A program made the position numbers and the translations under genes. From contig NZ_JAFKLZ010000002.1 of assembly GCF_017304615.1 (NCBI RefSeq), positions 847,396 to 911,395 of the forward strand: a DNA stretch of 64,000 bases, written 5' to 3'. A model generated the notes under the pieces. That model worked only from the letters and a program-made list of their open reading frames with translations. It had not been told where the DNA came from and searched no databases. Positions 1-64,000 of the stretch are shown piece by piece (within the stretch, counting starts at the first letter, position 1; each line of letters begins with the position of its first letter). Source of the stretch: Sphingomonas sp. (lineage in GTDB: Bacteria; Pseudomonadota; Alphaproteobacteria; Sphingomonadales; Sphingomonadaceae).

Positions 1-17
1 AGAGAGACTTAATGGGA

Positions 18-60
18 AAATGACATCGATAACATTTTTCGATTGTTATCGATGTCATTT
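18..60. promoter_or_regulatory. Double LacI-type operator (perfect inverted repeat)
   Basis: Two 17-base arms (18-34 and 44-60) form a perfect inverted repeat around a 9-base spacer. Each arm contains a 14-base near-palindrome with a central CG: TGACATCGATAACA at 21-34 and TGTTATCGATGTCA at 44-57. Both fit the TGWNANCGNTNWCA pattern known for LacI/GalR-family operators. The two centres are 23 bp apart, about two helical turns, and the site ends about 80 bp before the receptor ATG. I infer control of the TBDR-sulfatase-esterase-permease-trehalase genes by a LacI-family protein encoded outside the window. A cruciform or RNA hairpin is the alternative reading. Confidence 0.6.
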
Positions 61-138
61 GGCGATATTTCCCGCTTCAACCGCTCGGTCACGCCTGTCA
101 CCAGAACAGTCGGGCCGGCATCGCAAGGAGGGGATGTT

Positions 139-2649
139 ATGAAATCGCGACTGTTCCTGCTGGCATCCACGGCCGCAATGGCGACGGCGATGCCTGCCTT
201 CGCCAACGACAAGGCCGACGGGGGAAAGACGCCGCAAACCAACGCCCAGGACAATGTCGGTGCGGCCGCCGCCGTCCCCGCGACGTCGGCTGACACGGGA
301 GACGGGCAGGACGATATTGTCGTGACCGGCACCGCCATGTCGAGCGGCCTGAAGCGGCTCGACGCCGGTTTCTCGATCACCACGGTCGATGCCCAGACGA
401 TCCAGCGCACGACGCCGCTCAGCACCGCCGATGTGCTGAAGACCGTTCCCGGCACCTATATCGAATCGTCGGGCGGCGTGGCCGGTCTGCGTGTCGGCGT
501 TCGTGGTTTCCCGATGAACGGGGGTGGTCAGTTTTCCACGGTCCAGCTCGACGGCGCCACGCTGTTTCCGCCGAATACCCTGGGCTTTATCGAGAGTTTC
601 AGCCTGTTTCGCGTCGATGACACGGTCGAGCGGGTCGAGGTGCTGCGGGGTGGTCCCAGCCCGATCTTCTCCGCGGGCCAGCCGGGCATCACGCTGAATT
701 TCATCCAGCGAACCGGGAAGGACGTTCCCGCGGGCAGCGCGCGCGTGACGGTCGGCGCCGAAGGTCTCTATCGCTTCGACGGCTTTGTCGGCGGCAAGAT
801 CGGTGAAGGCTGGTATGCGACGATCGGCGGTTTCTATCGAGTCAGCGACGGCGTCCGCAACCCGCAATATCGCGCCGATGACGGCGGTCAGATCAGCGCC
901 ACTCTGACGCGACGCTTCGACGACGGCCAGGTCACGGTCTGGGGCCGGCGGGTGAAGGACTCCAACATCTTCTTCTCCGGCGCGCCGTTATTGTCGTCGG
1001 CCGACGGCAAGCTCAGCGTCTATCCCTATTTCGACCAGCGCAAGGATACGCTGGCCGGTGAGGACACCCGGCTGCTCACGTTCGAAACCACGCCCGGCTC
1101 GACCCCCGGCACGATCAGTCGCGACTTTTCCGACGGCCGCACCATCGATCTGACGCAGTTCGGCGGCAGTTTCGATTTCACGCCCGGTGAATGGCGGATC
1201 AGCGACCGCATCGGCTATCTATCCGGCACCGCCAATACGCGGGCGATCTTCACCAGCGCCGTCCCGACCACCTTGAGCGCCTATATCGCCGGCCGCATCT
1301 CGGCGGTGAACGCGACGCCGGCGATCGTCACCGCTGGGGGCCTTGCAACCGCCGGAACGGCCCGCTTCAGCACATCGGGCACGGTGATCACCGATGGCAA
1401 TCAACCCGTCATCGTCGCCGGCTTCTGGTCGGTCGACAAGCATATCAAGACGTTCAGCAACGACCTGCGCATCAGCCGCCAGTTCGGCAACCACAGCCTG
1501 ACGCTGGGGTCGTATCTGGCGACCCACGCGATCACCGACTTGTGGTACCAGGGCAATAACGCCCTGCTGGCGTTCGAGAACAATGCGCGGCGAATCGACC
1601 TGGTGCTGAACAACGGCGCCCAGATCACCAAGAACGGCTTCACCGGCTTCGCGACCAACAATTTCAGCGACAGCTTCAACGGCACCAATATCGCCGGGTT
1701 CCTGGCCGACGAATGGAAGATCAGCGACACGCTGCGGGTGGATGCCGGCATCCGCGTCGAGCATTACAAGGTGAGCGGCAGCGTCGGATTGGCGTCGAAC
1801 GTCAACCTGGATGGCAACGTCCTTACCGTCTACAATAACAGCGTGTCGGTGCTGAACGGCCAGACGCGCAGCTACGAATATTCGGGGACGCAATTATCCT
1901 ATACCGCTGGCGCGAACTATTACCTGACGCCGCGGCTGACGACGTTCGTGCGGATCAATTCCGGGTTCCGCTTCCCCACGTTCGATGAAATCTTTGGCGG
2001 CTTCCGCACCGTCCAGAAGATCAAGCAGTATGAACTGGGGTTCAAGACGTCGCAGCGTTTCCTCGATGCGTCGCTGACCTTCTTCCGCAACGACTTTGTC
2101 GGCCAGACCTATTCGCAACAGATCGTCGATCCGGTGACGAACGCAATCACCACGGTCATCGCGGTGGCGGGATCGCGAACCTGGGGCGCCGAACTGGAAG
2201 GATCGCTCCGCCCGCTCGAAAACCTTTCGATCGACTTCAACGCGACGGCGTTCCGCGCGCGGTTCCGCGACATCAGCGCGGGCGTCGCGAGCGGCGTGCA
2301 GAACGGGTACAAGGTACCGCGCCAGCCCGATTTCCAGGCGCGGATCGGCCCCGCTTACACCATTCCGTTCAGCGGCGGGTCGGCGACCTTGTTCGGCGCC
2401 TACACGCATGTCGGGTCGCGTTTCTCCGACATCCAGAACCTGCAGCTGCTGCCGGCCTATGACACGTTCGATCTGGGCGCGTCGGTCAAGGTCGGCCGGA
2501 TCGAGTTCCAGGTGACCGCGAACAATTTGACCAACACGCTGGCCCTGACCGAAGGCAATGCCCGCATCATCGGTACGACCGGCGGATCGGTGATCGCGCG
2601 CTCCAATTTCGGGCGCTCGTTCCAGGCGACGGCGGTCTACCGGTTCTGA
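139..2649 (+). CDS. TonB-dependent outer membrane receptor (trehalase locus)
   Basis: An outer membrane beta-barrel that imports a substrate using TonB energy. The ATG at 139 was chosen because AAGGAGG lies just upstream and a signal peptide of about 22 residues (MKSRLFLL... ending PAFA) follows; an upstream in-frame start at 43 would put 32 non-signal residues in front. The protein is about 836 residues. A TonB-box-like DIVVTG is at about residues 59-64, followed by a plug domain with VERVEVLRGGPSP and a barrel ending in a terminal Phe (AVYRF), as is usual for such barrels. Downstream come a sulfatase, an esterase, an MFS permease and a trehalase, so the ligand is probably a modified trehalose. 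That substrate is inferred from context only. Confidence 0.93.
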   Translation: MKSRLFLLASTAAMATAMPAFANDKADGGKTPQTNAQDNVGAAAAVPATSADTGDGQDDIVVTGTAMSSGLKRLDAGFSITTVDAQTIQRTTPLSTADVLKTVPGTYIESSGGVAGLRVGVRGFPMNGGGQFSTVQLDGATLFPPNTLGFIESFSLFRVDDTVERVEVLRGGPSPIFSAGQPGITLNFIQRTGKDVPAGSARVTVGAEGLYRFDGFVGGKIGEGWYATIGGFYRVSDGVRNPQYRADDGGQISATLTRRFDDGQVTVWGRRVKDSNIFFSGAPLLSSADGKLSVYPYFDQRKDTLAGEDTRLLTFETTPGSTPGTISRDFSDGRTIDLTQFGGSFDFTPGEWRISDRIGYLSGTANTRAIFTSAVPTTLSAYIAGRISAVNATPAIVTAGGLATAGTARFSTSGTVITDGNQPVIVAGFWSVDKHIKTFSNDLRISRQFGNHSLTLGSYLATHAITDLWYQGNNALLAFENNARRIDLVLNNGAQITKNGFTGFATNNFSDSFNGTNIAGFLADEWKISDTLRVDAGIRVEHYKVSGSVGLASNVNLDGNVLTVYNNSVSVLNGQTRSYEYSGTQLSYTAGANYYLTPRLTTFVRINSGFRFPTFDEIFGGFRTVQKIKQYELGFKTSQRFLDASLTFFRNDFVGQTYSQQIVDPVTNAITTVIAVAGSRTWGAELEGSLRPLENLSIDFNATAFRARFRDISAGVASGVQNGYKVPRQPDFQARIGPAYTIPFSGGSATLFGAYTHVGSRFSDIQNLQLLPAYDTFDLGASVKVGRIEFQVTANNLTNTLALTEGNARIIGTTGGSVIARSNFGRSFQATAVYRF

Positions 2650-2660
2650 TACCTCCCCTG

Positions 2661-2688
2661 GCGCGGGGCTAGTCCCCGCGCTTTTTTT
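2661..2688 (+). terminator. Rho-independent terminator between receptor and sulfatase genes
   Basis: GCGCGGGG (2661-2668) pairs with CCCCGCGC (2674-2681) around a 5-base loop and is followed by seven T residues. It lies between the receptor stop and the sulfatase RBS. It could lower transcription of the enzyme genes relative to the receptor rather than separate two units, since no obvious second promoter fits in the 57-base gap. Confidence 0.8.
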
Positions 2689-2706
2689 CACGACACGGAG
2701 GCAGGC

Positions 2707-4125
2707 ATGAAACGCAGGCATTTTCTCGGTGCGGCGACTGGCGCGGCGCTGGGCCTGGCGCCTGCCACGCGCGCGCTGTCGGCCGGCATCGACCGGGCAA
2801 AGCGGCGCAACGTCCTCCTCATCGTGAGCGACGATCAGGGGATGGATCTCGGATGTCTCGGCGTCGCGGTTCAAACGCCCAATCTCGACGCCCTTGCGCA
2901 GCAGGGCACCCGGTTCGATCAGGCCTATGCGGCCGTGTCGTCGTGCAGCTCGAGCCGCGCGGTGGTGTACACGGGACTCTATACGCACCAGAACGGCATG
3001 TACGGCCTGGCCCATGACGCCCATAATCAGGGGCTGCGCGACGGCATCGAAACCCTGCCCTACTGGCTGAAGAAGGCTGGCTATGCCACCGCTCTGGTCG
3101 GCAAGAAGCACGTCAAGCCCGAAGGCGCCTTTCCCTATGACGCGGAACTGGCGCCCGAACGCGCCGGGATTCGCGACGTGGCCTTGTTGTCGGACGCGGT
3201 CGAACTGTTCCTGCGCGGCATCGGCGATGCGCCGTTCTTCGTCACGGTCGGCTTCAGCGACCCCCACCGCGCGCCAGTAAACTTCGGCAACAACCAGCCC
3301 TGGCCGCGGGTCAAGGACGTGCGGTACGATCCGGCCAAGGTGACGGTGCCGTCGCACTTGCCCGACCTGCCGGCGGTGCGCGGCGATCTGGCGCAATATT
3401 ACGAATCGCTCAGCCGGCTCGATGACGGGGTGGGCATGATCCGCGCGGCGATCGAACGGTGCGGCCGCGCCGACGACACGCTGATCGTTTTCCTCAGCGA
3501 CAATGGCCGCCCCTTTCCGGGCGCCAAGACTAACCTCTACGACCCCGGTCTCCACTTGCCGTTGATCGTGCATGCACCGGGCTTGCGCGGCGGCGCGACC
3601 AGCGACGCGATGGTCAGCTGGATCGACATCGCGCCAACCATTCTGGAATGGACCGGCGCCGCTGGTCCCGCTTACCCGCTGCCTGGGCGGTCGGTGCTGC
3701 CGTTGCTCGGCGAACGCGGCAAGCCGGGTTGGGACATGGTCTTCGCCAGCCACGAATTCCACGAAATCGACCAATATTATCCAATGCGCGCGATCCGTAC
3801 CCGAACCCGCAGCTATATCGAGAACCTGGCGTGGCAATTGCCGTATCCGATCGCCGGCGACGTGGCGGGATCGGACAGCTGGAAGGCGATCGCCGCCGAT
3901 CCCCGGACCCGCATCGGCAAGCGCACCCAGGCCGCATACCGAAACAGGCCGGCGCGCGAATTCTACGATCTCGAGCGGGATCCCGACGAAGTGGTCAATC
4001 TGGGGTCGGGCCGGGCGCGCGCGGCTGAGCGCGATGCCCTGGCGGCGAAGCTTACAGCTTTTCGCAAAGCAACCGGCGACCCCTGGACCGAAGGCCTGGC
4101 CGCCACCGGCAAGGCCGAGGGCTGA
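2707..4125 (+). CDS. Secreted sulfatase, N-sulfoglucosamine sulfohydrolase-like
   Basis: Alkaline-phosphatase-superfamily sulfatase, 472 residues, hydrolysing a sulfate ester or sulfamate. The N-terminus MKRRHFLGAATG resembles a Tat/secretory signal. Metal-binding Asp42-Asp43 (VSDDQG), an HQNGMYG stretch typical of heparan-N-sulfatase relatives, FSDPHR, and a C-terminal SDNG metal motif are visible. The formylglycine segment reads C80-S-S-S-R84, so the usual Pro/Ala two residues after Cys is Ser; maturation by a formylglycine-generating enzyme is therefore uncertain, and no maturase gene is in the window. The next gene starts 3 bases after the stop. The sulfated substrate is unknown; the trehalase downstream suggests a sulfated trehalose. 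Confidence 0.88.
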   Translation: MKRRHFLGAATGAALGLAPATRALSAGIDRAKRRNVLLIVSDDQGMDLGCLGVAVQTPNLDALAQQGTRFDQAYAAVSSCSSSRAVVYTGLYTHQNGMYGLAHDAHNQGLRDGIETLPYWLKKAGYATALVGKKHVKPEGAFPYDAELAPERAGIRDVALLSDAVELFLRGIGDAPFFVTVGFSDPHRAPVNFGNNQPWPRVKDVRYDPAKVTVPSHLPDLPAVRGDLAQYYESLSRLDDGVGMIRAAIERCGRADDTLIVFLSDNGRPFPGAKTNLYDPGLHLPLIVHAPGLRGGATSDAMVSWIDIAPTILEWTGAAGPAYPLPGRSVLPLLGERGKPGWDMVFASHEFHEIDQYYPMRAIRTRTRSYIENLAWQLPYPIAGDVAGSDSWKAIAADPRTRIGKRTQAAYRNRPAREFYDLERDPDEVVNLGSGRARAAERDALAAKLTAFRKATGDPWTEGLAATGKAEG

Positions 4126-4128
4126 CGG

Positions 4129-5157
4129 ATGTCGCTGGGGAGGCGTGGCAAGCGGCTGTTCGTAATCGGTATGCTGCTCGCGGCCCCGGCCGGGGCGCAA
4201 GTGAGCAATTCCTCGTCGCTGCCGCCCTCGAACCAGTTGAGCGCGGCTGCGCTCGTCGTGCTCGATCGGATGCGCGCCGCCACGGCGCCCGACGCGATCA
4301 AGGGCGACATCACGCGGCAACGCGCCTTCTACCAGAAGTATAACGACGACCGGCTGGCCGAGATGCGCCGACACTTCGCGACACGCGAGCGGCGTGAGAC
4401 GATCAACGGCGTCACGGTCGATACGGTCGAACCGGTGGCGGGCGTCTCCCGCGCAAATGCTCGCCGCGTGCTCATCAACGTGCATGGTGGCGCGTTCATG
4501 TGGGGATCGGGCAGCGGTGCGCTGGTCGAAGCCATTCCCGTCGCCGCGACGATGCGGATACGCGTCGTCACGGTCGATTACCGCCTGGCCCCCGAACACC
4601 GTTATCCGGCCGCGTCGGAAGATGTCGCCGCCGTGTATCGCGCCCTGCTGAAACGCTATGCGGCCGCCAATATCGGTATCTATGGCTGTTCGGCCGGCGG
4701 CGTCATCACCGCGCAGACGACCGCGTGGATCCGCCGTGAGGGTCTGCCCCGGCCGGGTGCGATCGGCACGTTCTGCGGCACCGGCGCGCCCTATTCCGGC
4801 GACAGTCCCTATCTTGCCGGTACGGCTCCCCCCGGATCGCGCCTGCCCGATACCGTGCCAAGCCTCTATATGTCCGGCGTTCCGGCGAGCGACGCCGCCG
4901 CCTATCCGCTGAGCAATGACGCCGAAATCAGGGCGATGCCGCCGACCCTGGTGCTGGCGGGCGGGCGCGACTTTGCGGTGAGCGCGTTGACGCTGGCGCA
5001 TCGCCGGCTCGCCGCCGCCGGCGTGCCGTCCGAACTCTACCTGTTCGACGGCCTGCCGCACGCCTTCTTCGTGTGGTCCGACATGCCCGAATCGAACGAA
5101 GCCTATCGCCTGATCGCGCGCTTCTTCGAACGCTATCTCGGCAACGGCGCCCGATGA
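4129..5157 (+). CDS. Secreted alpha/beta hydrolase (HSL-type esterase)
   Basis: A 342-residue esterase with a signal peptide (MSLGRRGKRLFVIGMLLAAP, then AGAQ). The oxyanion motif is HGGAFMWGSG and the nucleophile elbow GCSAGG. A later Asp (GGRDFAVS) and His (LPHAFFVW) complete a hormone-sensitive-lipase-type triad. It starts 3 bases after the sulfatase stop, and its stop overlaps the permease ATG (ATGA), so it is part of one operon. Stretches such as ASEDVAAVYRALLK and NIGIYGCSAGG are shared with the esterase at 46667-47776 in the sucrose locus, showing the two are paralogues. I infer that it removes acyl groups from a sugar; the bond is not shown by the sequence. Confidence 0.85.
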   Translation: MSLGRRGKRLFVIGMLLAAPAGAQVSNSSSLPPSNQLSAAALVVLDRMRAATAPDAIKGDITRQRAFYQKYNDDRLAEMRRHFATRERRETINGVTVDTVEPVAGVSRANARRVLINVHGGAFMWGSGSGALVEAIPVAATMRIRVVTVDYRLAPEHRYPAASEDVAAVYRALLKRYAAANIGIYGCSAGGVITAQTTAWIRREGLPRPGAIGTFCGTGAPYSGDSPYLAGTAPPGSRLPDTVPSLYMSGVPASDAAAYPLSNDAEIRAMPPTLVLAGGRDFAVSALTLAHRRLAAAGVPSELYLFDGLPHAFFVWSDMPESNEAYRLIARFFERYLGNGAR

Positions 5158-6389
5158 ACCGGACGCGCATCATCGTCGCGCTGGCGCTGACCTACGCCGT
5201 GCTCGGCATTCTGATGAACAGCGTCGGCGCGGTTATCCTGCAATCGATCCGCCATTTCGACGCGACCAAGCCGATGGGATCGACGCTGGAAGCGTGCAAG
5301 GACCTGTCGGTCGTCGCCGCGTCGTTCGCGCTGGCGACGCGGATTCCATCGATCGGTTATCGCCGGTCGCTGATCGGCGTCATGGCCGTGATGGGTGTCG
5401 CGTGCGTGGCGGCGTCGTTCGCCGATCGCTTCCTGGCGATGCAGGCCTTGTTCGTCGTCACGGGATTGAGTTTCGGCGTCGCCAAGGTCGCGACCTACGC
5501 CACGATCGGACTGCTGGCGCGCGATCCCGCCGACCATGCCAGCGTCACCGGCGTCATAGAGGGCGTGTTCATGATCGGCTTGCTCGCCGGGGTATGGCTG
5601 TTCGGCTGGTTCGTCGGCGGCGATCATTCCGCCCGGGACTGGCTGCATGTCTATTGGGTGATCGCTGCGGCATGTGGGGTGCTCGTCATGGCGTGGCTGG
5701 GCACGCCGCTCGACGAGAGCGCGGCGGTTGCGCCCGATACGCCCAAGGCGGACTGGAGCGATATGGCGCGGCTTGCCGTCCTGCCGGCGACGGTCGCGGT
5801 GCTGGTCGGCCTGTTCCTCTATGTCCTGATCGAACAGGGGATCGGCACGTGGCTGCCGACCTTCAACAACCAGGTTCTGCACCTGCCGCCGGCGATGAGC
5901 GTCCAGATGTCGAGCATCTTCGTCGGATCGCTGGCGGTCGGGCGGCTGGCGTCGGGGCTGGCGCTGCGCCGGTTCGACTGGCTGGCGGTGTTGCTCGCCT
6001 GTCTGGCGGGTATCGCGCTGATGATCCTCGTCTCCCTGCCGCTGGCGGCGGGCGCCGGGCATGGTGCGATTGCCGGATGGCGCGATGCGCCGCTCGCCGC
6101 CTATCTCTTCCCGTTGCTCGGCATCTTCCTCGCGCCGATTTACCCGACCCTCTGTTCGATAGCACTCAGTAACCTCCCCCGCCCCCGCCACGCCGCGATG
6201 ATGGGGTTGATTGTCATCTTCTCGGCGCTCGGCGGGACGCTTGGCTCGTTCTTGACCGGGTTGCTGTTTCAGAAAGTCGCCGGGGCGTTCGCCTTTTACG
6301 CCACCCTGTTGCCGGTCGCGCTGATCGCCATGGCATTGCCGATCATCAGACGCCGGCAGCGAGCGATGCAGGTCGGTGCGACAGCATGA
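5154..6389 (+). CDS. MFS sugar permease
   Basis: A 411-residue inner membrane transporter with about 12 hydrophobic segments. The ATG at 5154 overlaps the preceding stop as ATGA; the upstream in-frame start at 5073 would lie deep inside the esterase gene. The protein begins MNRTRIIVALALTYAVLGIL, a first membrane helix with no leader. Helices near residues 130-165 and a central loop around residue 190 separate the two six-helix halves. Its own stop overlaps the trehalase ATG, so translation is probably coupled. Placed between a periplasmic esterase and a cytoplasmic trehalase, it probably carries free trehalose or a partly modified form inward. Confidence 0.83.
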   Translation: MNRTRIIVALALTYAVLGILMNSVGAVILQSIRHFDATKPMGSTLEACKDLSVVAASFALATRIPSIGYRRSLIGVMAVMGVACVAASFADRFLAMQALFVVTGLSFGVAKVATYATIGLLARDPADHASVTGVIEGVFMIGLLAGVWLFGWFVGGDHSARDWLHVYWVIAAACGVLVMAWLGTPLDESAAVAPDTPKADWSDMARLAVLPATVAVLVGLFLYVLIEQGIGTWLPTFNNQVLHLPPAMSVQMSSIFVGSLAVGRLASGLALRRFDWLAVLLACLAGIALMILVSLPLAAGAGHGAIAGWRDAPLAAYLFPLLGIFLAPIYPTLCSIALSNLPRPRHAAMMGLIVIFSALGGTLGSFLTGLLFQKVAGAFAFYATLLPVALIAMALPIIRRRQRAMQVGATA

Positions 6390-7915
6390 GCCTGTCCGTG
6401 TCGCCGCCTCCTTCGGAATTGTACGCCGAGCTGTTTTCCCAAGTGCAGGAAGCAGCGTTGTTTGCGGATTCGAAGACCTTCGCCGACGCTGATCCCCGCC
6501 GTGATCCCGCCGCCATCCTAGCGGACTGGCACCGTGATCCGCCCCGCGATCCGGCGGCAATGCGAGCCTTTGTCCACGCCAATTTCCTGTTGCCGGGCCC
6601 CGACAATGCGGTTCCCCTAAATTGGCAACCGCTGACCCAACACATCTCGGCGTTGTGGCCGATGCTGACCCGCGAACCGCAGCAGCCTCCGCCAGGGTCC
6701 TCGTTGTTGCCGTTGCCGCGCCCGCATGTGGTCCCCGGCGGAAGGTTCCGCGAACTATATTATTGGGACAGCTACTTCACTATGCTGGGCCTCGCGCGAT
6801 CGGGGCGGCAGGATCTGGTCGAGGATATGGTCGTCAACTTCGGCAGCCTGCTCGACCGTTTCGACCGGATACCCAACGGGACGCGCAACTATTATCTCGG
6901 GCGTTCGCATCCCCCCGTTTTCTACCTCATTGCAAGCCTGTCACAGGATCAGTCGGTCGATGCGCGCCGGCGACGGCTGCGTTGGATGATGGCGGAACAT
7001 CGTTTCTGGATGGCATGCGCAGGTGACCTCGCGCCGGGCAATGAAGCTGGCCGCGTCGTGCGACTTGCCGACGGCGCGTTGCTCAACCGCTATTGGGACG
7101 ACCACACTGCCCCGCGCGACGAATCCTGGCGCGAGGACATAGCCCTGGCCAGGGAAACGCCTGGCAGGGTGGCGGCAGAGTTATGGCGCGACTTGCGCGC
7201 CGCGGCCGAAAGCGGGTGGGATTTCAGTTCGCGCTGGTTGGGCGACCGACGGTCGTTGGGTACGATCCGCACCACGCGGCTGCTGCCCGTCGATTTGAAC
7301 GCGCTGCTTTACGGTCTTGAAGATATGGTGGCCCGGGAGGCGGACACGCTCGGCGACCCGCAAACCGCGACGCTGTTTGCGACGTATGCCGCGGCGAGGC
7401 GGCGGGCTATCGCATCGCATCTGTGGAACGCGGGGTCGGGCTTTTATGCCGATTTCGATCTTGATGTCGCCGCGCCCAGCGATCAGCCGACGGCGGCAAT
7501 GGTTTTCCCCTTGTTCACCGGGGCGGCGGAGCCAGGACGGGCGTCAAGCACTGCAACGGCGCTGGCGGCGCTGGTCGGGCAGGGAGGGCTGCTGACGACA
7601 CTCGATCGCACAGGTCAGCAATGGGATGCGCCGAACGGCTGGGCGCCGTTGCAGTGGATCGCCGTGAAAGGCCTGGAAAACTATGGAGAACAGGCGCTGG
7701 CCGACCAGATAGCGCTGCGCTGGCTTACGACTGTGGGCGACCATTATCGGGAAGCCGGCCGGCTTCTGGAGAAATACGATGTGGAAAAGGGAGGCGCCGG
7801 CGGTGGCGGTGAGTATGCGTCGCAGACCGGATTCGGCTGGACCAATGGCGTGACACTCGAGTTGCTGGCGCGATCTGCCATGTCAGATCCAGGGACTGAT
7901 CACTGCTCGCTGTGA
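6386..7915 (+). CDS. treF: Alpha,alpha-trehalase, GH37, cytoplasmic
   Basis: Hydrolyses trehalose to two glucose molecules. Both family signatures are present: PGGRFRELYYWDSYFTM near residues 117-133 and QWDAPNGW near residue 412; RSHPP and a glycine-rich GGGGEY near the C-terminus are also typical. The length (509 residues) suits GH37. No signal peptide is seen, so a cytoplasmic, TreF-like enzyme is likely. The ATG overlaps the permease stop (ATGA), making it the last gene of the five-gene locus. This is the gene that points to trehalose as the sugar core of the imported substrate. Confidence 0.95.
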   Translation: MSLSVSPPPSELYAELFSQVQEAALFADSKTFADADPRRDPAAILADWHRDPPRDPAAMRAFVHANFLLPGPDNAVPLNWQPLTQHISALWPMLTREPQQPPPGSSLLPLPRPHVVPGGRFRELYYWDSYFTMLGLARSGRQDLVEDMVVNFGSLLDRFDRIPNGTRNYYLGRSHPPVFYLIASLSQDQSVDARRRRLRWMMAEHRFWMACAGDLAPGNEAGRVVRLADGALLNRYWDDHTAPRDESWREDIALARETPGRVAAELWRDLRAAAESGWDFSSRWLGDRRSLGTIRTTRLLPVDLNALLYGLEDMVAREADTLGDPQTATLFATYAAARRRAIASHLWNAGSGFYADFDLDVAAPSDQPTAAMVFPLFTGAAEPGRASSTATALAALVGQGGLLTTLDRTGQQWDAPNGWAPLQWIAVKGLENYGEQALADQIALRWLTTVGDHYREAGRLLEKYDVEKGGAGGGGEYASQTGFGWTNGVTLELLARSAMSDPGTDHCSL

Positions 7916-8071
7916 TTACAGCATAACACCGAGATGATGTTCGCGGGCTACGTGATTGCGGGCACCGTGGCTGCGCAACCCGTCGCCCGAGGTGATCCGC
8001 GTTGTGGCGCATCCAGTCTGACAAGGCTGGCAGACTTGTAACGGTAGAGACCGGCGCACTACTGAAGGGGG

Positions 8072-9235
8072 GTGGTGATTGCGCGGGGGTCCGGAAGTCT
8101 GGCCGGCATGACTGAGTTTTCTGACAAAGGCCCTCCTGTTTTCGGTACAACGCCCGGACTCGAGAAGCGGACGGGACTGGACGGCGTTGCGGTGAAGCGC
8201 CTGCTCGGGGGCGCCGTGTTGAGGGGGAAGGATCCGCGCGCGTTGCTGCAGCAGGCGGGAATTGATCCGCGCGTCTATGGCAACGTCCATGCAGCGATCG
8301 ACGGCCGCGAACTGTTCCGACTGGTTCGACAAGCGCAAGTCGCACTCGACGATTCGTTCTTTGGCTTTTTCGCGGAGCGCTTTCGCTTAGCGCTCGAATT
8401 GGAGCGCACGCTGACCTATCTGCACTGCGAGACGTTCGGCGAATCAATCCGGGTCAGCATCCGCTTCACCCAAGCCTTGTCGGAGGACATCGGGCCGCAG
8501 CTCATCGAAGACCGCGCCGGCCTGAAACACGTCTGTGTCTATCACACGGTCGATGGCGTCGATCGCGACATTTTCGTCTGGCTGCGTTTCGTTTGGATAT
8601 TCCAGTGGTTCAGCTGGCTGATCGGCCGTCCACTCCGCCTGCGTTCCGTTTCCGTCCGCGCCTCCCGCCCGGTGCAGGCGAATGGTTTCGACCGGTTCGC
8701 CGTTTTCGGCTGTCCGATAGAATATGACGCGCCGGTCGACGCGCTCTGCTACGATCGGGCCGATCTCGGTGCCCGGCTCGTCCACCATACGCTCGCGGAA
8801 TTCGACCAGTACAATGCCAGCAACCCAGACTGGTTTGCGACGCCGATCGGCCGCTCGACCTGGCGCGCGCAGACCGAGCATGTGCTCGCCGACTTTCAAC
8901 GCGCGCGCATCTGGTCGGTCTCGATCGATACCGTGGCCGAGCGGTTGCGCAGCCGCCCGCGCCGGCTCCGGCGCGACCTAGCGCGCGAGGGGGAAAGTTT
9001 TCAGCACATCCGCACGCGCCTGCGCGGCGAACTCGCGGGCGCGTACCTGCTGGCGACCGAACTGCCGATCACAGAGGTGGGCTACCGCGTCGGGTTCAGC
9101 GAACCGGGCAGCTTCACGCGCAACTTCACCGAATGGGCGGGCGTGACACCGTCCGATTATCGCACGCGCTATAAGTCGGACGGCGCGCGCGTGACCGCGG
9201 CGACGTTGCTGCTCGGAGACCAGGCTCCCGCTTAA
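8072..9235 (+). CDS. AraC-family transcriptional regulator
   Basis: About 387 residues. An N-terminal arabinose-binding-like regulatory domain of the OruR/ArgR-like AraC subgroup (roughly residues 40-230) is followed by a C-terminal AraC HTH domain. The second helix-turn-helix is clear: LPITEVGYRVGFSEPGSFTR, then FTEWAGVTPSDYR. The first HTH is less canonical. GTG at 8072 follows AAGGGGGG; ATG at 8108 is an alternative start. It lies immediately upstream of the TBDR/acyl-CoA ligase operon on the same strand, so control of that operon is the natural guess, but the trehalase locus on the other side cannot be excluded. Confidence 0.85.
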   Translation: MVIARGSGSLAGMTEFSDKGPPVFGTTPGLEKRTGLDGVAVKRLLGGAVLRGKDPRALLQQAGIDPRVYGNVHAAIDGRELFRLVRQAQVALDDSFFGFFAERFRLALELERTLTYLHCETFGESIRVSIRFTQALSEDIGPQLIEDRAGLKHVCVYHTVDGVDRDIFVWLRFVWIFQWFSWLIGRPLRLRSVSVRASRPVQANGFDRFAVFGCPIEYDAPVDALCYDRADLGARLVHHTLAEFDQYNASNPDWFATPIGRSTWRAQTEHVLADFQRARIWSVSIDTVAERLRSRPRRLRRDLAREGESFQHIRTRLRGELAGAYLLATELPITEVGYRVGFSEPGSFTRNFTEWAGVTPSDYRTRYKSDGARVTAATLLLGDQAPA

Positions 9236-9236
9236 C

Positions 9237-9257
9237 GTGACTGACCAATCTGGTCAC
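9237..9257. promoter_or_regulatory. Inverted repeat upstream of TBDR operon
   Basis: TGACCA-ATC-TGGTCA (9242-9256) is a perfect 6-base-arm dyad, embedded in a second interleaved repeat GTGAC...GTCAC (9237-9257). It lies 2 to 22 bases after the AraC gene stop and about 95 bases before the receptor ATG. No T-run follows it, which argues against a terminator, so a protein-binding site is more likely. The binding protein is unknown. Confidence 0.4.
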
Positions 9258-9349
9258 TTCGGTTAAATATCCCTGTCATCCCGGCCATCGCCAGAACCGC
9301 GTCGGATCGACGACGATGCCTCCCAATAAAAAAGCGTGGGAGAGGATAG

Positions 9350-12013
9350 ATGATCGCGACTTGGAAGCTTCGTAGGCGGATTGCACTGTCCGGCACGTCC
9401 GCGCTGGCGGCCGTGCTGTGCATGGCCGGGCCGGCATCCGCCCAGACCGCGAGCGCCGCCCCGCAGACCACCCCTCCGTCATCGGCGCAGGCGGACGACG
9501 CCAATGCGCCGCAGGACACCGACATCGTCGTCACCGGCACCAGCATTCGCGGCGTGCCACCGACGGGGTCCAATCTTCTCAGGGTCACGCGCGACGACAT
9601 CAAGCTGATCGGCGCGACCACGACCGCCGAACTGCTGGCGACCGTGCCGCAGCTCAACAGCTTCAACACCGCGCCGCGCACCAGCAACGGTGGGCTGGGA
9701 TCGTTCGCCCCCGGGCTACGCGGCTTGCCGTCGAGCGCCACGCTCCCTCTGATGAACGGGCACCGCCTGATTTCGGGCAGCACGCAGCAGACCAACCCGG
9801 ACTACCCGTTTCTCCCCGAACTCGCCATCGAGCGCGTCGAAATCGTCGCGGATGGCGCCTCGGCGATCTACGGGTCGGACGCCGTTGCCGGGGTCGTGAA
9901 CTTCATCACGCGGAAGCCGTTTTCCGGCGTCGAGGCGACTGCGCGCTATGGCATGGCGGACGACTATCGGACGGTCAGCGCCGGGGCGATCGTCGGAAAG
10001 GACTGGGGCAGCGGATCGGTCTCGCTGTCCTATCAATTCACCACCAACAACAACATCACCGGGGCCGACAGGCGATACCGGACGCTCGATTTCCGGCCGG
10101 CCGGCGGTGTCGACACGCGATCGGCGGTCTGCCCGCTGGCTAACGTCAACCTTTTCCTCGGCACGATCTACGCCGCGCCGACCCTGGCGCCCGGGACCAA
10201 CTATTGTGATCCGCGCGGGCCGGTCGATCTGGTCCCGACCAATCGCATGCACACCGGTTTCCTGTCCGCGCGTCAGACGCTTGCGCCGAACGTGACGCTG
10301 TGGGGCGAGCTGCTCTATACCGATCGCAAGGATACGGTGCAGGCCGCGCTGCCGGGGCAGACATTTGTCCTCATCCTGCCGACCAACCCGTTCTATCGCG
10401 CCCCGCCGGGCACCGCCGCCGGCTACGAATATGTCGATTTCCGGCCGGACAATCTCGTCGGCGCTGACCATTTCGACCAGACGTATCGTGTCAGGAGCGG
10501 CAATTCGTCGGTCGGGGTCGATGCCCGGCTCGGCGCGTTCAACCTGACCGTCTCGGGCACCGCCGACTGGTCGCGCAACGACACGTTCCAGCCGGGGATC
10601 AACACGACCGCGCTGACGGCGGCGGCCAGCGGCACCACTACGGCGACGGCGCTGGACCCGTTCGGGACCGGCACCAGCCCGGCCGTCGTCGCCGCCATCC
10701 TGAACAATCCCACGACGTTCGTGAACCATCAGCGCACGTTGCTGGGCGCGATCAAGATCGACGGTCCGCTTGCCGAATTGCCCGGCGGCGCGATCAAGAT
10801 CGCCGCGGGCGCCGAATATCGCCGCGAAACCTATTCGCAGCGCGGGCAGAGCGGAGGGGTCGGCTTCCCCGAAAATCTCGATCGCAACATCGCGTCGGTG
10901 TACGGCGAACTGTTCGTGCCGATCTTCGGCGACGGCAATGCCGCGCCGTTGATGCGCCGGCTCTCGCTCTCTCTTTCGGCACGGTATGACCATTACAGCG
11001 ATTTCGGATCGACCACGAACCCGAAGTTCGGCGTCGTGTGGGAGCCGGTCGACGGCTTGTCGCTGCGCGGCACGTACGGCCGGTCGTTCCGCGCGCCAGG
11101 TCTGCGCGATCTGGGGTCGACGGTCGGCTCCTATTATTCGGCGGCCGGGCTCGTCGATGCGTTCGGCGTGCGCGATCCTTCGCGTGGAGCGGCGCAGGTC
11201 AACTCGATGCTGCTGATCGGCGGCAACAAGTCGCTGCAACCGGAAAAGGCGAGAACCTTCTCGTTCGGTGCCGATCTGCGGCCGCATTTCCTGCCCGGCT
11301 TCAGCGCGAGCGCGACGTTCTACGACATCAGCTATAACAACGTGATCGGCTCGGCCTATGGCGTGGGTTCGCTGTTGTTCACCGATCCGACCTTCGCGAC
11401 GCGCGTCATCCGCAACCCGACCGCCGCACAGGTTTCGGCGGCGCTTGTCGGGACGGTGCCATTTTACTTCACCTTCGCGGCCGTGCCGACGATCGGCAAC
11501 CTGCTCGACTTGCGCCAGGGCAATTTCGGCACCCGCAAGACCAACGGCCTCGACTTCGACGTCAATTACCGTCGGGCAATCGGGTTCGGCACGGTGTTTG
11601 CGGGCGCGGCGGGTAATTACATCTTCAAATACGAAACGCAGCTCTCAGCCACATCGCCCGCCAGCGATTCGCTACAGGCCGGCGTGTCGCGGACGACCTT
11701 GCGCACGACGCTTGGTCTGACGGCGGGTCCCGTGACGATCGCGAACTTCGTCAATCATCGTAGCGGGGTGACCGGTGCGTTCGCCACGCCGACGGGCACG
11801 GGCATCTACACCGCCAAGGGGTATACGACGGTCGATCTGCGGCTGACCGTCCGGCTGCCCGATGTCGGGATTGCCAAGGGAACCGAGCTGTCGGCGCAGG
11901 TCAACGATCTGTTCGATGCGACGCCGCCGTATTTCCCGGCGACCGACGGGATCGGCGGCAGTTACAACGCGATCGGGCGTTACGTCGCAATCAACCTTCG
12001 GAAAAAGTTCTAG
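9350..12013 (+). CDS. TonB-dependent receptor (ester-catabolism operon)
   Basis: An 887-residue outer membrane transporter. GGGAGAGGA precedes ATG 9350. A signal peptide (MIATWKLRRRIALSG... to ASAQ, about residues 1-32) is followed by a TonB-box-like DIVVTGTS, a plug domain with IERVEIVADGASAIYGSDAVAGVVN, and a barrel ending INLRKKF with the C-terminal Phe. The IYGSDAVAGVVN plug version is common in large sphingomonad and Caulobacter receptors. It heads a same-strand run of ligase, dehydrogenase, permease and two esterases, so it probably admits an ester of an organic acid. The ligand is not identifiable from sequence alone. Confidence 0.93.
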   Translation: MIATWKLRRRIALSGTSALAAVLCMAGPASAQTASAAPQTTPPSSAQADDANAPQDTDIVVTGTSIRGVPPTGSNLLRVTRDDIKLIGATTTAELLATVPQLNSFNTAPRTSNGGLGSFAPGLRGLPSSATLPLMNGHRLISGSTQQTNPDYPFLPELAIERVEIVADGASAIYGSDAVAGVVNFITRKPFSGVEATARYGMADDYRTVSAGAIVGKDWGSGSVSLSYQFTTNNNITGADRRYRTLDFRPAGGVDTRSAVCPLANVNLFLGTIYAAPTLAPGTNYCDPRGPVDLVPTNRMHTGFLSARQTLAPNVTLWGELLYTDRKDTVQAALPGQTFVLILPTNPFYRAPPGTAAGYEYVDFRPDNLVGADHFDQTYRVRSGNSSVGVDARLGAFNLTVSGTADWSRNDTFQPGINTTALTAAASGTTTATALDPFGTGTSPAVVAAILNNPTTFVNHQRTLLGAIKIDGPLAELPGGAIKIAAGAEYRRETYSQRGQSGGVGFPENLDRNIASVYGELFVPIFGDGNAAPLMRRLSLSLSARYDHYSDFGSTTNPKFGVVWEPVDGLSLRGTYGRSFRAPGLRDLGSTVGSYYSAAGLVDAFGVRDPSRGAAQVNSMLLIGGNKSLQPEKARTFSFGADLRPHFLPGFSASATFYDISYNNVIGSAYGVGSLLFTDPTFATRVIRNPTAAQVSAALVGTVPFYFTFAAVPTIGNLLDLRQGNFGTRKTNGLDFDVNYRRAIGFGTVFAGAAGNYIFKYETQLSATSPASDSLQAGVSRTTLRTTLGLTAGPVTIANFVNHRSGVTGAFATPTGTGIYTAKGYTTVDLRLTVRLPDVGIAKGTELSAQVNDLFDATPPYFPATDGIGGSYNAIGRYVAINLRKKF

Positions 12014-12126
12014 CGGGGGAACGCTGTCGCAGGAGCGCACGGTCAGCCGTGCTCTCCGGCGGCAGCGGGCTGACCCGTTGCGGTTTCGACGCCGAGTTCC
12101 TTCAAGAGTGCCAAGCAGTATATCGG

Positions 12127-13740
12127 ATGCAGAATTACCCGCTCACCCTAGACCGGTTCATCGACCACGCCGCAAAGTGGCACACGAACGCGAGGGTAGT
12201 GACCGCGAACCGCGGCGTCGTGGCGAACCGAGTCGATTATGCCGCGCTGCGATCGCGCAGCAATATGCTGTCCGGCGCGCTGCAAGCGCTGGGTCTGCGG
12301 GTCGGCGACCGGGTCGGCACGCTGGCGTGGAACACTGCGCAGCATCTTGAAGTCTATTATGCGACGATGAATGCGGGCATCGTCTGCCACACGCTGAACC
12401 CGCGTTTGACGACGTCGCATCTGGCCGCAATGATCAACCAAGCGGAGGACCGGGTGCTGGCCATCGCCGCCAGTCTGATGCCGGTGCTCGCTGACCTGTT
12501 GCCGTTGTGTCCGACGGTCGAGCGGGTCATCGTGCTCGACGATGCCGATCGCGATGCGGCGGTGCGTGACTTTGCCGTTCCGGTCGACGGCCTCGATGCA
12601 ATTCTCGCGGCGCACGGCGCGCCTATGGCCTGGGGCGCCTTTCCCGAAGAGGCGCCGGCCGGGCTTTGCTTTACGTCAGGGACGACCGGTGCGCCCAAGG
12701 GTGTCGTCTTCACCCATCGTTCCAATTATCTTCATACGCTGATGTCGATCCAGCCGGACGCGTATTGCCTGTCGGCCAAGGACACGATCCTCGTCGCGAT
12801 CCCGATGTTCCACGCCAACGCCTGGGGATTTCCCTTCTCCGCGCCGTCGGTGGGCGCGAGCCTTGTCCTGCCGGGCCGAGATCTTGACGGCGCCAGCCTC
12901 GCCGCGTTGATCCGGAGCGAGAACGTGACGATCGCCGGCGGCGTGCAGACCGTATGGATCGGCCTGCTCGACCATCTCGACGCGACCGGCGGGGACGTGC
13001 CCAGCCTTGAACGGATCATCATCGGCGGATCGAAATGCCCCGATGCGCTGATCCGGCGCATGGAGGAGCGGCTCGGCGTGCGTGTTCAGACGACGTGGGG
13101 GATGACCGAGATGTCGCCGCTCGGCACCGTCGATTCGATTCAGTTTCCGCCAGCGGCCGAGCGATCGTCCGGGCGTCCGCCGATCGGGGTCGATCTGAAG
13201 CTCACCGACGCCGACGGCGAGGCGCTTGCCGAACAACGCGGGACGGTCGGGCGGCTCAAGGTCAGGGGCGCGTCGATTATCGACCGCTATTTCGGTGCGG
13301 ATTCCGATGTGCTCGACCAGCAGGGATATTTCGACACGGGCGACCTCGCGACGATCGACGACAGTGGCGCGCTCACCATCTGCGGCCGGTCGAAGGACCT
13401 GATCAAGTCCGGCGGGGAATGGATCAACCCGTCCGAGATCGAGGAGATCGTCGGCCGCGACCCGCGCGTCGCGCAAGTCGCGGTGATCGGCAAAGCGCAT
13501 CCCAAATGGGGCGAGCGTCCGGTGCTGGTCGTCGAACTGCGCCGGGGCGGGGAGGTCGCGGGCGGGGCGTTGATCGATACGCTCCGCGGGCGGATCGCCG
13601 ACTGGTGGTTGCCCGACGAGGTCGTTGTCCTACCCCGCATGCCAGTCGCCGCCACGGGCAAGATCGACAAGGTACGGTTGCGCGCGGACTATGAGGCGGG
13701 CGCACTTGCCGGTCACGTCAAGCCGCGGGTTTCGGCATGA
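12127..13740 (+). CDS. Acyl-CoA synthetase (AMP-forming), AlkK-like
   Basis: ANL-superfamily ligase that activates a carboxylic acid to its CoA thioester through an acyl-AMP. The P-loop-like motif FTSGTTGAPKGVVFTH, TTWGMTEMSP, the YFDTGDLATID hinge and the C-terminal catalytic lysine region (PVAATGKIDK) are all present. ATG 12127 (MQNYPLTLDRF, about 537 residues) matches the usual start of medium-chain/AlkK-type ligases; a GTG at 12049 is possible. The stop overlaps the dehydrogenase ATG. In this operon it probably activates the acid released by the two esterases; an aromatic acid and a fatty acid are both compatible. Confidence 0.9.
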   Translation: MQNYPLTLDRFIDHAAKWHTNARVVTANRGVVANRVDYAALRSRSNMLSGALQALGLRVGDRVGTLAWNTAQHLEVYYATMNAGIVCHTLNPRLTTSHLAAMINQAEDRVLAIAASLMPVLADLLPLCPTVERVIVLDDADRDAAVRDFAVPVDGLDAILAAHGAPMAWGAFPEEAPAGLCFTSGTTGAPKGVVFTHRSNYLHTLMSIQPDAYCLSAKDTILVAIPMFHANAWGFPFSAPSVGASLVLPGRDLDGASLAALIRSENVTIAGGVQTVWIGLLDHLDATGGDVPSLERIIIGGSKCPDALIRRMEERLGVRVQTTWGMTEMSPLGTVDSIQFPPAAERSSGRPPIGVDLKLTDADGEALAEQRGTVGRLKVRGASIIDRYFGADSDVLDQQGYFDTGDLATIDDSGALTICGRSKDLIKSGGEWINPSEIEEIVGRDPRVAQVAVIGKAHPKWGERPVLVVELRRGGEVAGGALIDTLRGRIADWWLPDEVVVLPRMPVAATGKIDKVRLRADYEAGALAGHVKPRVSA

Positions 13741-14606
13741 GCGGCGTCGCGGGGATGAAGGTCGGTGTGGTCGGCGCCGGGCTGATGGGCGCCGAGATCG
13801 CGCTCGTCTTCGCCTTGGCCGGGGCGGACGTGCTGCTCAACGATCGCGATCCGGCGGCGCTCGACGGTGCGATCGCGCGCTTGGCGGCGCTGACGGAGAG
13901 GGGCGTCGCGCGCGGATTTTATACGGCTGCACAGCGCGGTGAGGCGCTGGCACGCCTCCGTCCCGCGCCTGATCTGGCGAGCTTCGCCGATCGCGACTTG
14001 GTGACCGAAGCGGTTTTCGAATCGCTGGAGGTCAAGAGCGCGGTGTTGAGTTCGCTGGACGGCATATGCCGGGGCGACTGCGTGATCGCGTCGAACACCT
14101 CGACCCTCCCGATCTCGACGCTTGCCGCCGCGCTGGCGCCGAGACGGCGCGCGCAGCTTATCGGCACGCATTATTTTTCGCCGGTATCGCGCATGCAGTT
14201 GGTCGAGGTGATCCCAGCTTTCGACACCGAGCCTGCGATCGTCGAGGACGTCACGGCCACGCTTCGGGCGATCGGCAAGTCGCCGATCCGAGTGAACGAT
14301 GTCGCCGGGTTCGCGGTCAATCGCCTGCTCCACGCCATGCTGATCGAAGCTGTAAAGCTGGTCGAAGAAGGCGTCGCGTCGCCGGGGGATCTGGATACGG
14401 CTTGCCGGCTCGGGCTGGGGCATCCGATCGGCCCGTTCGCGCTGATGGATACGGTCACCTCGGGGCTGTGCCTCCAGGTTCAGCAGATTCTGCACGACAA
14501 TTATGGCGAGCGGTTCCGGCCGCCGGCATTGCTCAAGCAGCGCGTCGCTGCCGGTTATGGCGGCGGCCGTACTGCGCCGGGCTGGCTCGAGAGGGCCGAA
14601 GCGTGA
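13737..14606 (+). CDS. 3-hydroxyacyl-CoA dehydrogenase (single-domain type)
   Basis: NAD-dependent oxidation of a 3-hydroxyacyl-CoA to the 3-ketoacyl-CoA. A Rossmann fold at the N-terminus (VGVVGAGLMGAEIA), the ASNTSTLPIS strand, the catalytic His in GTHYFSPV with a following Glu, and a C-terminal dimerisation domain (DVAGFAVNRLLHAM) are seen. At 289 residues it lacks a crotonase half, unlike FadB. The ATG overlaps the ligase stop. No enoyl-CoA hydratase or thiolase gene accompanies it, so the pathway must be completed elsewhere in the genome. Confidence 0.92.
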   Translation: MSGVAGMKVGVVGAGLMGAEIALVFALAGADVLLNDRDPAALDGAIARLAALTERGVARGFYTAAQRGEALARLRPAPDLASFADRDLVTEAVFESLEVKSAVLSSLDGICRGDCVIASNTSTLPISTLAAALAPRRRAQLIGTHYFSPVSRMQLVEVIPAFDTEPAIVEDVTATLRAIGKSPIRVNDVAGFAVNRLLHAMLIEAVKLVEEGVASPGDLDTACRLGLGHPIGPFALMDTVTSGLCLQVQQILHDNYGERFRPPALLKQRVAAGYGGGRTAPGWLERAEA

Positions 14607-14619
14607 TCAGGAGGCGGAT

Positions 14620-15930
14620 ATGACGGCGGCACCGACAAAATCGCGCGACGCGCCGAACCGGAGCGCGTCGCCGCAGGGCGTGGTGCTGGGCATGCTGGCC
14701 TTCGTCTATGTCCTCAACTTTCTGGATCGCCAGCTCGTTTCGATCCTCGCCAAGCCGATTCAGGACGCGCTCCAGATTACCGACAGCCGGCTCGGCAGAA
14801 TCACCGGTCTCTATTTCGCGCTATTCTACTGTTTTATCGCCATTCCCGTCGGGTGGCTCGCCGACCGTACCAATCGGGTTACCGTACTGTCGGCTGCCTG
14901 CGCGCTATGGAGCGCCGCGACCGCGGCATGCGGCATGGTCGGCAATTACGGTCAGCTCGTCGTCGCGCGTATGATGGTCGGCGTGGGGGAGGCCGGCGGC
15001 GTCCCGCCGTCCTACGCAATCATCTCCGACTATTTCCCGCGCGAGCGGCGGACGACCGCGATGGCGATCTTCAACCTCGGCCCGCCGTTCGGATCGGCGT
15101 TGGGCGTCGCGTTCGGCGCGTCGCTCGCGGCCGCGTTCGACTGGCGCATTCCGTTCCTGACGATCGGCGCGATCGGCGTGGTGACCGCAATCGCCGTCTA
15201 TTTCGTCGTCCGCGAGCCCCCGCGCGGCGGGCATGACGCAAAGGCGGAGGCACCCGCCACCGATGCCGCGAGCTTCGGCGCGACCATCGCTCAATTCTTC
15301 CGCAATCCCGTCCTTCTCCTAGCATCGATCGCGAGCGGCGCGGGCAATTTCATCACCTACGGCCTGCTCAACTTCGCGACGTTGTTCCTGATGCGCGAGA
15401 AGGGCATGACGCTGAATGAGGTCGCGATCTGGTATGCGCTGGTCGTGGCGATCGGCATGGGGGGCGGCATCTACGTTTCCGGCCGGCTGGTCGACCGGTT
15501 CAGCCGGCGGAGCAAGGCGGCGTATGCGGCGATCCCGGCGCTGTCGCTGGTGCTGGCCCTGCCGTTCTTTCTCGGGTTCGTCTGGGCGCCGAACTGGCAG
15601 CCGGCGTTGCTGTTCCTTGCGGCGCCGATGTTCCTGAACTCGTTCTTCCTGTCCGCCACCGTCACCTTCGTGCAAGGCGAAGTGCCGCCCGAACGGCGCG
15701 TTATTTCCGGGGCGTTGCTCCTGCTCGCCATGAACTTCATCGGCCTTGGCCTGGGTCCGACCTTCGTCGGAATGGCAAGCGATTATTTCCATCCGACGCA
15801 CGGCGCTCATGCGTTGCAGGCCGCTTATTATGCGCTGGCGCCGATTTACCTGATCGGCGCGGCTCTGTTCTGGGCGCTCGCACGCCTCATCCGCCGCAAC
15901 GAGCGCGCTGCCGAGGGGACGAAAAGATGA
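14620..15930 (+). CDS. MFS transporter, Spinster-like
   Basis: A 436-residue inner membrane permease. AGGAGG at 14609-14614 supports ATG 14620 over the upstream in-frame start at 14503. The first helix carries YVLNFLDRQLVSILAKP, typical of the Spinster-like/organic-acid MFS group; GWLADRTNR is the loop 2-3 motif and GVGEAGGVPPSYA is in helix 5. About 12 helices are evident. Its stop overlaps the carboxylesterase ATG. It probably imports the acid or an ester fragment made in the periplasm by the neighbouring esterases. Confidence 0.85.
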   Translation: MTAAPTKSRDAPNRSASPQGVVLGMLAFVYVLNFLDRQLVSILAKPIQDALQITDSRLGRITGLYFALFYCFIAIPVGWLADRTNRVTVLSAACALWSAATAACGMVGNYGQLVVARMMVGVGEAGGVPPSYAIISDYFPRERRTTAMAIFNLGPPFGSALGVAFGASLAAAFDWRIPFLTIGAIGVVTAIAVYFVVREPPRGGHDAKAEAPATDAASFGATIAQFFRNPVLLLASIASGAGNFITYGLLNFATLFLMREKGMTLNEVAIWYALVVAIGMGGGIYVSGRLVDRFSRRSKAAYAAIPALSLVLALPFFLGFVWAPNWQPALLFLAAPMFLNSFFLSATVTFVQGEVPPERRVISGALLLLAMNFIGLGLGPTFVGMASDYFHPTHGAHALQAAYYALAPIYLIGAALFWALARLIRRNERAAEGTKR

Positions 15931-17597
15931 ACTGCCTGTCGCGCATTCTTTTCGCCGTCATTGCCGCCTGCACGATGGCTGCCAGTCCGGTCGCGGCGTC
16001 GACAGGTGGTCCAGGCGCGCCGATCCTCAACGCCTCGGCAGGCAGCGTGAAGGGTTTGCGCTCGGGCAACGCAAATGTCTTCCTGGGAATCCCCTATGCC
16101 GCCCCGCCAATCGGTGAGCGCCGCTGGCAACCGCCCGCGCCATTGCCGCGCTGGCGGGGCGTTCGCGCTGCGCAGACCATGGGCGTCGCCTGCATGCAGC
16201 CGCCGATGGCGCCGGGACCGTACGACCGGGGCCGGGTGCCGATGTCGGAGGACTGTCTGACGCTCGATGTCACCGCGCCCGCCAGCGCGCGCAATGCGCC
16301 GGTGATGGTGTGGATCCATGGCGGGACGCTGATCTGGGGGTCGGGCCATTCGGCGATGTACGACGGTCGGGAGTTCGCCAAGCGCGGCATCGTATTGGTC
16401 TCGATCAATTACCGGCTCGGCGTACTGGGCTATCTCGCGCATCCGGAGTTGAGCAAGGAATCGCCCGACGGCGTGTCCGGAAATTATGGACTGCTCGATC
16501 AAATCCAGGCGCTCAAATGGGTGCGCGCGAATATTGCCGCGTTCGGCGGCAATCCCCGCAACGTCTCGATTTTCGGCGAATCCGCTGGCGCTCTCAGCGT
16601 CGAGTATTTGCTGGCATCGCCGCTCGCCCGAGGGCTGTTCGCCAAGGCGATCGTCGAGAGCGGCTACCTTTTCACGACGCCGGCGCTTCGTGCCAAACAG
16701 GGCGAAGAGCCGACGGCCGAGGCGCTGGGGCAATGGCTGGGCGGCAAGCTGAACGCGCCCACCATCGCGGCGTTGCGGGCCATGGACGCGAACAAGCTGG
16801 TGGTTGCCGCCGGCGCGACCGGATACGCGCCATATGGCACGATCGACGGCAAGATATTGACGCGGCAACTGGTCGACACGTTCGATCGCGGCGAGCAGGC
16901 CCGGGTGCCCTTGATCGCGGGGTTCAACAGCGGCGAGATCCGCACGCTGCGTTTTCTGTTGCCGCCGCCACCAGCCAATGCGGAGGCCTATACGGCGGAC
17001 ATCAGGGCACGTTACGGTGATCTGGCCGACGCCTATCTTCGGCTCTACCCGCCACGCGACTTCGACCGGACGTTGCTCGCCGCGACGCGTGATACGGTGT
17101 TCGGCTGGACGGCCGAGCGGCTGGTGCGCAAGCAAGCCGCGATCGGCCAGCGCGCGTTCCTCTATTATTTCGACCACGGCTATCCGGCCGCAGATGCGGC
17201 GAACCTGACCGGGTTTCACGCGAGCGAAGTGCCGTTCGTGTTCGGTACGCTTGAGGATACGCCGCCAAACTGGCCCGCGATTGCGCGCACACCGGGCGAG
17301 CGGCGTTTTTCGGACGCGATGCTCAATTACTGGACGAGCTTCGCCCGCACGGGCGCGCCGACGGCGAGGGGCGCACCGGCTTGGCCTCCCTTCGCCCCCA
17401 CTGGAACCGCGATGCGTTTCGCCGATGTGCCGACCTTGTGGAGGGATTTCATGCCGGGCATGTACGACCTGCACGAGCAAGCGACATGCCGCCGCCGCGC
17501 CGCGGGAACGCAGTCGTGGAACTGGCGCACCGGGAGCACGGCGCCGGTGTTGCCGCCGCGCGTGCCGCAATGCGCCACGGGGAGTGCAAAGCCATGA
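15927..17597 (+). CDS. Secreted type-B carboxylesterase
   Basis: A 556-residue alpha/beta hydrolase of the cholinesterase/pnbA family. A signal peptide covers about residues 1-25 (ends PVAAS). FLGIPYAAPP, SEDCLTLDV, an oxyanion segment WIHGGTLIWGSG (the family usually has HGGGF), the nucleophile elbow IFGESAGA and the C-terminal FHASEVPFVFG with the catalytic His are present. The start overlaps the permease stop and the stop overlaps the tannase ATG (both ATGA). Together with the tannase-family enzyme it probably cleaves an imported ester in the periplasm. Confidence 0.9.
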   Translation: MNCLSRILFAVIAACTMAASPVAASTGGPGAPILNASAGSVKGLRSGNANVFLGIPYAAPPIGERRWQPPAPLPRWRGVRAAQTMGVACMQPPMAPGPYDRGRVPMSEDCLTLDVTAPASARNAPVMVWIHGGTLIWGSGHSAMYDGREFAKRGIVLVSINYRLGVLGYLAHPELSKESPDGVSGNYGLLDQIQALKWVRANIAAFGGNPRNVSIFGESAGALSVEYLLASPLARGLFAKAIVESGYLFTTPALRAKQGEEPTAEALGQWLGGKLNAPTIAALRAMDANKLVVAAGATGYAPYGTIDGKILTRQLVDTFDRGEQARVPLIAGFNSGEIRTLRFLLPPPPANAEAYTADIRARYGDLADAYLRLYPPRDFDRTLLAATRDTVFGWTAERLVRKQAAIGQRAFLYYFDHGYPAADAANLTGFHASEVPFVFGTLEDTPPNWPAIARTPGERRFSDAMLNYWTSFARTGAPTARGAPAWPPFAPTGTAMRFADVPTLWRDFMPGMYDLHEQATCRRRAAGTQSWNWRTGSTAPVLPPRVPQCATGSAKP

Positions 17598-19237
17598 AGC
17601 GAGTGTCTGGGGTTTCCCTGCTGGCCGCGGGCAGCCTGTCGGTGTTTCTCCTGGGCGCGCCGTCGGCCACGAGCAAGACGATCGGCGTGGCGGATGCCGG
17701 GGCCAAATGCCGGTCGCTCGTCAACCTGCGCCTGCGCGACACGACAATCGTCAGCGCAGTATTGGTCGACGATCCGGCGGCGACCTTCAATTCGCCTGCT
17801 TTGTCCGACCTGCCGGCGTTCTGCAGAGTCGTCGCGCGCGTCAAATCGGCGCCCGATTCGGACATCGGCGTCGAAGTCTGGCTGCCGGTCAGGAACTGGG
17901 TCGGCGTGTTCCACGGCAACGGCAATGGTGGCTTCGCCGGCACGCTGTCGGCCGGTTATGGCAGCATGCTGAGCGGGCTGCGCCGGAGATATGCAACCGC
18001 GACGACCGACACGGGCACCGCGCCCGCTACGCCGCTCGATGGTGACCCGCTGATCGGCCATCCCCGCAAATGGAAGGATTGGGGCCGGCTTTCGACGCAC
18101 GTCATGACGGTCACTGGCAAGGCGATCGCGCGCGCTTACTACCGGCGCGGGGCCAGCCGGTCCTATTACACCGGCTGCTCGACCGGCGGGCAGCAGGGGC
18201 TTATCGAGGCGCTATACTATCCGCGCGACTATAACGGCATCCTGGTTGGGGCGCCGGTGATCAACCGGACCTGGGGTCACGCGGCGGTCCTGTGGGGCTT
18301 CGCGGCCGCAAACCGGATGCCCGGCAGCCTGCTGTCCGAGGCCAAGCTGCGGCTGCTCAACACCGCCGCTACCTTGTCCTGCAATCGACGGGGCTATGGC
18401 TTTGCCGGCGACGCCTTCATCAGCGATCCGCTGGCCTGTCGGTTCGATCCGGCCGAACTCGCGTGTCGGGCCGGCGATATGGGCGAGTGCCTGACGTCCC
18501 AGGAAGTCGCGACCGCGCGGGCCTTTTACAGCGGCCCGACGTCGCAGGACGGACGGCCGCTCTTCTACGGCTGGCCGGTCGGCAGCGAGGCGCCGGGTCG
18601 CTATGGCTGGTCGTTTCTGCAAACCGCCGCGAACGGCCAACCGCAATTTGGCGCGCTCTTCAAGTGGGTGTTCGGGGCGAACTGGACATGGCGCGATTTC
18701 GCGTTCGAACGCGACATGCCTATCGTCGACGAAGCGCTTGGACCGTCCGTCAACGACGCCGCCCGCGGCAGTCTGCGCGCATTTCAGGCGTTGGGCGGAA
18801 AGCTGATTATCTATCACGGCCTGGCGGATTCACTCGTGCCGCCGGCGCAGTCGGTCGCCTTCTACGAGAGGCAGGCGCGTGAACTCGGCGGCATGGCGTC
18901 CTTTCGGCGGAGTGTGCGGCTGTTCATGGTGCCCGGCGTCATGCACTGCGGCGGCGGCTCGGGTCCAGACTCGTTCAATTCGGCCTTGGGGGGCTTGGCG
19001 CCTCCTCCGTCCGCCGATGCGCAATACGATCTGTTTGCGGCTTTGGCCGATTGGACCGAGCGAGGGAGGGCACCGGATAAAGTCATCGCCACCAAGTTCG
19101 CCGCCGCCAAGCCCGCTCGGATCGAATTTCAGCGCCCGGTCTGCGCCTTTCCGGCAACTGCCAAATACAAGCAGGTTGGCTCGCCGCGTGCATCTGCCGG
19201 TTTTGTCTGTGCGGCTAAGCCTGGGCGGAAAGACTAG
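17594..19237 (+). CDS. Tannase/feruloyl esterase family hydrolase
   Basis: A 547-residue secreted esterase of the tannase family, whose members hydrolyse galloyl, feruloyl or related aromatic esters. The ATG at 17594 overlaps the preceding stop and is followed by a signal peptide (MKRVSGVSLLAAGSLSVFLL). The nucleophile elbow is GCSTGGQQG, HGNGNGGFAG lies upstream of it, and the triad is completed by an Asp in HGLADSLVPP and the His in VMHCGGGSGPD. The four Cys residues near the N-terminus and middle fit the disulfide-rich family. As last gene of the operon it suggests the substrate is an aromatic ester such as a hydroxycinnamate or gallate, though polyester-active homologues also exist. Confidence 0.9.
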   Translation: MKRVSGVSLLAAGSLSVFLLGAPSATSKTIGVADAGAKCRSLVNLRLRDTTIVSAVLVDDPAATFNSPALSDLPAFCRVVARVKSAPDSDIGVEVWLPVRNWVGVFHGNGNGGFAGTLSAGYGSMLSGLRRRYATATTDTGTAPATPLDGDPLIGHPRKWKDWGRLSTHVMTVTGKAIARAYYRRGASRSYYTGCSTGGQQGLIEALYYPRDYNGILVGAPVINRTWGHAAVLWGFAAANRMPGSLLSEAKLRLLNTAATLSCNRRGYGFAGDAFISDPLACRFDPAELACRAGDMGECLTSQEVATARAFYSGPTSQDGRPLFYGWPVGSEAPGRYGWSFLQTAANGQPQFGALFKWVFGANWTWRDFAFERDMPIVDEALGPSVNDAARGSLRAFQALGGKLIIYHGLADSLVPPAQSVAFYERQARELGGMASFRRSVRLFMVPGVMHCGGGSGPDSFNSALGGLAPPPSADAQYDLFAALADWTERGRAPDKVIATKFAAAKPARIEFQRPVCAFPATAKYKQVGSPRASAGFVCAAKPGRKD

Positions 19238-19279
19238 ACATCGGCGCGTCCGCGCGTGCTGGCGCTCTGGCAACCACCT

Positions 19280-19876
19280 TCAGCGAGCCAGATCGAGCTG
19301 GCGGGCGATCGCAACGGCGTGCGTGGCGTTCTTTGCCGACAGTTTGCTGAAGATATTCGCCCGGTGCATGTCGACGGTCCGGAGACTGATGCCGAGGCGA
19401 TGCGCAATCAACTTGCTCTGCAAACCTTCGGTCATACCCGCCAAAACTTCGTGTTCGCGCTTCGAAAGGCTTATCGCGGACGCCGTGCGCGTGCGCGCCA
19501 GACGATGCGCGCGCTCTTTGCCAATTCTTGCCGCGTCGCTCAATGCAGCCTCGAGTTCGGAGCGCCTGAAAGGCTTACGAAGGAATTGCACCGCGCCCCC
19601 GCGAAACGCGGCAATTGCATCGTCGACCTCACTGGTCCCAGAAATCATCACGACGGGCAGTTCGGTCCTTGTCGCCGTTACCTGAGTCAGGACGTCCAAG
19701 CCGTTTGCGCCGTCTAGGCCGATATCGAGAAGCAAGACGTCTGGAGAAGCCATTTCGATGGCGGAAAGCAAAGCGGCAGGGCCCGTAAAGCCACACACCT
19801 GATTACCGTCTGAAGACAGCATCCGGGCCAGCGTCCGACACATCGCGGCGTCGTCATCGAGCACGTAAATTCGCAT
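19280..19876 (-). CDS. Two-component response regulator, FixJ/LuxR type
   Basis: A 198-residue DNA-binding regulator. The receiver domain (residues 1-120) has the acidic pocket DDD at 7-9, phosphoacceptor Asp51 in LLLDIGLDG, Ser/Thr in VMISGTS and Lys in FLRKPF. The C-terminal LuxR-type HTH (about 135-195) reads LSKREHEVLAGM then IAHRLGISLRTVDMHRANIFSKL. It is divergent from the LOV histidine kinase, so it is its probable phosphorylation partner and output. Target genes cannot be told from the window. Confidence 0.9.
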   Translation of the reverse strand: MRIYVLDDDAAMCRTLARMLSSDGNQVCGFTGPAALLSAIEMASPDVLLLDIGLDGANGLDVLTQVTATRTELPVVMISGTSEVDDAIAAFRGGAVQFLRKPFRRSELEAALSDAARIGKERAHRLARTRTASAISLSKREHEVLAGMTEGLQSKLIAHRLGISLRTVDMHRANIFSKLSAKNATHAVAIARQLDLAR

Positions 19877-20140
19877 GGATCGCCTCAGCCTCCGAGGAAC
19901 GAATCATAGCGATCGAGGTTAACATATCGTTAGGCGAGCGGCTAAGTCGCTAAAATCATTGCTTCCTAATCAGAATTGTATATATATTATAACAATAAAC
20001 CGTCACGCGGGCTAGCTGCGAACCCACTCGAATTAGTGCGCCTGGCCGCGTCACTCTCTCTTCAACGAGACCGGTTTTAAAAGGAATTTGACATCCCCAA
20101 GATCAAGAGCGCGGCGCTCGATGCGGTATCACAGGGGGTC
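19877..20140. other. Divergent intergenic region between response regulator and LOV kinase
   Basis: The stretch 19940-20010 is markedly AT-richer than its surroundings (TATATATATTATAACAATAA near 19979-19999) and must hold the promoters of both divergent genes. No clear -35/-10 pair or dyad operator could be defined by eye. An in-frame coding extension of the kinase runs back to 20081, just after a TAA at 20078, and AAAAGGAA at 20079-20086 looks like a ribosome-binding site for it. Confidence 0.5.
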
Positions 20141-21598
20141 GTGATTACGGACCCTTTCGCGGCCGATAATCCCATCGTATATTGCAACCCGGCGTTCGAG
20201 CGCCTGAGCGGATACCAACTCTCCGAAATTCGCGGTTCGAACTGCCGTTTTCTGTGTGGATCGGGCACTTCGCAGTCAACAAAGGACGAGATCAGCGCAG
20301 CGTTGGCCGCCCGGCGACCGTTTAGCGGACTCCTGTTGAATTACCGCAAGGATGGGACAAGCTTCTGGAACGAGATCAGCATCACGCCGGTCAACGATGC
20401 CGAAGAAGGACGTTACTTCGTTTGGGTGCTGGCGGATGTGACCGCTCGCCTGGAACTCGAAACACGGCTTCGTGAGTCGCAGAAGATGGAAGCGCTGGGC
20501 AAGTTGTCCGGCGGAATCGCGCATGACTTCAACAACATTCTCGCCTTGGTCCTGGGCAATGCCGAACTGATTGCCGACGAGATCGATGACGATACACCGG
20601 TGGGCGAGGCGATCGCCGACATCATAGACGCGGCCGACGGCGCGTCGAAACTGGTGTCGCGCATGCTTGAATTCGCCCGGGGGCAGGCGAACGCCGCGCA
20701 GTCGATCGACGTCAATCATTCCGTCCGGAACGTCGTCTCGCTACTGAGCCGGACGATAAGCGAGCCGATCCGGATCGAGGCCGATCTCAGCCCCAACCTG
20801 GCTGCTGTCATCGTCGACAAAACGCTGTTCGAAACCGCCTTGCTCAACTTGGCACTGAACGCCCGGGATGCATTGCCGCGTGGCGGAACGATCAAGATTG
20901 CGACGAGACGTCGCTCCGACGCCGGGCCAGGACTGGAGGATGCCGTGGTGGTCTCCGTCACCGACGATGGCACGGGGATGGACGCGGAAACCGCCGCGCG
21001 TGCCTTCGAGCCGTTTTTCACGACCAAGAACCGGGATCGCGGTACGGGCCTTGGGCTGAGCATGGTCTATAGCTTTGCCGCGCAGTCCGGTGGCCATGCG
21101 GTGATAGAGAGCGAGCCCGGACACGGCACCACCGTCAACCTGTTACTCCCGGCCGAAGGGTCCGGCGAGAAGCCCGAGGCTGCGGCGGCCGGCGCCCTGC
21201 CTCGGGTCATCGTCGTCGAGGATGACGCCAAGATTCGGAAGGTTTTGGCGCTGCACCTCAACCGCGCAGGCCATCTGGTCGACGATGCGAGCAATGCGAA
21301 GGAAGCGATGGCGCTGATACGTGGACGGACGGATTACGCGCTCTTGATCTCGGACATCCGGTTGGGCGACGGTACGACAGGGATAGAGCTGATCGCCGAA
21401 GCGCGGGCGGAGCGCCCGCGACTGCCGGCAATTCTCATTACCGGTTTTGCCGACGAGCTGGAGGACGCGCGCCCGTTTCTCGAGGGTGTGCCGACCCTGC
21501 GCAAGCCTTTCAAGACGAAGGATCTGCTGCTTGCGGTGTCTCGGATGACGCGCGGGAACTCCGCCACGACCTCAGCGATCCAAGTTCGGCGACGGTGA
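20141..21598 (+). CDS. LOV-domain hybrid histidine kinase
   Basis: Order: LOV domain (about residues 1-105 from GTG 20141), HisKA with phosphoacceptor in GGIAHDFNNILALV, HATPase (LNARDAL, DDGTGMD, RGTGLGLSMVYS) and a C-terminal receiver with Asp in LLISDIRLGDG. The LOV motif GSNCRFL holds the photoactive Cys35, and Asn residues in NYRKDG and FWNE fit flavin binding. Two oddities: the Gln usual after NCRFL is Cys, and the signalling Gln of the last strand is Leu (YFVWVLADVT). GTG 20141 is the first standard start in frame, yet LOV-like coding sequence (SAALDAVSQGVVI) continues upstream to 20081 with no ATG, GTG or TTG. It probably senses blue light or redox and passes phosphate to the divergent regulator. 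Confidence 0.88.
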   Translation: MITDPFAADNPIVYCNPAFERLSGYQLSEIRGSNCRFLCGSGTSQSTKDEISAALAARRPFSGLLLNYRKDGTSFWNEISITPVNDAEEGRYFVWVLADVTARLELETRLRESQKMEALGKLSGGIAHDFNNILALVLGNAELIADEIDDDTPVGEAIADIIDAADGASKLVSRMLEFARGQANAAQSIDVNHSVRNVVSLLSRTISEPIRIEADLSPNLAAVIVDKTLFETALLNLALNARDALPRGGTIKIATRRRSDAGPGLEDAVVVSVTDDGTGMDAETAARAFEPFFTTKNRDRGTGLGLSMVYSFAAQSGGHAVIESEPGHGTTVNLLLPAEGSGEKPEAAAAGALPRVIVVEDDAKIRKVLALHLNRAGHLVDDASNAKEAMALIRGRTDYALLISDIRLGDGTTGIELIAEARAERPRLPAILITGFADELEDARPFLEGVPTLRKPFKTKDLLLAVSRMTRGNSATTSAIQVRRR

Positions 21599-22166
21599 AC
21601 GGTTCCGTCAGTATCACGCCGGCCAAGTCATCGCGCGTCCAACGGACAACGCCGCGCCGCTCGATCCCCGTGTCGGTCGTCACCTTGACCGCAAGACCGG
21701 GACGGAAGCTGCCGTCATGCGCGAGCTTCATACCACGTTGCGAAATATCGACGACGCTCACGGGCTTCAGTCCAAATTCGCTGGCCGTCATCGCCGGACG
21801 CCGCATGCCCAGACGCAATGGCCGCGTCGCGCCGCTGCGCTGTTCCTCGCACATCTGGCGAAGCAGGTCCGCGCTGTCGACGGGGCGCCGCAGTTTCAAT
21901 CCGCAACGGCCTCCCTCGGTCCAGATGACCTTTCCTTCCAGGGAAACCGTTTCGGTCAGATCGATGCGGACCGTGTCGTTCAGCATCACGGGAAAGCCGA
22001 GTTCGAGCATCATGCCTTCGTCCGACAGATTATGCACGCGGGCCAACCCCTCGTCGCCGCGTGCCCGTACGCGGGCTACTCGGTAGACCGTACGAATACG
22101 AGAAGCTGAACGGCGATCGACTTCGGGCAAAGCAGACGGGGCAAGGGCAAGTGCTTTATCGGCCAC
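21510..22166 (-). CDS. Tandem PilZ-domain protein
   Basis: 218 residues, starting at GTG 22166. Two PilZ-like domains: the first (about 18-105) has RRSASRIRTVYR and NLSDEGMMLE; the second (about 115-195) has RLGMRRPAMT and DISQRGMKLA. These match the RxxxR and (D/N)xSxxG c-di-GMP-binding motifs, though the second RxxxR is imperfect. The last 29 codons overlap the 3' end of the LOV kinase gene on the other strand. A c-di-GMP-responsive adaptor role is inferred; the effector is unknown. Confidence 0.75.
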   Translation of the reverse strand: MADKALALAPSALPEVDRRSASRIRTVYRVARVRARGDEGLARVHNLSDEGMMLELGFPVMLNDTVRIDLTETVSLEGKVIWTEGGRCGLKLRRPVDSADLLRQMCEEQRSGATRPLRLGMRRPAMTASEFGLKPVSVVDISQRGMKLAHDGSFRPGLAVKVTTDTGIERRGVVRWTRDDLAGVILTEPFTVAELGSLRSWRSSRASSETPQAADPSS

Positions 22167-22461
22167 GGCAGAGATCCTCTGTTGGTCTTTATATCCCGAT
22201 TATGTCTCCGACAGTTCCACATCGATACCTGTTGATTCCACCGTATTATTATTCGCGGTAGCCGCGGTGTTCGGCTCTCAAATATCTCGTGCGCTGCTAC
22301 GCGATGAGAGTCGGATACGTTTCTATAATTCGTCGAGGCAGAGATGTATCTCGTCTTGTGCCATGGCAAAGCGGACTGCCTTTGGTTGCGGGTGGGCTTG
22401 GCATTCTAGCCGACGAAACACTTTGCCCGAGCCGACCAGGACGTTGCCGTCGGCAAGAAAG
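22167..22461. other. Gene-free region between PilZ gene and flippase-like gene
   Basis: 295 bases with lower GC than the flanks. Short open frames are present on both strands, but their translations (rich in Arg, Ser, Cys and His) look non-coding. No tRNA, hairpin with a T-run or repeat was recognised. It must contain the promoter of the PilZ gene, whose start faces this region. Confidence 0.5.
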
Positions 22462-23421
22462 TCACGATAATTGTCGGGATGGGTGCAATTGCGCGGGCTC
22501 GCTCCGCTCGATCAACCCGTAAAGCGCAGTGACCAAACCGACCGAGACGTGAGCCAGCAGCGTAAGGCTTGAGGTAAGGGCCACGGCAGCCGCCACATCC
22601 GCCTCTTTACCAAGAAGCAGCATTGTCGCGGCGGCAAACAGCACATCCTTGTTGGCGACGAGCGGGAGGCGCGAGATCATCAGCTTGAGCGTGGCGAGGG
22701 ACAGCCAGACCGCGACCGGCACGGTCGGGAGCAGGATATGCCACATTACCGCGGAGAGGATGACGATAAGCGCCAGTCTTGCCAGATGAACCGCGAACAC
22801 CCGGGTCAGGACAGATGCGGTCAGCGAGAACAGGCGACGACCAAACACGAATGGCGCCAGCGACAAGATCACCACGGCCATCACCGAGAGCTGGAAGGTC
22901 GTCGCGAGCGTACCCGTCATGATGCGGGCGATTGTGGGCGCCATGACAGCCATCAAGACTAGCGTTACGATGTTGCCGGCGATCGCGGACAGCATCGAGA
23001 CGTCTTTGATTGCGCCGAACGGCGATCCCGTCAGGCCCGCATGTTGCCTTGCCCAGAAATAGAAGTGAGCTTCACCGGAATATCCAAGCACCACTTCGTT
23101 CGCGACCTGTTTGCGAAGCAGGGGCACGATCGCGCGCGGACCCAGGCGCCAAATTTGCCGGTAAATGACCCAATGCGATAGCGGGACGAGCAGATAGAAA
23201 CAGAGAAACACGATCCAGAACGACGAAAAGCCTGGCGCGATCGACAGAATTTTTCCGAAATCTATGCCGCGCACCTGGATCGCGACAGCGATCAAAATCG
23301 CAACCGACAAAGTGACGCCCGCCCATTTGCGGACGAAATCGCGCGTGGCTGCTTTCGCGACCAGCAGCGGTAGAATCTCTTGCGGCGACCGGCCGGCCGA
23401 CGCGTCAATGGATTGCAGCAT
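22462..23421 (-). CDS. Integral membrane protein, flippase-like
   Basis: 319 residues with about 7-8 hydrophobic helices (for example around residues 35-55, 65-90, 145-165, 175-195, 215-240) and no signal peptide. Overall architecture resembles the lysylphosphatidylglycerol-synthase transmembrane/UPF0104 flippase-like family, but no decisive motif was seen. It follows a DUF2334 deacetylase gene by 33 bases on the same strand, and a glycosyltransferase gene lies nearby. A role in moving or building a glycolipid is a guess from these neighbours. Confidence 0.6.
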   Translation of the reverse strand: MLQSIDASAGRSPQEILPLLVAKAATRDFVRKWAGVTLSVAILIAVAIQVRGIDFGKILSIAPGFSSFWIVFLCFYLLVPLSHWVIYRQIWRLGPRAIVPLLRKQVANEVVLGYSGEAHFYFWARQHAGLTGSPFGAIKDVSMLSAIAGNIVTLVLMAVMAPTIARIMTGTLATTFQLSVMAVVILSLAPFVFGRRLFSLTASVLTRVFAVHLARLALIVILSAVMWHILLPTVPVAVWLSLATLKLMISRLPLVANKDVLFAAATMLLLGKEADVAAAVALTSSLTLLAHVSVGLVTALYGLIERSEPAQLHPSRQLS

Positions 23422-23454
23422 GACGATCTTTAGCTCGATGAAAGGAAGGCCGGA

Positions 23455-24231
23455 TCACGCGGTCAGCCGCTCGTCGACGATCAGATCCGCGTAGCGGCTG
23501 ACGACACGGCGACGGCGGAGCACACCGACTGTCTTCGATATGCTCCGCCTGACGCGATCGGACCGTACATCGCCGGGATGTACCGCCAACCGCATCACGC
23601 GCGGCCCGGGGGCAGACCGCGCGATCGCCGCCACCGCGAGAGACGACGCTTTTCGCGCCGGCGTCCGCGTGGCCCAAGTTATTACCGGGGAGCGCGACAG
23701 CGTTCGTCCGCTTGCCGCGTCCCACACCCGCCAATGATCTTCCAGGATGCCGATATCGGCGCGCTGGAGAGCGTCGAGCGCACCATTACCGTACAGCCAG
23801 GCCGGGGCGACGAAGCCGGTAACGGGCTGGCCGATCATATCCTCGAGCAACGCGCGATCGCGCGTGACGAGGGATGCCGCTTCCCATTCGGTCAGGCCGA
23901 GAAACTCGCCTTCGCCGGCGGTCATGTGGCGCGCCTTGAATCGATCCATTGGGCGGTCGTGTCGCGACCGATCGCGATGTTCCGATCCGTGCAGGAAAAT
24001 CTCGACCCCGCGGCTGGACCAATGGCGCAAGCGGGTGGCGAACGGCGAGCCGGCCACGATCGGGGCCTCGCCCCAGAAGTTCGGGACGACCAGCATGGCA
24101 AGGCGCGTTACGCCGTCCGCTTCAAGCTGAGCCTGGAGCTGATCGATCGCGCTCTCGTGCCGTGGCGAAACGTCGTGGATCGACACGATCAATCGTCGCG
24201 GGCGCGCTGCGGCGGAACTTCGTTCGGTCAT
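23455..24231 (-). CDS. DUF2334 polysaccharide deacetylase-like protein
   Basis: 258 residues of the NodB-like carbohydrate esterase fold. SIHDVSP near residue 17 (metal Asp), EIFLHGSEHRD (metal His residues), GFVAPAW and MRLAVHPGDVR near the C-terminus are the family landmarks. There is no signal peptide, so it would act in the cytoplasm, probably on a nucleotide-sugar or lipid-linked N-acetyl sugar. It pairs with the flippase-like gene downstream; a glycosyltransferase gene about 4 kb away may belong to the same task, split by the sigma/FecR/TBDR cassette. Confidence 0.8.
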   Translation of the reverse strand: MTERSSAAARPRRLIVSIHDVSPRHESAIDQLQAQLEADGVTRLAMLVVPNFWGEAPIVAGSPFATRLRHWSSRGVEIFLHGSEHRDRSRHDRPMDRFKARHMTAGEGEFLGLTEWEAASLVTRDRALLEDMIGQPVTGFVAPAWLYGNGALDALQRADIGILEDHWRVWDAASGRTLSRSPVITWATRTPARKASSLAVAAIARSAPGPRVMRLAVHPGDVRSDRVRRSISKTVGVLRRRRVVSRYADLIVDERLTA

Positions 24232-24282
24232 TGCGTCAATGACGTAGCCGGACGCGGAAACCGCAGGTTCATTGAAATAAAA

Positions 24283-26613
24283 TTAGAAGCGTCGCGATAC
24301 CGAGAGACTGTATGTCCGCGGCCGGAGCGGGGTGTATTGGCGGACCACGCCCACGGAAAACGGGTTTCCGAAGGCGAACGTGTCGGCGCGACCATCGAGC
24401 AGATTGTCGATGTCGAACCGGACGACCAGGCCGTCGCGATCGGCCGCTATGCCGGCCCTGGCCACAACGTAGTCCGGCACCCGGCGATCAAGCCCGGCAT
24501 CGAAGCTCAGACGCGACGCCCCGACCAGATCGGCGGCGATTTGGGGCGTGATGCGCCAGCCGCCGACCGCGATGTCGCGGCTGAGCCGGACGCGTCCCGT
24601 TATGTCCGGCACAACCGGCAGGCGGCGGTCGGGCGGTAGATCGGTCCCGTCGGTTGCGCTCACCAGACGCGGGCGCTGCCATGTGAAGCCCGCCTTCATT
24701 CGCCAGCCGCCGCGCCGCCAGTCGGCGGACGCTTCGACGCCGACGTTCGTTGCCTTGCCGGCGTTACGCGTCGCGATCAGCCCGGTGGGTTCCAGATAGT
24801 CGGACTGAATGTCCTGCCAGTTCGATGCGAAAAAACCGCCGTCGAGAGACAGTCTTCCGCGATCCAGCCTGAGGCGCGTGCCGATGTCGATACTGGTCAG
24901 TTGGTCGGCGTCATAACGGCCGGTGGCTGGATTGGTCGGGTCGATGCCACCCGGCCGGAAAGCGGTTCCCACGCGGACATAGACTGAACGATCCGGCGTG
25001 AACTGGTACGAAAGCGACGCGCTGGGCGTGACGCCGATCAGCGATTTGCTGCGGGCGGATTGGCTGATCTGTTCCAGCCGCTCGTCGTCGGTCGTGGAGC
25101 GGAAAAGCCGGATACCCGCAGCTAGCCGCCATTGCGGTGACAGGTCGACCGAGCCATCGGCAAACAGGGCCGCTTCGGTCACGATACGGTGCAAGGCGAA
25201 AAAAGGGAAAGCCGGTTGGCCACCGCTCGAAATGTCGCCCGTCGCCCGCGTGACGGCTGCGAGGTACGACGCCCCGACCAACCAAGACAGGTTGGCGTCC
25301 GAGGATGAGGACAGCCGCACCTCCTGGTCGAGCAGATGATAGACGCGGTAATCGCGATAGCTGGCCGGACCGGTTACGCCGAGCGCGGCCGCCGACGCCG
25401 TGGCGTCGAACAGGTCGTCCTGATCCTGCCAGGTGTAACTTGTCGCCGCCGTCAGTTGCAGCGAGCCGACCGGCCCGGTGACGGTGGCTTGCGCCATACG
25501 GACCCGCGATGCGCGCGGTTCCAGGATCGAAAGATCGCGCGTGAGATCCCGGGCGGCGCGATCGACATATTGGCTGTCACGCACACCGATCGATTGGAAC
25601 AGCCCGGACAAGTCGATCGTCCAGCCATCGGCCGGCGCGATCCTCAGCATCGCGCGACCGCCATACGTGATCGAGCGGTTCAGGTTGCGCGACCCGTCCG
25701 CATCGTTGATCCATCCGCCATCTGCGGCTGCATAAGCGAGGAAGCGAACAGCAACGAGATCGTTGACGAGCGGAAGATTGAGCACCGCTTCGCCTTCGCC
25801 GCCAAGGCCCCCCCTCGACACGGCGGAGAATCCGAAACCGCCACCGCCGCTCGTGACCCCCAACACCGGCCGATTAGTGACGATCCGGTAGACGCCGCCC
25901 AGTGCCCCGGTGCCGTAGAGTGGACCTTGCGGACCCTTGAGTACTTCGACTCGCGCGACGTCGACCAGGCGGAGTCCCGGGTCGGGGGCGTCATACGTAA
26001 CGCGACCGTCATCGATCTGCACGCTGACGGTCGACTGGCTGAAGCCGTTGAACGGACTGTCGGCGATACCGCGAATGAACAGCCGATCGCGGCCCGGCCC
26101 TAAATTGGTGAGCGCCAGCCCGTCGGTGTCATTCGCCACCGAATGACTGTCCTTGCGTACGCCTGGACCATCTTTCTCTTCGGGTTGATAAACCGCTACC
26201 GGCGCGGCGATCTTGGACAGCTCCTCGCTCTGCTTGCGTGCGGTGATGACAATATCCGGCCCAGCCTCGGCCTCCGGATCGGCTTTGGGCTGGCCCGCAC
26301 TCGATGACGGATGTTTGCGCCGGACGATGCGATAGGTCGTTGCGCCCACCCGGATCGCGCGCAGGTCGCTGGCGCGCAGCATGCGGTCGAGGGCCTCGCG
26401 TGCCGACATGCGCCCCTGAACCGCAGCCGATCGCTCCCGGGGGATCGGCCCGTCGGTCGCCACCGATATGCCGGTCTGCGCCGAGAGGGTCGCCAGCGCA
26501 TCGGCCAGATCGATTGCACCGATATTTACTTGATAGACGGTGTCCCGCGCCAGAGCAGCCTGCGGGCAAAGCGCGACGCTAGCGGCCAGCGCCACCGTCG
26601 AGACGTATCGCAT
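24283..26613 (-). CDS. TonB-dependent transducer with STN domain (FecA-like)
   Basis: About 776 residues. After a signal peptide (MRYVSTVALAASVAL..., to ALA) comes a secretin/TonB short N-terminal (STN) domain at about 25-95 (AIDLADALATLSAQTGISVATDG), which in FecA-type receptors contacts a FecR anti-sigma factor. Then a TonB-box-like DIVITARKQSEE, a plug with RVEVLKGPQGPLYGTGALGG, and a barrel ending SLSVSRRF. The start at 26613 overlaps the FecR gene by 35 bases; an in-frame ATG at 26649 is the alternative. It probably both imports a ligand and signals its presence to the FecR/ECF pair upstream. The ligand (siderophore, haem or glycan) is not evident. Confidence 0.92.
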   Translation of the reverse strand: MRYVSTVALAASVALCPQAALARDTVYQVNIGAIDLADALATLSAQTGISVATDGPIPRERSAAVQGRMSAREALDRMLRASDLRAIRVGATTYRIVRRKHPSSSAGQPKADPEAEAGPDIVITARKQSEELSKIAAPVAVYQPEEKDGPGVRKDSHSVANDTDGLALTNLGPGRDRLFIRGIADSPFNGFSQSTVSVQIDDGRVTYDAPDPGLRLVDVARVEVLKGPQGPLYGTGALGGVYRIVTNRPVLGVTSGGGGFGFSAVSRGGLGGEGEAVLNLPLVNDLVAVRFLAYAAADGGWINDADGSRNLNRSITYGGRAMLRIAPADGWTIDLSGLFQSIGVRDSQYVDRAARDLTRDLSILEPRASRVRMAQATVTGPVGSLQLTAATSYTWQDQDDLFDATASAAALGVTGPASYRDYRVYHLLDQEVRLSSSSDANLSWLVGASYLAAVTRATGDISSGGQPAFPFFALHRIVTEAALFADGSVDLSPQWRLAAGIRLFRSTTDDERLEQISQSARSKSLIGVTPSASLSYQFTPDRSVYVRVGTAFRPGGIDPTNPATGRYDADQLTSIDIGTRLRLDRGRLSLDGGFFASNWQDIQSDYLEPTGLIATRNAGKATNVGVEASADWRRGGWRMKAGFTWQRPRLVSATDGTDLPPDRRLPVVPDITGRVRLSRDIAVGGWRITPQIAADLVGASRLSFDAGLDRRVPDYVVARAGIAADRDGLVVRFDIDNLLDGRADTFAFGNPFSVGVVRQYTPLRPRTYSLSVSRRF

Positions 26614-27529
26614 CGCCTTCCGATCGCTTTCGCAGGTTCGCCAATTCACACAGCGCGTCGATCATCGCATCGGCGCTTCCGGTTGCCAGTATCCCGGAGA
26701 AACGCTGCTTGGCAATGCGGGGATCGACGACGATGCTCTTGCCCGAGTATCGGGCGATGTCGGCGGCGATCAGGCCGAGGGGAACGTCGTCATAGGTTAG
26801 ACGGCCAGTTCTCCAGCCGCCCGGCGTTGCCCGCCTTATCGCCGTCAGGGCCGGGGCGGATCGTGAGTCCGTCGCGGTCAGAACCTGGCCCGCAGGGACT
26901 TCGACTTCGCCCCCGGCATTGAGCGAACGGACGGCAACCCGTCCTTCCGTCACCGCCACGCGCAACATGCCGCCGCTTGCCGAGACTTCGAAGCGGGTGC
27001 CGACATCGCGGATGGAATAGTCACCGACGCGAATCTCGATCGGCCGGGCCGGGTCATGACGGATGTCGAACCTCGCGCTGCCGTTCAACACCAGGGGATC
27101 GCGCGAGGCGCCCGACACCTTCAGCATGCTGCCAGGTGACAGGGTGGTGCTGGAGCCGTCGGCGAGTTGAACGTCGCGAACCTGTCCCTGCGCAGTACGA
27201 TAGATCGTCGGGGCCGGGATCGGGTTGCCCGGCATAAACGCGATGCCGATCGCCGCGACTGCAGCCGCCGCCGTTCCGGCCAGCGCCCAGCCGATCGCTC
27301 GGCGAGGACGGAGCGTCCGGATTGGAGGTTCGGTCCCCAACGCATGACGAAGCACCGGGAGGGCTGCGTCGATCCGGGCGTCGAGCAGGGCGATGGCATC
27401 ATAGGCGGGCCGGTGACGCGGGTCTGCTTCGAGCCAGCGCGTGAACCCGTCCCAGTCCATGGCGTCGTCGTACTGCATCGCATGCCAGCGCGCCGCAGCC
27501 TCGTCGATGTCGTCCACATCTTCGCTCAT
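26579..27529 (-). CDS. FecR-family anti-sigma factor
   Basis: 316 residues. The cytoplasmic N-terminus (about 1-85) has the FecR N-terminal signature around ARWHAMQYDDAMDWDGFTRW; one membrane helix follows (about 88-108, AIGWALAGTAAAAVAAIGIA); the periplasmic FecR domain (about 125-230) includes QVRDVQLADGSSTTLSPGS and GTRFEVSASGG; the C-terminal part resembles an STN-like domain (VPLGLIAADIARYSGKSIVVD). It sits between the ECF sigma gene and the transducer, the standard sigma-FecR-receptor order, and relays receptor occupancy to the sigma factor. Confidence 0.92.
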   Translation of the reverse strand: MSEDVDDIDEAAARWHAMQYDDAMDWDGFTRWLEADPRHRPAYDAIALLDARIDAALPVLRHALGTEPPIRTLRPRRAIGWALAGTAAAAVAAIGIAFMPGNPIPAPTIYRTAQGQVRDVQLADGSSTTLSPGSMLKVSGASRDPLVLNGSARFDIRHDPARPIEIRVGDYSIRDVGTRFEVSASGGMLRVAVTEGRVAVRSLNAGGEVEVPAGQVLTATDSRSAPALTAIRRATPGGWRTGRLTYDDVPLGLIAADIARYSGKSIVVDPRIAKQRFSGILATGSADAMIDALCELANLRKRSEGDAIRLDGGAGR

Positions 27530-27603
27530 ACCGCATCCCCCGGCGCGCCTGCCCCGGCGAGCCGTCCCTGTTCGCTGTTATGACGCAGTGAGATCGCCAT
27601 ACC

Positions 27604-28128
27604 TCAGTCCGCCATCGCTCGACGAAGATGCGCCATGGCGACGGCAATATGCTTTTCGACGCCGCTACGGCTGATTCCCAGCCGCGCCGCGATGTCGGCA
27701 TGCGACAGTCCGTCGATCTTGTGGAGGCGGAACACCTGACCCGCTTTTTCCGGCAATGCGGCGATCGCAGAGGCCAGCGCTGCGGCATCTTCTCGCGCCA
27801 ACATCGCGGCTTCGGCGTTCGGGCTCAAGTCCACCGGCTCGATGAATGCCCGATCGCGCAGCGAATCCGCCCATTCCCGGTCGCGCCGCTGGCGGGAGGT
27901 TCGTGAGCGGACCACATCGAGCGCCAGGTTCTGCGCGGCGCGATACAGATAGGCGCGCGGATTGGCGATGGGTCCGCTGTCCCCGGCATTCGCCCGTATC
28001 CATAGTTCCTGAAGCGCGTCGTCCGCCTCCGCAGCGTCGCCGAGCCGGGCGATGAGGAAGCGGCGCAGTTCTTCGCGGAACTCGGCATAAGCGCCGGTCA
28101 GTCCGGAAAGCTGGTCGTGAACGGCGCG
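27604..28128 (-). CDS. ECF sigma-70 factor (FecI-like), start codon unclear
   Basis: Directs RNA polymerase to, most likely, the downstream TBDR gene. Region 4 is clear (LPEKAGQVFRLHKIDGLSHADIAARLGISRSGVEKHI). The first standard start in frame is GTG 27915, giving only 103 residues and no region 2. Reading the same frame upstream gives convincing region 2 sequence: EFREELRRFLIARLGDAAEADDALQELWIR and PRAYLYRAAQNLALDVV, until a TGA at 28129-28131. That span has no ATG, GTG or TTG; CTG at 28101 is possible, and an ATG at 28132 is one base out of phase. Either a non-standard start is used or the sequence carries a one-base indel near the start. The listed end marks the open frame. Confidence 0.75.
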   Translation of the reverse strand, partial: RAVHDQLSGLTGAYAEFREELRRFLIARLGDAAEADDALQELWIRANAGDSGPIANPRAYLYRAAQNLALDVVRSRTSRQRRDREWADSLRDRAFIEPVDLSPNAEAAMLAREDAAALASAIAALPEKAGQVFRLHKIDGLSHADIAARLGISRSGVEKHIAVAMAHLRRAMAD

Positions 28129-28280
28129 TCATCCCGGCAGGTCAAGTGGCCGGATCCTGTGCCTTCCCAACGAGCCGAGTGCAATAGTTTGGCGGGTGGT
28201 GCGCTGGACAGGCTGCGGTTTCCGGCAAGCATTCCGTCCTGATGACAATGGCCGTGAGCGCCGCAGTTGTGAGGTCGCGA

Positions 28281-29441
28281 ATGAGAATAGTCGACGTCTG
28301 CGCTTTCTACACGCCCGCTGGCGGCGGTGTGAAAACCTATATCGACCGTAAGTTGGCGGCAGCGCCCCTGCTCGGCCATGAAGCCGTCGTTATCGCGCCG
28401 GGGGAAGCCGACTCGGTAACCCAAATGGGAAAGGGCGCGATCCTGGTCACGATTGCGTCGCCGCGGTTTCCGCTGGACCGCCGCTATCGCTATTTCGCCG
28501 ACGAGAAGAAGCTTCACCAAACCTTGGCGGCGTGGCGCCCGGATTTTGTCGAGGTATCGTCGCCATGGTCGAGCGCTTCGATGGTCGGCCGCTGGCAAGG
28601 CAGCGCGCCACGTTCGTTGGTAATGCATTGTGATCCCTTGTCGGCCTATGCCTATCGATGGTTCGGCGCCGTGGCTGGCATCGCCACGATCGATCGCGGG
28701 TTCGACCGGTTCTGGCGGCATCTACGTCAGCTTGATGCGCAGTTCGACGCCGTCATCTGCGCGAGCGATCAACTTACGGAGCGGCTGCGAGCGGGCGGCG
28801 TCGGCGGCGCGCGAACGATCAGAATGGGCGTTCAACCCGGCTTGTTCTCGCCGCGTCGACGCGACCCTGCGCTGCGTCGTCAATTGCTCGATCTGTGTGG
28901 GCTGGGTGCCGATGCAACGCTCCTGCTCGGGGTCGGCAGATACTCGCCGGAAAAGCGCTGGAAGATGGTGATTGAAGCCACGCTCGCCGCCAGCGCAACG
29001 TCAGCGGTCGGCCTCGTACTGATCGGCGATGGCAGGGCGCGGGGGGCGTTGACCGCGGCAACCCGCGGGTCGCCCCATATCGTGGTCGGCGAACCGGTCC
29101 GTGAGCGCACCGCGCTCGCCACGGTGCTGGCGAGCGGCGACGCGCTTGTACATGGCTGTGAAGCCGAAACCTTCTGCATGGTCGCCGCCGAGGCCCGCGC
29201 GAGCGGCCTGCCGATAATCGTTCCCGACCGAGGCGGCGCGGCCGACCATGCAGATGACGCATTGTCAGTCAGGTATCGCGCCACCGATCCTGACGACTTG
29301 CGTCGCGCAATTTCGACATTCCCTCACCGAGACGACCGCTCAGATCGGCACCACCCGTCGATACGGACGATCGACGACCATTTCCGCGAACTTTTCGACG
29401 CCTATTGCGACACGGCCGACCTGGGCCTTCTTGCCGCGTGA
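28281..29441 (+). CDS. Glycosyltransferase (GT4-like, GT-B fold)
   Basis: About 386 residues from ATG 28281 (MRIVDVCAFYTPAGGGVKTY); an upstream ATG at 28242 adds 13 unlikely residues. The N-terminal domain has the glycine-rich GGGVKTY acceptor loop; the C-terminal domain has GVGRYSPEKRWK and a donor-binding segment HGCEAETFCMVAAEARASGLPIIVPDRGG, containing the E-x7-E pattern of retaining GT4 enzymes. No signal peptide. It is divergent from the ECF sigma gene. With the deacetylase and flippase-like genes about 4 kb away it may build a surface glycolipid; the sugar is unknown. Confidence 0.85.
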   Translation: MRIVDVCAFYTPAGGGVKTYIDRKLAAAPLLGHEAVVIAPGEADSVTQMGKGAILVTIASPRFPLDRRYRYFADEKKLHQTLAAWRPDFVEVSSPWSSASMVGRWQGSAPRSLVMHCDPLSAYAYRWFGAVAGIATIDRGFDRFWRHLRQLDAQFDAVICASDQLTERLRAGGVGGARTIRMGVQPGLFSPRRRDPALRRQLLDLCGLGADATLLLGVGRYSPEKRWKMVIEATLAASATSAVGLVLIGDGRARGALTAATRGSPHIVVGEPVRERTALATVLASGDALVHGCEAETFCMVAAEARASGLPIIVPDRGGAADHADDALSVRYRATDPDDLRRAISTFPHRDDRSDRHHPSIRTIDDHFRELFDAYCDTADLGLLAA

Positions 29442-29537
29442 CGACGGTGGTGAACGGGGTGGAGGGTGCCGACAGACCAGGCGGCAGTCCTCTGGAACTG
29501 CGGCTGATCTGCTCCCGCCACCGACATCCCCATTGGT

Positions 29538-30881
29538 CTATATGGCCGCGCTGAAGCGTTCGGCGGACGGCGTCCGGTAGCGATCAAACGCCGAGGCGGC
29601 GATCCGCGCATAGGGTGCCCCCTCGGTAGTGATGGAAAGGCCAGTATCATGGCATGATACGAGGCCGCGCTCAGCCAGCGGCGTGAGCACTGTCGCGGCA
29701 TCGGCCATCATTTGTCGAGCATCCGCTGGCGTCCAGCCAAGAGCGGTCAAATCGACGCTGCGGGTACACAGCAGCCGCTCGATAATTTGCCCGCGGCGTT
29801 GGTCGTCGTTGGACCGTAGCTTGCCGCGGGTCGTGGCAAAGCGACCGTTGCCAACGCGCATGCGGTATTGCCCGACATGTTTCTCGGATTGGACGATCAG
29901 GTCGGGAAACGAACTGATGGCCGATGCCCCCAAACCGATCACCGTTTGGCAATTATCGTCCGTGAAGCCCTGGAAGTTTCTTCTGAGATTCCCGCTAGCG
30001 GCGGCGAGGGCGAGGTTGTCGTCGGGACGCGCATAGTGATCGAAGCCGACGGCCTGAAGGCCGGCTTCCTCCCAGAGATCGCGCGACAAAATACTTTGCC
30101 AGAACCGCGCCTCGGCGTCGGGCAGCTGGCGCTCGTCTATCATGCGCTGCCGTGGCAGCATGCGCGGCAAGTGTGCGTAACCGAACATGGCGACCCGGTC
30201 CGGGGCCAAGCCCTTTGCCAGGGAGACCGTCCGCGCGATCGAGTCGAGCGTTTGCCCCGGCAGCCCGTACATCAGGTCGAGGTTGATGTGTGCGATACCG
30301 GCTTTGCGCAGCTCGGCGACCTGCTGTGCGACCAGGCGATACGGTTGCAGGCGGTTGATCCTGGCCTGAACGCCAAGGTCAAAGGTTTGAGCACCCAAGC
30401 TGACGCGCCGGATGCCGGACCGCGAAAGTGCCCGGCAAAATTCGACGTTCAGATGACGGGGATCGAGTTCAGCCGCCCATTCGGCGTCGTGGTCGATCGT
30501 GAAGTTGCGCCGAATCGCGACGACCAGGCGCTCGAACTGGCGCGGCGTCAGCGCGTTGGGACTGCCGCCGCCAAAGTGCACATGTTTTACCCGCGCGCCG
30601 ACACTGGCGGCCACAAGCGCAATTTCCGCGATCAGCGCATCCACGTAGATTTCAAGCCGCGACGTGCGGCCCGCCGCGCCCGTGTTGCAACCGCAATACC
30701 AGCAAATCTGGTGGCAATAGGGGATATGCAAATACAGCGAGACGTGGTCGGCAGCGGACAGCCGGTGGAGCGCGGCGGCATACTGATCGGGGCCGACCTG
30801 GCCGCTGAACTCTACAGCGGTCGGATAGCTGGTATATCGCGGTACCGCGAGCGCAGCGAGGTCTGCATGAAATACGGTCAT
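29538..30881 (-). CDS. hemN: Oxygen-independent coproporphyrinogen III oxidase
   Basis: Radical-SAM enzyme converting coproporphyrinogen III to protoporphyrinogen IX without oxygen, in haem synthesis. The start at 30881 (MTVFHADLAALAVPRYTSYP) fits HemN; an upstream in-frame start exists at 30998. The iron-sulfur motif is C56-x3-C60-x2-C63 within YLHIPYCHQICWYCGCNT, followed by HFGGGSPNAL, LGAQTFD, DLMYGLPGQT and FGYAHLP. The 447 residues are near the family length. It is a monocistronic gene; no FNR-type TTGAT-N4-ATCAA box was found in the 215 bases upstream. Confidence 0.95.
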   Translation of the reverse strand: MTVFHADLAALAVPRYTSYPTAVEFSGQVGPDQYAAALHRLSAADHVSLYLHIPYCHQICWYCGCNTGAAGRTSRLEIYVDALIAEIALVAASVGARVKHVHFGGGSPNALTPRQFERLVVAIRRNFTIDHDAEWAAELDPRHLNVEFCRALSRSGIRRVSLGAQTFDLGVQARINRLQPYRLVAQQVAELRKAGIAHINLDLMYGLPGQTLDSIARTVSLAKGLAPDRVAMFGYAHLPRMLPRQRMIDERQLPDAEARFWQSILSRDLWEEAGLQAVGFDHYARPDDNLALAAASGNLRRNFQGFTDDNCQTVIGLGASAISSFPDLIVQSEKHVGQYRMRVGNGRFATTRGKLRSNDDQRRGQIIERLLCTRSVDLTALGWTPADARQMMADAATVLTPLAERGLVSCHDTGLSITTEGAPYARIAASAFDRYRTPSAERFSAAI

Positions 30882-31096
30882 CCTGCGCAGCCTCTTCTCC
30901 AACGCGACCCCAGGGCCGAGGCGCATTTGGGCAAGGTTACCGAAGCTTAGGGCGGTGGGTATCCGTAAAGCTACGCACCTGCCGCGGATCACCGCCAAAT
31001 AACGCGAACTCGCTCCGATATGCTTTCCTTTAAAGGGCGATCGAGGGCGAAGCGGTTGTGTCCGTTAGTGTGATGATGTCCTGCTCAATCCTGCCC

Positions 31097-32023
31097 CTAC
31101 GCCAGCCGCTGGCGCGATAATGCCTTTCGAGCCTCCTCGGCAAAGGCAGCCACCAACCGGGATCTCTGTGCGCTGACCGCAGTGACAATCCCGTACTGAT
31201 GGACGATCGGCGGTTCGAAGCTTCGCATGACCAAGCCCTCGCGTACATAACTTCGCGCGAGCAGTGTGTTGACGATGGCGATACCCACGCCGCGCGAGGC
31301 CAGTGCGCAAGCGGAGCCGTGTGTATGGGTCTCGATCGCAACGGTCGGGCGCAGATTATATCCGGCGAACGCCTGATCAACCTGAATGCGCCACTGCCGG
31401 CCTGATCCGAGCAGGATCAGTGGCGCTGCATTGAGCAGGTCGGGCGTGAGAACGTCGTGCCTGGCAAGGGGATGGTCGGCGCGTAGGGCGCAGCCCGACC
31501 CGCTCGACACCAGGGGCTCGCAATGCAGTTCGTCGCTCGCGACCGGCATTTTCATGAACCCGCAATCGACCACGCGAGTCGCGATCAGCGCCTTACTCGT
31601 TTCCAGGCTGCGCGAATCGAGATTGAAGCGCACGCCCGGATGATTGCGCAGAAAGCTCGCCACAATATCCGGCAGGACGCCGTCGGCGAAGCTCGGCGGC
31701 GCCACGACGCTGAGTTCGCCCGCGGTCGAATTGGCGATGTCGCTGGCGAGGTTCGATACCCGCTGCAATCCGGCGAGCGCGAATTCGACTTCCTCGGCGA
31801 GCAACAAGCCGTCCTTGGTCGGAACCAGCTTGCCGCGATCGCGATAGAATAGTTCGAATCCGATCGCGCGCTCGATCTGTGCCAGCGTGCGGCTCACCCC
31901 CGGCTGCGTCATGCCAAGGTTCGCTGCGGCAGCGGTGGCCGATCCCGTGCGCATCACCTCGGCCAGCGTTTCGAGTGCGCGCACCCCCAGCGCGGACAGC
32001 GGCCTGCCGTCCCTCGGCCTCAT
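31097..32023 (-). CDS. LysR-family transcriptional regulator
   Basis: 308 residues. The N-terminal winged HTH (about 10-70) reads LETLAEVMRTGSATAAAANLGMTQPGVSRTLAQIERAIG; a substrate-binding domain (about 95-300) follows. It starts 3 bases after the CocE-type hydrolase stop and is the last gene of the TBDR-permease-hydrolase-LysR unit, so it is likely to regulate that operon in response to a released product. Confidence 0.93.
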   Translation of the reverse strand: MRPRDGRPLSALGVRALETLAEVMRTGSATAAAANLGMTQPGVSRTLAQIERAIGFELFYRDRGKLVPTKDGLLLAEEVEFALAGLQRVSNLASDIANSTAGELSVVAPPSFADGVLPDIVASFLRNHPGVRFNLDSRSLETSKALIATRVVDCGFMKMPVASDELHCEPLVSSGSGCALRADHPLARHDVLTPDLLNAAPLILLGSGRQWRIQVDQAFAGYNLRPTVAIETHTHGSACALASRGVGIAIVNTLLARSYVREGLVMRSFEPPIVHQYGIVTAVSAQRSRLVAAFAEEARKALSRQRLA

Positions 32024-32026
32024 GCG

Positions 32027-33874
32027 TCAGCCTTTCGCGTCAGGAACGACCGGCAGTAGGACATGCGAGGGATGATCGCGATCGACATGGATGTTGTTGT
32101 GCGCGATTTGCGGCGGGGCTTCGGGCACTCGCCAGTCGCTGTTCGGGTTGATGTCGAAATGCGGGAAGTTGCTGCTCGACACCTCGACCCGGATCCGGTG
32201 GCCGGCGCGGAACAGGTTGCTGGTCGGGAAGCTGCGGATGGCGATGGCATAGATGCGATGCGGCTCCATCGGCTGCGGATCCTCGAACGACTGCCGGAAC
32301 CGTGCGCGCAGGATGCCATGCGCCAGGTTCATCGCATAGCCCTGAGGATAATCATCGCTGGCCGGATAGACATCGACCAGCTTGATGGTGAAATCGGTGT
32401 CGACAGCCGAGGAACTGACGTGAAGATTGGCGACGATCGAGCCGGTCAGTTCGACATCCGCCGTCAGCGGCGCGGTCTCGAACACCAGCACGTCGGGTCG
32501 GTCGGCCAGCGCGCGTCCCGGATGGCGCGCACCGAACAGGCCTGCGGTTTCGCGCTGGTCGTATGCGCCGGCGAACATTACGGGCGCGCCCGATGCGATC
32601 GCGCCGCCGATTGTCGGCACCGGATCGGCTGGGTCGAAATCATAGCCGCACGGCGGCGCGCCAGCGGAGGGCGGCGCTTCGTCCAGGCTGCCGTCGCCGT
32701 GGAGGTAGAGCCTGGTTTGCCGGGTGCGAGCGAGCGGCCATTCCTGTTCGTCGCGCCAGCGCCCGCCATGGTCGAGCCGCCCGTCGGCGTTGCGCCGCCC
32801 GCTACCCCCACCCATCACAAACAAGCGGACCGGCGACGGGAGGGGATCGACGACGTCTTGCCGCCCGAGCATATGGCGGTCGAACCAGTCGCGGCGAAGG
32901 GCGAAATAATCGCCGCCGACATGCCCATCGAGCGGGGCCTGGTCGCCGAAATCGACATCGCCGGCATAGGTTACTGACCGCTGCCCGTGCGTCCACGGCC
33001 CCAGCACCAGCTTGACCGGCCCGCGCTTTATCGGAGCAAGGCCGGTGTAATTGTCGATCGCGGTTTGCGAATAGGGATCGAACCAGCTCGACATATGGAC
33101 CATCGGCACGTCGGCATAACCGGCGTAGCGATCGAGCGCGTAGATGCCGAGCTGCTTCCAAAAATCGGTCAGCCGGTCATTGTCCCATTGTTCGACGACA
33201 TAGGATTCGTATTCGGGCGCGGCGGCGAGTGGGGAATTGCCGATCCGCCAGCGTCGGCCGATCCACTCCTCGACAGGCTCGGCGAGGAGTGCCGCACGCC
33301 GCGCCGGATCTGCGGCTGTCTCCGGCGAGAGCAAGGCATGCTTCCGCGCCCAGGTCAGCTGCTTGAGTTCGAACGCGCCGCCTTGTCGCGCGCCGCCGTG
33401 ATAGGCGCTCGAAAAGCCACCTGAATCGAGGAACATCGCCGCCAGACCCGGAGGGTTCAGGCACGCCAGCGCGCTCTGCACATGCGCGCCATAGGACAGG
33501 CCGAGCGTGCCGACCCGACCGTCGCACCATGCCTGGCGACACAGCCAAGCCAAGGTGTCGACGCCGTCCTCCGCCTCGTTCAGATATTTGGTAAAGCTGC
33601 CCTCGGAGCGGAACCGGCCGCGGCAATCCTGCAGGACATAGGCATAGCCCTGGTCGGCGAACCATCGCGCGATCTCCGGCTTGCTCCGCACGCGCTGATC
33701 GGCGCGGGTGAAGTCGCCGTGATTGTCGCCACGCTTGTCGTACGGCGTGCGCTCGAGCAGCACCGGAAACGGTCCCGTCCCGGCCGGCAGGTAGAGGTCG
33801 GTCGCCAGATGCACGCCGTCGCGCATCCGCACCATAACGTCGGCGGTTTCCTCTGTTCGCGCGGCGGTCGCCAC
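32027..33874 (-). CDS. CocE/NonD-family serine hydrolase
   Basis: About 615 residues from GTG 33874, which lies 2 bases after the permease stop. The N-terminal alpha/beta-hydrolase domain has RMRDGVHLATDLYLP, YVLQDCRGRFRSEG and nucleophile elbow GLSYGA (Ser about 127); the remaining triad Asp and His are likely in WFDPYS and LGPWTHGQR. The C-terminal jelly-roll domain (about 400-610) ends VSSSNFPHFDINPN, typical of X-Pro dipeptidyl peptidase/CocE proteins. Family members cleave esters, cephalosporin side chains or peptides. No signal peptide is evident, so it probably acts on a substrate already brought in by the YfcC-like permease. Confidence 0.92.
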   Translation of the reverse strand: MATAARTEETADVMVRMRDGVHLATDLYLPAGTGPFPVLLERTPYDKRGDNHGDFTRADQRVRSKPEIARWFADQGYAYVLQDCRGRFRSEGSFTKYLNEAEDGVDTLAWLCRQAWCDGRVGTLGLSYGAHVQSALACLNPPGLAAMFLDSGGFSSAYHGGARQGGAFELKQLTWARKHALLSPETAADPARRAALLAEPVEEWIGRRWRIGNSPLAAAPEYESYVVEQWDNDRLTDFWKQLGIYALDRYAGYADVPMVHMSSWFDPYSQTAIDNYTGLAPIKRGPVKLVLGPWTHGQRSVTYAGDVDFGDQAPLDGHVGGDYFALRRDWFDRHMLGRQDVVDPLPSPVRLFVMGGGSGRRNADGRLDHGGRWRDEQEWPLARTRQTRLYLHGDGSLDEAPPSAGAPPCGYDFDPADPVPTIGGAIASGAPVMFAGAYDQRETAGLFGARHPGRALADRPDVLVFETAPLTADVELTGSIVANLHVSSSAVDTDFTIKLVDVYPASDDYPQGYAMNLAHGILRARFRQSFEDPQPMEPHRIYAIAIRSFPTSNLFRAGHRIRVEVSSSNFPHFDINPNSDWRVPEAPPQIAHNNIHVDRDHPSHVLLPVVPDAKG

Positions 33875-33876
33875 CG

Positions 33877-35277
33877 TCAATATCCGATCATCACCGCGAC
33901 CATCAGCGCCGCGACCGAGAGCAGGGTGAACAGAGCGAACAGCGGCAGCGCGAAACGGAACCAGCGGCCATAGGGAATTTCCGCCGCGGCGAGATAGGCG
34001 AGCAGCATGCCCGATGTCGGCGCGAGCATATTGACCAGCCCGTTTCCGAGCAGGAAGGCGAGCACGGTCGTCTGGCCCGACACGCCCGCCGACGCGGCGA
34101 TCGGCCCCAGCACCGGGATGCTGAGCGCCGCCTTGGCCGAGGTTGACGGGATCAGCAATGTCAGGAACATCTCCACAACCATCACGATGGGCGCAACGAT
34201 CACCGGAGGAAGGCCGTGGATCTGCTGCGACACCGCTTCGATGATGGTGTCGAGTATCTGTCCGTCGCGCAGGATCACCTCGACCGCGCGGCCCATGCCG
34301 ACGAGGAGGGCCGCGAGCATCATCGTCTTCATGCCCTCGACGAACAGGTGCGCGCCGGCGGCGGGGCGTATCTTGCCCGTGAGCACGATCGCCGCCGCGG
34401 CCGCCACGAACAAGGCGGTGAACTCGGTATCGTCCCAGTCCCACGACAAGGATCCCACGACGAGCAGCGCGAGCGTCCCTGCGCCGATCAGCAGGACGGC
34501 GAGATGCCGCGGCGACAGGTGCTGGTGCTCGATCGCCTCAGGCTGCCCGACCAGCCGCCCTTCGCGCAGCACGAACAGCATGGCGATGGCGAGAAACCCG
34601 ACCCAGATGGCGAAGCGCAGGCCCAGCCCGCTGAAAACGGGCACGTTGACGATCGGCTGCGCGATCAGCAGCGCGACCGGGCTGGTCACCGACGCGAGGT
34701 AGCCGACCTTTGCGGCGAGCGTGACAATCGCGAAGCCGAACATCCGGCTACGACCGAGACTCTCGGCGAGCGCGATGATGACCGGGATCAACAACAGATA
34801 CTCGGAGATCATGCCCAGGAACGTGCTGCCCGCCGAAAAGGCCAGCATCAGCACCGGCACCAGCACGATCGGCCGGCCGCCGCTCAGCTCGATCAGGCGG
34901 CGGATGCCGGCATCGATCGCGCCGGTCGATCGCATCACCCCGAACATTCCCCCGAGCGCGAGGATCATAAAGATCAGCGGTGCCGATTTCTTGAGCCCGG
35001 CCGGAATCGCGGTGACGATCGCCGCCGGACTGACCGGGCGCGCCGTGCCCTTGGTTGCCTCCCCCGGGATCAGCGCGTCCGCCGTAATCGGCTTGGGCAG
35101 CTCACGATAGGTGCCGGCGATGACTGGCGCGTTCTCCTTGTCCGATACGCGGCGATGCTCGCCCGATGGGATGATCCACGTCAGCAATATGGCCAACGCC
35201 ATCGCTGCCAGCATCATCATCACCGGGTCCAGCCCACCATGCCGGCGGCGACCCGCGGCACCCGCCGGATCGTTCAT
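33877..35277 (-). CDS. YfcC-family permease
   Basis: 466 residues with about 12 hydrophobic helices. It matches the YfcC/C4-dicarboxylate-like anaerobic carrier family: an N-terminal helix ending TWIIPSGEHRR, FMILALGGMFGVM, and a SEYLLLIPVII segment. YfcC relatives are proposed amino acid or organic anion carriers. It lies between a receptor gene (29 bases upstream) and the CocE hydrolase (2 bases downstream), so it should carry the hydrolase substrate across the inner membrane. Amino acid ester, peptide or dicarboxylate cargo cannot be distinguished. Confidence 0.85.
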   Translation of the reverse strand: MNDPAGAAGRRRHGGLDPVMMMLAAMALAILLTWIIPSGEHRRVSDKENAPVIAGTYRELPKPITADALIPGEATKGTARPVSPAAIVTAIPAGLKKSAPLIFMILALGGMFGVMRSTGAIDAGIRRLIELSGGRPIVLVPVLMLAFSAGSTFLGMISEYLLLIPVIIALAESLGRSRMFGFAIVTLAAKVGYLASVTSPVALLIAQPIVNVPVFSGLGLRFAIWVGFLAIAMLFVLREGRLVGQPEAIEHQHLSPRHLAVLLIGAGTLALLVVGSLSWDWDDTEFTALFVAAAAAIVLTGKIRPAAGAHLFVEGMKTMMLAALLVGMGRAVEVILRDGQILDTIIEAVSQQIHGLPPVIVAPIVMVVEMFLTLLIPSTSAKAALSIPVLGPIAASAGVSGQTTVLAFLLGNGLVNMLAPTSGMLLAYLAAAEIPYGRWFRFALPLFALFTLLSVAALMVAVMIGY

Positions 35278-35306
35278 CCCCTGTGCTCCAGCCCGCGCCC
35301 GGCGCG

Positions 35307-38216
35307 TTACATCTTCACCGAGAAGCGAGCGTAGAGGAACCGGCCACGCGCGTCATAGGTGTAAATATCGTAGTTGATCGGCGCGTTGGCATAGGAGGCC
35401 GGCGGCTGGGTATCGAACAAATTGTTGGCGCCGATGCCGAAGCGGTAGCGGCCGTCCGCGACGTTGAACCCGACTTCGGCGTCGACATAGGTGACCGATT
35501 TGGTGCGGTTGTCCTTCACGGCGTTCGCAACATCCGTGCTGGGGCCGATATAGCGAGCGCGCAGCACCGCGTTCGCCGCCTCGCCGTCCCAGCTGAGCGA
35601 CGTCTGTCCCTTCCATCGCGGATAGGTCGATCGCGGCTGGTCGCCCTTGCCGGCGCGATTATCGACGATCGTGCCGCTGCTGGTGGGATCAGGTGATACG
35701 GTGCGGAACGAACCGAGATACGAGGCATCGACCACCGCGGCGAACCGCCCGACCGATGTCGGGAATTCGTAGCGCAGCGTCGCATCGACACCGTCGGTCT
35801 TGATCGAATTGAGGTTCTGCGATCCCTGGAGCAAGTTGATCACCGCCCCGGTTGACGCGTCGCGCTTCACCAGGTCGCAGAACACGCCCGCACGCAACGC
35901 GCAGAGGTTCAGAATCTGCGTCGCGGACTGCGCGGCGATCGCGTTCTTGATCTTGATGTTGTAATAATCGACCGTCAGCGACAGCCCGCGTGCTGGGGTC
36001 AGCGCGATGCCCGCGCTGATGCTGTCCGACGTTTCCGGCTTCAGGTTGCGATTGCCGCTGATCACGCCCGGGATCAGGCCATTGAGGTTATAGTTGATCT
36101 GGTTGTAGCCGGCGGGCACCCCCGCGCAGCCTGGCTTGGCCGAATTGGCCGTCGCACCGCCATTGCATGGATCGGTGCCCTGGAAACTGGTTTGGCGCGA
36201 GCCCTGATAGAGTTCGAGGATCGAGGGTGCGCGGAAACCCTGCGCATAAGTCCCGCGCAGCAACACCCCGGCGATCGGACGGTATCCGACGCCGCCCTTG
36301 AACGTCGCCTTGCCGCCCACCGTGGAATAGCGCGAATAGCGCCCGGCCAGGCTGACATCGAGCGCCTTGCCGACCGGCGAATCCTTGAGCAGCGGGATCG
36401 ACAGCTCGCCATAAAATTCGTGCAGGTCATAGCTGCCGGTCGTCGCGGTCCGCGTCTGCGCGGTGGTCTTGGCGTAAAGCGATGCGTCCAGATAGGTCGG
36501 CGCAGCATTGGCGATCGCGTCGGGACGATCGGTGCCCTGGTTGCGGCGATATTCGTACCCGACCGCGAGCGCCACATCGCCTGCCGGCAGCGTAAACAGC
36601 GTGCCGGTCGCGTTGACCGTCGCGTTCCATAGCTGGGTGAAATTCGATTCGATCGTTGTCGCGCGAATATAGGCGGCCTGTTGCGCCGTCATCGGCCCGA
36701 ACAGGTTGACCGGGACGCAGCCCGCATTGGCGGCGCAGGTCGCCGGATTGCCCAGCGCCAGAAACAGGTTGTCGTAGTTGATGCCGTTCAGCGCACGGGA
36801 CGAAATATAGTCCTTCGCGTAGCTCGCGAACGCATCCCAGTGCCAGCGATTGCCGAACAGCCGGAAGCTGCCGTCGAAACCGGCCGCGATCCGCCAGGTC
36901 TGCACGTCCTGGATATTGTCGCGATTGCCGACGTCGGTCATCACCTTGCGGACACGCCAGGCGGTGTTCGCCGCGAAGGTCAGCGCGTTGGCGGCGGGCA
37001 CGCCGTTGGCGGTGCCGAACGGGTTGAACGGCTGGTTATTGGGAATCGCGAAACCGCGCACGGTCCCGGCGGTGCCGCCTATGTCGAGCAGGACGGGCGA
37101 GAAGAGCTGGTCCGACTTGCGATCGTTGTACAGGCCCTCAATCTTGAACTTCAGATTGTCGCTGATCTCGTAATCGAAGCGACCGTAAATGCCGTAGCGC
37201 TTGGACGGGCCGGTCGAATAGATGCCCTGAGCCTGCGTGTTGTAGAAATCGCCCGGCAGCGATGCGACGTGGAAGCTGTTGTCCGCCAGCGCTCCCGCGC
37301 CATAGAGCGTATTTGCGCCGTTCAGTGCGATTGGCGATGCGCTGCTGGCAAAGCCCGCCGCGGTTCCGAAATAGGCGTTATTGGCGAGGCCGGGCAGGAT
37401 ATAGAGGCCTGCCGGACTGGTGCCCGGCGCCGTCACCGGCACCAGCGAGGTGGTTGTCAGCGCACGCGCGTCGGTACGGATTGCGGTCGATTGGAAATAG
37501 CTGCCCGACAGGATGATCGAAGCGCGGCCGAAGCGCTTGCCGACGTTGAGGATCGCCGAATATTCGGCGCCATCGCCCTTGTCGGTCGTCCCCATCTTGC
37601 CCGATGCGCGAATACCGTCGAACGGTTGTATCGTCTTGATGTTGACCACGCCGGCAATCGCATCGGCGCCATAGATTGCGGATGCGCCGTCCTTCAGCAC
37701 CTCGATCCCGTCGATCATACCCATCGGAATGGTGTTGAGATCGACGAAATCGCGAAAGCCGCGCTGTCCGACCGCATCGACCCAGCGATGCCCATTGACC
37801 AACACCAGCACGCGGTTGCCGCTGCCTTCGCCGCCGCCGAGATAGCGCAGGTTGATCGACGACGCGCCGTAGGAAGTACCCTGCGTGCCGTTGGAGTTGA
37901 GGCTGACGCCTGCCGAAGGGAGTTTCTGTAGCAGGTCACCGACCGAGCTCGTGCCCGACTTGGCGATGTCCGCCGCGGTGATCGTCAGCAATGGACCGAC
38001 CGTGTCGGCGTCGCGTCGCTGAATGCGCGAACCCGTGATGATAATGTCGCCCTGCGGCGCGGCATCGGCATCGGCGGGCACTGCAGGAGTCGCCGGCGCG
38101 TCCTGCGCCTGCGCGGGCGTGGCAGTCGCGGCCATGGCGATCGCGGCCAGGCTCGCGCCCAGCATCATTGCCCGACAATTAGCGGCAACGCGCCCCGAAG
38201 CACCCCGTTCGATCAT
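35307..38216 (-). CDS. TonB-dependent receptor (CocE operon)
   Basis: A large receptor of about 969 residues. The start at 38216 has GGGGGAAG just upstream and gives a long leader (MIERGASGRVAAN... to AQAQ); an in-frame start at 38294 is unlikely. A TonB-box-like DIIITGSRIQRRDADT, plug motifs SINLRYLGGGEGSGNRVLVLVNGHR (shown here only as its class landmark) and IEVLKDGASAIYGADAIAGVVN place it in the large Caulobacter/sphingomonad receptor group. The C-terminus is YARFSVKM, lacking the usual terminal Phe. It heads the permease-hydrolase-LysR operon; its ligand is unknown. Confidence 0.92.
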   Translation of the reverse strand: MIERGASGRVAANCRAMMLGASLAAIAMAATATPAQAQDAPATPAVPADADAAPQGDIIITGSRIQRRDADTVGPLLTITAADIAKSGTSSVGDLLQKLPSAGVSLNSNGTQGTSYGASSINLRYLGGGEGSGNRVLVLVNGHRWVDAVGQRGFRDFVDLNTIPMGMIDGIEVLKDGASAIYGADAIAGVVNIKTIQPFDGIRASGKMGTTDKGDGAEYSAILNVGKRFGRASIILSGSYFQSTAIRTDARALTTTSLVPVTAPGTSPAGLYILPGLANNAYFGTAAGFASSASPIALNGANTLYGAGALADNSFHVASLPGDFYNTQAQGIYSTGPSKRYGIYGRFDYEISDNLKFKIEGLYNDRKSDQLFSPVLLDIGGTAGTVRGFAIPNNQPFNPFGTANGVPAANALTFAANTAWRVRKVMTDVGNRDNIQDVQTWRIAAGFDGSFRLFGNRWHWDAFASYAKDYISSRALNGINYDNLFLALGNPATCAANAGCVPVNLFGPMTAQQAAYIRATTIESNFTQLWNATVNATGTLFTLPAGDVALAVGYEYRRNQGTDRPDAIANAAPTYLDASLYAKTTAQTRTATTGSYDLHEFYGELSIPLLKDSPVGKALDVSLAGRYSRYSTVGGKATFKGGVGYRPIAGVLLRGTYAQGFRAPSILELYQGSRQTSFQGTDPCNGGATANSAKPGCAGVPAGYNQINYNLNGLIPGVISGNRNLKPETSDSISAGIALTPARGLSLTVDYYNIKIKNAIAAQSATQILNLCALRAGVFCDLVKRDASTGAVINLLQGSQNLNSIKTDGVDATLRYEFPTSVGRFAAVVDASYLGSFRTVSPDPTSSGTIVDNRAGKGDQPRSTYPRWKGQTSLSWDGEAANAVLRARYIGPSTDVANAVKDNRTKSVTYVDAEVGFNVADGRYRFGIGANNLFDTQPPASYANAPINYDIYTYDARGRFLYARFSVKM

Positions 38217-38372
38217 GTCTTCCCCCTGCTTATCCCGAATCGCGCAAAGCCTATCCAAGTTGGACCCAAGCGAAAGCTGATGGCCGAACTTCATCGGAGC
38301 ATACCAATTTCGTTATGATATTGCCCACCACCAATGCCGGGCGATTATGACATCGAACGGAGGGAAAGAACG

Positions 38373-39410
38373 ATGATGCGGCCTCATCCGCACCGGCGCG
38401 CGATGCTTGGCGCGATCGCAGCCGCTGCCGCGACGCCGGCCGCACTGGCACGAGGGCGGACGTACCAACGCGTAGTGCTGCTCGGCCAGTCACTCATCCA
38501 ACGGGACGTCTGTTTGGCGGGATGGCCGGGTATGGCGGCGATTGCCGGGCAATTGCGCCGGGCCGACGTTGTGTTCACCGACCTTGAAACGGCGATCGAC
38601 GTGCCCGGCGCAGGCGCGCCGACGCGGACTGGCGAAGTGCTGCATGCCGCGCCACCGGTGGTGATCGATTGCCTGAAGGCGCTCGGCGTAACGATGGTCA
38701 CCACTGCCAACAACCATGCATGGGATCTCGGCGCCGACGGCATCCGCGCGGCGATCGCCGAGCTCGACCGGCGCGGAATCACACATGCCGGCAGCGGAGG
38801 CGACCTCGCCACGGCTGCGGCTGAGGCAGTGCAATCCACGCCTCATGGCCGGGTCGCGCTCGTGGCGGCCGCGGCCGGAGCGATCCGGGACGGGGCGGCG
38901 GCAATGCCCGGCCGTCCTGGCGTAAACGAGCTTCGCCGCCGCGGCGACGGGACGCTGGAACCCGCCGATGTCAGCCGGGTGTTGCTGGCGATCCGCGCGG
39001 CTCGCCGGTCGGGCGCCACCGTCCTGATGTGTCTGCACAATCATTATTGGGAGCCGCGCCCCTCTGACACTCCGGCATGGCAGCGTGACTTTGCGCGGGC
39101 TTGCGTCGATGCCGGTGCGGCGGCCTTTGTCGGCCATGGCCCGCCGATGATGCAGCCTTACGAACTGTATCGTGGCGCGCCACTGTTCCACGGGCTGGGC
39201 AACTTTATTTTTCAGACGCGGAAGATTGACGGCAGCTATGGCCGGGAGACGTGGCGGTCGCTGATCGTCGATGCCCGGTTCGCGAACGGCCTGTTCGTCG
39301 ATGCACGCCTGATCCCAATCTTGCTCGACCCCGCCAAGGACGGGGAGTTTTCGCGCGGCCTGCCCGCGATCGACGCGGGGAAAATCGTCGATCTACGTGG
39401 CGAGAGCTGA
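38373..39410 (+). CDS. CapA-like metallophosphatase-fold protein
   Basis: About 345 residues. GGAGGGAAAG precedes ATGATG at 38373. The N-terminus MMRPHPHRRAMLGAIAAAAA looks like a signal, possibly Tat. CapA/PgsA landmarks: VVFTDLETAID, TTANNHAWDLGADGI, CLHNHYWE, FVGHGPPMMQPYELY and FHGLGNFIFQT, the metal-binding Asp, Asn and His residues of a calcineurin-like fold. The family is tied to poly-gamma-glutamate capsule, but distant members act on other polymers, and no capsule genes lie near. It is divergent from the CocE-operon receptor and convergent with the amylosucrase gene. Confidence 0.85.
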   Translation: MMRPHPHRRAMLGAIAAAAATPAALARGRTYQRVVLLGQSLIQRDVCLAGWPGMAAIAGQLRRADVVFTDLETAIDVPGAGAPTRTGEVLHAAPPVVIDCLKALGVTMVTTANNHAWDLGADGIRAAIAELDRRGITHAGSGGDLATAAAEAVQSTPHGRVALVAAAAGAIRDGAAAMPGRPGVNELRRRGDGTLEPADVSRVLLAIRAARRSGATVLMCLHNHYWEPRPSDTPAWQRDFARACVDAGAAAFVGHGPPMMQPYELYRGAPLFHGLGNFIFQTRKIDGSYGRETWRSLIVDARFANGLFVDARLIPILLDPAKDGEFSRGLPAIDAGKIVDLRGES

Positions 39411-39511
39411 ACCCGACGCTGAGGTGTGGCCGTCCTCGCGGCACAATTTGCGTGGTGGTCGATCTTCTACCCTTAAAGAGCGGTCAACTTGCTATGAGCG
39501 CGCCCGTCATA

Positions 39512-41287
39512 TCAGTCAAAAACCAGCCAGAAAATTTCATGGGGTTCCAGACTCATTGCGCCGGCTGGAAACTGACGGCCGGACAGCACGTCTCTGCACG
39601 TCCTGTCATGCTTCGCGGGACGTTGAAACGACTGAACTGTCGGCGACAAATTACACGCGCAAAGTAGAACCTGCCCCTTACCACGGACGAAACCCAAGAC
39701 GGCGTCATTCGCCAAGTCCAGAGGTTCGGCGGGGCCGGGCGTGATCAAGTCATTGAGCTTGAGTGCAGCCTCGGCATAGCCACGAAGGGCGCGATGCGCC
39801 TCCCCAGCGGATGTCCGGCCGGCTTCGTTCGCGTCCATGCGATGCCAGTCCATTTGTGGCCGCTGGAGCCAGCGACCTTCATCCCGCCGCGCCGGATCCG
39901 ATGTGTAATCCTGGTCGTTTTCAAGCGCGATCTCGTCCCCCATGTAGATCATGGGCCATCCGTCGAGCGCGAATATGACGCCGTAAAGCGCGCGTAGCCG
40001 GGCGAGTGCGAGATCCTGGTCGACGTCCGCCCGGCCCAGGCCGACCAACGATGCGGCCATGCCATTGGTCGATGGCACACCGCCCGGCGCGGTCTGGAAT
40101 CGCCGCCCCGCCGAAAAGCCGCCGCCGTCGTAGAAGGCGGACCAGCGCGCCAGATCGTCGGGCGATGCATAGTCGGCCAGCGCGTTCCAGATCAGGTCGT
40201 CGTGACACCGCACATAGTTCAGCCACGCCCCTCGATCGGGGCGCTTGGCGGCTGCGGTCAGCATCGTTCGAATGATGCCGGCATCCTGGTCGGCCAACCC
40301 CGCCCACAACGCCGTCATCACGCCGTTGTTATAGGCAAGATCGCAGCCGACTGTGCTGTCATTCCCGAAAAATGGGATCACGTCGGCCGGATTTTCGATG
40401 GCTTCGGTCAGCAGGACGACGCTGGGCGCCGCGATGTCCAACGCCGCGCGAAAGGCGGCAACAATGGTGTAAGCCTCTGGTTGGTTGCGACACGTCGTAC
40501 CCAGGCGCTTCCAGAGAAATGGTGCACTATCCAAGCGAAAGCCCTGCGCACCCTTGTTCGCCAGGAACAGCAAGACGTCGAGCATTTCGTAGAAGACGTC
40601 GGGATTGGCGTAATTGAGGTCCCATTGAAACGGATAGAAGGTCGTCCACACCCATCCGTCCATCTGGGCATCGTACGTGAAGGACCCCGGCGCAGTGTCG
40701 GGAAAAACGTCGATCAGCGTAGCGCTGTATGCGTCCACGGCCTCTGATCCGAGCACGTGATAATAAGCACGGTATTTCGGGTCGCCGCGGCGCGCGCGTT
40801 CGGCCCAGTCATGCTCGCGGGCGGTGTGATTGCAGACGATGTCCAGCATCAGTCCCATGCCGCGCGCCCGCATTTCGGCCGCCAGCCGCTCCAGCGTCGC
40901 GATGTCGCCGAGCGCTGGCTCGACCGCGCGATAGTTCGCCACGGCGAAGCCGCCGTCGCTGTCACCCGGCCGCGTTTCGAGCAGGGGCAGCGGGTGTAGC
41001 CAGCGAACCCCCAGTCCATCCAGATAATCGAGTTTGCCGATCACGCCCTCGAGCGTGCCGGCGAAGCGGTCAACATAAAAAGTGTAAACCGTCTCCCCGG
41101 ACTGCGAGACCCAGCCAGGTTGGGCGCGGCGGGCACGATCGATCGCCTTCAACTCAGGGCTTCGCGCGGCAGCAGCGTCGTCAAGGAGCGCGCAGACGCG
41201 ATCGAACAGCACCGGCGCGGCGTCGCGATAGATCAGTTCAAGTTGCTTCGCCAGCGAGCGGCGGGCGCCATCGGCGTCAACGGTCAT
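39512..41287 (-). CDS. Amylosucrase-like GH13 enzyme (SuxB-like)
   Basis: 591 residues of GH13 subfamily 4 type. Splits sucrose, releasing fructose and transferring or hydrolysing the glucosyl unit. Catalytic residues in family positions: Asp253 in GFRLDSAPF, Glu295 in LLTEAIE and His362-Asp363 in [17 protein letters not shown] is the first conserved region. The helical N-terminal domain (about 1-60) and C-terminal beta domain are present. No signal peptide, so sucrose is cleaved in the cytoplasm. The ATG overlaps the stop of the upstream carboxylesterase (ATGA), giving the order TBDR, esterase, amylosucrase. Amylosucrase and sucrose hydrolase cannot be separated by eye. Confidence 0.92.
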
Positions 41288-43002
41288 GCGATGGCCGCGC
41301 GTTCGGCTGCGTCAGGATCGAAAGCCACGCTGGGCCTGTCGTCGAAGATCATCGTCGGCGTATGGCCTTCTCCGACCGGGCGCCAGTCGGGCAGGCCGGC
41401 ATGGTTCGGATCGCCGGTTCTGGCAAAGGCGAGCAGGGCGTCCATCATTCGCCGGCTGAGCGCCATGGCGCGCGCTCCACCGCCGGTCATACTCGCACAG
41501 CGATCGGTGTTGCCGAACATGAAGGGAATATCGAGGCAATGGAACGCGCGGGGCCGCGCGTCGAGCACCGGGGTCTGCCAGGTAAACCAGTAAAGATACG
41601 CCGCGGCCGTGCTATGCCGCGCCTTGGCCTGCGCTTGTGCTACGGCGCTTTGACGGATCGGCGCAGTGGCGATGCGCGACCATAAATCGAAGCGGGATGC
41701 CTGGGGGGTACGGCGGCGAAACGCGGCAATCACGGCGCTCGATCGGCCGGGGAGGAAAGACTCGACCGCCGCCAACAGGTCGTCCTCGCGCATCGTTTCG
41801 CGTTCCGGATGATTGATCCCGGTCACGAACTCGTTGAGCGTACTGCCGATCATCATCGGCACGTCGGCTGACAGATCGGGCAGATCCGGCGCCTCGGGCG
41901 AGGCTAGCACCGTCGTGCCGTCGATCACCGGCGCGAAACCGAGCATATCGCCGAGCCTTCTGACGTCCAGGAACGCGCCAGGCTGCGGATTGGCCCGCGC
42001 AAGCACGGCCTCGCTCGCTCGGCGCAGTTCGGCATACGGCATTGCCCGGAGCCGATCGATCGTGTCCGGCGTGACCTTGAGTTCGGCCAACAGCAGATCC
42101 GACAGGCGCCTCGCCTTTTCCGGTGTGGCGCATCGGGCGAGGGAACCGCTCATCACCACGGCGCGGTGGAATAGACCACGAGCGGCTGGCATGCCCATCA
42201 GCGTGCTGACTTTGGCCCCGCCACCCGACTGGCCGAATATCAATACCTGCGTCGGGTCGCCGCCGAACCGTGCGATATTGTCGCGAACCCAGCGCAGCGC
42301 GGCGACGATGTCGAGCATGCCGACATTGCCCGATTGCGCGTATGCAGCTCCACAACGCGATAGGTCGAGGAACCCCAGCAGGTTGAGCCGGTGATTGAGC
42401 GTCACCACCACCGCATCACCGTGCGCGGCGAGCGCATGACCATCGAATGCCGGCAGATCGTGGCCCGACCCGGCGGCAAAGCCGCCGCCGTGCAGCCACA
42501 CCAGCACGGGACGTTGCCGTCCGTCATCGATCCCCGGGGTCCAGACGTTGATGCGCAGGCAGTCTTCGCCTTCGACGCTGTCGTTCCATTGGAAGATGAA
42601 CGCTTCTTCGTCGTTGAGCCGGCCGGTTCCCTTGTCTTGCGGGCAGACCGGTCCGAACGCGCGGGCGCTGCGCACGCCCGTCCATGGCGTCGGCGGCTGG
42701 GGCGGCCGAAAGCGGTTGGGGCCACCGGTATCCGCGCCGTAGGGGACGCCCTTGAAGATGAAAATGCCGTCCTGGCGGTAGCCGGCGACCTTGCCCGCCG
42801 TCGTCGATGCGATCGCCGTTTCCGCTCCAGCGGTCAGCGTGTCGCGCTGTCGGCCTGAAGGCAGCCCGGCGCCGTTCGAAACCGTCGACGCTAAGGCTGG
42901 GGAAGCCGCGGCTGATGCGGCCATCCCGGCGGCGGCCGTTTTTAGCCATGTTCGCCGGTCGATGCCGTCCGTCGTCGGCGCTGCGCCCGATCCGCTTACC
43001 AT
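41284..43002 (-). CDS. Tat-exported type-B carboxylesterase
   Basis: About 572 residues from ATG 43002, which has AAGGGG upstream and gives a normal Tat leader ([13 protein letters not shown] near residue 14). ATG 43029 and GTG 43086 are alternatives. [24 protein letters not shown], the oxyanion [10 protein letters not shown] and a nucleophile elbow GQSGGG (instead of the usual GESAGG) are followed by [12 protein letters not shown] with the catalytic His. It lies between a TBDR and an amylosucrase gene and overlaps the latter by 4 bases. I infer removal of acyl groups from imported acylated sucrose. Confidence 0.9.
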
Positions 43003-43089
43003 GGGCGTACCCCTTACTCTATCGCGCATGCCAGTGCCTTCGCGGTCGACGGCGCCCCCGGTCCAGCCGAGGACACCGTCGACCACAAT

Positions 43090-45318
43090 TCACTTGGAAT
43101 TGAGACGCAGCGTAATGCCGATCGTCCGGGGGCGCGGTCCGGCGAGCAAGGTCGGGCCGTTCGCCGCCGTCGGCCCGCGATAATCGGACAGATTATCGGC
43201 GAACAGCCGGATCTCGTAACGATCGATCCGCACGCCGGCGCTCATATTATAGAGCTGGTAGGGGTTGAGCGTATTGACCGTTGCGTCACCATTGCGTGCA
43301 CGCCCGATCGCCGTCACCGATGCGGTCGCGAAGAAATCGTAGTTGCCGAACCGATGATCGTAGGACGCGTCGCCGCGCCAGTTGAACGGCGGGGTATTGA
43401 GCAAGCGTTGACCGTTGCCGATCCGGGGATTGGCCGCGCCGAACGCGGGCAGAACTTTGGTGAACTTGGAATCGTTGACGTTGCCGACCACCGACAGGAC
43501 CAGGCCCTTGGCCGGCGTCCGCCACGTCGCCTCGACGTCGACGCCGCGCGAGCGCCCGTCGCCCAGATTGGCGAACGCCGCCAACCCGATCGACGTGTTA
43601 AACGCGCTTTGGATGTTGGTGTACTGGATGTCGTAAAGGCTGACCGCCAGACGCAGCGCACCATCGAACAACGTGCCCTTGGTGCCGATTTCCAGGTTAC
43701 GCAATTTGTCCGGCGTCAGCGAAATCGCGCTGGGTACGCCATCGGCGATCACCGCGTCGGCCTGCGCCTTCGACTGCAGGATGCCGCTGCGGAAGCCCGT
43801 GCCGGCGTTGAAGAAGATCAGCCAGTCCTTGCTCGGATAATAAGCCAGATTGGCGCGCCACGTCAGCGCGTCGGGGTTGGCGTTGCTGAGCACGTGGGAG
43901 CCGTTCGACAGCGAATCCGATTTCCGGGTGTCGTTGAAATAACGCAACCCGACCAGCGGGACGAGCTTGCCCCCGAACAGTTCGTAGCTGACTTCCGAAA
44001 AGACCGCGACGTTCTCGGTCTTGGTGATGGTGTTGCCGCTGAGCTTCAGCGCCGGGAAATTGATGTCGAACGTGTAGAGGCCCTTGGCGTTCTGATAGAA
44101 TACGCCTGCGACGCCGTGGAACGGACCCGTGCCGGAGGTCGCCACGCGGAATTCGTTCACGAAGTTCTGCGCGTTACCGCCATTGTTGAGCACGCCGATC
44201 CCGAGCGGCGCACCGAGGTTCAGGCCGACCTGAAAGCCGCCCGGCAGCGACTTCTGATAGGATGTCGCGTTGGTCACCGTGAACTTGCCGACGTCGCGAG
44301 TAATCGTGCCGGAGAAATATTCGGCACGCCGGCGGTCATAGCCAACAACGCTGCCTTGATACGCGGCATAGGGCGGATTCACCGAATTGATGACGTTGAG
44401 ATAATTCTGATCGGTGCTGAAATACCACCCGCGCAGCCGGACGGTGGTCAACGCATCGGGCTTCCACAGGAGCACGGCCTGAATATCCTTGGCGATGACG
44501 TTGTTGGCGTCCTTTTCGCGGGGCGTCCCGGTCGGCGCGCCGGCATAGATGTCGGCGGTGCCCGCGCGATAATCGTAACCACCGCTGATCCGCAGTGCGA
44601 GCTTGTCGGTTACCAGCGGGATGGAGAGCGCGGCGGCACCGCGATAGTTCAGCTTGCTGGCGTCGCGTGTCGTCGAGACCTCGGCTTCGCCTGCAACGGT
44701 AATCGATTGCAGATCGGGGTTCTTGGTGTGGTAGATGATGGTGCCTGCCGCGGAACCCTGGCCGTAAAGCGTTCCCTGCGGACCGCGCAGCACTTCCACC
44801 CGATCGAGATCGAAATAGTTGATCGGCGGCGCGCTCTGGTTGTTGGGCACGCCGAAAGGCGTGTCGTCGAGGTAATAGCCGACCAGGCCGTCGCCGATCG
44901 GACCGCCGGCGCCCGAGCCGCGGAAGGAATAGATGCGATACCCGGCGCCGATCTCCTGCGCTTGCGACGCGCCCGGAATGAGTTGGATCAAGTCGGCGCC
45001 ATCGCGGATGTTGCGCTCCTTCAACGTCGCGCCGGAAAATGCCTGGATCGCCGAAGGCACGCGGTTGAGCTTCTCTGCGCCGGTCTTCGACGCGGTCACG
45101 ACGATGTCGTCGTCGTAAGCGGTCGTCGTCTGTGGTGCTGCGTCCGGGTTGGCCGTGGTCGCCTGCTGCGCGATGGCCGGGAAGGCGGTCATGGCGACGA
45201 TAGCGGCGGCAATCGATGCGCCATGACGGATTGCGATGCGCAGTCCGCTCCGTCGGCCTTCTTCATGTTCGTTGTTGCTGACTGCCCGACAGTCGCCCGC
45301 GTACAGATGCTTCTGCAT
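43090..45318 (-). CDS. TonB-dependent receptor of the sucrose locus (SuxA-like)
   Basis: About 742 residues. ATG 45318 has GGGGAGAGGA upstream; an in-frame start at 45393 would run through the operator. A TonB-box-like DIVVTASKTG, then plug motifs NIRDGADLIQLIPGAS and DRVEVLRGPQGTLYGQGSAAGTI. The leader is unusually long, with hydrophobic residues at about 30-45 (AAAIVAMTAFPAIAQ). The C-terminus is LRLNSK without terminal Phe. A LacI-type operator lies 31 bases upstream of the ATG. It heads the TBDR-esterase-amylosucrase operon, so sucrose or a sucrose ester is the likely cargo. Confidence 0.92.
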   Translation of the reverse strand: MQKHLYAGDCRAVSNNEHEEGRRSGLRIAIRHGASIAAAIVAMTAFPAIAQQATTANPDAAPQTTTAYDDDIVVTASKTGAEKLNRVPSAIQAFSGATLKERNIRDGADLIQLIPGASQAQEIGAGYRIYSFRGSGAGGPIGDGLVGYYLDDTPFGVPNNQSAPPINYFDLDRVEVLRGPQGTLYGQGSAAGTIIYHTKNPDLQSITVAGEAEVSTTRDASKLNYRGAAALSIPLVTDKLALRISGGYDYRAGTADIYAGAPTGTPREKDANNVIAKDIQAVLLWKPDALTTVRLRGWYFSTDQNYLNVINSVNPPYAAYQGSVVGYDRRRAEYFSGTITRDVGKFTVTNATSYQKSLPGGFQVGLNLGAPLGIGVLNNGGNAQNFVNEFRVATSGTGPFHGVAGVFYQNAKGLYTFDINFPALKLSGNTITKTENVAVFSEVSYELFGGKLVPLVGLRYFNDTRKSDSLSNGSHVLSNANPDALTWRANLAYYPSKDWLIFFNAGTGFRSGILQSKAQADAVIADGVPSAISLTPDKLRNLEIGTKGTLFDGALRLAVSLYDIQYTNIQSAFNTSIGLAAFANLGDGRSRGVDVEATWRTPAKGLVLSVVGNVNDSKFTKVLPAFGAANPRIGNGQRLLNTPPFNWRGDASYDHRFGNYDFFATASVTAIGRARNGDATVNTLNPYQLYNMSAGVRIDRYEIRLFADNLSDYRGPTAANGPTLLAGPRPRTIGITLRLNSK

Positions 45319-45348
45319 AGTTCCTCTCCCCAAAATTCGATCGTTCTG

Positions 45349-45362
45349 TGCAATCGGTTGCA
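45349..45362. promoter_or_regulatory. LacI-type operator 1 of the sucrose locus
   Basis: TGCAATCGGTTGCA, a near-perfect palindrome with central CG, 31 bases upstream of the SuxA-like receptor ATG on the minus strand. It shares TGCAANCG with the sites at 46580-46593 and 52166-52179. The probable binding protein is the LacI-family regulator at 52298-53338. Confidence 0.7.
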
Positions 45363-45430
45363 TGCAACTAACACGCGATCCGCGGCTCTGCAAGATGCTG
45401 CTAGTTCGCTGTCATCAGCGGTCGGATAAC

Positions 45431-46507
45431 TCAGGATCCCGTGGCGAAGGCGGCGCGAAGCGCGCTCTTCCAAGTCGACGTGAATTCGGTCGCGGCCCGA
45501 GATCGAGGCGCGATGAAATCGAAGCCGTGATACGCGCCCGGCGTCACCAGCAATTGGGTCGGGACGCCGGCCTTCACGAGCCGCGCGGCATAAGCGACGT
45601 CCTCGTCCACGAAGAGATCGATCGCGCCGACGCCGATAAATGTCGGGGGCAAGCCTGCAAGGTCTGCGATTCGTGCCGGGACCGCGCCGTAGGGAGCTGT
45701 CACGCCGCCGGCCGGGCGGCCCAGGAAACTGCTCCAGCCGAAGCGATTGCCCGCTTCGTTCCAGCCGATCGTGCCGATGAACGGCGGCACGCGCCGGGTG
45801 CTGCCGGTGCGGTCGTCGAGCATCGGATAGATCAGAACCTGATAACAGATGGGAAGCGCGCCGCGGTCGCGCGCCGCGATCGCCAGCATCGCCGCCAGGC
45901 CGCCGCCGGCGCTTTCGCCCATCACCGCGATCCGCCGCGGATCGACGCCCAGCGCGTCGGCGTTGGCGTGCAGCCATGCCAGCGCGGCGTAGCAATCGTC
46001 CACCGGACCCGGAAACGGTGTTTCTGGCGAAAGGCGATAATCGACTTCGACCACCACGCAGTCGAGTTCCGCGGCAAGGCGCTGGGAGGCGACGATCGTG
46101 TCGGCCACCCGACCCAGGATCATGCCGCCGCCATGGATATGGAGGACAGCCGGGCGGCGGGCCTTGTCCGATCGAGCGCCGATCACCACCACCGGAACGG
46201 GCGGGGCGTTGCGCATGCCCGGAACGACGCGCCGCTCGACGCTCGCGGCCGGTGCCGGGAGCGGCGCGGGTGGGGGCGGCGCGTTTTGCCGGAGGGTGCG
46301 GACCGCCGCCGGCGTGAGCGGAGAGGGCAAGGGGCGAGCCAGGACCAGCCGGGCGCCGTCGCGTAGCTCGGGATCGACGCGGCGGAGCATCGCGTCCGTT
46401 GCTGAAGGAGGGGCGGCGGAAACCGGAGTCTGTGACCTGGCGGCGATCGGCGCCATGACCCCCGCGGTCAGGATTCCGAGCTGGAATGCCCGGCGGTTCA
46501 TCGTCAT
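45431..46507 (-). CDS. Secreted alpha/beta hydrolase (HSL-type esterase)
   Basis: 358 residues. The N-terminus MTMNRRAFQLGILTAGVM resembles a Tat/secretory leader ending near SQT. The oxyanion motif is HIHGGGMILG, the nucleophile elbow GESAGGG, with Asp in GAIDLFVDED and His in GAYHGFDF. It is a close paralogue of the esterase at 51081-52139 (VDYRL-PETPFPGPV, QLLVTPGA-H, TWKSALRAAFA-type endings), pointing to a local duplication. It is divergent from the esterase at 46667 with an operator between them. Probable role: deacylation of an imported sugar ester. Confidence 0.88.
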   Translation of the reverse strand: MTMNRRAFQLGILTAGVMAPIAARSQTPVSAAPPSATDAMLRRVDPELRDGARLVLARPLPSPLTPAAVRTLRQNAPPPPAPLPAPAASVERRVVPGMRNAPPVPVVVIGARSDKARRPAVLHIHGGGMILGRVADTIVASQRLAAELDCVVVEVDYRLSPETPFPGPVDDCYAALAWLHANADALGVDPRRIAVMGESAGGGLAAMLAIAARDRGALPICYQVLIYPMLDDRTGSTRRVPPFIGTIGWNEAGNRFGWSSFLGRPAGGVTAPYGAVPARIADLAGLPPTFIGVGAIDLFVDEDVAYAARLVKAGVPTQLLVTPGAYHGFDFIAPRSRAATEFTSTWKSALRAAFATGS

Positions 46508-46579
46508 CGGCCTCTCCTTTTCTTGCCTCTCCGGCTAGGCCGGGCGGGCGACCTTTTGTAGCAGATAGATGGAAATCCT

Positions 46580-46593
46580 TGCAAACGATTGCG
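46580..46593. promoter_or_regulatory. LacI-type operator 2 of the sucrose locus
   Basis: TGCAAACGATTGCG, differing from a perfect TGCAANCGNTTGCA palindrome at the last base. It lies between two divergent esterase genes, 73 bases from the minus-strand start at 46507 and 74 bases before the plus-strand ATG at 46667, so one site could control both. Confidence 0.65.
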
Positions 46594-46666
46594 TGAAGAT
46601 GCTTAGTGGCGCGAACGGTGCCGCCAGCGACAAGGGCATCGATCGATTGGGATGGGAGAGGATTTC

Positions 46667-47776
46667 ATGAAGAGCGGGGTGTTCAGCCATCTGCGTCTGT
46701 TGATGGCGGTAGGATTAGTGGCTCTGGCGCCGCTCGGCGCGCCGCCGCTCACTGCCCAGACGGCCAACATTCCCCCGATCAAGGTTGACGCAAACGGGAC
46801 CGTCGAGGTTCCGGCAATGACGGTCCCCGTGTCGAGCCTGCTCAGCCCGGAGGCCAAGGCCTATGTCGCCGATCATCTGCGCGAGATGCAGCAACCGTCG
46901 CTGTTGCAGCAAAAAGACGGCGTGCCGGTGTTCATGGCGCCCTATCTCGCGCGTCAGAATGCGTTGTTCGCGCACAAGCGCACCGACACCAAGATCGGCG
47001 GGGTTCGGGTATTCGATTATGCCCCGACCGCTGGCATCGCCCCGGGCAACCGCAACCGGGTGCTGATCAATCTGCACGGCGGCGGATTCATGGGATGTTT
47101 TCCGGGCTGTGCCGAACTCGAATCGATCCCGCTCGCCACGCTCGGCCGGATCAGGGTCGTGTCGGTCGATTATCGCGAGGGTCCCGACCATCGCTTCCCG
47201 GCCGCCAGCGAGGATGTCGCCGCGGTCTATCGCGCGCTGCTCAAGCAATACCCGGCCCAGAATATCGGCATTTACGGCTGTTCGGCTGGCGGGATGCTGA
47301 CTGGCATGGCGACCGCCTGGTTCCAGGTCCACGGCCTGCCCCGCCCAGGTGCGATCGGGATCTTCTGTGCCGGCATGACGATGTCGGGTTTCGGGTTTGG
47401 CGGCGACGCCGATTTCGTGACCGCGCCCCTGGGCGAGGCGCGCGCCGCCCCCGCCTGGCCGCCCGCCGACCGCAGCACCGCGACCAAGCTACCCTATTTT
47501 GCCGGCACCGATCCCGCCGATCCCCTGGTGTCGCCCGGCTCGTCGGATGCAGTGATGCGCAAGTTTCCGCCGACGCTAATCATCACCGCGACGCGCGGCT
47601 TCGAATTCAGCGCGGCGGTCCACACGCACACCCAATTAGTCCGGTTGGGGGTCGATGCGGAACTCCACGTCTGGGAAGGGCTGTTCCACGGCTTTTTCTA
47701 TAATGCGGACGTTCCCGAATCGCGCGACGCCTACAACGTGATGATCCGCTTCTTCGATCGTAAGCTCGGGCGCTGA
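46667..47776 (+). CDS. Secreted alpha/beta hydrolase, paralogue of the trehalose-locus esterase
   Basis: About 369 residues. GGGAGAGGA before ATG 46667 and a signal peptide ending near LTAQ set the start. The oxyanion motif is LHGGGFMGCF, the nucleophile elbow GCSAGGM, with a late Asp region (TATRGFEFS) and His (LFHGFFYN). The shared blocks ASEDVAAVYRALLK and NIGIYGCSAGG link it to the esterase at 4129-5157 in the trehalase locus. It is followed 19 bases later by another esterase gene. This homology across two disaccharide loci supports a sugar-deacylating role for both. Confidence 0.87.
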   Translation: MKSGVFSHLRLLMAVGLVALAPLGAPPLTAQTANIPPIKVDANGTVEVPAMTVPVSSLLSPEAKAYVADHLREMQQPSLLQQKDGVPVFMAPYLARQNALFAHKRTDTKIGGVRVFDYAPTAGIAPGNRNRVLINLHGGGFMGCFPGCAELESIPLATLGRIRVVSVDYREGPDHRFPAASEDVAAVYRALLKQYPAQNIGIYGCSAGGMLTGMATAWFQVHGLPRPGAIGIFCAGMTMSGFGFGGDADFVTAPLGEARAAPAWPPADRSTATKLPYFAGTDPADPLVSPGSSDAVMRKFPPTLIITATRGFEFSAAVHTHTQLVRLGVDAELHVWEGLFHGFFYNADVPESRDAYNVMIRFFDRKLGR

Positions 47777-47795
47777 CCGGCCGGGCGATGCCGTC

Positions 47796-48707
47796 GTGAC
47801 CGCAGCACTGCCGAATGCGGCCAGCGGTTTCACGCCGCTGCCGCGACCGGGCAGACGGGGCGCCCTGTTCGTCCATCACCTGGCGGGATCGTATGGTCTG
47901 CTGCCACGTGACGTGTTCGTCTGGGTGCCCGACGCGCCCGTGCCCCAAGGCGGCTTTCCCGTGCTCTATCTGCAGGACGGCCAGAACCTGTTCGACGCGC
48001 GGCTGGTGCCGTTCGGCACGGCTTGGGAGGCCGATCGCAGCGTCTCGCGGCTCGTCGACGCGGGTGGGATCGTGCCGGTCATGGTCGTCGGGATCGCGAG
48101 TACCGCCGAGCGCTTCACCGACTACGCTCCGGCATCGATGATGGCGCAGTTGCCGGCGCCGGCGCGCGCCGCGGTGGAGTTGGCCTGGGGCGGACGCGCG
48201 CGGTCGGCCGATTATGCTCGGTTGGTGATCGAGGACGTAAAGCCGCTGATCGACCGGCATTTCCCGACCCGTCCCGATCCGGAAGCGACGTTCGTCGGAG
48301 GATCCTCGCTGGGCGCGATGGCCGCGCTGGAAATATTGTCGGCCTATCCGGACCAAGTCGGCGGCGCGCTATGTCTGTCGGCGCATTTCAGTCTGCTGCC
48401 CGTGACAGGGACTGAACAGCTCCCCGCAGGCTTCGGTGCCGATGTGACGGCGGCGGCGGCCGGGTTTGCGGCCGATCTGCCGCGCGCCGGACGGCATGTG
48501 CTATGGATCGACCGAAGCGCGCTCGGGATCGATCGCTTCTATGGTCCGTCGCACACCGCTGTCGCCGATGTGTTGAAGGCGCGTGGCTTCATCCAGGATG
48601 TTGACCTCGTCATGCGCTGCTATCCGGGGGTCGGCCATGACGAGGGTGCGTGGCGCGACCGGCTGGACGATGCGCTGAGCTTTCTTCTTGCATGCCGAAC
48701 CGGCTAG
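47796..48707 (+). CDS. Esterase of the enterochelin-esterase-like alpha/beta hydrolase group
   Basis: 303 residues from GTG 47796; no signal peptide. PVLYLQDGQNLFD, nucleophile elbow GGSSLGAM and the C-terminal GVGHDEGAW (catalytic His-Asp/Glu region) place it in the Fes/IroE-like, COG2819-type hydrolases, which include sugar-ester and siderophore esterases. It follows the esterase at 46667 by 19 bases, probably in the same transcript. Its stop TAG and the stop of the convergent transporter gene share the palindrome CTAG at 48704-48707. Confidence 0.85.
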   Translation: MTAALPNAASGFTPLPRPGRRGALFVHHLAGSYGLLPRDVFVWVPDAPVPQGGFPVLYLQDGQNLFDARLVPFGTAWEADRSVSRLVDAGGIVPVMVVGIASTAERFTDYAPASMMAQLPAPARAAVELAWGGRARSADYARLVIEDVKPLIDRHFPTRPDPEATFVGGSSLGAMAALEILSAYPDQVGGALCLSAHFSLLPVTGTEQLPAGFGADVTAAAAGFAADLPRAGRHVLWIDRSALGIDRFYGPSHTAVADVLKARGFIQDVDLVMRCYPGVGHDEGAWRDRLDDALSFLLACRTG

Positions 48708-50029
48708 GCTTGGCCCTCGGCGGGCGGCGGTTCGCGTGTCCACAGCACGCATAGCGCCGCCAGACCCATCAACACGCCGCACAATGTCAGCACGTTACGC
48801 GCGTCGCCGCCGAGCCAGCGATCGAAATAGAGCGGCATCGTCGCGGCATTGATCAGCATCGGCACGACGATCATCATGTTGAAGATCCCCATGTAGACAC
48901 CGGTGCGCTCTGGCGGGATCGCGCCGGACAGGATGATATAGGGATTGCCCATGATGCTGCCCCATCCGATGCCGATGCCGATCGCCGGCAGCAACAACCA
49001 CGTTGCCTGCGTGATATGCGGGATTGCCAGCATGCCCAGGCCCGCCGCGATCAGGCAACAGCAATGCATCGTCGCCGCGCCCCAGCGGCGCGTCAGCGGC
49101 ACCATCGCGAGTGCTGCGACGAACGCTACGCCGTTGTAGAACCCGCCCAGCATGCCGTTGTCGAGCACGGCGCGGCGAAACCCTTCGGACAGCGGATTGC
49201 TCTCGCCATAGACCGACCGGCTGATCGCGTAGATCACGTAATTCCAATAGGCGAACATCGCATACCATTGGAACAGGCTCATCAGCGCCAGCTTGCGCAT
49301 CGCCATCGGCATGGTCGCGATCGCGTCCCAGATTTCCCACAACGTCGCGCCGACGGTGCGCGGCTTGGCGGCGATCGCTGCGCGCGTCGGTGCGTCCAGC
49401 GGCAATTCGGGCACGCGCACGATCGACCAGACGATCGTCGTGAACGACAGAACCGCACCGATCGTGAACGCCGCGCGCGTGATCACCGGGATGTTATGCG
49501 CATCGACCGCGTTGACGCTGAAACCGAGCACGTTGACCATGAACGTCGGCGCCAGATAGGCGAGCATCTGGCCCAGCCCCGTGAACGCGCTTTGCGACAG
49601 GAAGCCGAAATGGCGCTGATCGTTCGACAGCCGGTCGCTGACATAGGCGCGATAGGGTTCCATCGTGATGTTGTTGCCGGCGTCGAGTATCCATAGCGTG
49701 CAGACCGCGGTCAGGATTGTCGGGCTGAGCGGCATCGCGAACAGCCCGATCGAACACAGCACCGCACCGAACAGGAAATAAGGCGTCCGGCGGCCCCAGC
49801 GTGACATGGTGCGGTCGCTCATCGCACCGATCAGGGGTTGGACAAGCAGCCCGGTCAGCGGCCCGGCCAGTTGGAGTAGCGGCAGGCTGGCTTCATTGGC
49901 CCCGAGATAGGAATAGATCGGGGCCATGTTGGACTGCTGCAGTCCGAAGCTGAATTGCAGGCCGAGAAACCCGAGATTCATCTCGATGATGCGCAGCAGC
50001 GACAGACGCGGCTTTAGGGCAAGAGTCAT
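48704..50029 (-). CDS. SLC45/SUT-type sucrose (disaccharide) transporter (SuxC-like)
   Basis: About 441 residues, 12 hydrophobic helices. SDRTMSRWGRRTPYFLFGA between helices 2 and 3 and DAGNNITMEPYRAYVSD near helix 4, followed by QRHFGFLSQS, are the marks of the GPH/SLC45 sucrose-proton symporters. ATG 50029 overlaps the upstream esterase stop (ATGA); the in-frame start at 50098 lies inside that gene. In Xanthomonas a transporter of this kind (SuxC) sits in the sux locus with amylosucrase, a TBDR and a LacI repressor, as here. Expected role: bringing deacylated sucrose into the cytoplasm for the amylosucrase. Confidence 0.88.
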   Translation of the reverse strand: MTLALKPRLSLLRIIEMNLGFLGLQFSFGLQQSNMAPIYSYLGANEASLPLLQLAGPLTGLLVQPLIGAMSDRTMSRWGRRTPYFLFGAVLCSIGLFAMPLSPTILTAVCTLWILDAGNNITMEPYRAYVSDRLSNDQRHFGFLSQSAFTGLGQMLAYLAPTFMVNVLGFSVNAVDAHNIPVITRAAFTIGAVLSFTTIVWSIVRVPELPLDAPTRAAIAAKPRTVGATLWEIWDAIATMPMAMRKLALMSLFQWYAMFAYWNYVIYAISRSVYGESNPLSEGFRRAVLDNGMLGGFYNGVAFVAALAMVPLTRRWGAATMHCCCLIAAGLGMLAIPHITQATWLLLPAIGIGIGWGSIMGNPYIILSGAIPPERTGVYMGIFNMMIVVPMLINAATMPLYFDRWLGGDARNVLTLCGVLMGLAALCVLWTREPPPAEGQA

Positions 50030-51081
50030 CGACGCTGCTCCCGGGGCGCGCGCGGCATCAAATGACCGCCGAGCCAAGCATCGAACAAAGCGGGCCACTG
50101 CGCATTGGGCGTGCCGGGCATTCCTAGTCCAAAGCCATGGCCGCCGCGTTCGAATAAATGCGCTTCGGCCGGTACCTTGGCGGCGCGCAACGCCGCCAGC
50201 ATCCTAAAGCTGTTGTCGGGGGGCACGGCCGTGTCGTCGAGCGCATGCACGATGAAGGTCGGCGGCGTCGTGCCGTCGACATGCTGGTCGGGGGAGCGGC
50301 GAGTGACGAGTGGGTCATCTGGGGCGGGGCCAAGCAGCGACAACGCGGTCTGCGGATTGGTCAGACCCGCCACCAGCGTAATGACCGGATAGATCAAGCC
50401 GGCGGCGATCGGGCGCGCATCCAGCCCGTCGATCGAATCGCGGGCGGCGTAGGTATCCTCGGCAAACCCGGTGGCCAGTGAGGCGGCGAGATGCCCCCCG
50501 GCAGAATAACCCAGCACCGCCACCTTCGCCGGATCGATTGTGTAACGCGTCGCCTGCGACCTGATGACGCGCATCGCGCGTTGGGCATCCTGCAAGGGGA
50601 CGATGCTGCGCCGGCTCCATCCTTCGCCGGGCAAGCGGTGGATCAACACGAAAACGGTATATCCCCGAGCCGTCAGGACCTGCGCCGTATCGCCGCCCTC
50701 GTGGGTCCCCACGATGAAGGTGTAGGCGCCGCCGGGGATCAGCAGGATGGCGCAGCCGTTGCTCGCGCGAGGGCGGAACACATGCAGTGTCGGTCTGTCG
50801 ACGTTGCGGAAAAATCCGGGCGGAGCGTTTGGTGGGACTGGGTGCGACTGGAATCCCGTCTCGGGCGGTTGGTCCCGCCATAGCGGCAGCGTCTCCGCCG
50901 CCCGCCAAGCGGGCGAAAGCGGACCTAGGGGATTGGACGCAGGCCCCGGCGGTGCCGCCTCGGCGGCGGCGGATCGCGCCAGCATCAGCCCGACCCCGGC
51001 GCCGGCCAGCACCGCGCGTCGGTCAATGGCTCCGGTATCTCCAGCGCGGTCGGAGGATTTGTTCGATGCGGACCGACGCAC
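50026..51081 (-). CDS. Secreted alpha/beta hydrolase (acetyl-esterase-like)
   Basis: About 351 residues from GTG 51081, whose G is shared with the stop TAG of the preceding gene. The leader IDRRAVLAGAGVGLMLARSA resembles a Tat signal. IPGGAYTF is the oxyanion strand, LGYSAGGHLAAS the nucleophile elbow, with Asp in VHALDDTAVP and His in RGGHGFGLG; this pattern matches BD-FAE/acetylxylan-esterase-like deacetylases. It is the middle gene of an esterase, esterase, sucrose-transporter operon, each pair overlapping. It may remove short acyl groups. Confidence 0.88.
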   Translation of the reverse strand: MRRSASNKSSDRAGDTGAIDRRAVLAGAGVGLMLARSAAAEAAPPGPASNPLGPLSPAWRAAETLPLWRDQPPETGFQSHPVPPNAPPGFFRNVDRPTLHVFRPRASNGCAILLIPGGAYTFIVGTHEGGDTAQVLTARGYTVFVLIHRLPGEGWSRRSIVPLQDAQRAMRVIRSQATRYTIDPAKVAVLGYSAGGHLAASLATGFAEDTYAARDSIDGLDARPIAAGLIYPVITLVAGLTNPQTALSLLGPAPDDPLVTRRSPDQHVDGTTPPTFIVHALDDTAVPPDNSFRMLAALRAAKVPAEAHLFERGGHGFGLGMPGTPNAQWPALFDAWLGGHLMPRAPREQRR

Positions 51082-52139
51082 TATCCGCGCCCCGCAAACG
51101 CAGCGCGAAGCGCGCTTTTCCAGGCGGCGGTGAACTCGCGCGCCACGCGGGCCTGCGGCACGACAAAGTCGAACGCGTGGAACGCGCCCGGCGTGACCAG
51201 CAATTGGGTCGGCACGTCGGCGGCGATCAAGCGCCGGGCATAGGCGATGTCCTCGTCGGCAAAAAGGTCGATCGCGCCGACCCCGATGAAGCATGGCGTC
51301 AGGCCGGTCAGCGCCGCAACGCGCGCGGGCACGGCCCCCGCCGGCGCCCGCGATGCCCCGGCCGGCACGCCAAGAAAGGCGCTCCAGCCGAACACGTTCG
51401 CCTCCGGCGACCAGCCGATCGGTTTGGCCCGGCCGGCCGGCATCGGCGTGGTCCCGGTGCGATCGTCGAGCATTGGGTAGAGCAAAATCTGACCGCATAG
51501 TGACACCTCGCCGCGGTCGCGCGCGGCGATCGCGACCAACGCGGCGAGCCCGCCGCCGGCACTTTCGCCCATGACGGCGATGCGCGTCCGGTCGACGCCC
51601 AACGCCGCGGCGTTGCGATGCAGCCAGACCAGCGCGGCGTAATTGTCCTCGACCGGTCCCGGGAACGGCGTTTCGGGCGCGAGGCGATAATCGACGTTGA
51701 CGACAACACAATCGAACTCGGCCGCGATCGTCTGGCAGAAGGCGGTCATGTTTTGGGCGCGGCCCGAAATCATCCCGCCGCCGTGGATATGCAGCATGGC
51801 GGGGCGGGTTACCCCCGGCTTGGCGCCGATCACCTGGATCGCGACGTCCGGGTCGCCGCGGCGTCCGGGGATGCTTTGCAGCGTGACGGTTGGAGCCGGC
51901 GGCGGCAGCGTGGGGGGCGCGACCCATGACGACCGCAGCGCGGGGAGACCCGCGCGTGACAGCGGAGGAAATTTCTGGCCGAGCATTACCTGCGCGGCCG
52001 GCCGCAGTTCCGGGTCGACGAGCTTGAGCGGGTCGGTGCCAGGCTCGACCGCTGCCGCCATTTTGGTAGCCTGCGTCAACAGGAGCACGGTGCTGGTGGC
52101 GAGGATACCCCGATGCAGGTCGCGCCGCGTCACCGTCAT
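51081..52139 (-). CDS. Secreted alpha/beta hydrolase (HSL-type), paralogue of 45431-46507
   Basis: 352 residues. The leader MTVTRRDLHRGILATSTVL is Tat-like. The oxyanion motif is HIHGGGMISG, the nucleophile elbow GESAGGG, with Asp in GAIDLFADED and His in GAFHAFDF. Long near-identical stretches shared with the esterase at 45431-46507 show a recent duplication within the locus. It is the first gene of the esterase-esterase-transporter operon, with operator 3 27 bases upstream. It is divergent from the LacI-family regulator gene. Confidence 0.88.
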   Translation of the reverse strand: MTVTRRDLHRGILATSTVLLLTQATKMAAAVEPGTDPLKLVDPELRPAAQVMLGQKFPPLSRAGLPALRSSWVAPPTLPPPAPTVTLQSIPGRRGDPDVAIQVIGAKPGVTRPAMLHIHGGGMISGRAQNMTAFCQTIAAEFDCVVVNVDYRLAPETPFPGPVEDNYAALVWLHRNAAALGVDRTRIAVMGESAGGGLAALVAIAARDRGEVSLCGQILLYPMLDDRTGTTPMPAGRAKPIGWSPEANVFGWSAFLGVPAGASRAPAGAVPARVAALTGLTPCFIGVGAIDLFADEDIAYARRLIAADVPTQLLVTPGAFHAFDFVVPQARVAREFTAAWKSALRAAFAGRG

Positions 52140-52165
52140 TTCATCTCTCCCAGTCGCAACCGCTC

Positions 52166-52179
52166 TGCAATCGATTGCG
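52166..52179. promoter_or_regulatory. LacI-type operator 3 of the sucrose locus
   Basis: TGCAATCGATTGCG, one base short of a perfect palindrome. It lies 27 bases upstream of the esterase start at 52139 and 119 bases upstream of the divergent lacI-type ATG, so it could serve both the operon and autoregulation. Confidence 0.7.
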
Positions 52180-52297
52180 TACGATACTTTCTATCGAGAT
52201 GTACGGGTCAGCGCAATCGCCGTGATGCCCGATGCGCCGCTGTCGCCGCGGCGCGTCAGGCGCGTTGCACCATCGGGGCGATGAGGTATGACACGGC

Positions 52298-53338
52298 ATG
52301 CGACCGCCAAAAGCAAATCTTGTCAGCGGTGTTGCTGGCGCGCCGTTGAAGATGGCAGATATTGCCAAGCTGGCAGGTGTCTCGACCTCGACCGTTTCAC
52401 GCGCCTTGGCGGAAAGCCAACTCATCCCGGTCGAGACTCGCCGCCAGATCCAGCAGATCGCAATCGAACACGGCTATGTGATCGATCAACGCGGCCAGCG
52501 ACTTCGATCAAACCGGACACGTACGATATGTGTCGCGATCCCGCTTGGGCACGAAGCCGACCAACTCATCTCCGACCCCTTCTTCCTGCAGTTGTTCGGG
52601 CACATCGCCGACGAAGTGTCCGCGCGGAACTATGACGTGTTGCTGTCGCGCATCCCTGCGCCGGCACCAGGCTGGCTCACCCGCCACGTGCAGTCACAAA
52701 AGGCGGACGGATATATCGTTGTCGGCCAAAGCAACCAGCACGTCGAGATCAACGCCGCGGCCCGGACGTTCCTGCCGCTGGTGGTGTGGGGCGCGCATCT
52801 ACCGGAACAGGCCTATTGTTCGGTCGGGTCGGACAATATCGGTGGTGCGCGGGCAGCGGTCGATGCGTTGTTGCAGGCCGGGCGGCGTCGGATCGTATTT
52901 CTGGGCGCGGCCGACCTGCCGGAAATCGAAATGCGGCGGCGCGGATACGTCACCGCGCTTGAACGCGCTGGGGTTCCGATCGACGGATCCTTGATCCAGC
53001 CCGCCCATTTCACGGGCGATACCGCTTTGGCGGCCGTCCAGAATTTGCTCGCGCGGGGTGTGCTGTTCGATGGCATCTTCGCCGCCTCCGATGTCATCGC
53101 TTTGGGAGCGATTCGGGCGCTGCAGACCGCTGGCCTGGAAGTGCCGCAGGATGTCTCGGTTATCGGGTTCGACGACCTCGAACTTGCCGAGCACTCGCAC
53201 CCGCGATTGACGACGGTGCGTCAGGACTTGGCGCACGGGGCGGCGGCGCTGGTGGAATTTCTGTTCCGGCGCCTGGAAGGCGAGGAAACGCCTTCCGCAA
53301 CCTTGCCGGTGCGGATTGTCGAGCGGGATTCGGTCTGA
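52298..53338 (+). CDS. LacI-family repressor (SuxR-like)
   Basis: 346 residues. The N-terminal HTH (about 19-45) reads MADIAKLAGVSTSTVSRAL, followed by a hinge helix (QRGQRLRSN) and a periplasmic-binding-protein-like ligand domain (about 75-335) with GFDDLELAEHSHPRLTTVRQ, the LacI/GalR dimer signature. It is divergent from the esterase/transporter operon. Central-CG palindromes upstream of three transcription units in the same region are the expected targets. The inducer is probably a sucrose-related sugar; it is not readable from the sequence. Confidence 0.93.
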   Translation: MRPPKANLVSGVAGAPLKMADIAKLAGVSTSTVSRALAESQLIPVETRRQIQQIAIEHGYVIDQRGQRLRSNRTRTICVAIPLGHEADQLISDPFFLQLFGHIADEVSARNYDVLLSRIPAPAPGWLTRHVQSQKADGYIVVGQSNQHVEINAAARTFLPLVVWGAHLPEQAYCSVGSDNIGGARAAVDALLQAGRRRIVFLGAADLPEIEMRRRGYVTALERAGVPIDGSLIQPAHFTGDTALAAVQNLLARGVLFDGIFAASDVIALGAIRALQTAGLEVPQDVSVIGFDDLELAEHSHPRLTTVRQDLAHGAAALVEFLFRRLEGEETPSATLPVRIVERDSV

Positions 53339-53359
53339 GCGACGACGTTGATCGTCGCT
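53338..53359 (+). terminator. Hairpin after the LacI-family gene
   Basis: AGCGACGA (53338-53345) pairs with TCGTCGCT (53352-53359) around a 6-base loop, starting at the last base of the stop codon. No T-run follows, so intrinsic termination is only possible, not clear. Confidence 0.4.
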
Positions 53360-53372
53360 GGCTGTGGCAGCG

Positions 53373-53480
53373 ATATTGTCAGACCAACGGGTGTTGTCAG
53401 TCTAATGCGAACTGCTCTTCCCAGGATGGAATTCGGTCTTAGAGGGCGGGCGTCTGGCTCGACAGCGATGGCCGCTCAGC
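53373..53480. mobile_element. Relic of an IS6-family element end
   Basis: GGTGTTGTCAGTCTAATGCG from 53390 onward aligns over about 90 bases with the left end of the intact element at 62661 (GGTGCTGTCAGACTAAAGCG), including CGGTCTT and the GGC-rich segment after it. Just before it, TTGTCAGACCAA (about 53376-53387) looks like a second copy of the terminal repeat. No transposase frame is left. It marks an old insertion or recombination next to the OB-fold/two-component cassette. Confidence 0.7.
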
Positions 53481-53499
53481 TGCCCGCCCTCCAGCCGAG

Positions 53500-54105
53500 T
53501 TATCGGCGCGGCGCAGCCGGCGTCGCGCTGGGCGGGGCCGGCGATGTCGGCGGTGTTACGCCGGTTTGCGGCACGTCAGGGACGACCCCAGGGGTGGCGG
53601 GTGCAGGCGGCGGCGGTGTGTCCGTGCCAGGGGGCGGCGGTGGGCCGTCGCGGCCGGGCGGCGGGGGCGGCGGTCCGCCATGGCCGGGTTTCGCACCCGG
53701 TCCGGCAGGCGGCGGTGGGCCGACTTCCTCTACGTTGCCGGACCCGTTGACCAGGAATCGCGCCCTCAGCTGGCCGTTGTCGAAGCGTCCCTGGACCAAC
53801 ACCGAAGAGCCAGGTGCGATTCCCAACCTATCGCCGCGTCCGGCGTCGACCATCACGCGGCCGGTCGAGTCCTGCACGATGAAGCGATCCCCATAGACCT
53901 CCGCGACGCGACCGCGCACGGTTACGATGCCTTTCGTCGAACTCAGCTTCGCGATCGCCGTCTGCACGGTGGGCGCCATCTCGACGGCTGGCCGCGTCAG
54001 CGACATCGCGCCCGCGCCGCCGGCTGCGCCGATGGCGAGCAGTCCGGTCGCCCCAAGAGCCAACCGTTGCTTCGCCGACATATGAAGCCTTCCTATTTTC
54101 GTCAT
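53500..54105 (-). CDS. OB-fold protein with proline-rich tail
   Basis: About 201 residues. AAGGAG lies 8 bases before ATG 54105 (ATG 54111 is also in frame). A hydrophobic N-terminal segment (about 12-33) suggests a signal or anchor. The middle (about 55-115, IVTVRGRVAEVYGDRFIVQD then VLVQGRFDNGQLRARFL) looks like a small OB fold (DUF5666/BOF-like). The tail from about 125 is Pro/Gly-rich with PPPPPPG and PPPPPG runs and is probably unstructured. It is divergent from an OmpR-type response regulator and is a plausible target of that system, acting in the envelope. Function unknown. Confidence 0.75.
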   Translation of the reverse strand: MTKIGRLHMSAKQRLALGATGLLAIGAAGGAGAMSLTRPAVEMAPTVQTAIAKLSSTKGIVTVRGRVAEVYGDRFIVQDSTGRVMVDAGRGDRLGIAPGSSVLVQGRFDNGQLRARFLVNGSGNVEEVGPPPPAGPGAKPGHGGPPPPPPGRDGPPPPPGTDTPPPPAPATPGVVPDVPQTGVTPPTSPAPPSATPAAPRR

Positions 54106-54219
54106 GATCATATCTCCTTCCGTGGTTGATCGATGAGCGATGTTTAGACGGCACGCCCAACATGCCGGCTGAACCATGCGGTTCAGTTTGAGTTTAGGCT
54201 GGCAGCATAGGAGCCGGGC

Positions 54220-54882
54220 ATGCGCATATTGTTGGTAGAGGACGATAAGGATCTGGGGCCGATCGTCGCGCGAGCGCTGCGCGAGGAGAATTTCGCGGTC
54301 GACCTCGTCGCAGGCGGGATCGATGCCGCGCACCTCGGCGATACCGAATTGTATGACGCGGCGGTGCTCGATCTTGGGCTTCCCGGGCTCGACGGCGTTT
54401 CGGTGCTCAAGGCATGGCGCGAGGCCGGCAAAGCGGTGCCTGTCCTGGTGCTGACCGCGCGTGATGGCTGGTCCGACAAGGTTGCGGGGTTCAAGGCCGG
54501 TGCGGACGACTATCTGGTCAAGCCGGTTCGCGTCGAGGAACTCGTCATGCGTCTGCGGGCACTGGTGCGCCGCGCCGCGGGGCACGCAAATGCCCGGATA
54601 GATTGCGGACCCCTTTCGTTCGACAGCCAGACTGGACAATTCGAGCTAGATGGCCTTCCGCTAAAGCTCACCGCGTTCGAATGGCGCGTGCTGTCACAGC
54701 TGATGCTGCGCCGCGGCGCCGTGGTCGAACGGCTGGAACTCCTCGAACGCGTCTATGAAGGCGATGCGGACGTCGATTCGAACAGCCTGGAAGTAATCGT
54801 CGGCCGGCTGCGCAAGAAGATCGGCGCCAAGATCATCGAGACGGTGCGAGGGCGAGGCTATAGCCTCGCCTATCCAGCCTGA
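54220..54882 (+). CDS. OmpR-family response regulator
   Basis: 220 residues. The receiver domain has acidic residues EDD at 7-9, phosphoacceptor Asp51 (VLDLGLPG), Thr79 (VLTA) and Lys101 (YLVKPVR). The winged-helix output domain (about 130-218) reads LTAFEWRVLSQLMLRRGAVV and ends TVRGRGYSLAYP. The sensor kinase gene follows after 4 bases. This pair resembles PhoP/QseB-type systems; the signal is unknown. The divergent OB-fold gene is the likely nearby target. Confidence 0.93.
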   Translation: MRILLVEDDKDLGPIVARALREENFAVDLVAGGIDAAHLGDTELYDAAVLDLGLPGLDGVSVLKAWREAGKAVPVLVLTARDGWSDKVAGFKAGADDYLVKPVRVEELVMRLRALVRRAAGHANARIDCGPLSFDSQTGQFELDGLPLKLTAFEWRVLSQLMLRRGAVVERLELLERVYEGDADVDSNSLEVIVGRLRKKIGAKIIETVRGRGYSLAYPA

Positions 54883-54886
54883 GGCA

Positions 54887-56230
54887 ATGCGAGCAATGCC
54901 CCGTTCGTTGCAGGGTCGAATGTTGCTGCTCTCGGGTGTCGCCACGTTGCTCGCGCTGGTGGTGGCGGGCTGGGCGATCGCGGGCGTTCTCGAACGTTTC
55001 GTCGTCGAAGGCCTGGACCGCCGCCTTGATGCCGAGCTGTCGCTGCTGGCGAGCAGTGTGGATGCCAATGGGCGCGTCGATCGCAGTCGGCTGGAGCAGC
55101 GGATTAGCGCCTTCGAGCAGGGGCCGGGCTGGCGATGGCGGGTCGTGGGACCCGTCGGCACGATCGGCTCGGCCGACTTCCCTGCTTTGGACTTGGGACC
55201 GCCCCGACCGCCACACGCGCCGGAAGGGCGGCGGCCTGAGAATGGCGGCAAGCGGATCGGCGCGCTGGAAGGGAGCGAGACAGACGGCTCGCGTGTCCAC
55301 GCGAGACAAGTGACGATCCGTAGCGCGCGCGGCGATGTGACGTTGATCGCTGCGGCGCCCCGCGAGATCCTGACTCGTCCGATCCGTGCCGCGCTGGCCC
55401 CATTGCTGACTGCCCTGGCTATGCTGGCCGCGCTGTTTGCAGCGGCAACACTCGTCCAGTTGCGACTAGGGTTGCGACCGGTGCGGCGCATGCGAGATCA
55501 GGTTGCGGCGTTGCGCAGCGGCCGGCAAACGACGATCGACGAGGATCAGCCGTCCGAACTGCGCCCGCTTGCCGTCGAGCTCAATGCGCTCGCGCGCGAC
55601 AATGAGGCCGCGCTGGGCGCCGCCCGCCAGTCTGCCGCCAATCTTGCACACGCGCTCAAGACTCCCGTCGCGACCCTTGCGCTCGACCTGCGTGACGATC
55701 CTGAACGCGCGGCGCAGGTCGCCAGGATCGATGCCACCATCCGCCATCATCTGGCCCGCGCTCGCGCGTCCGCGGCCAATCTTCGTACGAAGACGCTGGT
55801 CGCGCCTGCGGTCGGCGGCGTTGTCACCGCGGTCAGCCGCATCCATGCGGAACGCGCGCTTTCGTTCGATGTCGAGCTTGCGCCCGAGCTGGCGGTCGCG
55901 GTCGACCCGCATGACCTCGACGAGGTGATCGGGAATCTCGTCAACAACGCTGCCCGCTATGCACAGTCGCGCGTCCGCATCACCGGCGCGATGGATCCTG
56001 CCGATCGCCGCCAAGTCGCGATCACCGTTGCCGACGATGGTCCTGGCGTCCCGGCCAACCTTCGCATGAGTATGCCGCACCCCGGACTCCGGTTGGACGA
56101 GGCGGGCGACGGGCACGGGTTCGGGTTGTCGATCGTCGCCGAACTGACGAACCTCTATGGCGGATCGCTCACGCTCGACGAAGCGATCGAGAGCGGTCTG
56201 GCCGCCCGTGTCACCCTGCCTGTGGCCTAA
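54887..56230 (+). CDS. Sensor histidine kinase
   Basis: 447 residues (ATG 54896 is an alternative start). One membrane helix at about 12-35, a periplasmic domain to about 165, a second helix at about 170-195, HAMP-like linker, HisKA with phosphoacceptor His in NLAHALKTPVATL (about 255), and HATPase with N box GNLVNNAARYA, G1 VADDGPGVP and G2 GFGLSIVAEL. It forms a two-component pair with the regulator just upstream. The periplasmic loop has a Pro/Arg-rich stretch (PPRPPHAPEGRRP) of unknown use. Confidence 0.93.
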   Translation: MRAMPRSLQGRMLLLSGVATLLALVVAGWAIAGVLERFVVEGLDRRLDAELSLLASSVDANGRVDRSRLEQRISAFEQGPGWRWRVVGPVGTIGSADFPALDLGPPRPPHAPEGRRPENGGKRIGALEGSETDGSRVHARQVTIRSARGDVTLIAAAPREILTRPIRAALAPLLTALAMLAALFAAATLVQLRLGLRPVRRMRDQVAALRSGRQTTIDEDQPSELRPLAVELNALARDNEAALGAARQSAANLAHALKTPVATLALDLRDDPERAAQVARIDATIRHHLARARASAANLRTKTLVAPAVGGVVTAVSRIHAERALSFDVELAPELAVAVDPHDLDEVIGNLVNNAARYAQSRVRITGAMDPADRRQVAITVADDGPGVPANLRMSMPHPGLRLDEAGDGHGFGLSIVAELTNLYGGSLTLDEAIESGLAARVTLPVA

Positions 56231-56254
56231 GCAAACGATCGGGAATTGGTGTGC

Positions 56255-56325
56255 GAGGAGACCCCATTCCGCCAGTGCGGCCGAGCGGCCTTCCCTGCAT
56301 GTCTGTCGATGGACGGGGTGGCGCT
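56255..56325. mobile_element. Relic of IS6-family transposase 3' end
   Basis: GTGCGGCCGAGCGGCCTTCC and the following GTCGATGGACGGGGTGGCGCT align with GCGGCCGAGCGGCGTTCC... at 62749-62805, the 3' end of the intact IS6 transposase, in the same orientation. No open frame is retained. Together with the relic at 53373-53480 it brackets the two-component/OB-fold cassette as direct repeats. Confidence 0.65.
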
Positions 56326-56356
56326 TGATAAGTGACTGTTCTTCCCCCGGCTATTT

Positions 56357-57046
56357 TTACACGCGGATAAGCCCGACAAGGCCGGCGGCATTGCCGCCCA
56401 ATATGGCCGCTTGATCCGCCTCCCTCAGTCTCGCGTGAAAACCGACCGGGTCGGGTTCGGCCATGTCGAAGGGGTAGTCACTCCCCAGGCACAGTTTGTC
56501 GGCACCGTGGGTGCGCACGAGGCTGTCGAGCTGGTCCTGATCGAATACCAACGTATCGAGCCACAGTTTGCGGAGATAGGTAGAGGGTTCATGCCGGCAA
56601 TGTTCGGAGCAATCGGCGCGGGCGCGCCAGCCATGGTCCATTCCGCCCCAATAGCCCGGCGTGTAACCCCCGCCATGGGCGACGCAGATCCGCAATCCGG
56701 GAAAATTGTCCAGCACCCCACCGAAAATGAGGTGGCCGATGGCCAGCGTGGATTCGAGCGGATTGCCGATCAGGTTGTTGAAATAATATTCGCTCATCCG
56801 CTGCGCATGGGAAAACCCCAGCGGGTGGAGAAACAACAGGATGCCGAGCTCTTCTGCAGCAGCGAAAAAGGGCCGGAACTCTTCGGCGTGCAAATCCTTG
56901 CCGTTCACGTTCGAATTGATTTCGATGCCGCGAAGGTCGAGATCATGCACGCAGCGCAGCATCTCGGCGATCGCCATCTCGACATTCTGTAATGGAGCGG
57001 TCCCCATGCCGACGAGCCGGTCGGGATGCTGCGCAACCGCGAGATT
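56357..57046 (-). pseudogene. 5'-truncated amidohydrolase (ACMSD-like)
   Basis: The frame carries about the last two thirds of an ACMSD-type amidohydrolase: HPDRLVGMGTAPLQ, EINSNVNG, LFLHPLG (metal His), ICVAHGGGYTPGYWGGMDHGW (metal His) and CLGSDYPFDMAEPDP (metal Asp). The first 100 or so residues, with the HxH metal motif, are missing; coding homology stops near 57046 and a stop follows upstream. ATG 57007 would allow a 216-residue product, which should be inactive. Relatives such as LigW decarboxylate aromatic acids. The break coincides with the 5' break of the opposite-strand decarboxylase fragment. Confidence 0.75.
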
Positions 57047-57244
57047 GTCTGTATCTCGATCCTAATCGCGGTCGGCGCACACGGTGTCGCGAAGCATTTC
57101 AAATATGCTCACAAGATCGGCATCACCGACGAAGAGCTGAAAGAGATCATCATCCAGACGATCCCGTATGCCGGCCTGCCCAAGGCGCTGAGCGCGATGG
57201 CGTTGTTACGGCGTATCCAGAGCGGCGCCGAACTCCAGCTGTAG
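57026..57244 (+). pseudogene. 5'-truncated carboxymuconolactone decarboxylase-family gene
   Basis: A 72-residue frame with the core of a CMD/AhpD-like protein: REIVCISILIAVG, then GITDEELKEIIIQTIPYAGLPKA. Members normally have over 110 residues with an N-terminal helix pair that is absent here. Its 5' end abuts the 5' end of the truncated amidohydrolase on the other strand, so both appear to have lost their starts in one deletion. Expression is doubtful. Confidence 0.7.
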
Positions 57245-57297
57245 CGCGCGCACCGACGCCATAGCCTTGTGGCACGGGGTTGCGTAGGATCGCGGCC

Positions 57298-58041
57298 ATG
57301 GTCGAGACGGCAACTTCCCCGGTCAAGTCGGCGATGCGGACGCTCGACATCATCGAATATGTCGTCGCGCGCGACCGAGCGGTGGTGGCGCAGGAAATCG
57401 CCGCGGCGCTCGCCATTCCCGTCAGCAGTCTTTCTTATCTGCTCAACACGCTGGTCGAGCGCGACTTCCTGGTCCGGGATGGGCGGCGTTATGTCGCTGG
57501 GCCAGGCCTCGAGCGGTTGCAGGCGCGGACGCACAATTTCTCGATCGCCGAACGTGCGGCGCCGCTCGTGCGGTCGTTGCGGCTACAGATCAACGAAACG
57601 GTTTCCTTCTTCGTCCGGCGCGGGTGGGAAATGGAAGCGATCGTGACGGAGAGCAGCGATCACGCACTGCGCTATGCCGTCCAGATCGGTAGCTTGACCC
57701 CGCTCTATTGCTATTCCGCAGGCAAGGCGCTGCTCGCGTCGATGCCGGAAGCCGAATTTGCGCGTTACCTGGCGGAAAGCGACCGGCCGGCGGTGACGCC
57801 TGCGACGATCACGGACGCGCAAGCGCTGTCCGAAGACATCGCCGAGATTCGACGGACCGGAATCGCCTATACGCGCGGTGAGAGCACCCCGGGGATTACG
57901 GCGCTCGGTCGCGCAGTAGTCGTCGATGGCGAGGCGGTCGGCGCGTTCGCCATCGCTATCCCAAGCGTCCGCTTCGACCATGACCTTGAACAGCGTGCGG
58001 TCGAACTCCTTATGACCACCAGCGCATTGCTGGCGCGTTGA
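57298..58041 (+). CDS. IclR-family transcriptional regulator
   Basis: About 247 residues from ATG 57298 (57280 is also in frame). The N-terminal winged HTH (about 8-65) includes AMRTLDIIEYVVARDRAVVA and IPVSSLSYLLNTL; the C-terminal effector domain (about 80-245) has GSLTPLYCYSAGKALLASMP and EIRRTGIAYTRGESTPGITALG. IclR proteins often govern aromatic catabolism. It converges on the LigM-like gene, so that cluster or the truncated aromatic genes on its left are plausible targets. Confidence 0.92.
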   Translation: MVETATSPVKSAMRTLDIIEYVVARDRAVVAQEIAAALAIPVSSLSYLLNTLVERDFLVRDGRRYVAGPGLERLQARTHNFSIAERAAPLVRSLRLQINETVSFFVRRGWEMEAIVTESSDHALRYAVQIGSLTPLYCYSAGKALLASMPEAEFARYLAESDRPAVTPATITDAQALSEDIAEIRRTGIAYTRGESTPGITALGRAVVVDGEAVGAFAIAIPSVRFDHDLEQRAVELLMTTSALLAR

Positions 58042-58072
58042 GCGGCGTTTCCTCGCCACTCAGCGCTTCCAG

Positions 58073-59473
58073 TCAGAGAGATTGCCGCGTCCGCCACCCT
58101 TCGGCGTAGCTGTCGCGAGCCACCTCAGAGTAGGGCACGGGAGCGACGACGGCCTTGATCTCGGTCTGGACATGACGCTCGACCGTGGGTTTGCGCGTGC
58201 CGCCATCGGGCTCACCCCATAACAGGGTCACTTCGGTGCCGGGCGCGGCAACCGCTTCATCGACCATCGCGAGCGTGAGCATCCGGCCCTCATTGGCGGT
58301 GTAGGCGATCCACGTCGACAGCCCGACCAACTCGCCGTCCTTCAGCACTTGGTCATAGGGGTGCATCGAATACACCGCAGACGGCATTTCCATATATTTC
58401 GCGCGGTCTTCCTTGCCGTATTGCGACGACAGCACCCGCATCAGGTCGGCATTGTCGAGCGCCAGCGTCACCTTCTTGCGATGCGGCTTGCTGGCGAGCT
58501 GTTCGAGCGCTTCGCGGCCGATAAAGTCGTGGTCGAACTTGATGATCGGCCCATAACCCAGATCCCACGGCGTCAGGTAATAGCCCTCGATCGAGTCGGG
58601 AACGTAGCTGCCGCCGATCGACGCCTTGGCCTCATAGCTGTTCGCCGAAAGCCACTCGCGGAACGCGCGCGTGCCCTCGCCGGTATAGGTTGCGGGCAAC
58701 GGGGAGGGAATCCAGCCCGACTCAATCGTGTTCGACGAATAGGTCCGCCCGCCGACCAGCGTCAGGCCATGGTCTTTCCCCGCGTCGATCAGCGCGTTGC
58801 GGATCGTGTCGTAATCGGCCCAGGGACCGAACAGCTCATACCCCGGCTGACCCGCCATACCGTGGCGCAGCGCACGCACCTCGCGCCCGGCGATCTGGAT
58901 GCGCGCCATATGAAAGAATTTGAGGTCGGGCGGCGTCGCGCCCATCGCTTGTTCCAGCACCGCCATGGCGTTCGGGCCCTGGAGCTGGAAACGATAGGAG
59001 CGCCGGTTTTCCGGGTCGGGCCGCACCGCCGTCCGCTCGTCGCGCGACACGCTGACGTTCCATTCGCCGGTCTGCGCGTGATATTCGACCCATTCGATCA
59101 CTGGCGCGCGACCGACCAGATTGAACTTCTGATCGTCCAGATAGAACAGGATGACGTCGCCGATCACGTAGCCATCGGGCGTGACCGGAACGAATTGCTT
59201 CGCCCGATCCGGCACGAAGTTCTTGAAACTGTTGATGCCCAGATGATTCAGCATCGCGAAGGCATCTGGCCCCTCGACCGCCAGATCGACCATGTGGAAC
59301 GACTGGTTGAACAATACCGCCTTGTTCATCCAGGCCATCTGTTCGTCGCGCCAGTTCGAATATTCGCCGGGAACCCCGGGGTAGACGTTGGGTCCGGACT
59401 GCTGATTGCGCAGCAGTTCGACGATGTTGCCGCTGTTATCGAGCAGCTGCTGTAGATTGGAAGCCGTCATCAT
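58073..59473 (-). CDS. ligM: Tetrahydrofolate-dependent aromatic O-demethylase, LigM/DesA-like
   Basis: Moves the methyl group of a methoxy-aromatic acid (vanillate, 3-O-methylgallate or syringate in studied homologues) to tetrahydrofolate. 466 residues, the LigM length, with GcvT-like fold. Matching landmarks: NWRDEQMAWMNKAVLFNQ, HHMVDL-type FHMVDLAVEG, KQFVPVTPDGYVIGD, LRHGMAGQPGYELFGP, SNTIESGWIPSPLPA, GYGPIIKFDHDFIGREAL and LLWGEPDGGTRKPTVE. AAGGAGAGA precedes ATG 59473. The start overlaps the upstream hydrolase gene by 38 bases. Divergent MTHFR and PurU genes would recycle the methyl-THF. The exact substrate is not resolved. Confidence 0.9.
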   Translation of the reverse strand: MMTASNLQQLLDNSGNIVELLRNQQSGPNVYPGVPGEYSNWRDEQMAWMNKAVLFNQSFHMVDLAVEGPDAFAMLNHLGINSFKNFVPDRAKQFVPVTPDGYVIGDVILFYLDDQKFNLVGRAPVIEWVEYHAQTGEWNVSVSRDERTAVRPDPENRRSYRFQLQGPNAMAVLEQAMGATPPDLKFFHMARIQIAGREVRALRHGMAGQPGYELFGPWADYDTIRNALIDAGKDHGLTLVGGRTYSSNTIESGWIPSPLPATYTGEGTRAFREWLSANSYEAKASIGGSYVPDSIEGYYLTPWDLGYGPIIKFDHDFIGREALEQLASKPHRKKVTLALDNADLMRVLSSQYGKEDRAKYMEMPSAVYSMHPYDQVLKDGELVGLSTWIAYTANEGRMLTLAMVDEAVAAPGTEVTLLWGEPDGGTRKPTVERHVQTEIKAVVAPVPYSEVARDSYAEGWRTRQSL

Positions 59474-60212
59474 TCTCTCCTTGGGACCGGGGTTCTTCAT
59501 GGATCGGGGTCTCCAGCCATCGGGCGATGGCGGCATTGAGCGCGTCGGGCGCCTCCGCGGGCAGCATGTGGCCGGCACAATCGACGACCACCAGATCGGC
59601 GTCAGCGACGGCTGTGGCGATCGCACGGTGCTGGTCAGGTGGGCTCCAGCGATCCTCGCTGCCGCAAGCGACCAATGTCGGGCAGGCGATAGCGGGCAGC
59701 AGGCTCTCGACTTCCGGTCGGGCAAGTAACGCGGCGATCTGCGCTTCAAATCTTGCAAGGCCGGCATCGATGCACATCGCACGCAATCGCTGCATGAGCG
59801 ACGGGTCGGCAAGATTGGCAGGTGCGACCATTGGCGGCAGCCAGGAATCGACCAACGCCTCCATTCCGCTTGCGCGGCCAAGGTCGCGCAGAGCGAATCG
59901 AGCTTCGGCTTCATGGTCGCGCGGCAGGTGGACCCCGGTGCTGACCAGCGCCAGTCGATCGACTCGCTCCGGCGCTTGCCGGACGACTTCCAGGGCAACC
60001 CGCGCGCCCAGGGAGTGACCTAACAGCGCGAAACGCCGGGGCGCGGCGTCGAGTACCCTGCGCGCCATCGCCTGAATACTGGCGCAAAGACCGTAATCGG
60101 CCACCATGGAGTCCGGAAACGCGGCAAGCTGGTCAGCAAAGATCCGACGATCGCAGATCAGACCCGGCAGCAGGATCAATGGCACGACGCTTTCCGAAAA
60201 CTTCCCAAGCAT
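59436..60212 (-). CDS. Alpha/beta hydrolase
   Basis: About 258 residues from ATG 60212 (a TTG at 60236 is in frame). LILLPGLICDRRIF is the oxyanion loop, LLGHSLGARVAL the nucleophile elbow, Asp in CGSEDRWSPP and His in CAGHMLPAEAP complete the triad. No signal peptide. It overlaps the start of the ligM-like gene by 38 bases in the same direction and is probably co-transcribed. It may release a methoxy-aromatic acid from an ester; this is only inferred from position. Confidence 0.87.
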   Translation of the reverse strand: MLGKFSESVVPLILLPGLICDRRIFADQLAAFPDSMVADYGLCASIQAMARRVLDAAPRRFALLGHSLGARVALEVVRQAPERVDRLALVSTGVHLPRDHEAEARFALRDLGRASGMEALVDSWLPPMVAPANLADPSLMQRLRAMCIDAGLARFEAQIAALLARPEVESLLPAIACPTLVACGSEDRWSPPDQHRAIATAVADADLVVVDCAGHMLPAEAPDALNAAIARWLETPIHEEPRSQGENDDGFQSTAAAR

Positions 60213-60217
60213 GAAAA

Positions 60218-60231
60218 TTCGTGTATGCGAA
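60218..60231. promoter_or_regulatory. Small dyad in the divergent hydrolase/MTHFR promoter region
   Basis: TTCGTGTATGCGAA has 4-base outer arms TTCG/CGAA and a central TA. It lies in the 73-base gap between the divergent hydrolase and MTHFR starts. It could be an IclR-type operator, but the dyad is short and unsupported by a second copy. Confidence 0.25.
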
Positions 60232-60285
60232 AACAATCTGACCCGCTAGGACTAATGTCGGGTGGAGAGGGATGAGGCGAAACAG

Positions 60286-61191
60286 ATGACGACGGTCCCC
60301 GTAATCCATCCAAACTGGTCGCGTCCCCCGCGCGACATGACCGACGGCTATTCGCTCGAAATGACGGCGCGCGATCGCGCAGCGCTCTTGGAGGCGGCCC
60401 CGCACATCGCGCCCGAAACGCCGATCGCCGTCACCTTCCTGCCGCAGGAATCGATCGATGCCCGGATTGCGGCAGCGGTGACGGCGCGACAGCTTGGCTT
60501 CGAGCCGATGCCGCATCTGTCAGCGCGTCGCATCGCGTCGCACGCCGAACTCGACCAGACCGTCGCCCGCTGCGTCGCCGAAGCGGGCGTGACTCGGATG
60601 TTTCTCGTCGCGGGCGACCCGCCGGTCCCGGCTGGTCCTTTTCCCGACACACTGTCTCTGCTCGCGACCGGGCTGTTCGAACGCCATGGCATCCGCGCGA
60701 TCGGCATCGCCGGCCATCCCGAAAGTCACCCGGCGATGGACGAGGCGACGCGTTGGGCGGCGCTCGAGGCCAAGCGCGACGATTTGACTCGCCGCGGGAT
60801 CGCGACGCTGATCGTCACGCAGTTCGGCTTCGATGCGGCGCCCGTCCTCGACTGGCTGCGGCGGCTGCGCGATCGGGGGATCGACGCTCCGGTCCGGCTC
60901 GGGGTTGCGGGGCCTGCGGGTATCAAGACGCTGTTACGCTATGCCGCGCATTGCGGCGTCGGCGCGTCGGCCGCGGTGATGGCCCGCTATGGCGTCTCGC
61001 TAGGGCATTTGCTGGGAACGGCGGGCCCCGACCGTCTGGTGAACGCGCTCGGCAGCGGCCTGACGCCAGCGCACGGGGCGGTCCGGTTGCATTTCTACCC
61101 GTTCGGCGGGCTCGGCCGCACTGTCGATTGGATCAACGATTATGCAGCCCGCAAGGATAGTCGCGCGCGCCGGATCGGGGCAGAGCGATGA
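60286..61191 (+). CDS. metF: Methylenetetrahydrofolate reductase-like protein
   Basis: About 301 residues from ATG 60286 (GTG 60262 also in frame). MTHFR-fold landmarks: TFLPQESID, GFEPMPHLSARRI, RMFLVAGDPP and IAGHPESHP, FIVTQFGFD-like LIVTQFGFDAAP, and a C-terminal FYPFGGLGRTVDW. In LigM pathways a dedicated MetF oxidises methyl-THF to methylene-THF. The stop overlaps the purU ATG (ATGA), and the gene is divergent from the demethylase/hydrolase pair, supporting that role. It is distant from housekeeping MetF. Confidence 0.85.
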   Translation: MTTVPVIHPNWSRPPRDMTDGYSLEMTARDRAALLEAAPHIAPETPIAVTFLPQESIDARIAAAVTARQLGFEPMPHLSARRIASHAELDQTVARCVAEAGVTRMFLVAGDPPVPAGPFPDTLSLLATGLFERHGIRAIGIAGHPESHPAMDEATRWAALEAKRDDLTRRGIATLIVTQFGFDAAPVLDWLRRLRDRGIDAPVRLGVAGPAGIKTLLRYAAHCGVGASAAVMARYGVSLGHLLGTAGPDRLVNALGSGLTPAHGAVRLHFYPFGGLGRTVDWINDYAARKDSRARRIGAER

Positions 61192-62039
61192 CCGCGACTT
61201 ATATCCTGCGCCTTTCGTGTGACGACCGGCCCGGCCTTGTCGCCAGCGTGGCCGACCTGTTGGCCAACAATGGCGGCAATATCGTCGATGCCCAGCAATT
61301 CAACGATCGGCAGACCAACCGCTTTTTCATGCGGGTCGCCTTCGACATCGACACGACCGGAATCGACTCGGTTCGCGCCGGGGTGGCCGCCTTGGCAGAG
61401 GTGATCGATGCCGAATGGACCCTGCGCAATGCGGCCGAGCGCAAGCGCGTGCTGATGATGGTGTCCAAGTTCGATCATTGCCTCGGTGACTTGCTGTATC
61501 GGCGCCGGATCGGCGAACTGCCGATGGATGTGGTCGGCATCGTTTCCAATCATCCGCGCGACGTGCTGCACACTACGATGATCGGCGAAATTCCGTACCA
61601 TCACTTGCCGGTGACGCCGCAGACCAAGGCGGCGCAGGAAGCGGCGTTGAAGCGGATCGTGGCGGACAGCGGCGCGGAACTGGTGGTGCTCGCCCGTTAC
61701 ATGCAAATCCTGTCGGACGACCTCGCCGCATTCCTGTCCGGCCGATGCATCAACATCCACCACAGTTTCCTGCCGGGCTTCAAGGGCGCCAAGCCGTATC
61801 ACCAGGCGCATGATCGGGGGGTCAAGATGATCGGCGCGACGGCGCATTACGTCACGGGCGATCTCGACGAAGGGCCGATCATCGCACAGGATGTCGAGCC
61901 GATCAGTCACGCCGATACGGCGGACGACCTGGTACGCAAGGGCCGTGACATCGAACGCCGCGTGCTCGCTGCGGCCGTCGCGTGCCACATCCAGGATCGC
62001 GTATTCCTCAACGGCAATCGCACCGTCGTGTTTCGGTAG
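61188..62039 (+). CDS. purU: Formyltetrahydrofolate deformylase
   Basis: Hydrolyses 10-formyl-THF to formate and THF. 283 residues: an N-terminal ACT domain (about 1-80, LSCDDRPGLVASVADLLANN) and a formyltransferase-like catalytic domain (about 88-283) with VSNHP, MQILSDDL, CINIHHSFLPGFKGA (catalytic His) and TAHYVTGDLDEGPII (catalytic Asp). The start overlaps the metF-like stop. Here it probably removes C1 units derived from aromatic methoxyl groups as formate and regenerates THF for the LigM-like enzyme. Confidence 0.95.
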   Translation: MTATYILRLSCDDRPGLVASVADLLANNGGNIVDAQQFNDRQTNRFFMRVAFDIDTTGIDSVRAGVAALAEVIDAEWTLRNAAERKRVLMMVSKFDHCLGDLLYRRRIGELPMDVVGIVSNHPRDVLHTTMIGEIPYHHLPVTPQTKAAQEAALKRIVADSGAELVVLARYMQILSDDLAAFLSGRCINIHHSFLPGFKGAKPYHQAHDRGVKMIGATAHYVTGDLDEGPIIAQDVEPISHADTADDLVRKGRDIERRVLAAAVACHIQDRVFLNGNRTVVFR

Positions 62040-62044
62040 TGGGC

Positions 62045-62728
62045 ATGGCAAACACGCAGACCGCCACCACCGTCATCGTCCGCGACTTGTCGATCGACGC
62101 GATGATCGGCGTCGACGCCGACGAACAGGGACGGTCGAGACCGCTGATCGTCACCGTGACGGCAAACGTGGACATGGCGCCGGCGCCCGCGGTGCTGGCC
62201 GATACGCTCGATCATTGCGCGATCGTGGCGGCCGCGCGCGACCTGGCGTCGCGTCCGATCGGGCTGATCGAGGACTTTGCCCGTCTCTTGGCGGAGCGTT
62301 GCCTCGAACTGGGTCCCGTCCGGTGCGTAACGGTCGACATCGCCAAGCCCGGTGCGATCACGGGAGGCATGGCCGCGACCAGTGTCACGGTCGAACGCGT
62401 CTCCGGGACCCGTGTCGTGCCCTTTCCCCGCGCCGCGCGCGGCGGTCTTCAACAACTTCGTTTCCGCTTCGAACCCGACATAAATCCTGACGCGCAGCGC
62501 AAATTGTCCTGGCTCCTGAACGAACTCGCCGGATCGATCTACGGAGTCGATCTCAGCGCTTTGACATACGACCCCGGCGCTGCCGAATGGACCGCGAGCG
62601 TGACCTTGGGAGACCGCCGTGCGCCGCGCCTGACGGCAATCGTCGAAGATTGCTCCCCGCGGTGCTGTCAGACTAAAGCGAGCTCCTCTCTCCACGATGG
62701 AGTCCGGTCTTTGAAGGCAGGGGTCTAG
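62045..62728 (+). CDS. folB: Dihydroneopterin aldolase-like protein with extra C-terminal domain, cut by IS6
   Basis: ATG 62045 lies 6 bases after the purU stop. Residues 1-120 match FolB: VRDLSIDAMIGVDADEQG, DTLDHCAIV, LIEDFARLLAERCL and DIAKPGAITGGMAATSVTVER. FolB makes 6-hydroxymethyl-dihydropterin for folate synthesis, which fits a THF-consuming pathway. FolB is normally about 120 residues; here a further 85 or so (FEPDINPDAQRKLSWLLNEL...) with normal codon use follow and I do not recognise them. From 62661 the frame runs into the IS6 left end, which supplies the last residues and the stop, so the native C-terminus is lost. Confidence 0.72.
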   Translation: MANTQTATTVIVRDLSIDAMIGVDADEQGRSRPLIVTVTANVDMAPAPAVLADTLDHCAIVAAARDLASRPIGLIEDFARLLAERCLELGPVRCVTVDIAKPGAITGGMAATSVTVERVSGTRVVPFPRAARGGLQQLRFRFEPDINPDAQRKLSWLLNELAGSIYGVDLSALTYDPGAAEWTASVTLGDRRAPRLTAIVEDCSPRCCQTKASSSLHDGVRSLKAGV

Positions 62729-63496
62729 CTGGCGAGCGCCTGCCACTCGGCCAATGCGGCCGAGCGGCGTTCCTTGAAAGTCTGACGGTCGATGAGATGG
62801 CGTTCGTGGTTGAAGTGATTGTGTACGTTGGCGTGGACCGAGGCGAACTTTTGTAACGTCTTCATTCGCCGGAATCTGACCATTGCACGCTCTCGTCGTC
62901 GGAACGGCAGGTGGCTGTTCTCGGCCCGGTTGTTGAGCCATTTGCCCATTTCACGGCACTCGAGATTCCCCAGATCGCGCATCGCGGCAGGGTAGGATCG
63001 AAGGACGTCGGTGACGATGGCATCAACCTGGCCATGGCGCTTCAGCGCCTTCTTCATGAAAGCGAGGGCGGCGGATTTGTCGCGCTTTTTCGTGACATAG
63101 CTCTCGAGAATCTCGCCTTCGTGATCGACCGCGCGCCATAGGTAAACCATCTCGCCATTCAGTTTGACGTACATTTCATCGAGATGCCATTTCCACTGGC
63201 GGAAGCCGCGCATCCGGCTGACTCGCCGGCGCCGGATCTCGCTTGCGAACATCGGCCCGAACCTGTTCCACCAATGGCGTACAGTCTCGTGGCAAATGTC
63301 GATGCCGCGTTCGAAGAGCAGATCCTCGACGTTCCGCAGCGACAGCGGAAACCGCACATACATCATCACGACCAGGCGGATCAGCTCGGGCGATGAATGG
63401 AAATACCGGAATGGGCTTTGCGGTTTGCGGGGACGGGTCATCAAGCCGGCCTACCCGTCAGCCACTAACGACCGGTGCATTTGGTCTGACAAAGCC
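62661..63496 (-). mobile_element. IS6-family insertion sequence, intact (836 bp)
   Basis: The ends are imperfect inverted repeats: GGTGCTGTCAGACTAAAGC at the left (from 62661) and GGCTTTGTCAGACCAAATGC read inward from 63496. It contains one full transposase gene. The 8 bases on each side (CTCCCCGC and GACCGAAC) do not match, so there is no target duplication and the right flank is itself part of another, truncated IS6 copy. It interrupts the FolB-like gene on its left. Confidence 0.88.
62725..63441 (-). CDS. IS6-family transposase (DDE)
   Basis: 238 residues, a full-length IS6-family transposase. The N-terminal HTH region has RNVEDLLFERGIDICHETVRHW. The catalytic triad is Asp in WHLDEMYVKLNG, Asp in DAIVTDVLRSYPAA and Glu in NNRAENSHLPFRRRERAM. 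The C-terminus matches relics at 53373-53480 and 56255-56325. All key residues are present, so it is probably active. Start ATG 63441 is preceded by TTG in frame. Confidence 0.93.
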   Translation of the reverse strand: MTRPRKPQSPFRYFHSSPELIRLVVMMYVRFPLSLRNVEDLLFERGIDICHETVRHWWNRFGPMFASEIRRRRVSRMRGFRQWKWHLDEMYVKLNGEMVYLWRAVDHEGEILESYVTKKRDKSAALAFMKKALKRHGQVDAIVTDVLRSYPAAMRDLGNLECREMGKWLNNRAENSHLPFRRRERAMVRFRRMKTLQKFASVHANVHNHFNHERHLIDRQTFKERRSAALAEWQALAS

Positions 63497-63739
63497 GACC
63501 GAACCTGTTCCACCACATCCGCACCGTCTCATGGCAAATGTCGATGCCCCGCTCGAACAGCAGATCCTCCACGTTGCGCAACGACAGGGGAAACCGGACA
63601 TACATCATAACCACCAGGCGGATTACTTCCGGCGACGAGTTGAAGTAGCGGAACGGGCTTGATGGTTTGTGGCGCCGAGACATGTGCGCCGCGCTAACTG
63701 GCATCTTCTAACGATAGGTGCATTTGCTCTGACAGTGCC
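63497..63739 (-). mobile_element. Truncated IS6-family copy 2 (right end and transposase start)
   Basis: The right terminal repeat, GGCACTGTCAGAGCAAATGC read inward from 63739, and the first 60 or so codons of a transposase (from ATG 63683, MSRRHKPSSPFRYF to MWWNRFG) remain. At about 63499 the frame runs straight into the right end of the intact copy (RLCQTKC), which removed the rest. Nearly identical in protein sequence to the intact transposase over this part, but with many synonymous changes. Confidence 0.85.
63499..63683 (-). pseudogene. IS6 transposase fragment (N-terminal part)
   Basis: Codes for the N-terminal HTH region only, from MSRRHKPSS through RNVEDLLFERGIDICHETVRMWWNRFG. All catalytic residues are absent. 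The frame continues a few codons into the neighbouring IS6 terminal repeat. Confidence 0.85.
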
Positions 63740-64000
63740 TTTCAGCGCCTTCCTCATAAAGCGCAGCGCGGCTTCCTTGTCCCGGGTCTTGGTCATGTAG
63801 CTTTCGAGGATCTCGCCCTCGTGGTCGACGGCGCGCCAGAGATAGACCATTTCGCCGTTGAGCTTCACGTACATCTCGTCGAGGTGCCATCGCCAATGGC
63901 GAAAGCCGCGCATGCGACTGACCCGCTGACGGCGAATGTCGCTGGCGAACATCGGCCCTAACCTGTTCCACCAATGGCGTACAGTCTCGTGGCAAATGTC
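63740..64000 (-). mobile_element. Truncated IS6-family copy 3, continuing past the window
   Basis: The middle of a third IS6 transposase (MFASDIRRQRVSRMRGFRHWRWHLDEMYVKLNG to FMRKALKG) reads from the window edge to 63740, where it is cut by the right end of copy 2. It keeps the first catalytic Asp but loses the second Asp and the Glu. The last 40 bases of the window are identical to 63261-63300 in the intact copy. Its right end lies outside the window. Confidence 0.85.

Follow-up and report, generated by a model that had tools for sequence, protein, structure and literature searches.

A candidate locus for sucrose-ester utilisation in a Sphingomonas genome

The locus described here is best explained as a sucrose-ester (acylsucrose) utilisation locus, with a probability of roughly 0.74. 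The original prediction had proposed that acylated sucrose, for example the trichome or surface sucrose esters of plants, is taken up, deacylated in the periplasm, imported as sucrose and cleaved. Synteny, operators confined to the locus, exchange of the sucrose enzyme and the control loci make this the best reading, except that deacylation may not be confined to the periplasm, as one esterase is probably cytoplasmic.

Results

The DNA of the window, i.e., the whole stretch of 64,000 nucleotides, and of its relatives was analysed computationally for genes and their families, conserved catalytic residues, export leaders (by motif), operators, synteny and replacement of the sucrose enzyme. All ten genes of the locus were present as open frames with Pfam or other family matches (Table 1). 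The amylosucrase, TonB-dependent receptor (TBDR), SLC45-like carrier and LacI genes were found at about the predicted places and belong to clear families, and all six esterase/hydrolase genes lie among them. The esterase gene predicted at 46667 is real, with its listed frame starting at 46652. The start of the TBDR was set at an ATG preceded by a likely ribosome-binding site. The genes had been described as overlapping operons of esterase and sucrose genes; this holds for two close-packed runs, 51081-50026-48704 with 4-base overlaps and TBDR-COesterase-amylosucrase, but not for esterases 46652 and 47796, which form a separate pair on the + strand.

Table 1. Features of the candidate sucrose-ester locus (positions in the window)
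Feature	Position	Strand	Remarks
Amylosucrase-like GH13 enzyme, 591 aa, without visible leader	39512..41287	-	own subclade, altered motifs
Type-B carboxylesterase (COesterase), Tat-like leader	41284..43086	-	conserved S287, E419, H516
TonB-dependent receptor (TBDR)	43090..45318	-	
LacI-type operator 1	45349..45361	.	30 bases before TBDR start
Abhydrolase_3 esterase (GESAG), Tat-like leader	45431..46507	-	
LacI-type operator 2	46580..46592	.	between divergent esterase genes; seen by eye, then pattern search
Abhydrolase_3 esterase (GCSAG group), Sec-like leader	46652..47776	+	acid residue probably E318
PF00756 esterase, leaderless, probably cytoplasmic	47796..48707	+	
SLC45/SUC-like MFS sugar carrier	48704..50029	-	
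BD-FAE/PaeX-like carbohydrate esterase, Tat-like leader	50026..51084	-	
Abhydrolase_3 esterase (GESAG), Tat-like leader	51081..52139	-	paralogue of 45431 esterase
LacI-type operator 3	52166..52178	.	between esterase and LacI gene
LacI-family regulator	52298..53338	+	

The esterases span four Pfam families, all of them broad: COesterase, Abhydrolase_3 (three genes), PF00756 and BD-FAE/PaeX-like. The catalytic Ser and His are kept among relatives in all six, and the acid was assigned in five, all but the PF00756 enzyme (in 46652 it is probably Glu). Judged by motif and eye, five carry export leaders, four Tat-like with an RR motif and one Sec-like, in line with the prediction that most are exported. 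The PF00756 esterase (47796) has no leader and is probably cytoplasmic, so that the last steps of deacylation may take place intracellularly.

When compared with amylosucrases and sucrose hydrolase of solved structure, the amylosucrase scored about 430 bits, the best matches being 2wpg, 9isa and 4ays (E about 1e-129). Such enzymes are classed in GH13 subfamily 4 (GH13_4). The catalytic Asp, Glu and Asp motifs (nucleophile, acid/base and HDD) are present. The enzyme is shorter than the solved ones (628-656 aa) and has HDDLIW and other altered motifs, whereas six enzymes of plain sux-type loci have SIAFLWKQ/E, EAIV and HDDIGW. Activity on sucrose is supported by a single observation, the replacement of this gene by GH68 in related loci (see below). 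The closest solved relative of the carrier is SUC1 (8bb6; E 4e-20), followed by SLC45A4. SLC45 and plant SUC carriers are thus its nearest solved kin, yet distant ones, and its score to the NCBIfam model TIGR01301 GPH_sucrose (103.6 bits) is under the cut-off of 511; it is classed as an SLC45-like, putative sucrose carrier. Among its best 80 bacterial relatives listed, 73 had no amylosucrase match of at least 40% in the stretch examined (one has 35%). No GH68 was found in the strain's own genome and no fructokinase-like ROK gene beside the amylosucrase; a fructokinase-like ROK relative is present elsewhere in the genome (C1, 41%, one stop within the match).

Across the 3.34-Mb genome, the operator pattern TGCAANCGNTTGC occurs at three sites (four strand matches). 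All of them lie in this locus, and together they stand upstream of every one of its gene groups. Shuffles of the window gave a mean of 0.04 matches, and a reversed control pattern gave two matches in the genome. Since all sites of this pattern in the genome stand here, before every gene group, the esterases appear to share a regulon with the sucrose genes, with the LacI-type protein as its presumed repressor. Operator sites were found at like places in loci L007/L009, L014, L120 and L134; an exact match was missing in 13 of 26 target loci. The operator is of a common LacI-family type, which also occurs in many loci without amylosucrase. No acyl-CoA genes belong to the regulon, and the acyl-CoA ligase cluster of the window (9350-19237) has no operator.

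The gene order is conserved in four other genomes that were checked. In G134 and Brevundimonas sp. SH203 the set holds five esterases, in G729 and G623 all six. This shared order indicates that the gene set is not due to chance. In many relatives, the same receptor and esterases are accompanied by a GH68 gene in place of amylosucrase. Mapped onto the receptor tree, the amylosucrase label requires five changes, at least four of which are forced by starred branches. The sucrose-cleaving enzyme has thus switched repeatedly between two unrelated families, GH13 amylosucrase and GH68, next to a receptor and esterases that are retained, which suggests that the substrate has a sucrose core. The GH68 loci of Novosphingobium EMRT-2 and Sphingobium RC1 are like the present one in receptor (78% and 44%, respectively), esterases and LacI but have GH68 where amylosucrase stands here; on the RC1 plasmid, 14 kb separates the receptor from GH68. 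No functional description of these two loci was found in the open literature. Neither enzyme was matched in about 50 kb around the receptor and esterases of G664 or in G787, whose receptor is 39% identical.

Twenty-two other records were picked by the receptor alone and compared with a control set of 20 receptor loci (up to 8 kb on each side). Of the 22 records, 18 carry amylosucrase or GH68 somewhere in the fetched stretch, and 17 still do when the distance to a receptor is limited to 8 kb. At least two esterase matches were found in 20 of 22 over the fetched stretch; within 8 kb, at an identity of at least 35% and with tannases left out, 17 of 22 had at least two. None of the 20 control loci had amylosucrase or GH68, and none had such esterases. 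The survey is biased toward the targets, as target loci supplied the esterase queries and the target stretches (13-38 kb) were longer than the control stretches (9-19 kb).

Discussion

The ester nature of the substrate and the direction of flow are what we infer for the following pathway. The TBDR would pass acylated sucrose across the outer membrane, and in the periplasm the five esterases with export leaders, which represent three Pfam families, would release acyl groups. Sucrose, perhaps with one acyl group left, would then pass through the SLC45-like carrier into the cytoplasm, where the leaderless PF00756 esterase would complete deacylation and amylosucrase would split sucrose into fructose and glucose or alpha-glucan. 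Until the sugar arrives, the LacI-type protein would shut all gene groups via the three operators.

It is most improbable that the locus is a standard sux system that serves plain sucrose and in which unrelated esterase genes have gathered. All four sux functions are present, as predicted, and esterases are common in sphingomonads. The sux carbohydrate-utilisation (CUT) locus of Xanthomonas campestris is described as consisting of four genes, suxA-B-C-R, with no esterase among them (PMC1790865). It shares with the present locus a TBDR, an amylosucrase, an inner-membrane sugar carrier and a LacI-family repressor, whereas here six esterases stand under the same operators as the sucrose genes. 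Six plain sux-type loci were fetched, and these have another receptor group and a separate amylosucrase clade: in all six, a different receptor query (25-26%), and not this TBDR, gave the best match to the receptor beside amylosucrase. Four of the six had no esterase match; the other two each had a single one, at a distance of 4 kb from the carrier gene. The plain-sucrose reading was rejected on the receptor group, the amylosucrase clades and the locus-only operators, and the conserved gene order and the esterase-free control loci also speak against it.

The acyl groups may be chiefly of the aromatic kind (feruloyl, sinapoyl and coumaroyl, along with acetyls), so that the locus would serve phenylpropanoid sucrose esters and not aliphatic acylsucroses with short chains; this variant is less likely than not. 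Two Pfam-confirmed tannase/feruloyl-esterase genes lie in or beside locus L007, weak tblastn matches to such genes (28-29%) occur in L122, L123 and L127, and the window itself holds a tannase-family gene (17381-19237) and a syringate O-demethylase gene (58073-59998; 877 bits, above the cut-off of 800), both without operator. However, by Pfam none of the six core esterases is a tannase, lignin genes are frequent in sphingomonads for other reasons, and the acyl-CoA genes of RC1 could indicate fatty acids, if not steroids. Sucrose esters of another origin, such as industrial emulsifiers, sucrose acetate isobutyrate or algal or fungal sugar esters of freshwater, are quite unlikely. The close receptor relatives Novosphingobium EMRT-2 and THN1 are recorded from freshwater, but the receptor family extends over at least Sphingomonadaceae plasmids and Caulobacteraceae at 62-78% identity, which suggests an old natural substrate, and RC1 (44% receptor) is described as coming from tomato roots (PMC10653915). 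An acetylated, sucrose-containing oligosaccharide of the raffinose or fructan type, or another glycoside merely yielding sucrose, is very unlikely: the 50026 esterase resembles pectin and xylan acetylesterases (PaeX, AxeA1), but Pfam scans of the ten locus genes revealed no exported glycoside hydrolase capable of releasing sucrose from a longer saccharide.

Plants carry acylated sucrose on their leaf hairs. Acylsugars, with a glucose or sucrose core, are described as deterring insects on tomato-family plants, and tomato roots are reported to secrete them (PMC8651005). In one tomato study, Sphingomonadaceae were given as the most prominent trichome-specific family (PMC8067393). The original prediction knew of no description of the arrangement, and searches of the open full-text literature found no account of this locus, nor of bacterial genes for eating plant acylsugars. 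If confirmed, the acylsucrose reading would explain how microbes may live off a widespread class of defence chemicals made by plants. The locus offers candidate genes, a regulator with its operator and a receptor marker for surveys, as well as esterases whose preferences for position or acyl group may differ, and these make microbial consumption of plant acylsugars directly testable. More tentatively, and at somewhat less than even odds, the locus may be a mobile, dedicated pathway that lets bacteria of plants and freshwater grow on the acylsucroses of plant defence. On this reading, deacylation would proceed stepwise, in the periplasm and in the cytoplasm, the amylosucrase subfamily with its altered active site might take sucrose that is still partly acylated, and a sister pathway in the window would handle acylated and sulfated trehalose.

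Weaker support for the sucrose-ester reading comes from the RC1 plasmid relative, which has acyl-CoA ligase and acyl-CoA dehydrogenase genes nearby. Because RC1 is described as breaking down steroid saponins and having steroid-degradation genes (PMC10653915), these genes may serve steroids. Another gene on this plasmid (L118:22003-22764), annotated as a 3-hydroxyacyl-CoA dehydrogenase, was discarded because its Pfam match places it with the short-chain dehydrogenases. A link of the window's 9350-19237 cluster to the present locus is hinted at by one case, G700 (L128, L141), where relatives of its COesterase (59%), MFS (67%) and acyl-CoA ligase (54%) adjoin a GH68-type module, but the cluster lacks the operator. 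Apart from this ligase, beta-oxidation genes gave only a few weak matches in twelve further flanking stretches (L141-L152). The window also contains a parallel trehalase-esterase-sulfatase locus at 43-7915.

Gene content of the locus

The window forms the end of contig C8 in a genome of 3.34 Mb, and the ten reading frames originally named in the locus are real. The product of the amylosucrase gene scored 436 bits against the best solved amylosucrase and 428 bits against a solved sucrose hydrolase, so either activity is possible for this enzyme.

Genes of the locus, predicted operators, and single-esterase versions in other fetched genome stretches
Feature	Position	Strand	Note
Amylosucrase	39512-41287	-	
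COesterase	41284-43086	-	
TonB receptor	43090-45318	-	
Abhydrolase_3 esterase	45431-46507	-	
Abhydrolase_3 esterase	46652-47776	+	
PF00756 esterase	47796-48707	+	
SLC45-like carrier	48704-50029	-	
BD-FAE/PaeX-like esterase	50026-51084	-	
Abhydrolase_3 esterase	51081-52139	-	
LacI	52298-53338	+	
Predicted operator	Before receptor gene		TGCAANCGNTTGC match
Predicted operator	Between two divergent esterase genes		TGCAANCGNTTGC match
Predicted operator	Between last esterase and LacI gene		TGCAANCGNTTGC match
Single-esterase version	L010:7541-12800		TonB receptor, Abhydrolase_3 esterase and amylosucrase in one run
Single-esterase version	L064:4817-9782		TonB receptor, Abhydrolase_3 esterase and amylosucrase in one run

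The six esterases belong to four Pfam families, and the three Abhydrolase_3 enzymes split into two subgroups. The enzymes starting at 45431 and 51081 are paralogues: either one matches the orthologue that the other has in the related locus L007 (58% and 72%). When each esterase was aligned with its relatives (8, 21, 11, 8, 17 and 6 rows, counting the window's own; part of the 21 come from outside such loci), a serine and a histidine were conserved in all six, and a conserved acid was assigned in the five other than the PF00756 enzyme. Export leaders had been predicted for most of the esterases. Inspection by eye and by motif placed a twin-arginine motif near the start of four and a Sec-like leader in one, and showed no leader in the PF00756 enzyme.

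Evidence for a sucrose core

Amylosucrase and GH68 enzymes are unrelated families with sucrose as their common substrate. In many loci found by the receptor type, a GH68 enzyme (Pfam-confirmed in 5 of 5 tested) stands in for amylosucrase, often accompanied by a fructokinase-like ROK gene. Amylosucrase and GH68 loci were intermingled on a receptor tree of 29 rows, 28 of them distinct, on which some rows have long branches and the GH68 genes of L121 and L122, each lying between two receptors, are assignable to either. The amylosucrase label required five changes, at least four of them forced by starred branches, and showed no tighter clustering than labels that had been shuffled, of which 166 in 500 gave a value as low. 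Two unrelated sucrose-enzyme families beside one receptor and esterase set would point to sucrose as the core of the substrate, and this replacement is the strongest sign for it.

The amylosucrases of five multi-esterase loci formed one supported group (99/98), those of two single-esterase loci a separate group (100/99) and those of six plain sux-type loci a third (100/100), in a tree where long branches meet. In the single-esterase loci L010 and L064, the esterase is placed between receptor and amylosucrase, with carrier and LacI adjacent. Motifs flanking the active site differ between the groups; the L138 enzyme, from a cut locus with one esterase visible, has the plain-type motif. At a guess, the altered motifs widen the pocket for an acyl group.

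Conservation and control loci

The search for conserved synteny found all ten genes in two genomes (G729 and G623), and the same gene order minus the COesterase in G134 and in Brevundimonas sp. SH203 (Caulobacterales). The amylosucrase match was rare, occurring in 5 of 298 genomes of the family sample, window included (E up to 1e-60). Among the best 80 of at least 583 confirmed SLC45 relatives, seven came with an amylosucrase match of at least 40% in the fetched stretch, and one of these seven, from Brevundimonas, had the esterase set. Counting the window, the receptor query matched 13 of 151 genomes in the genus sample. It also matched 7 of 348 in the family of SH203 (SH203 included), 1 of 6 in the genus of G134, and four plasmids; on named plasmids, the closest relatives of the receptor come from Novosphingobium. 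Among L117, L109 and L111, the match is in two pieces in Novosphingobium THN1 and has internal stops in two further genomes.

Receptor searches gave 22 records, excluding the window and L014 and L007, which came from other queries; these are not fully independent, since the stretches from Sphingobium RC1 and strain TomTYG64 carry the same set of genes. Amylosucrase or GH68 was present in the fetched stretch of 18 records (19 if an incomplete GH68 at the L137 edge is counted) and within 8 kb of a receptor in 17, the distance in RC1 being 14 kb. No sucrose enzyme was found in the stretches of G664, G787 and TomTYG64, the last of which stops within the fructokinase gene. At least two esterase matches occurred in 20 of the 22 stretches, the exceptions being G787 and G354 (truncated by the contig end), and in 17 when limited to 8 kb and at least 35% with tannases excluded. 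At 20 control loci, whose receptors belong to a different family and which were drawn from 11 of the same 15 genomes, neither a sucrose enzyme (0/20) nor a match to the esterase queries, which were taken from target loci, (0/20) was found within up to 8 kb per side.

Among six plain sux-type loci, resembling the four-gene Xanthomonas campestris locus (PMC1790865), four had no esterase match and two had a single match lying 4 kb away from the gene for the carrier. The window locus differs from these in its receptor group and in carrying esterases, and for this reason is, as far as gene content tells, not a plain sux locus. It probably works like a sux or carbohydrate-utilisation locus plus a deacylation stage. 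The original prediction of acylated-sucrose utilisation stands, strengthened by computed evidence from operators, synteny, enzyme replacement and control loci.

Predicted operators

A near-palindrome was flagged by script in two intergenic regions, and a third copy was spotted by eye in the printed sequence. In the window, the pattern TGCAANCGNTTGC gave four strand matches that represent three sites, against a mean of 0.04 after shuffling. Across the whole genome, no copies were found beyond these three sites; the reversed pattern, used as control, gave two hits. Sites occur at three of three corresponding places in L007 with L009, at all three plus more in L120 and L134, and at two of three in L014, with none before the receptor. 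An exact match was present in 13 of 26 target loci versus 0 of 20 control loci. The motif is of a common LacI type that also occurs in many loci without amylosucrase; it therefore signals one regulator rather than sucrose.

Acyl groups and neighbouring genes

Plasmid pTomRC1a of Sphingobium RC1 has a candidate sucrose-ester module close to acyl-CoA genes (L118:15866-35545). A receptor (44%), three genes annotated as AMP-binding and one as acyl-CoA dehydrogenase are followed by an MFS_2 carrier, a beta-lactamase-family esterase, an Abhydrolase_3 esterase, LacI, a ROK fructokinase and GH68. A second acyl-CoA dehydrogenase, a thiolase and a CoA-transferase lie beyond these. Plasmid pTomTYG64b carries the same genes over the stretch fetched. 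The presence of acyl-CoA genes could point to aliphatic acyl groups on the sugar. The genes may instead serve steroid breakdown, because RC1 is a tomato-root isolate that degrades steroid saponins (PMC10653915). Genome G710 has a 44% receptor grouped with the carrier, esterases, LacI, fructokinase and GH68, but lacks the ligases at this place.

Tannase-family relatives in or near these loci, of which the two in L007 are Pfam-confirmed and those in L122, L123 and L127 match weakly, would fit aromatic acyl groups. In the window, genes for a TonB receptor, acyl-CoA ligase, 3-hydroxyacyl-CoA dehydrogenase, MFS, COesterase and tannase/feruloyl-esterase family lie in one row (9350-19237); relatives of its ligase, MFS and COesterase adjoin a GH68-type sucrose-ester module in G700. 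Genes for the syringate O-demethylase DesA (above the NCBIfam cut-off), MTHFR-like, PurU, IclR and amidohydrolase proteins (56357-62039) make methoxy-aromatic breakdown near the locus probable.

No description of bacterial acylsucrose degradation was found in searches of open-licence full text; no paper there joined acylsugar with Sphingobium, and seven mentioned acylsugars together with Sphingomonas. In the main text of the RC1 paper (PMC10653915), no word was found that begins with acyl, sucrose, esterase, TonB or GH68.

A parallel trehalase locus

A TonB receptor, a sulfatase, an Abhydrolase_3 esterase, an MFS carrier and a trehalase are encoded at 43-7915, followed by an AraC regulator at 8072. 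The trehalase exceeded two of three trehalase cut-offs. Relatives of the esterase, MFS and trehalase were clustered in all five best-matching other genomes, three of which also had a relative of the sulfatase with at least 63%, and contig C1 of the same genome carries a second esterase-MFS-trehalase set. From its gene content, this locus may serve acylated, sulfated trehalose, for which actinobacterial trehalose lipids are a guess at an example substrate.
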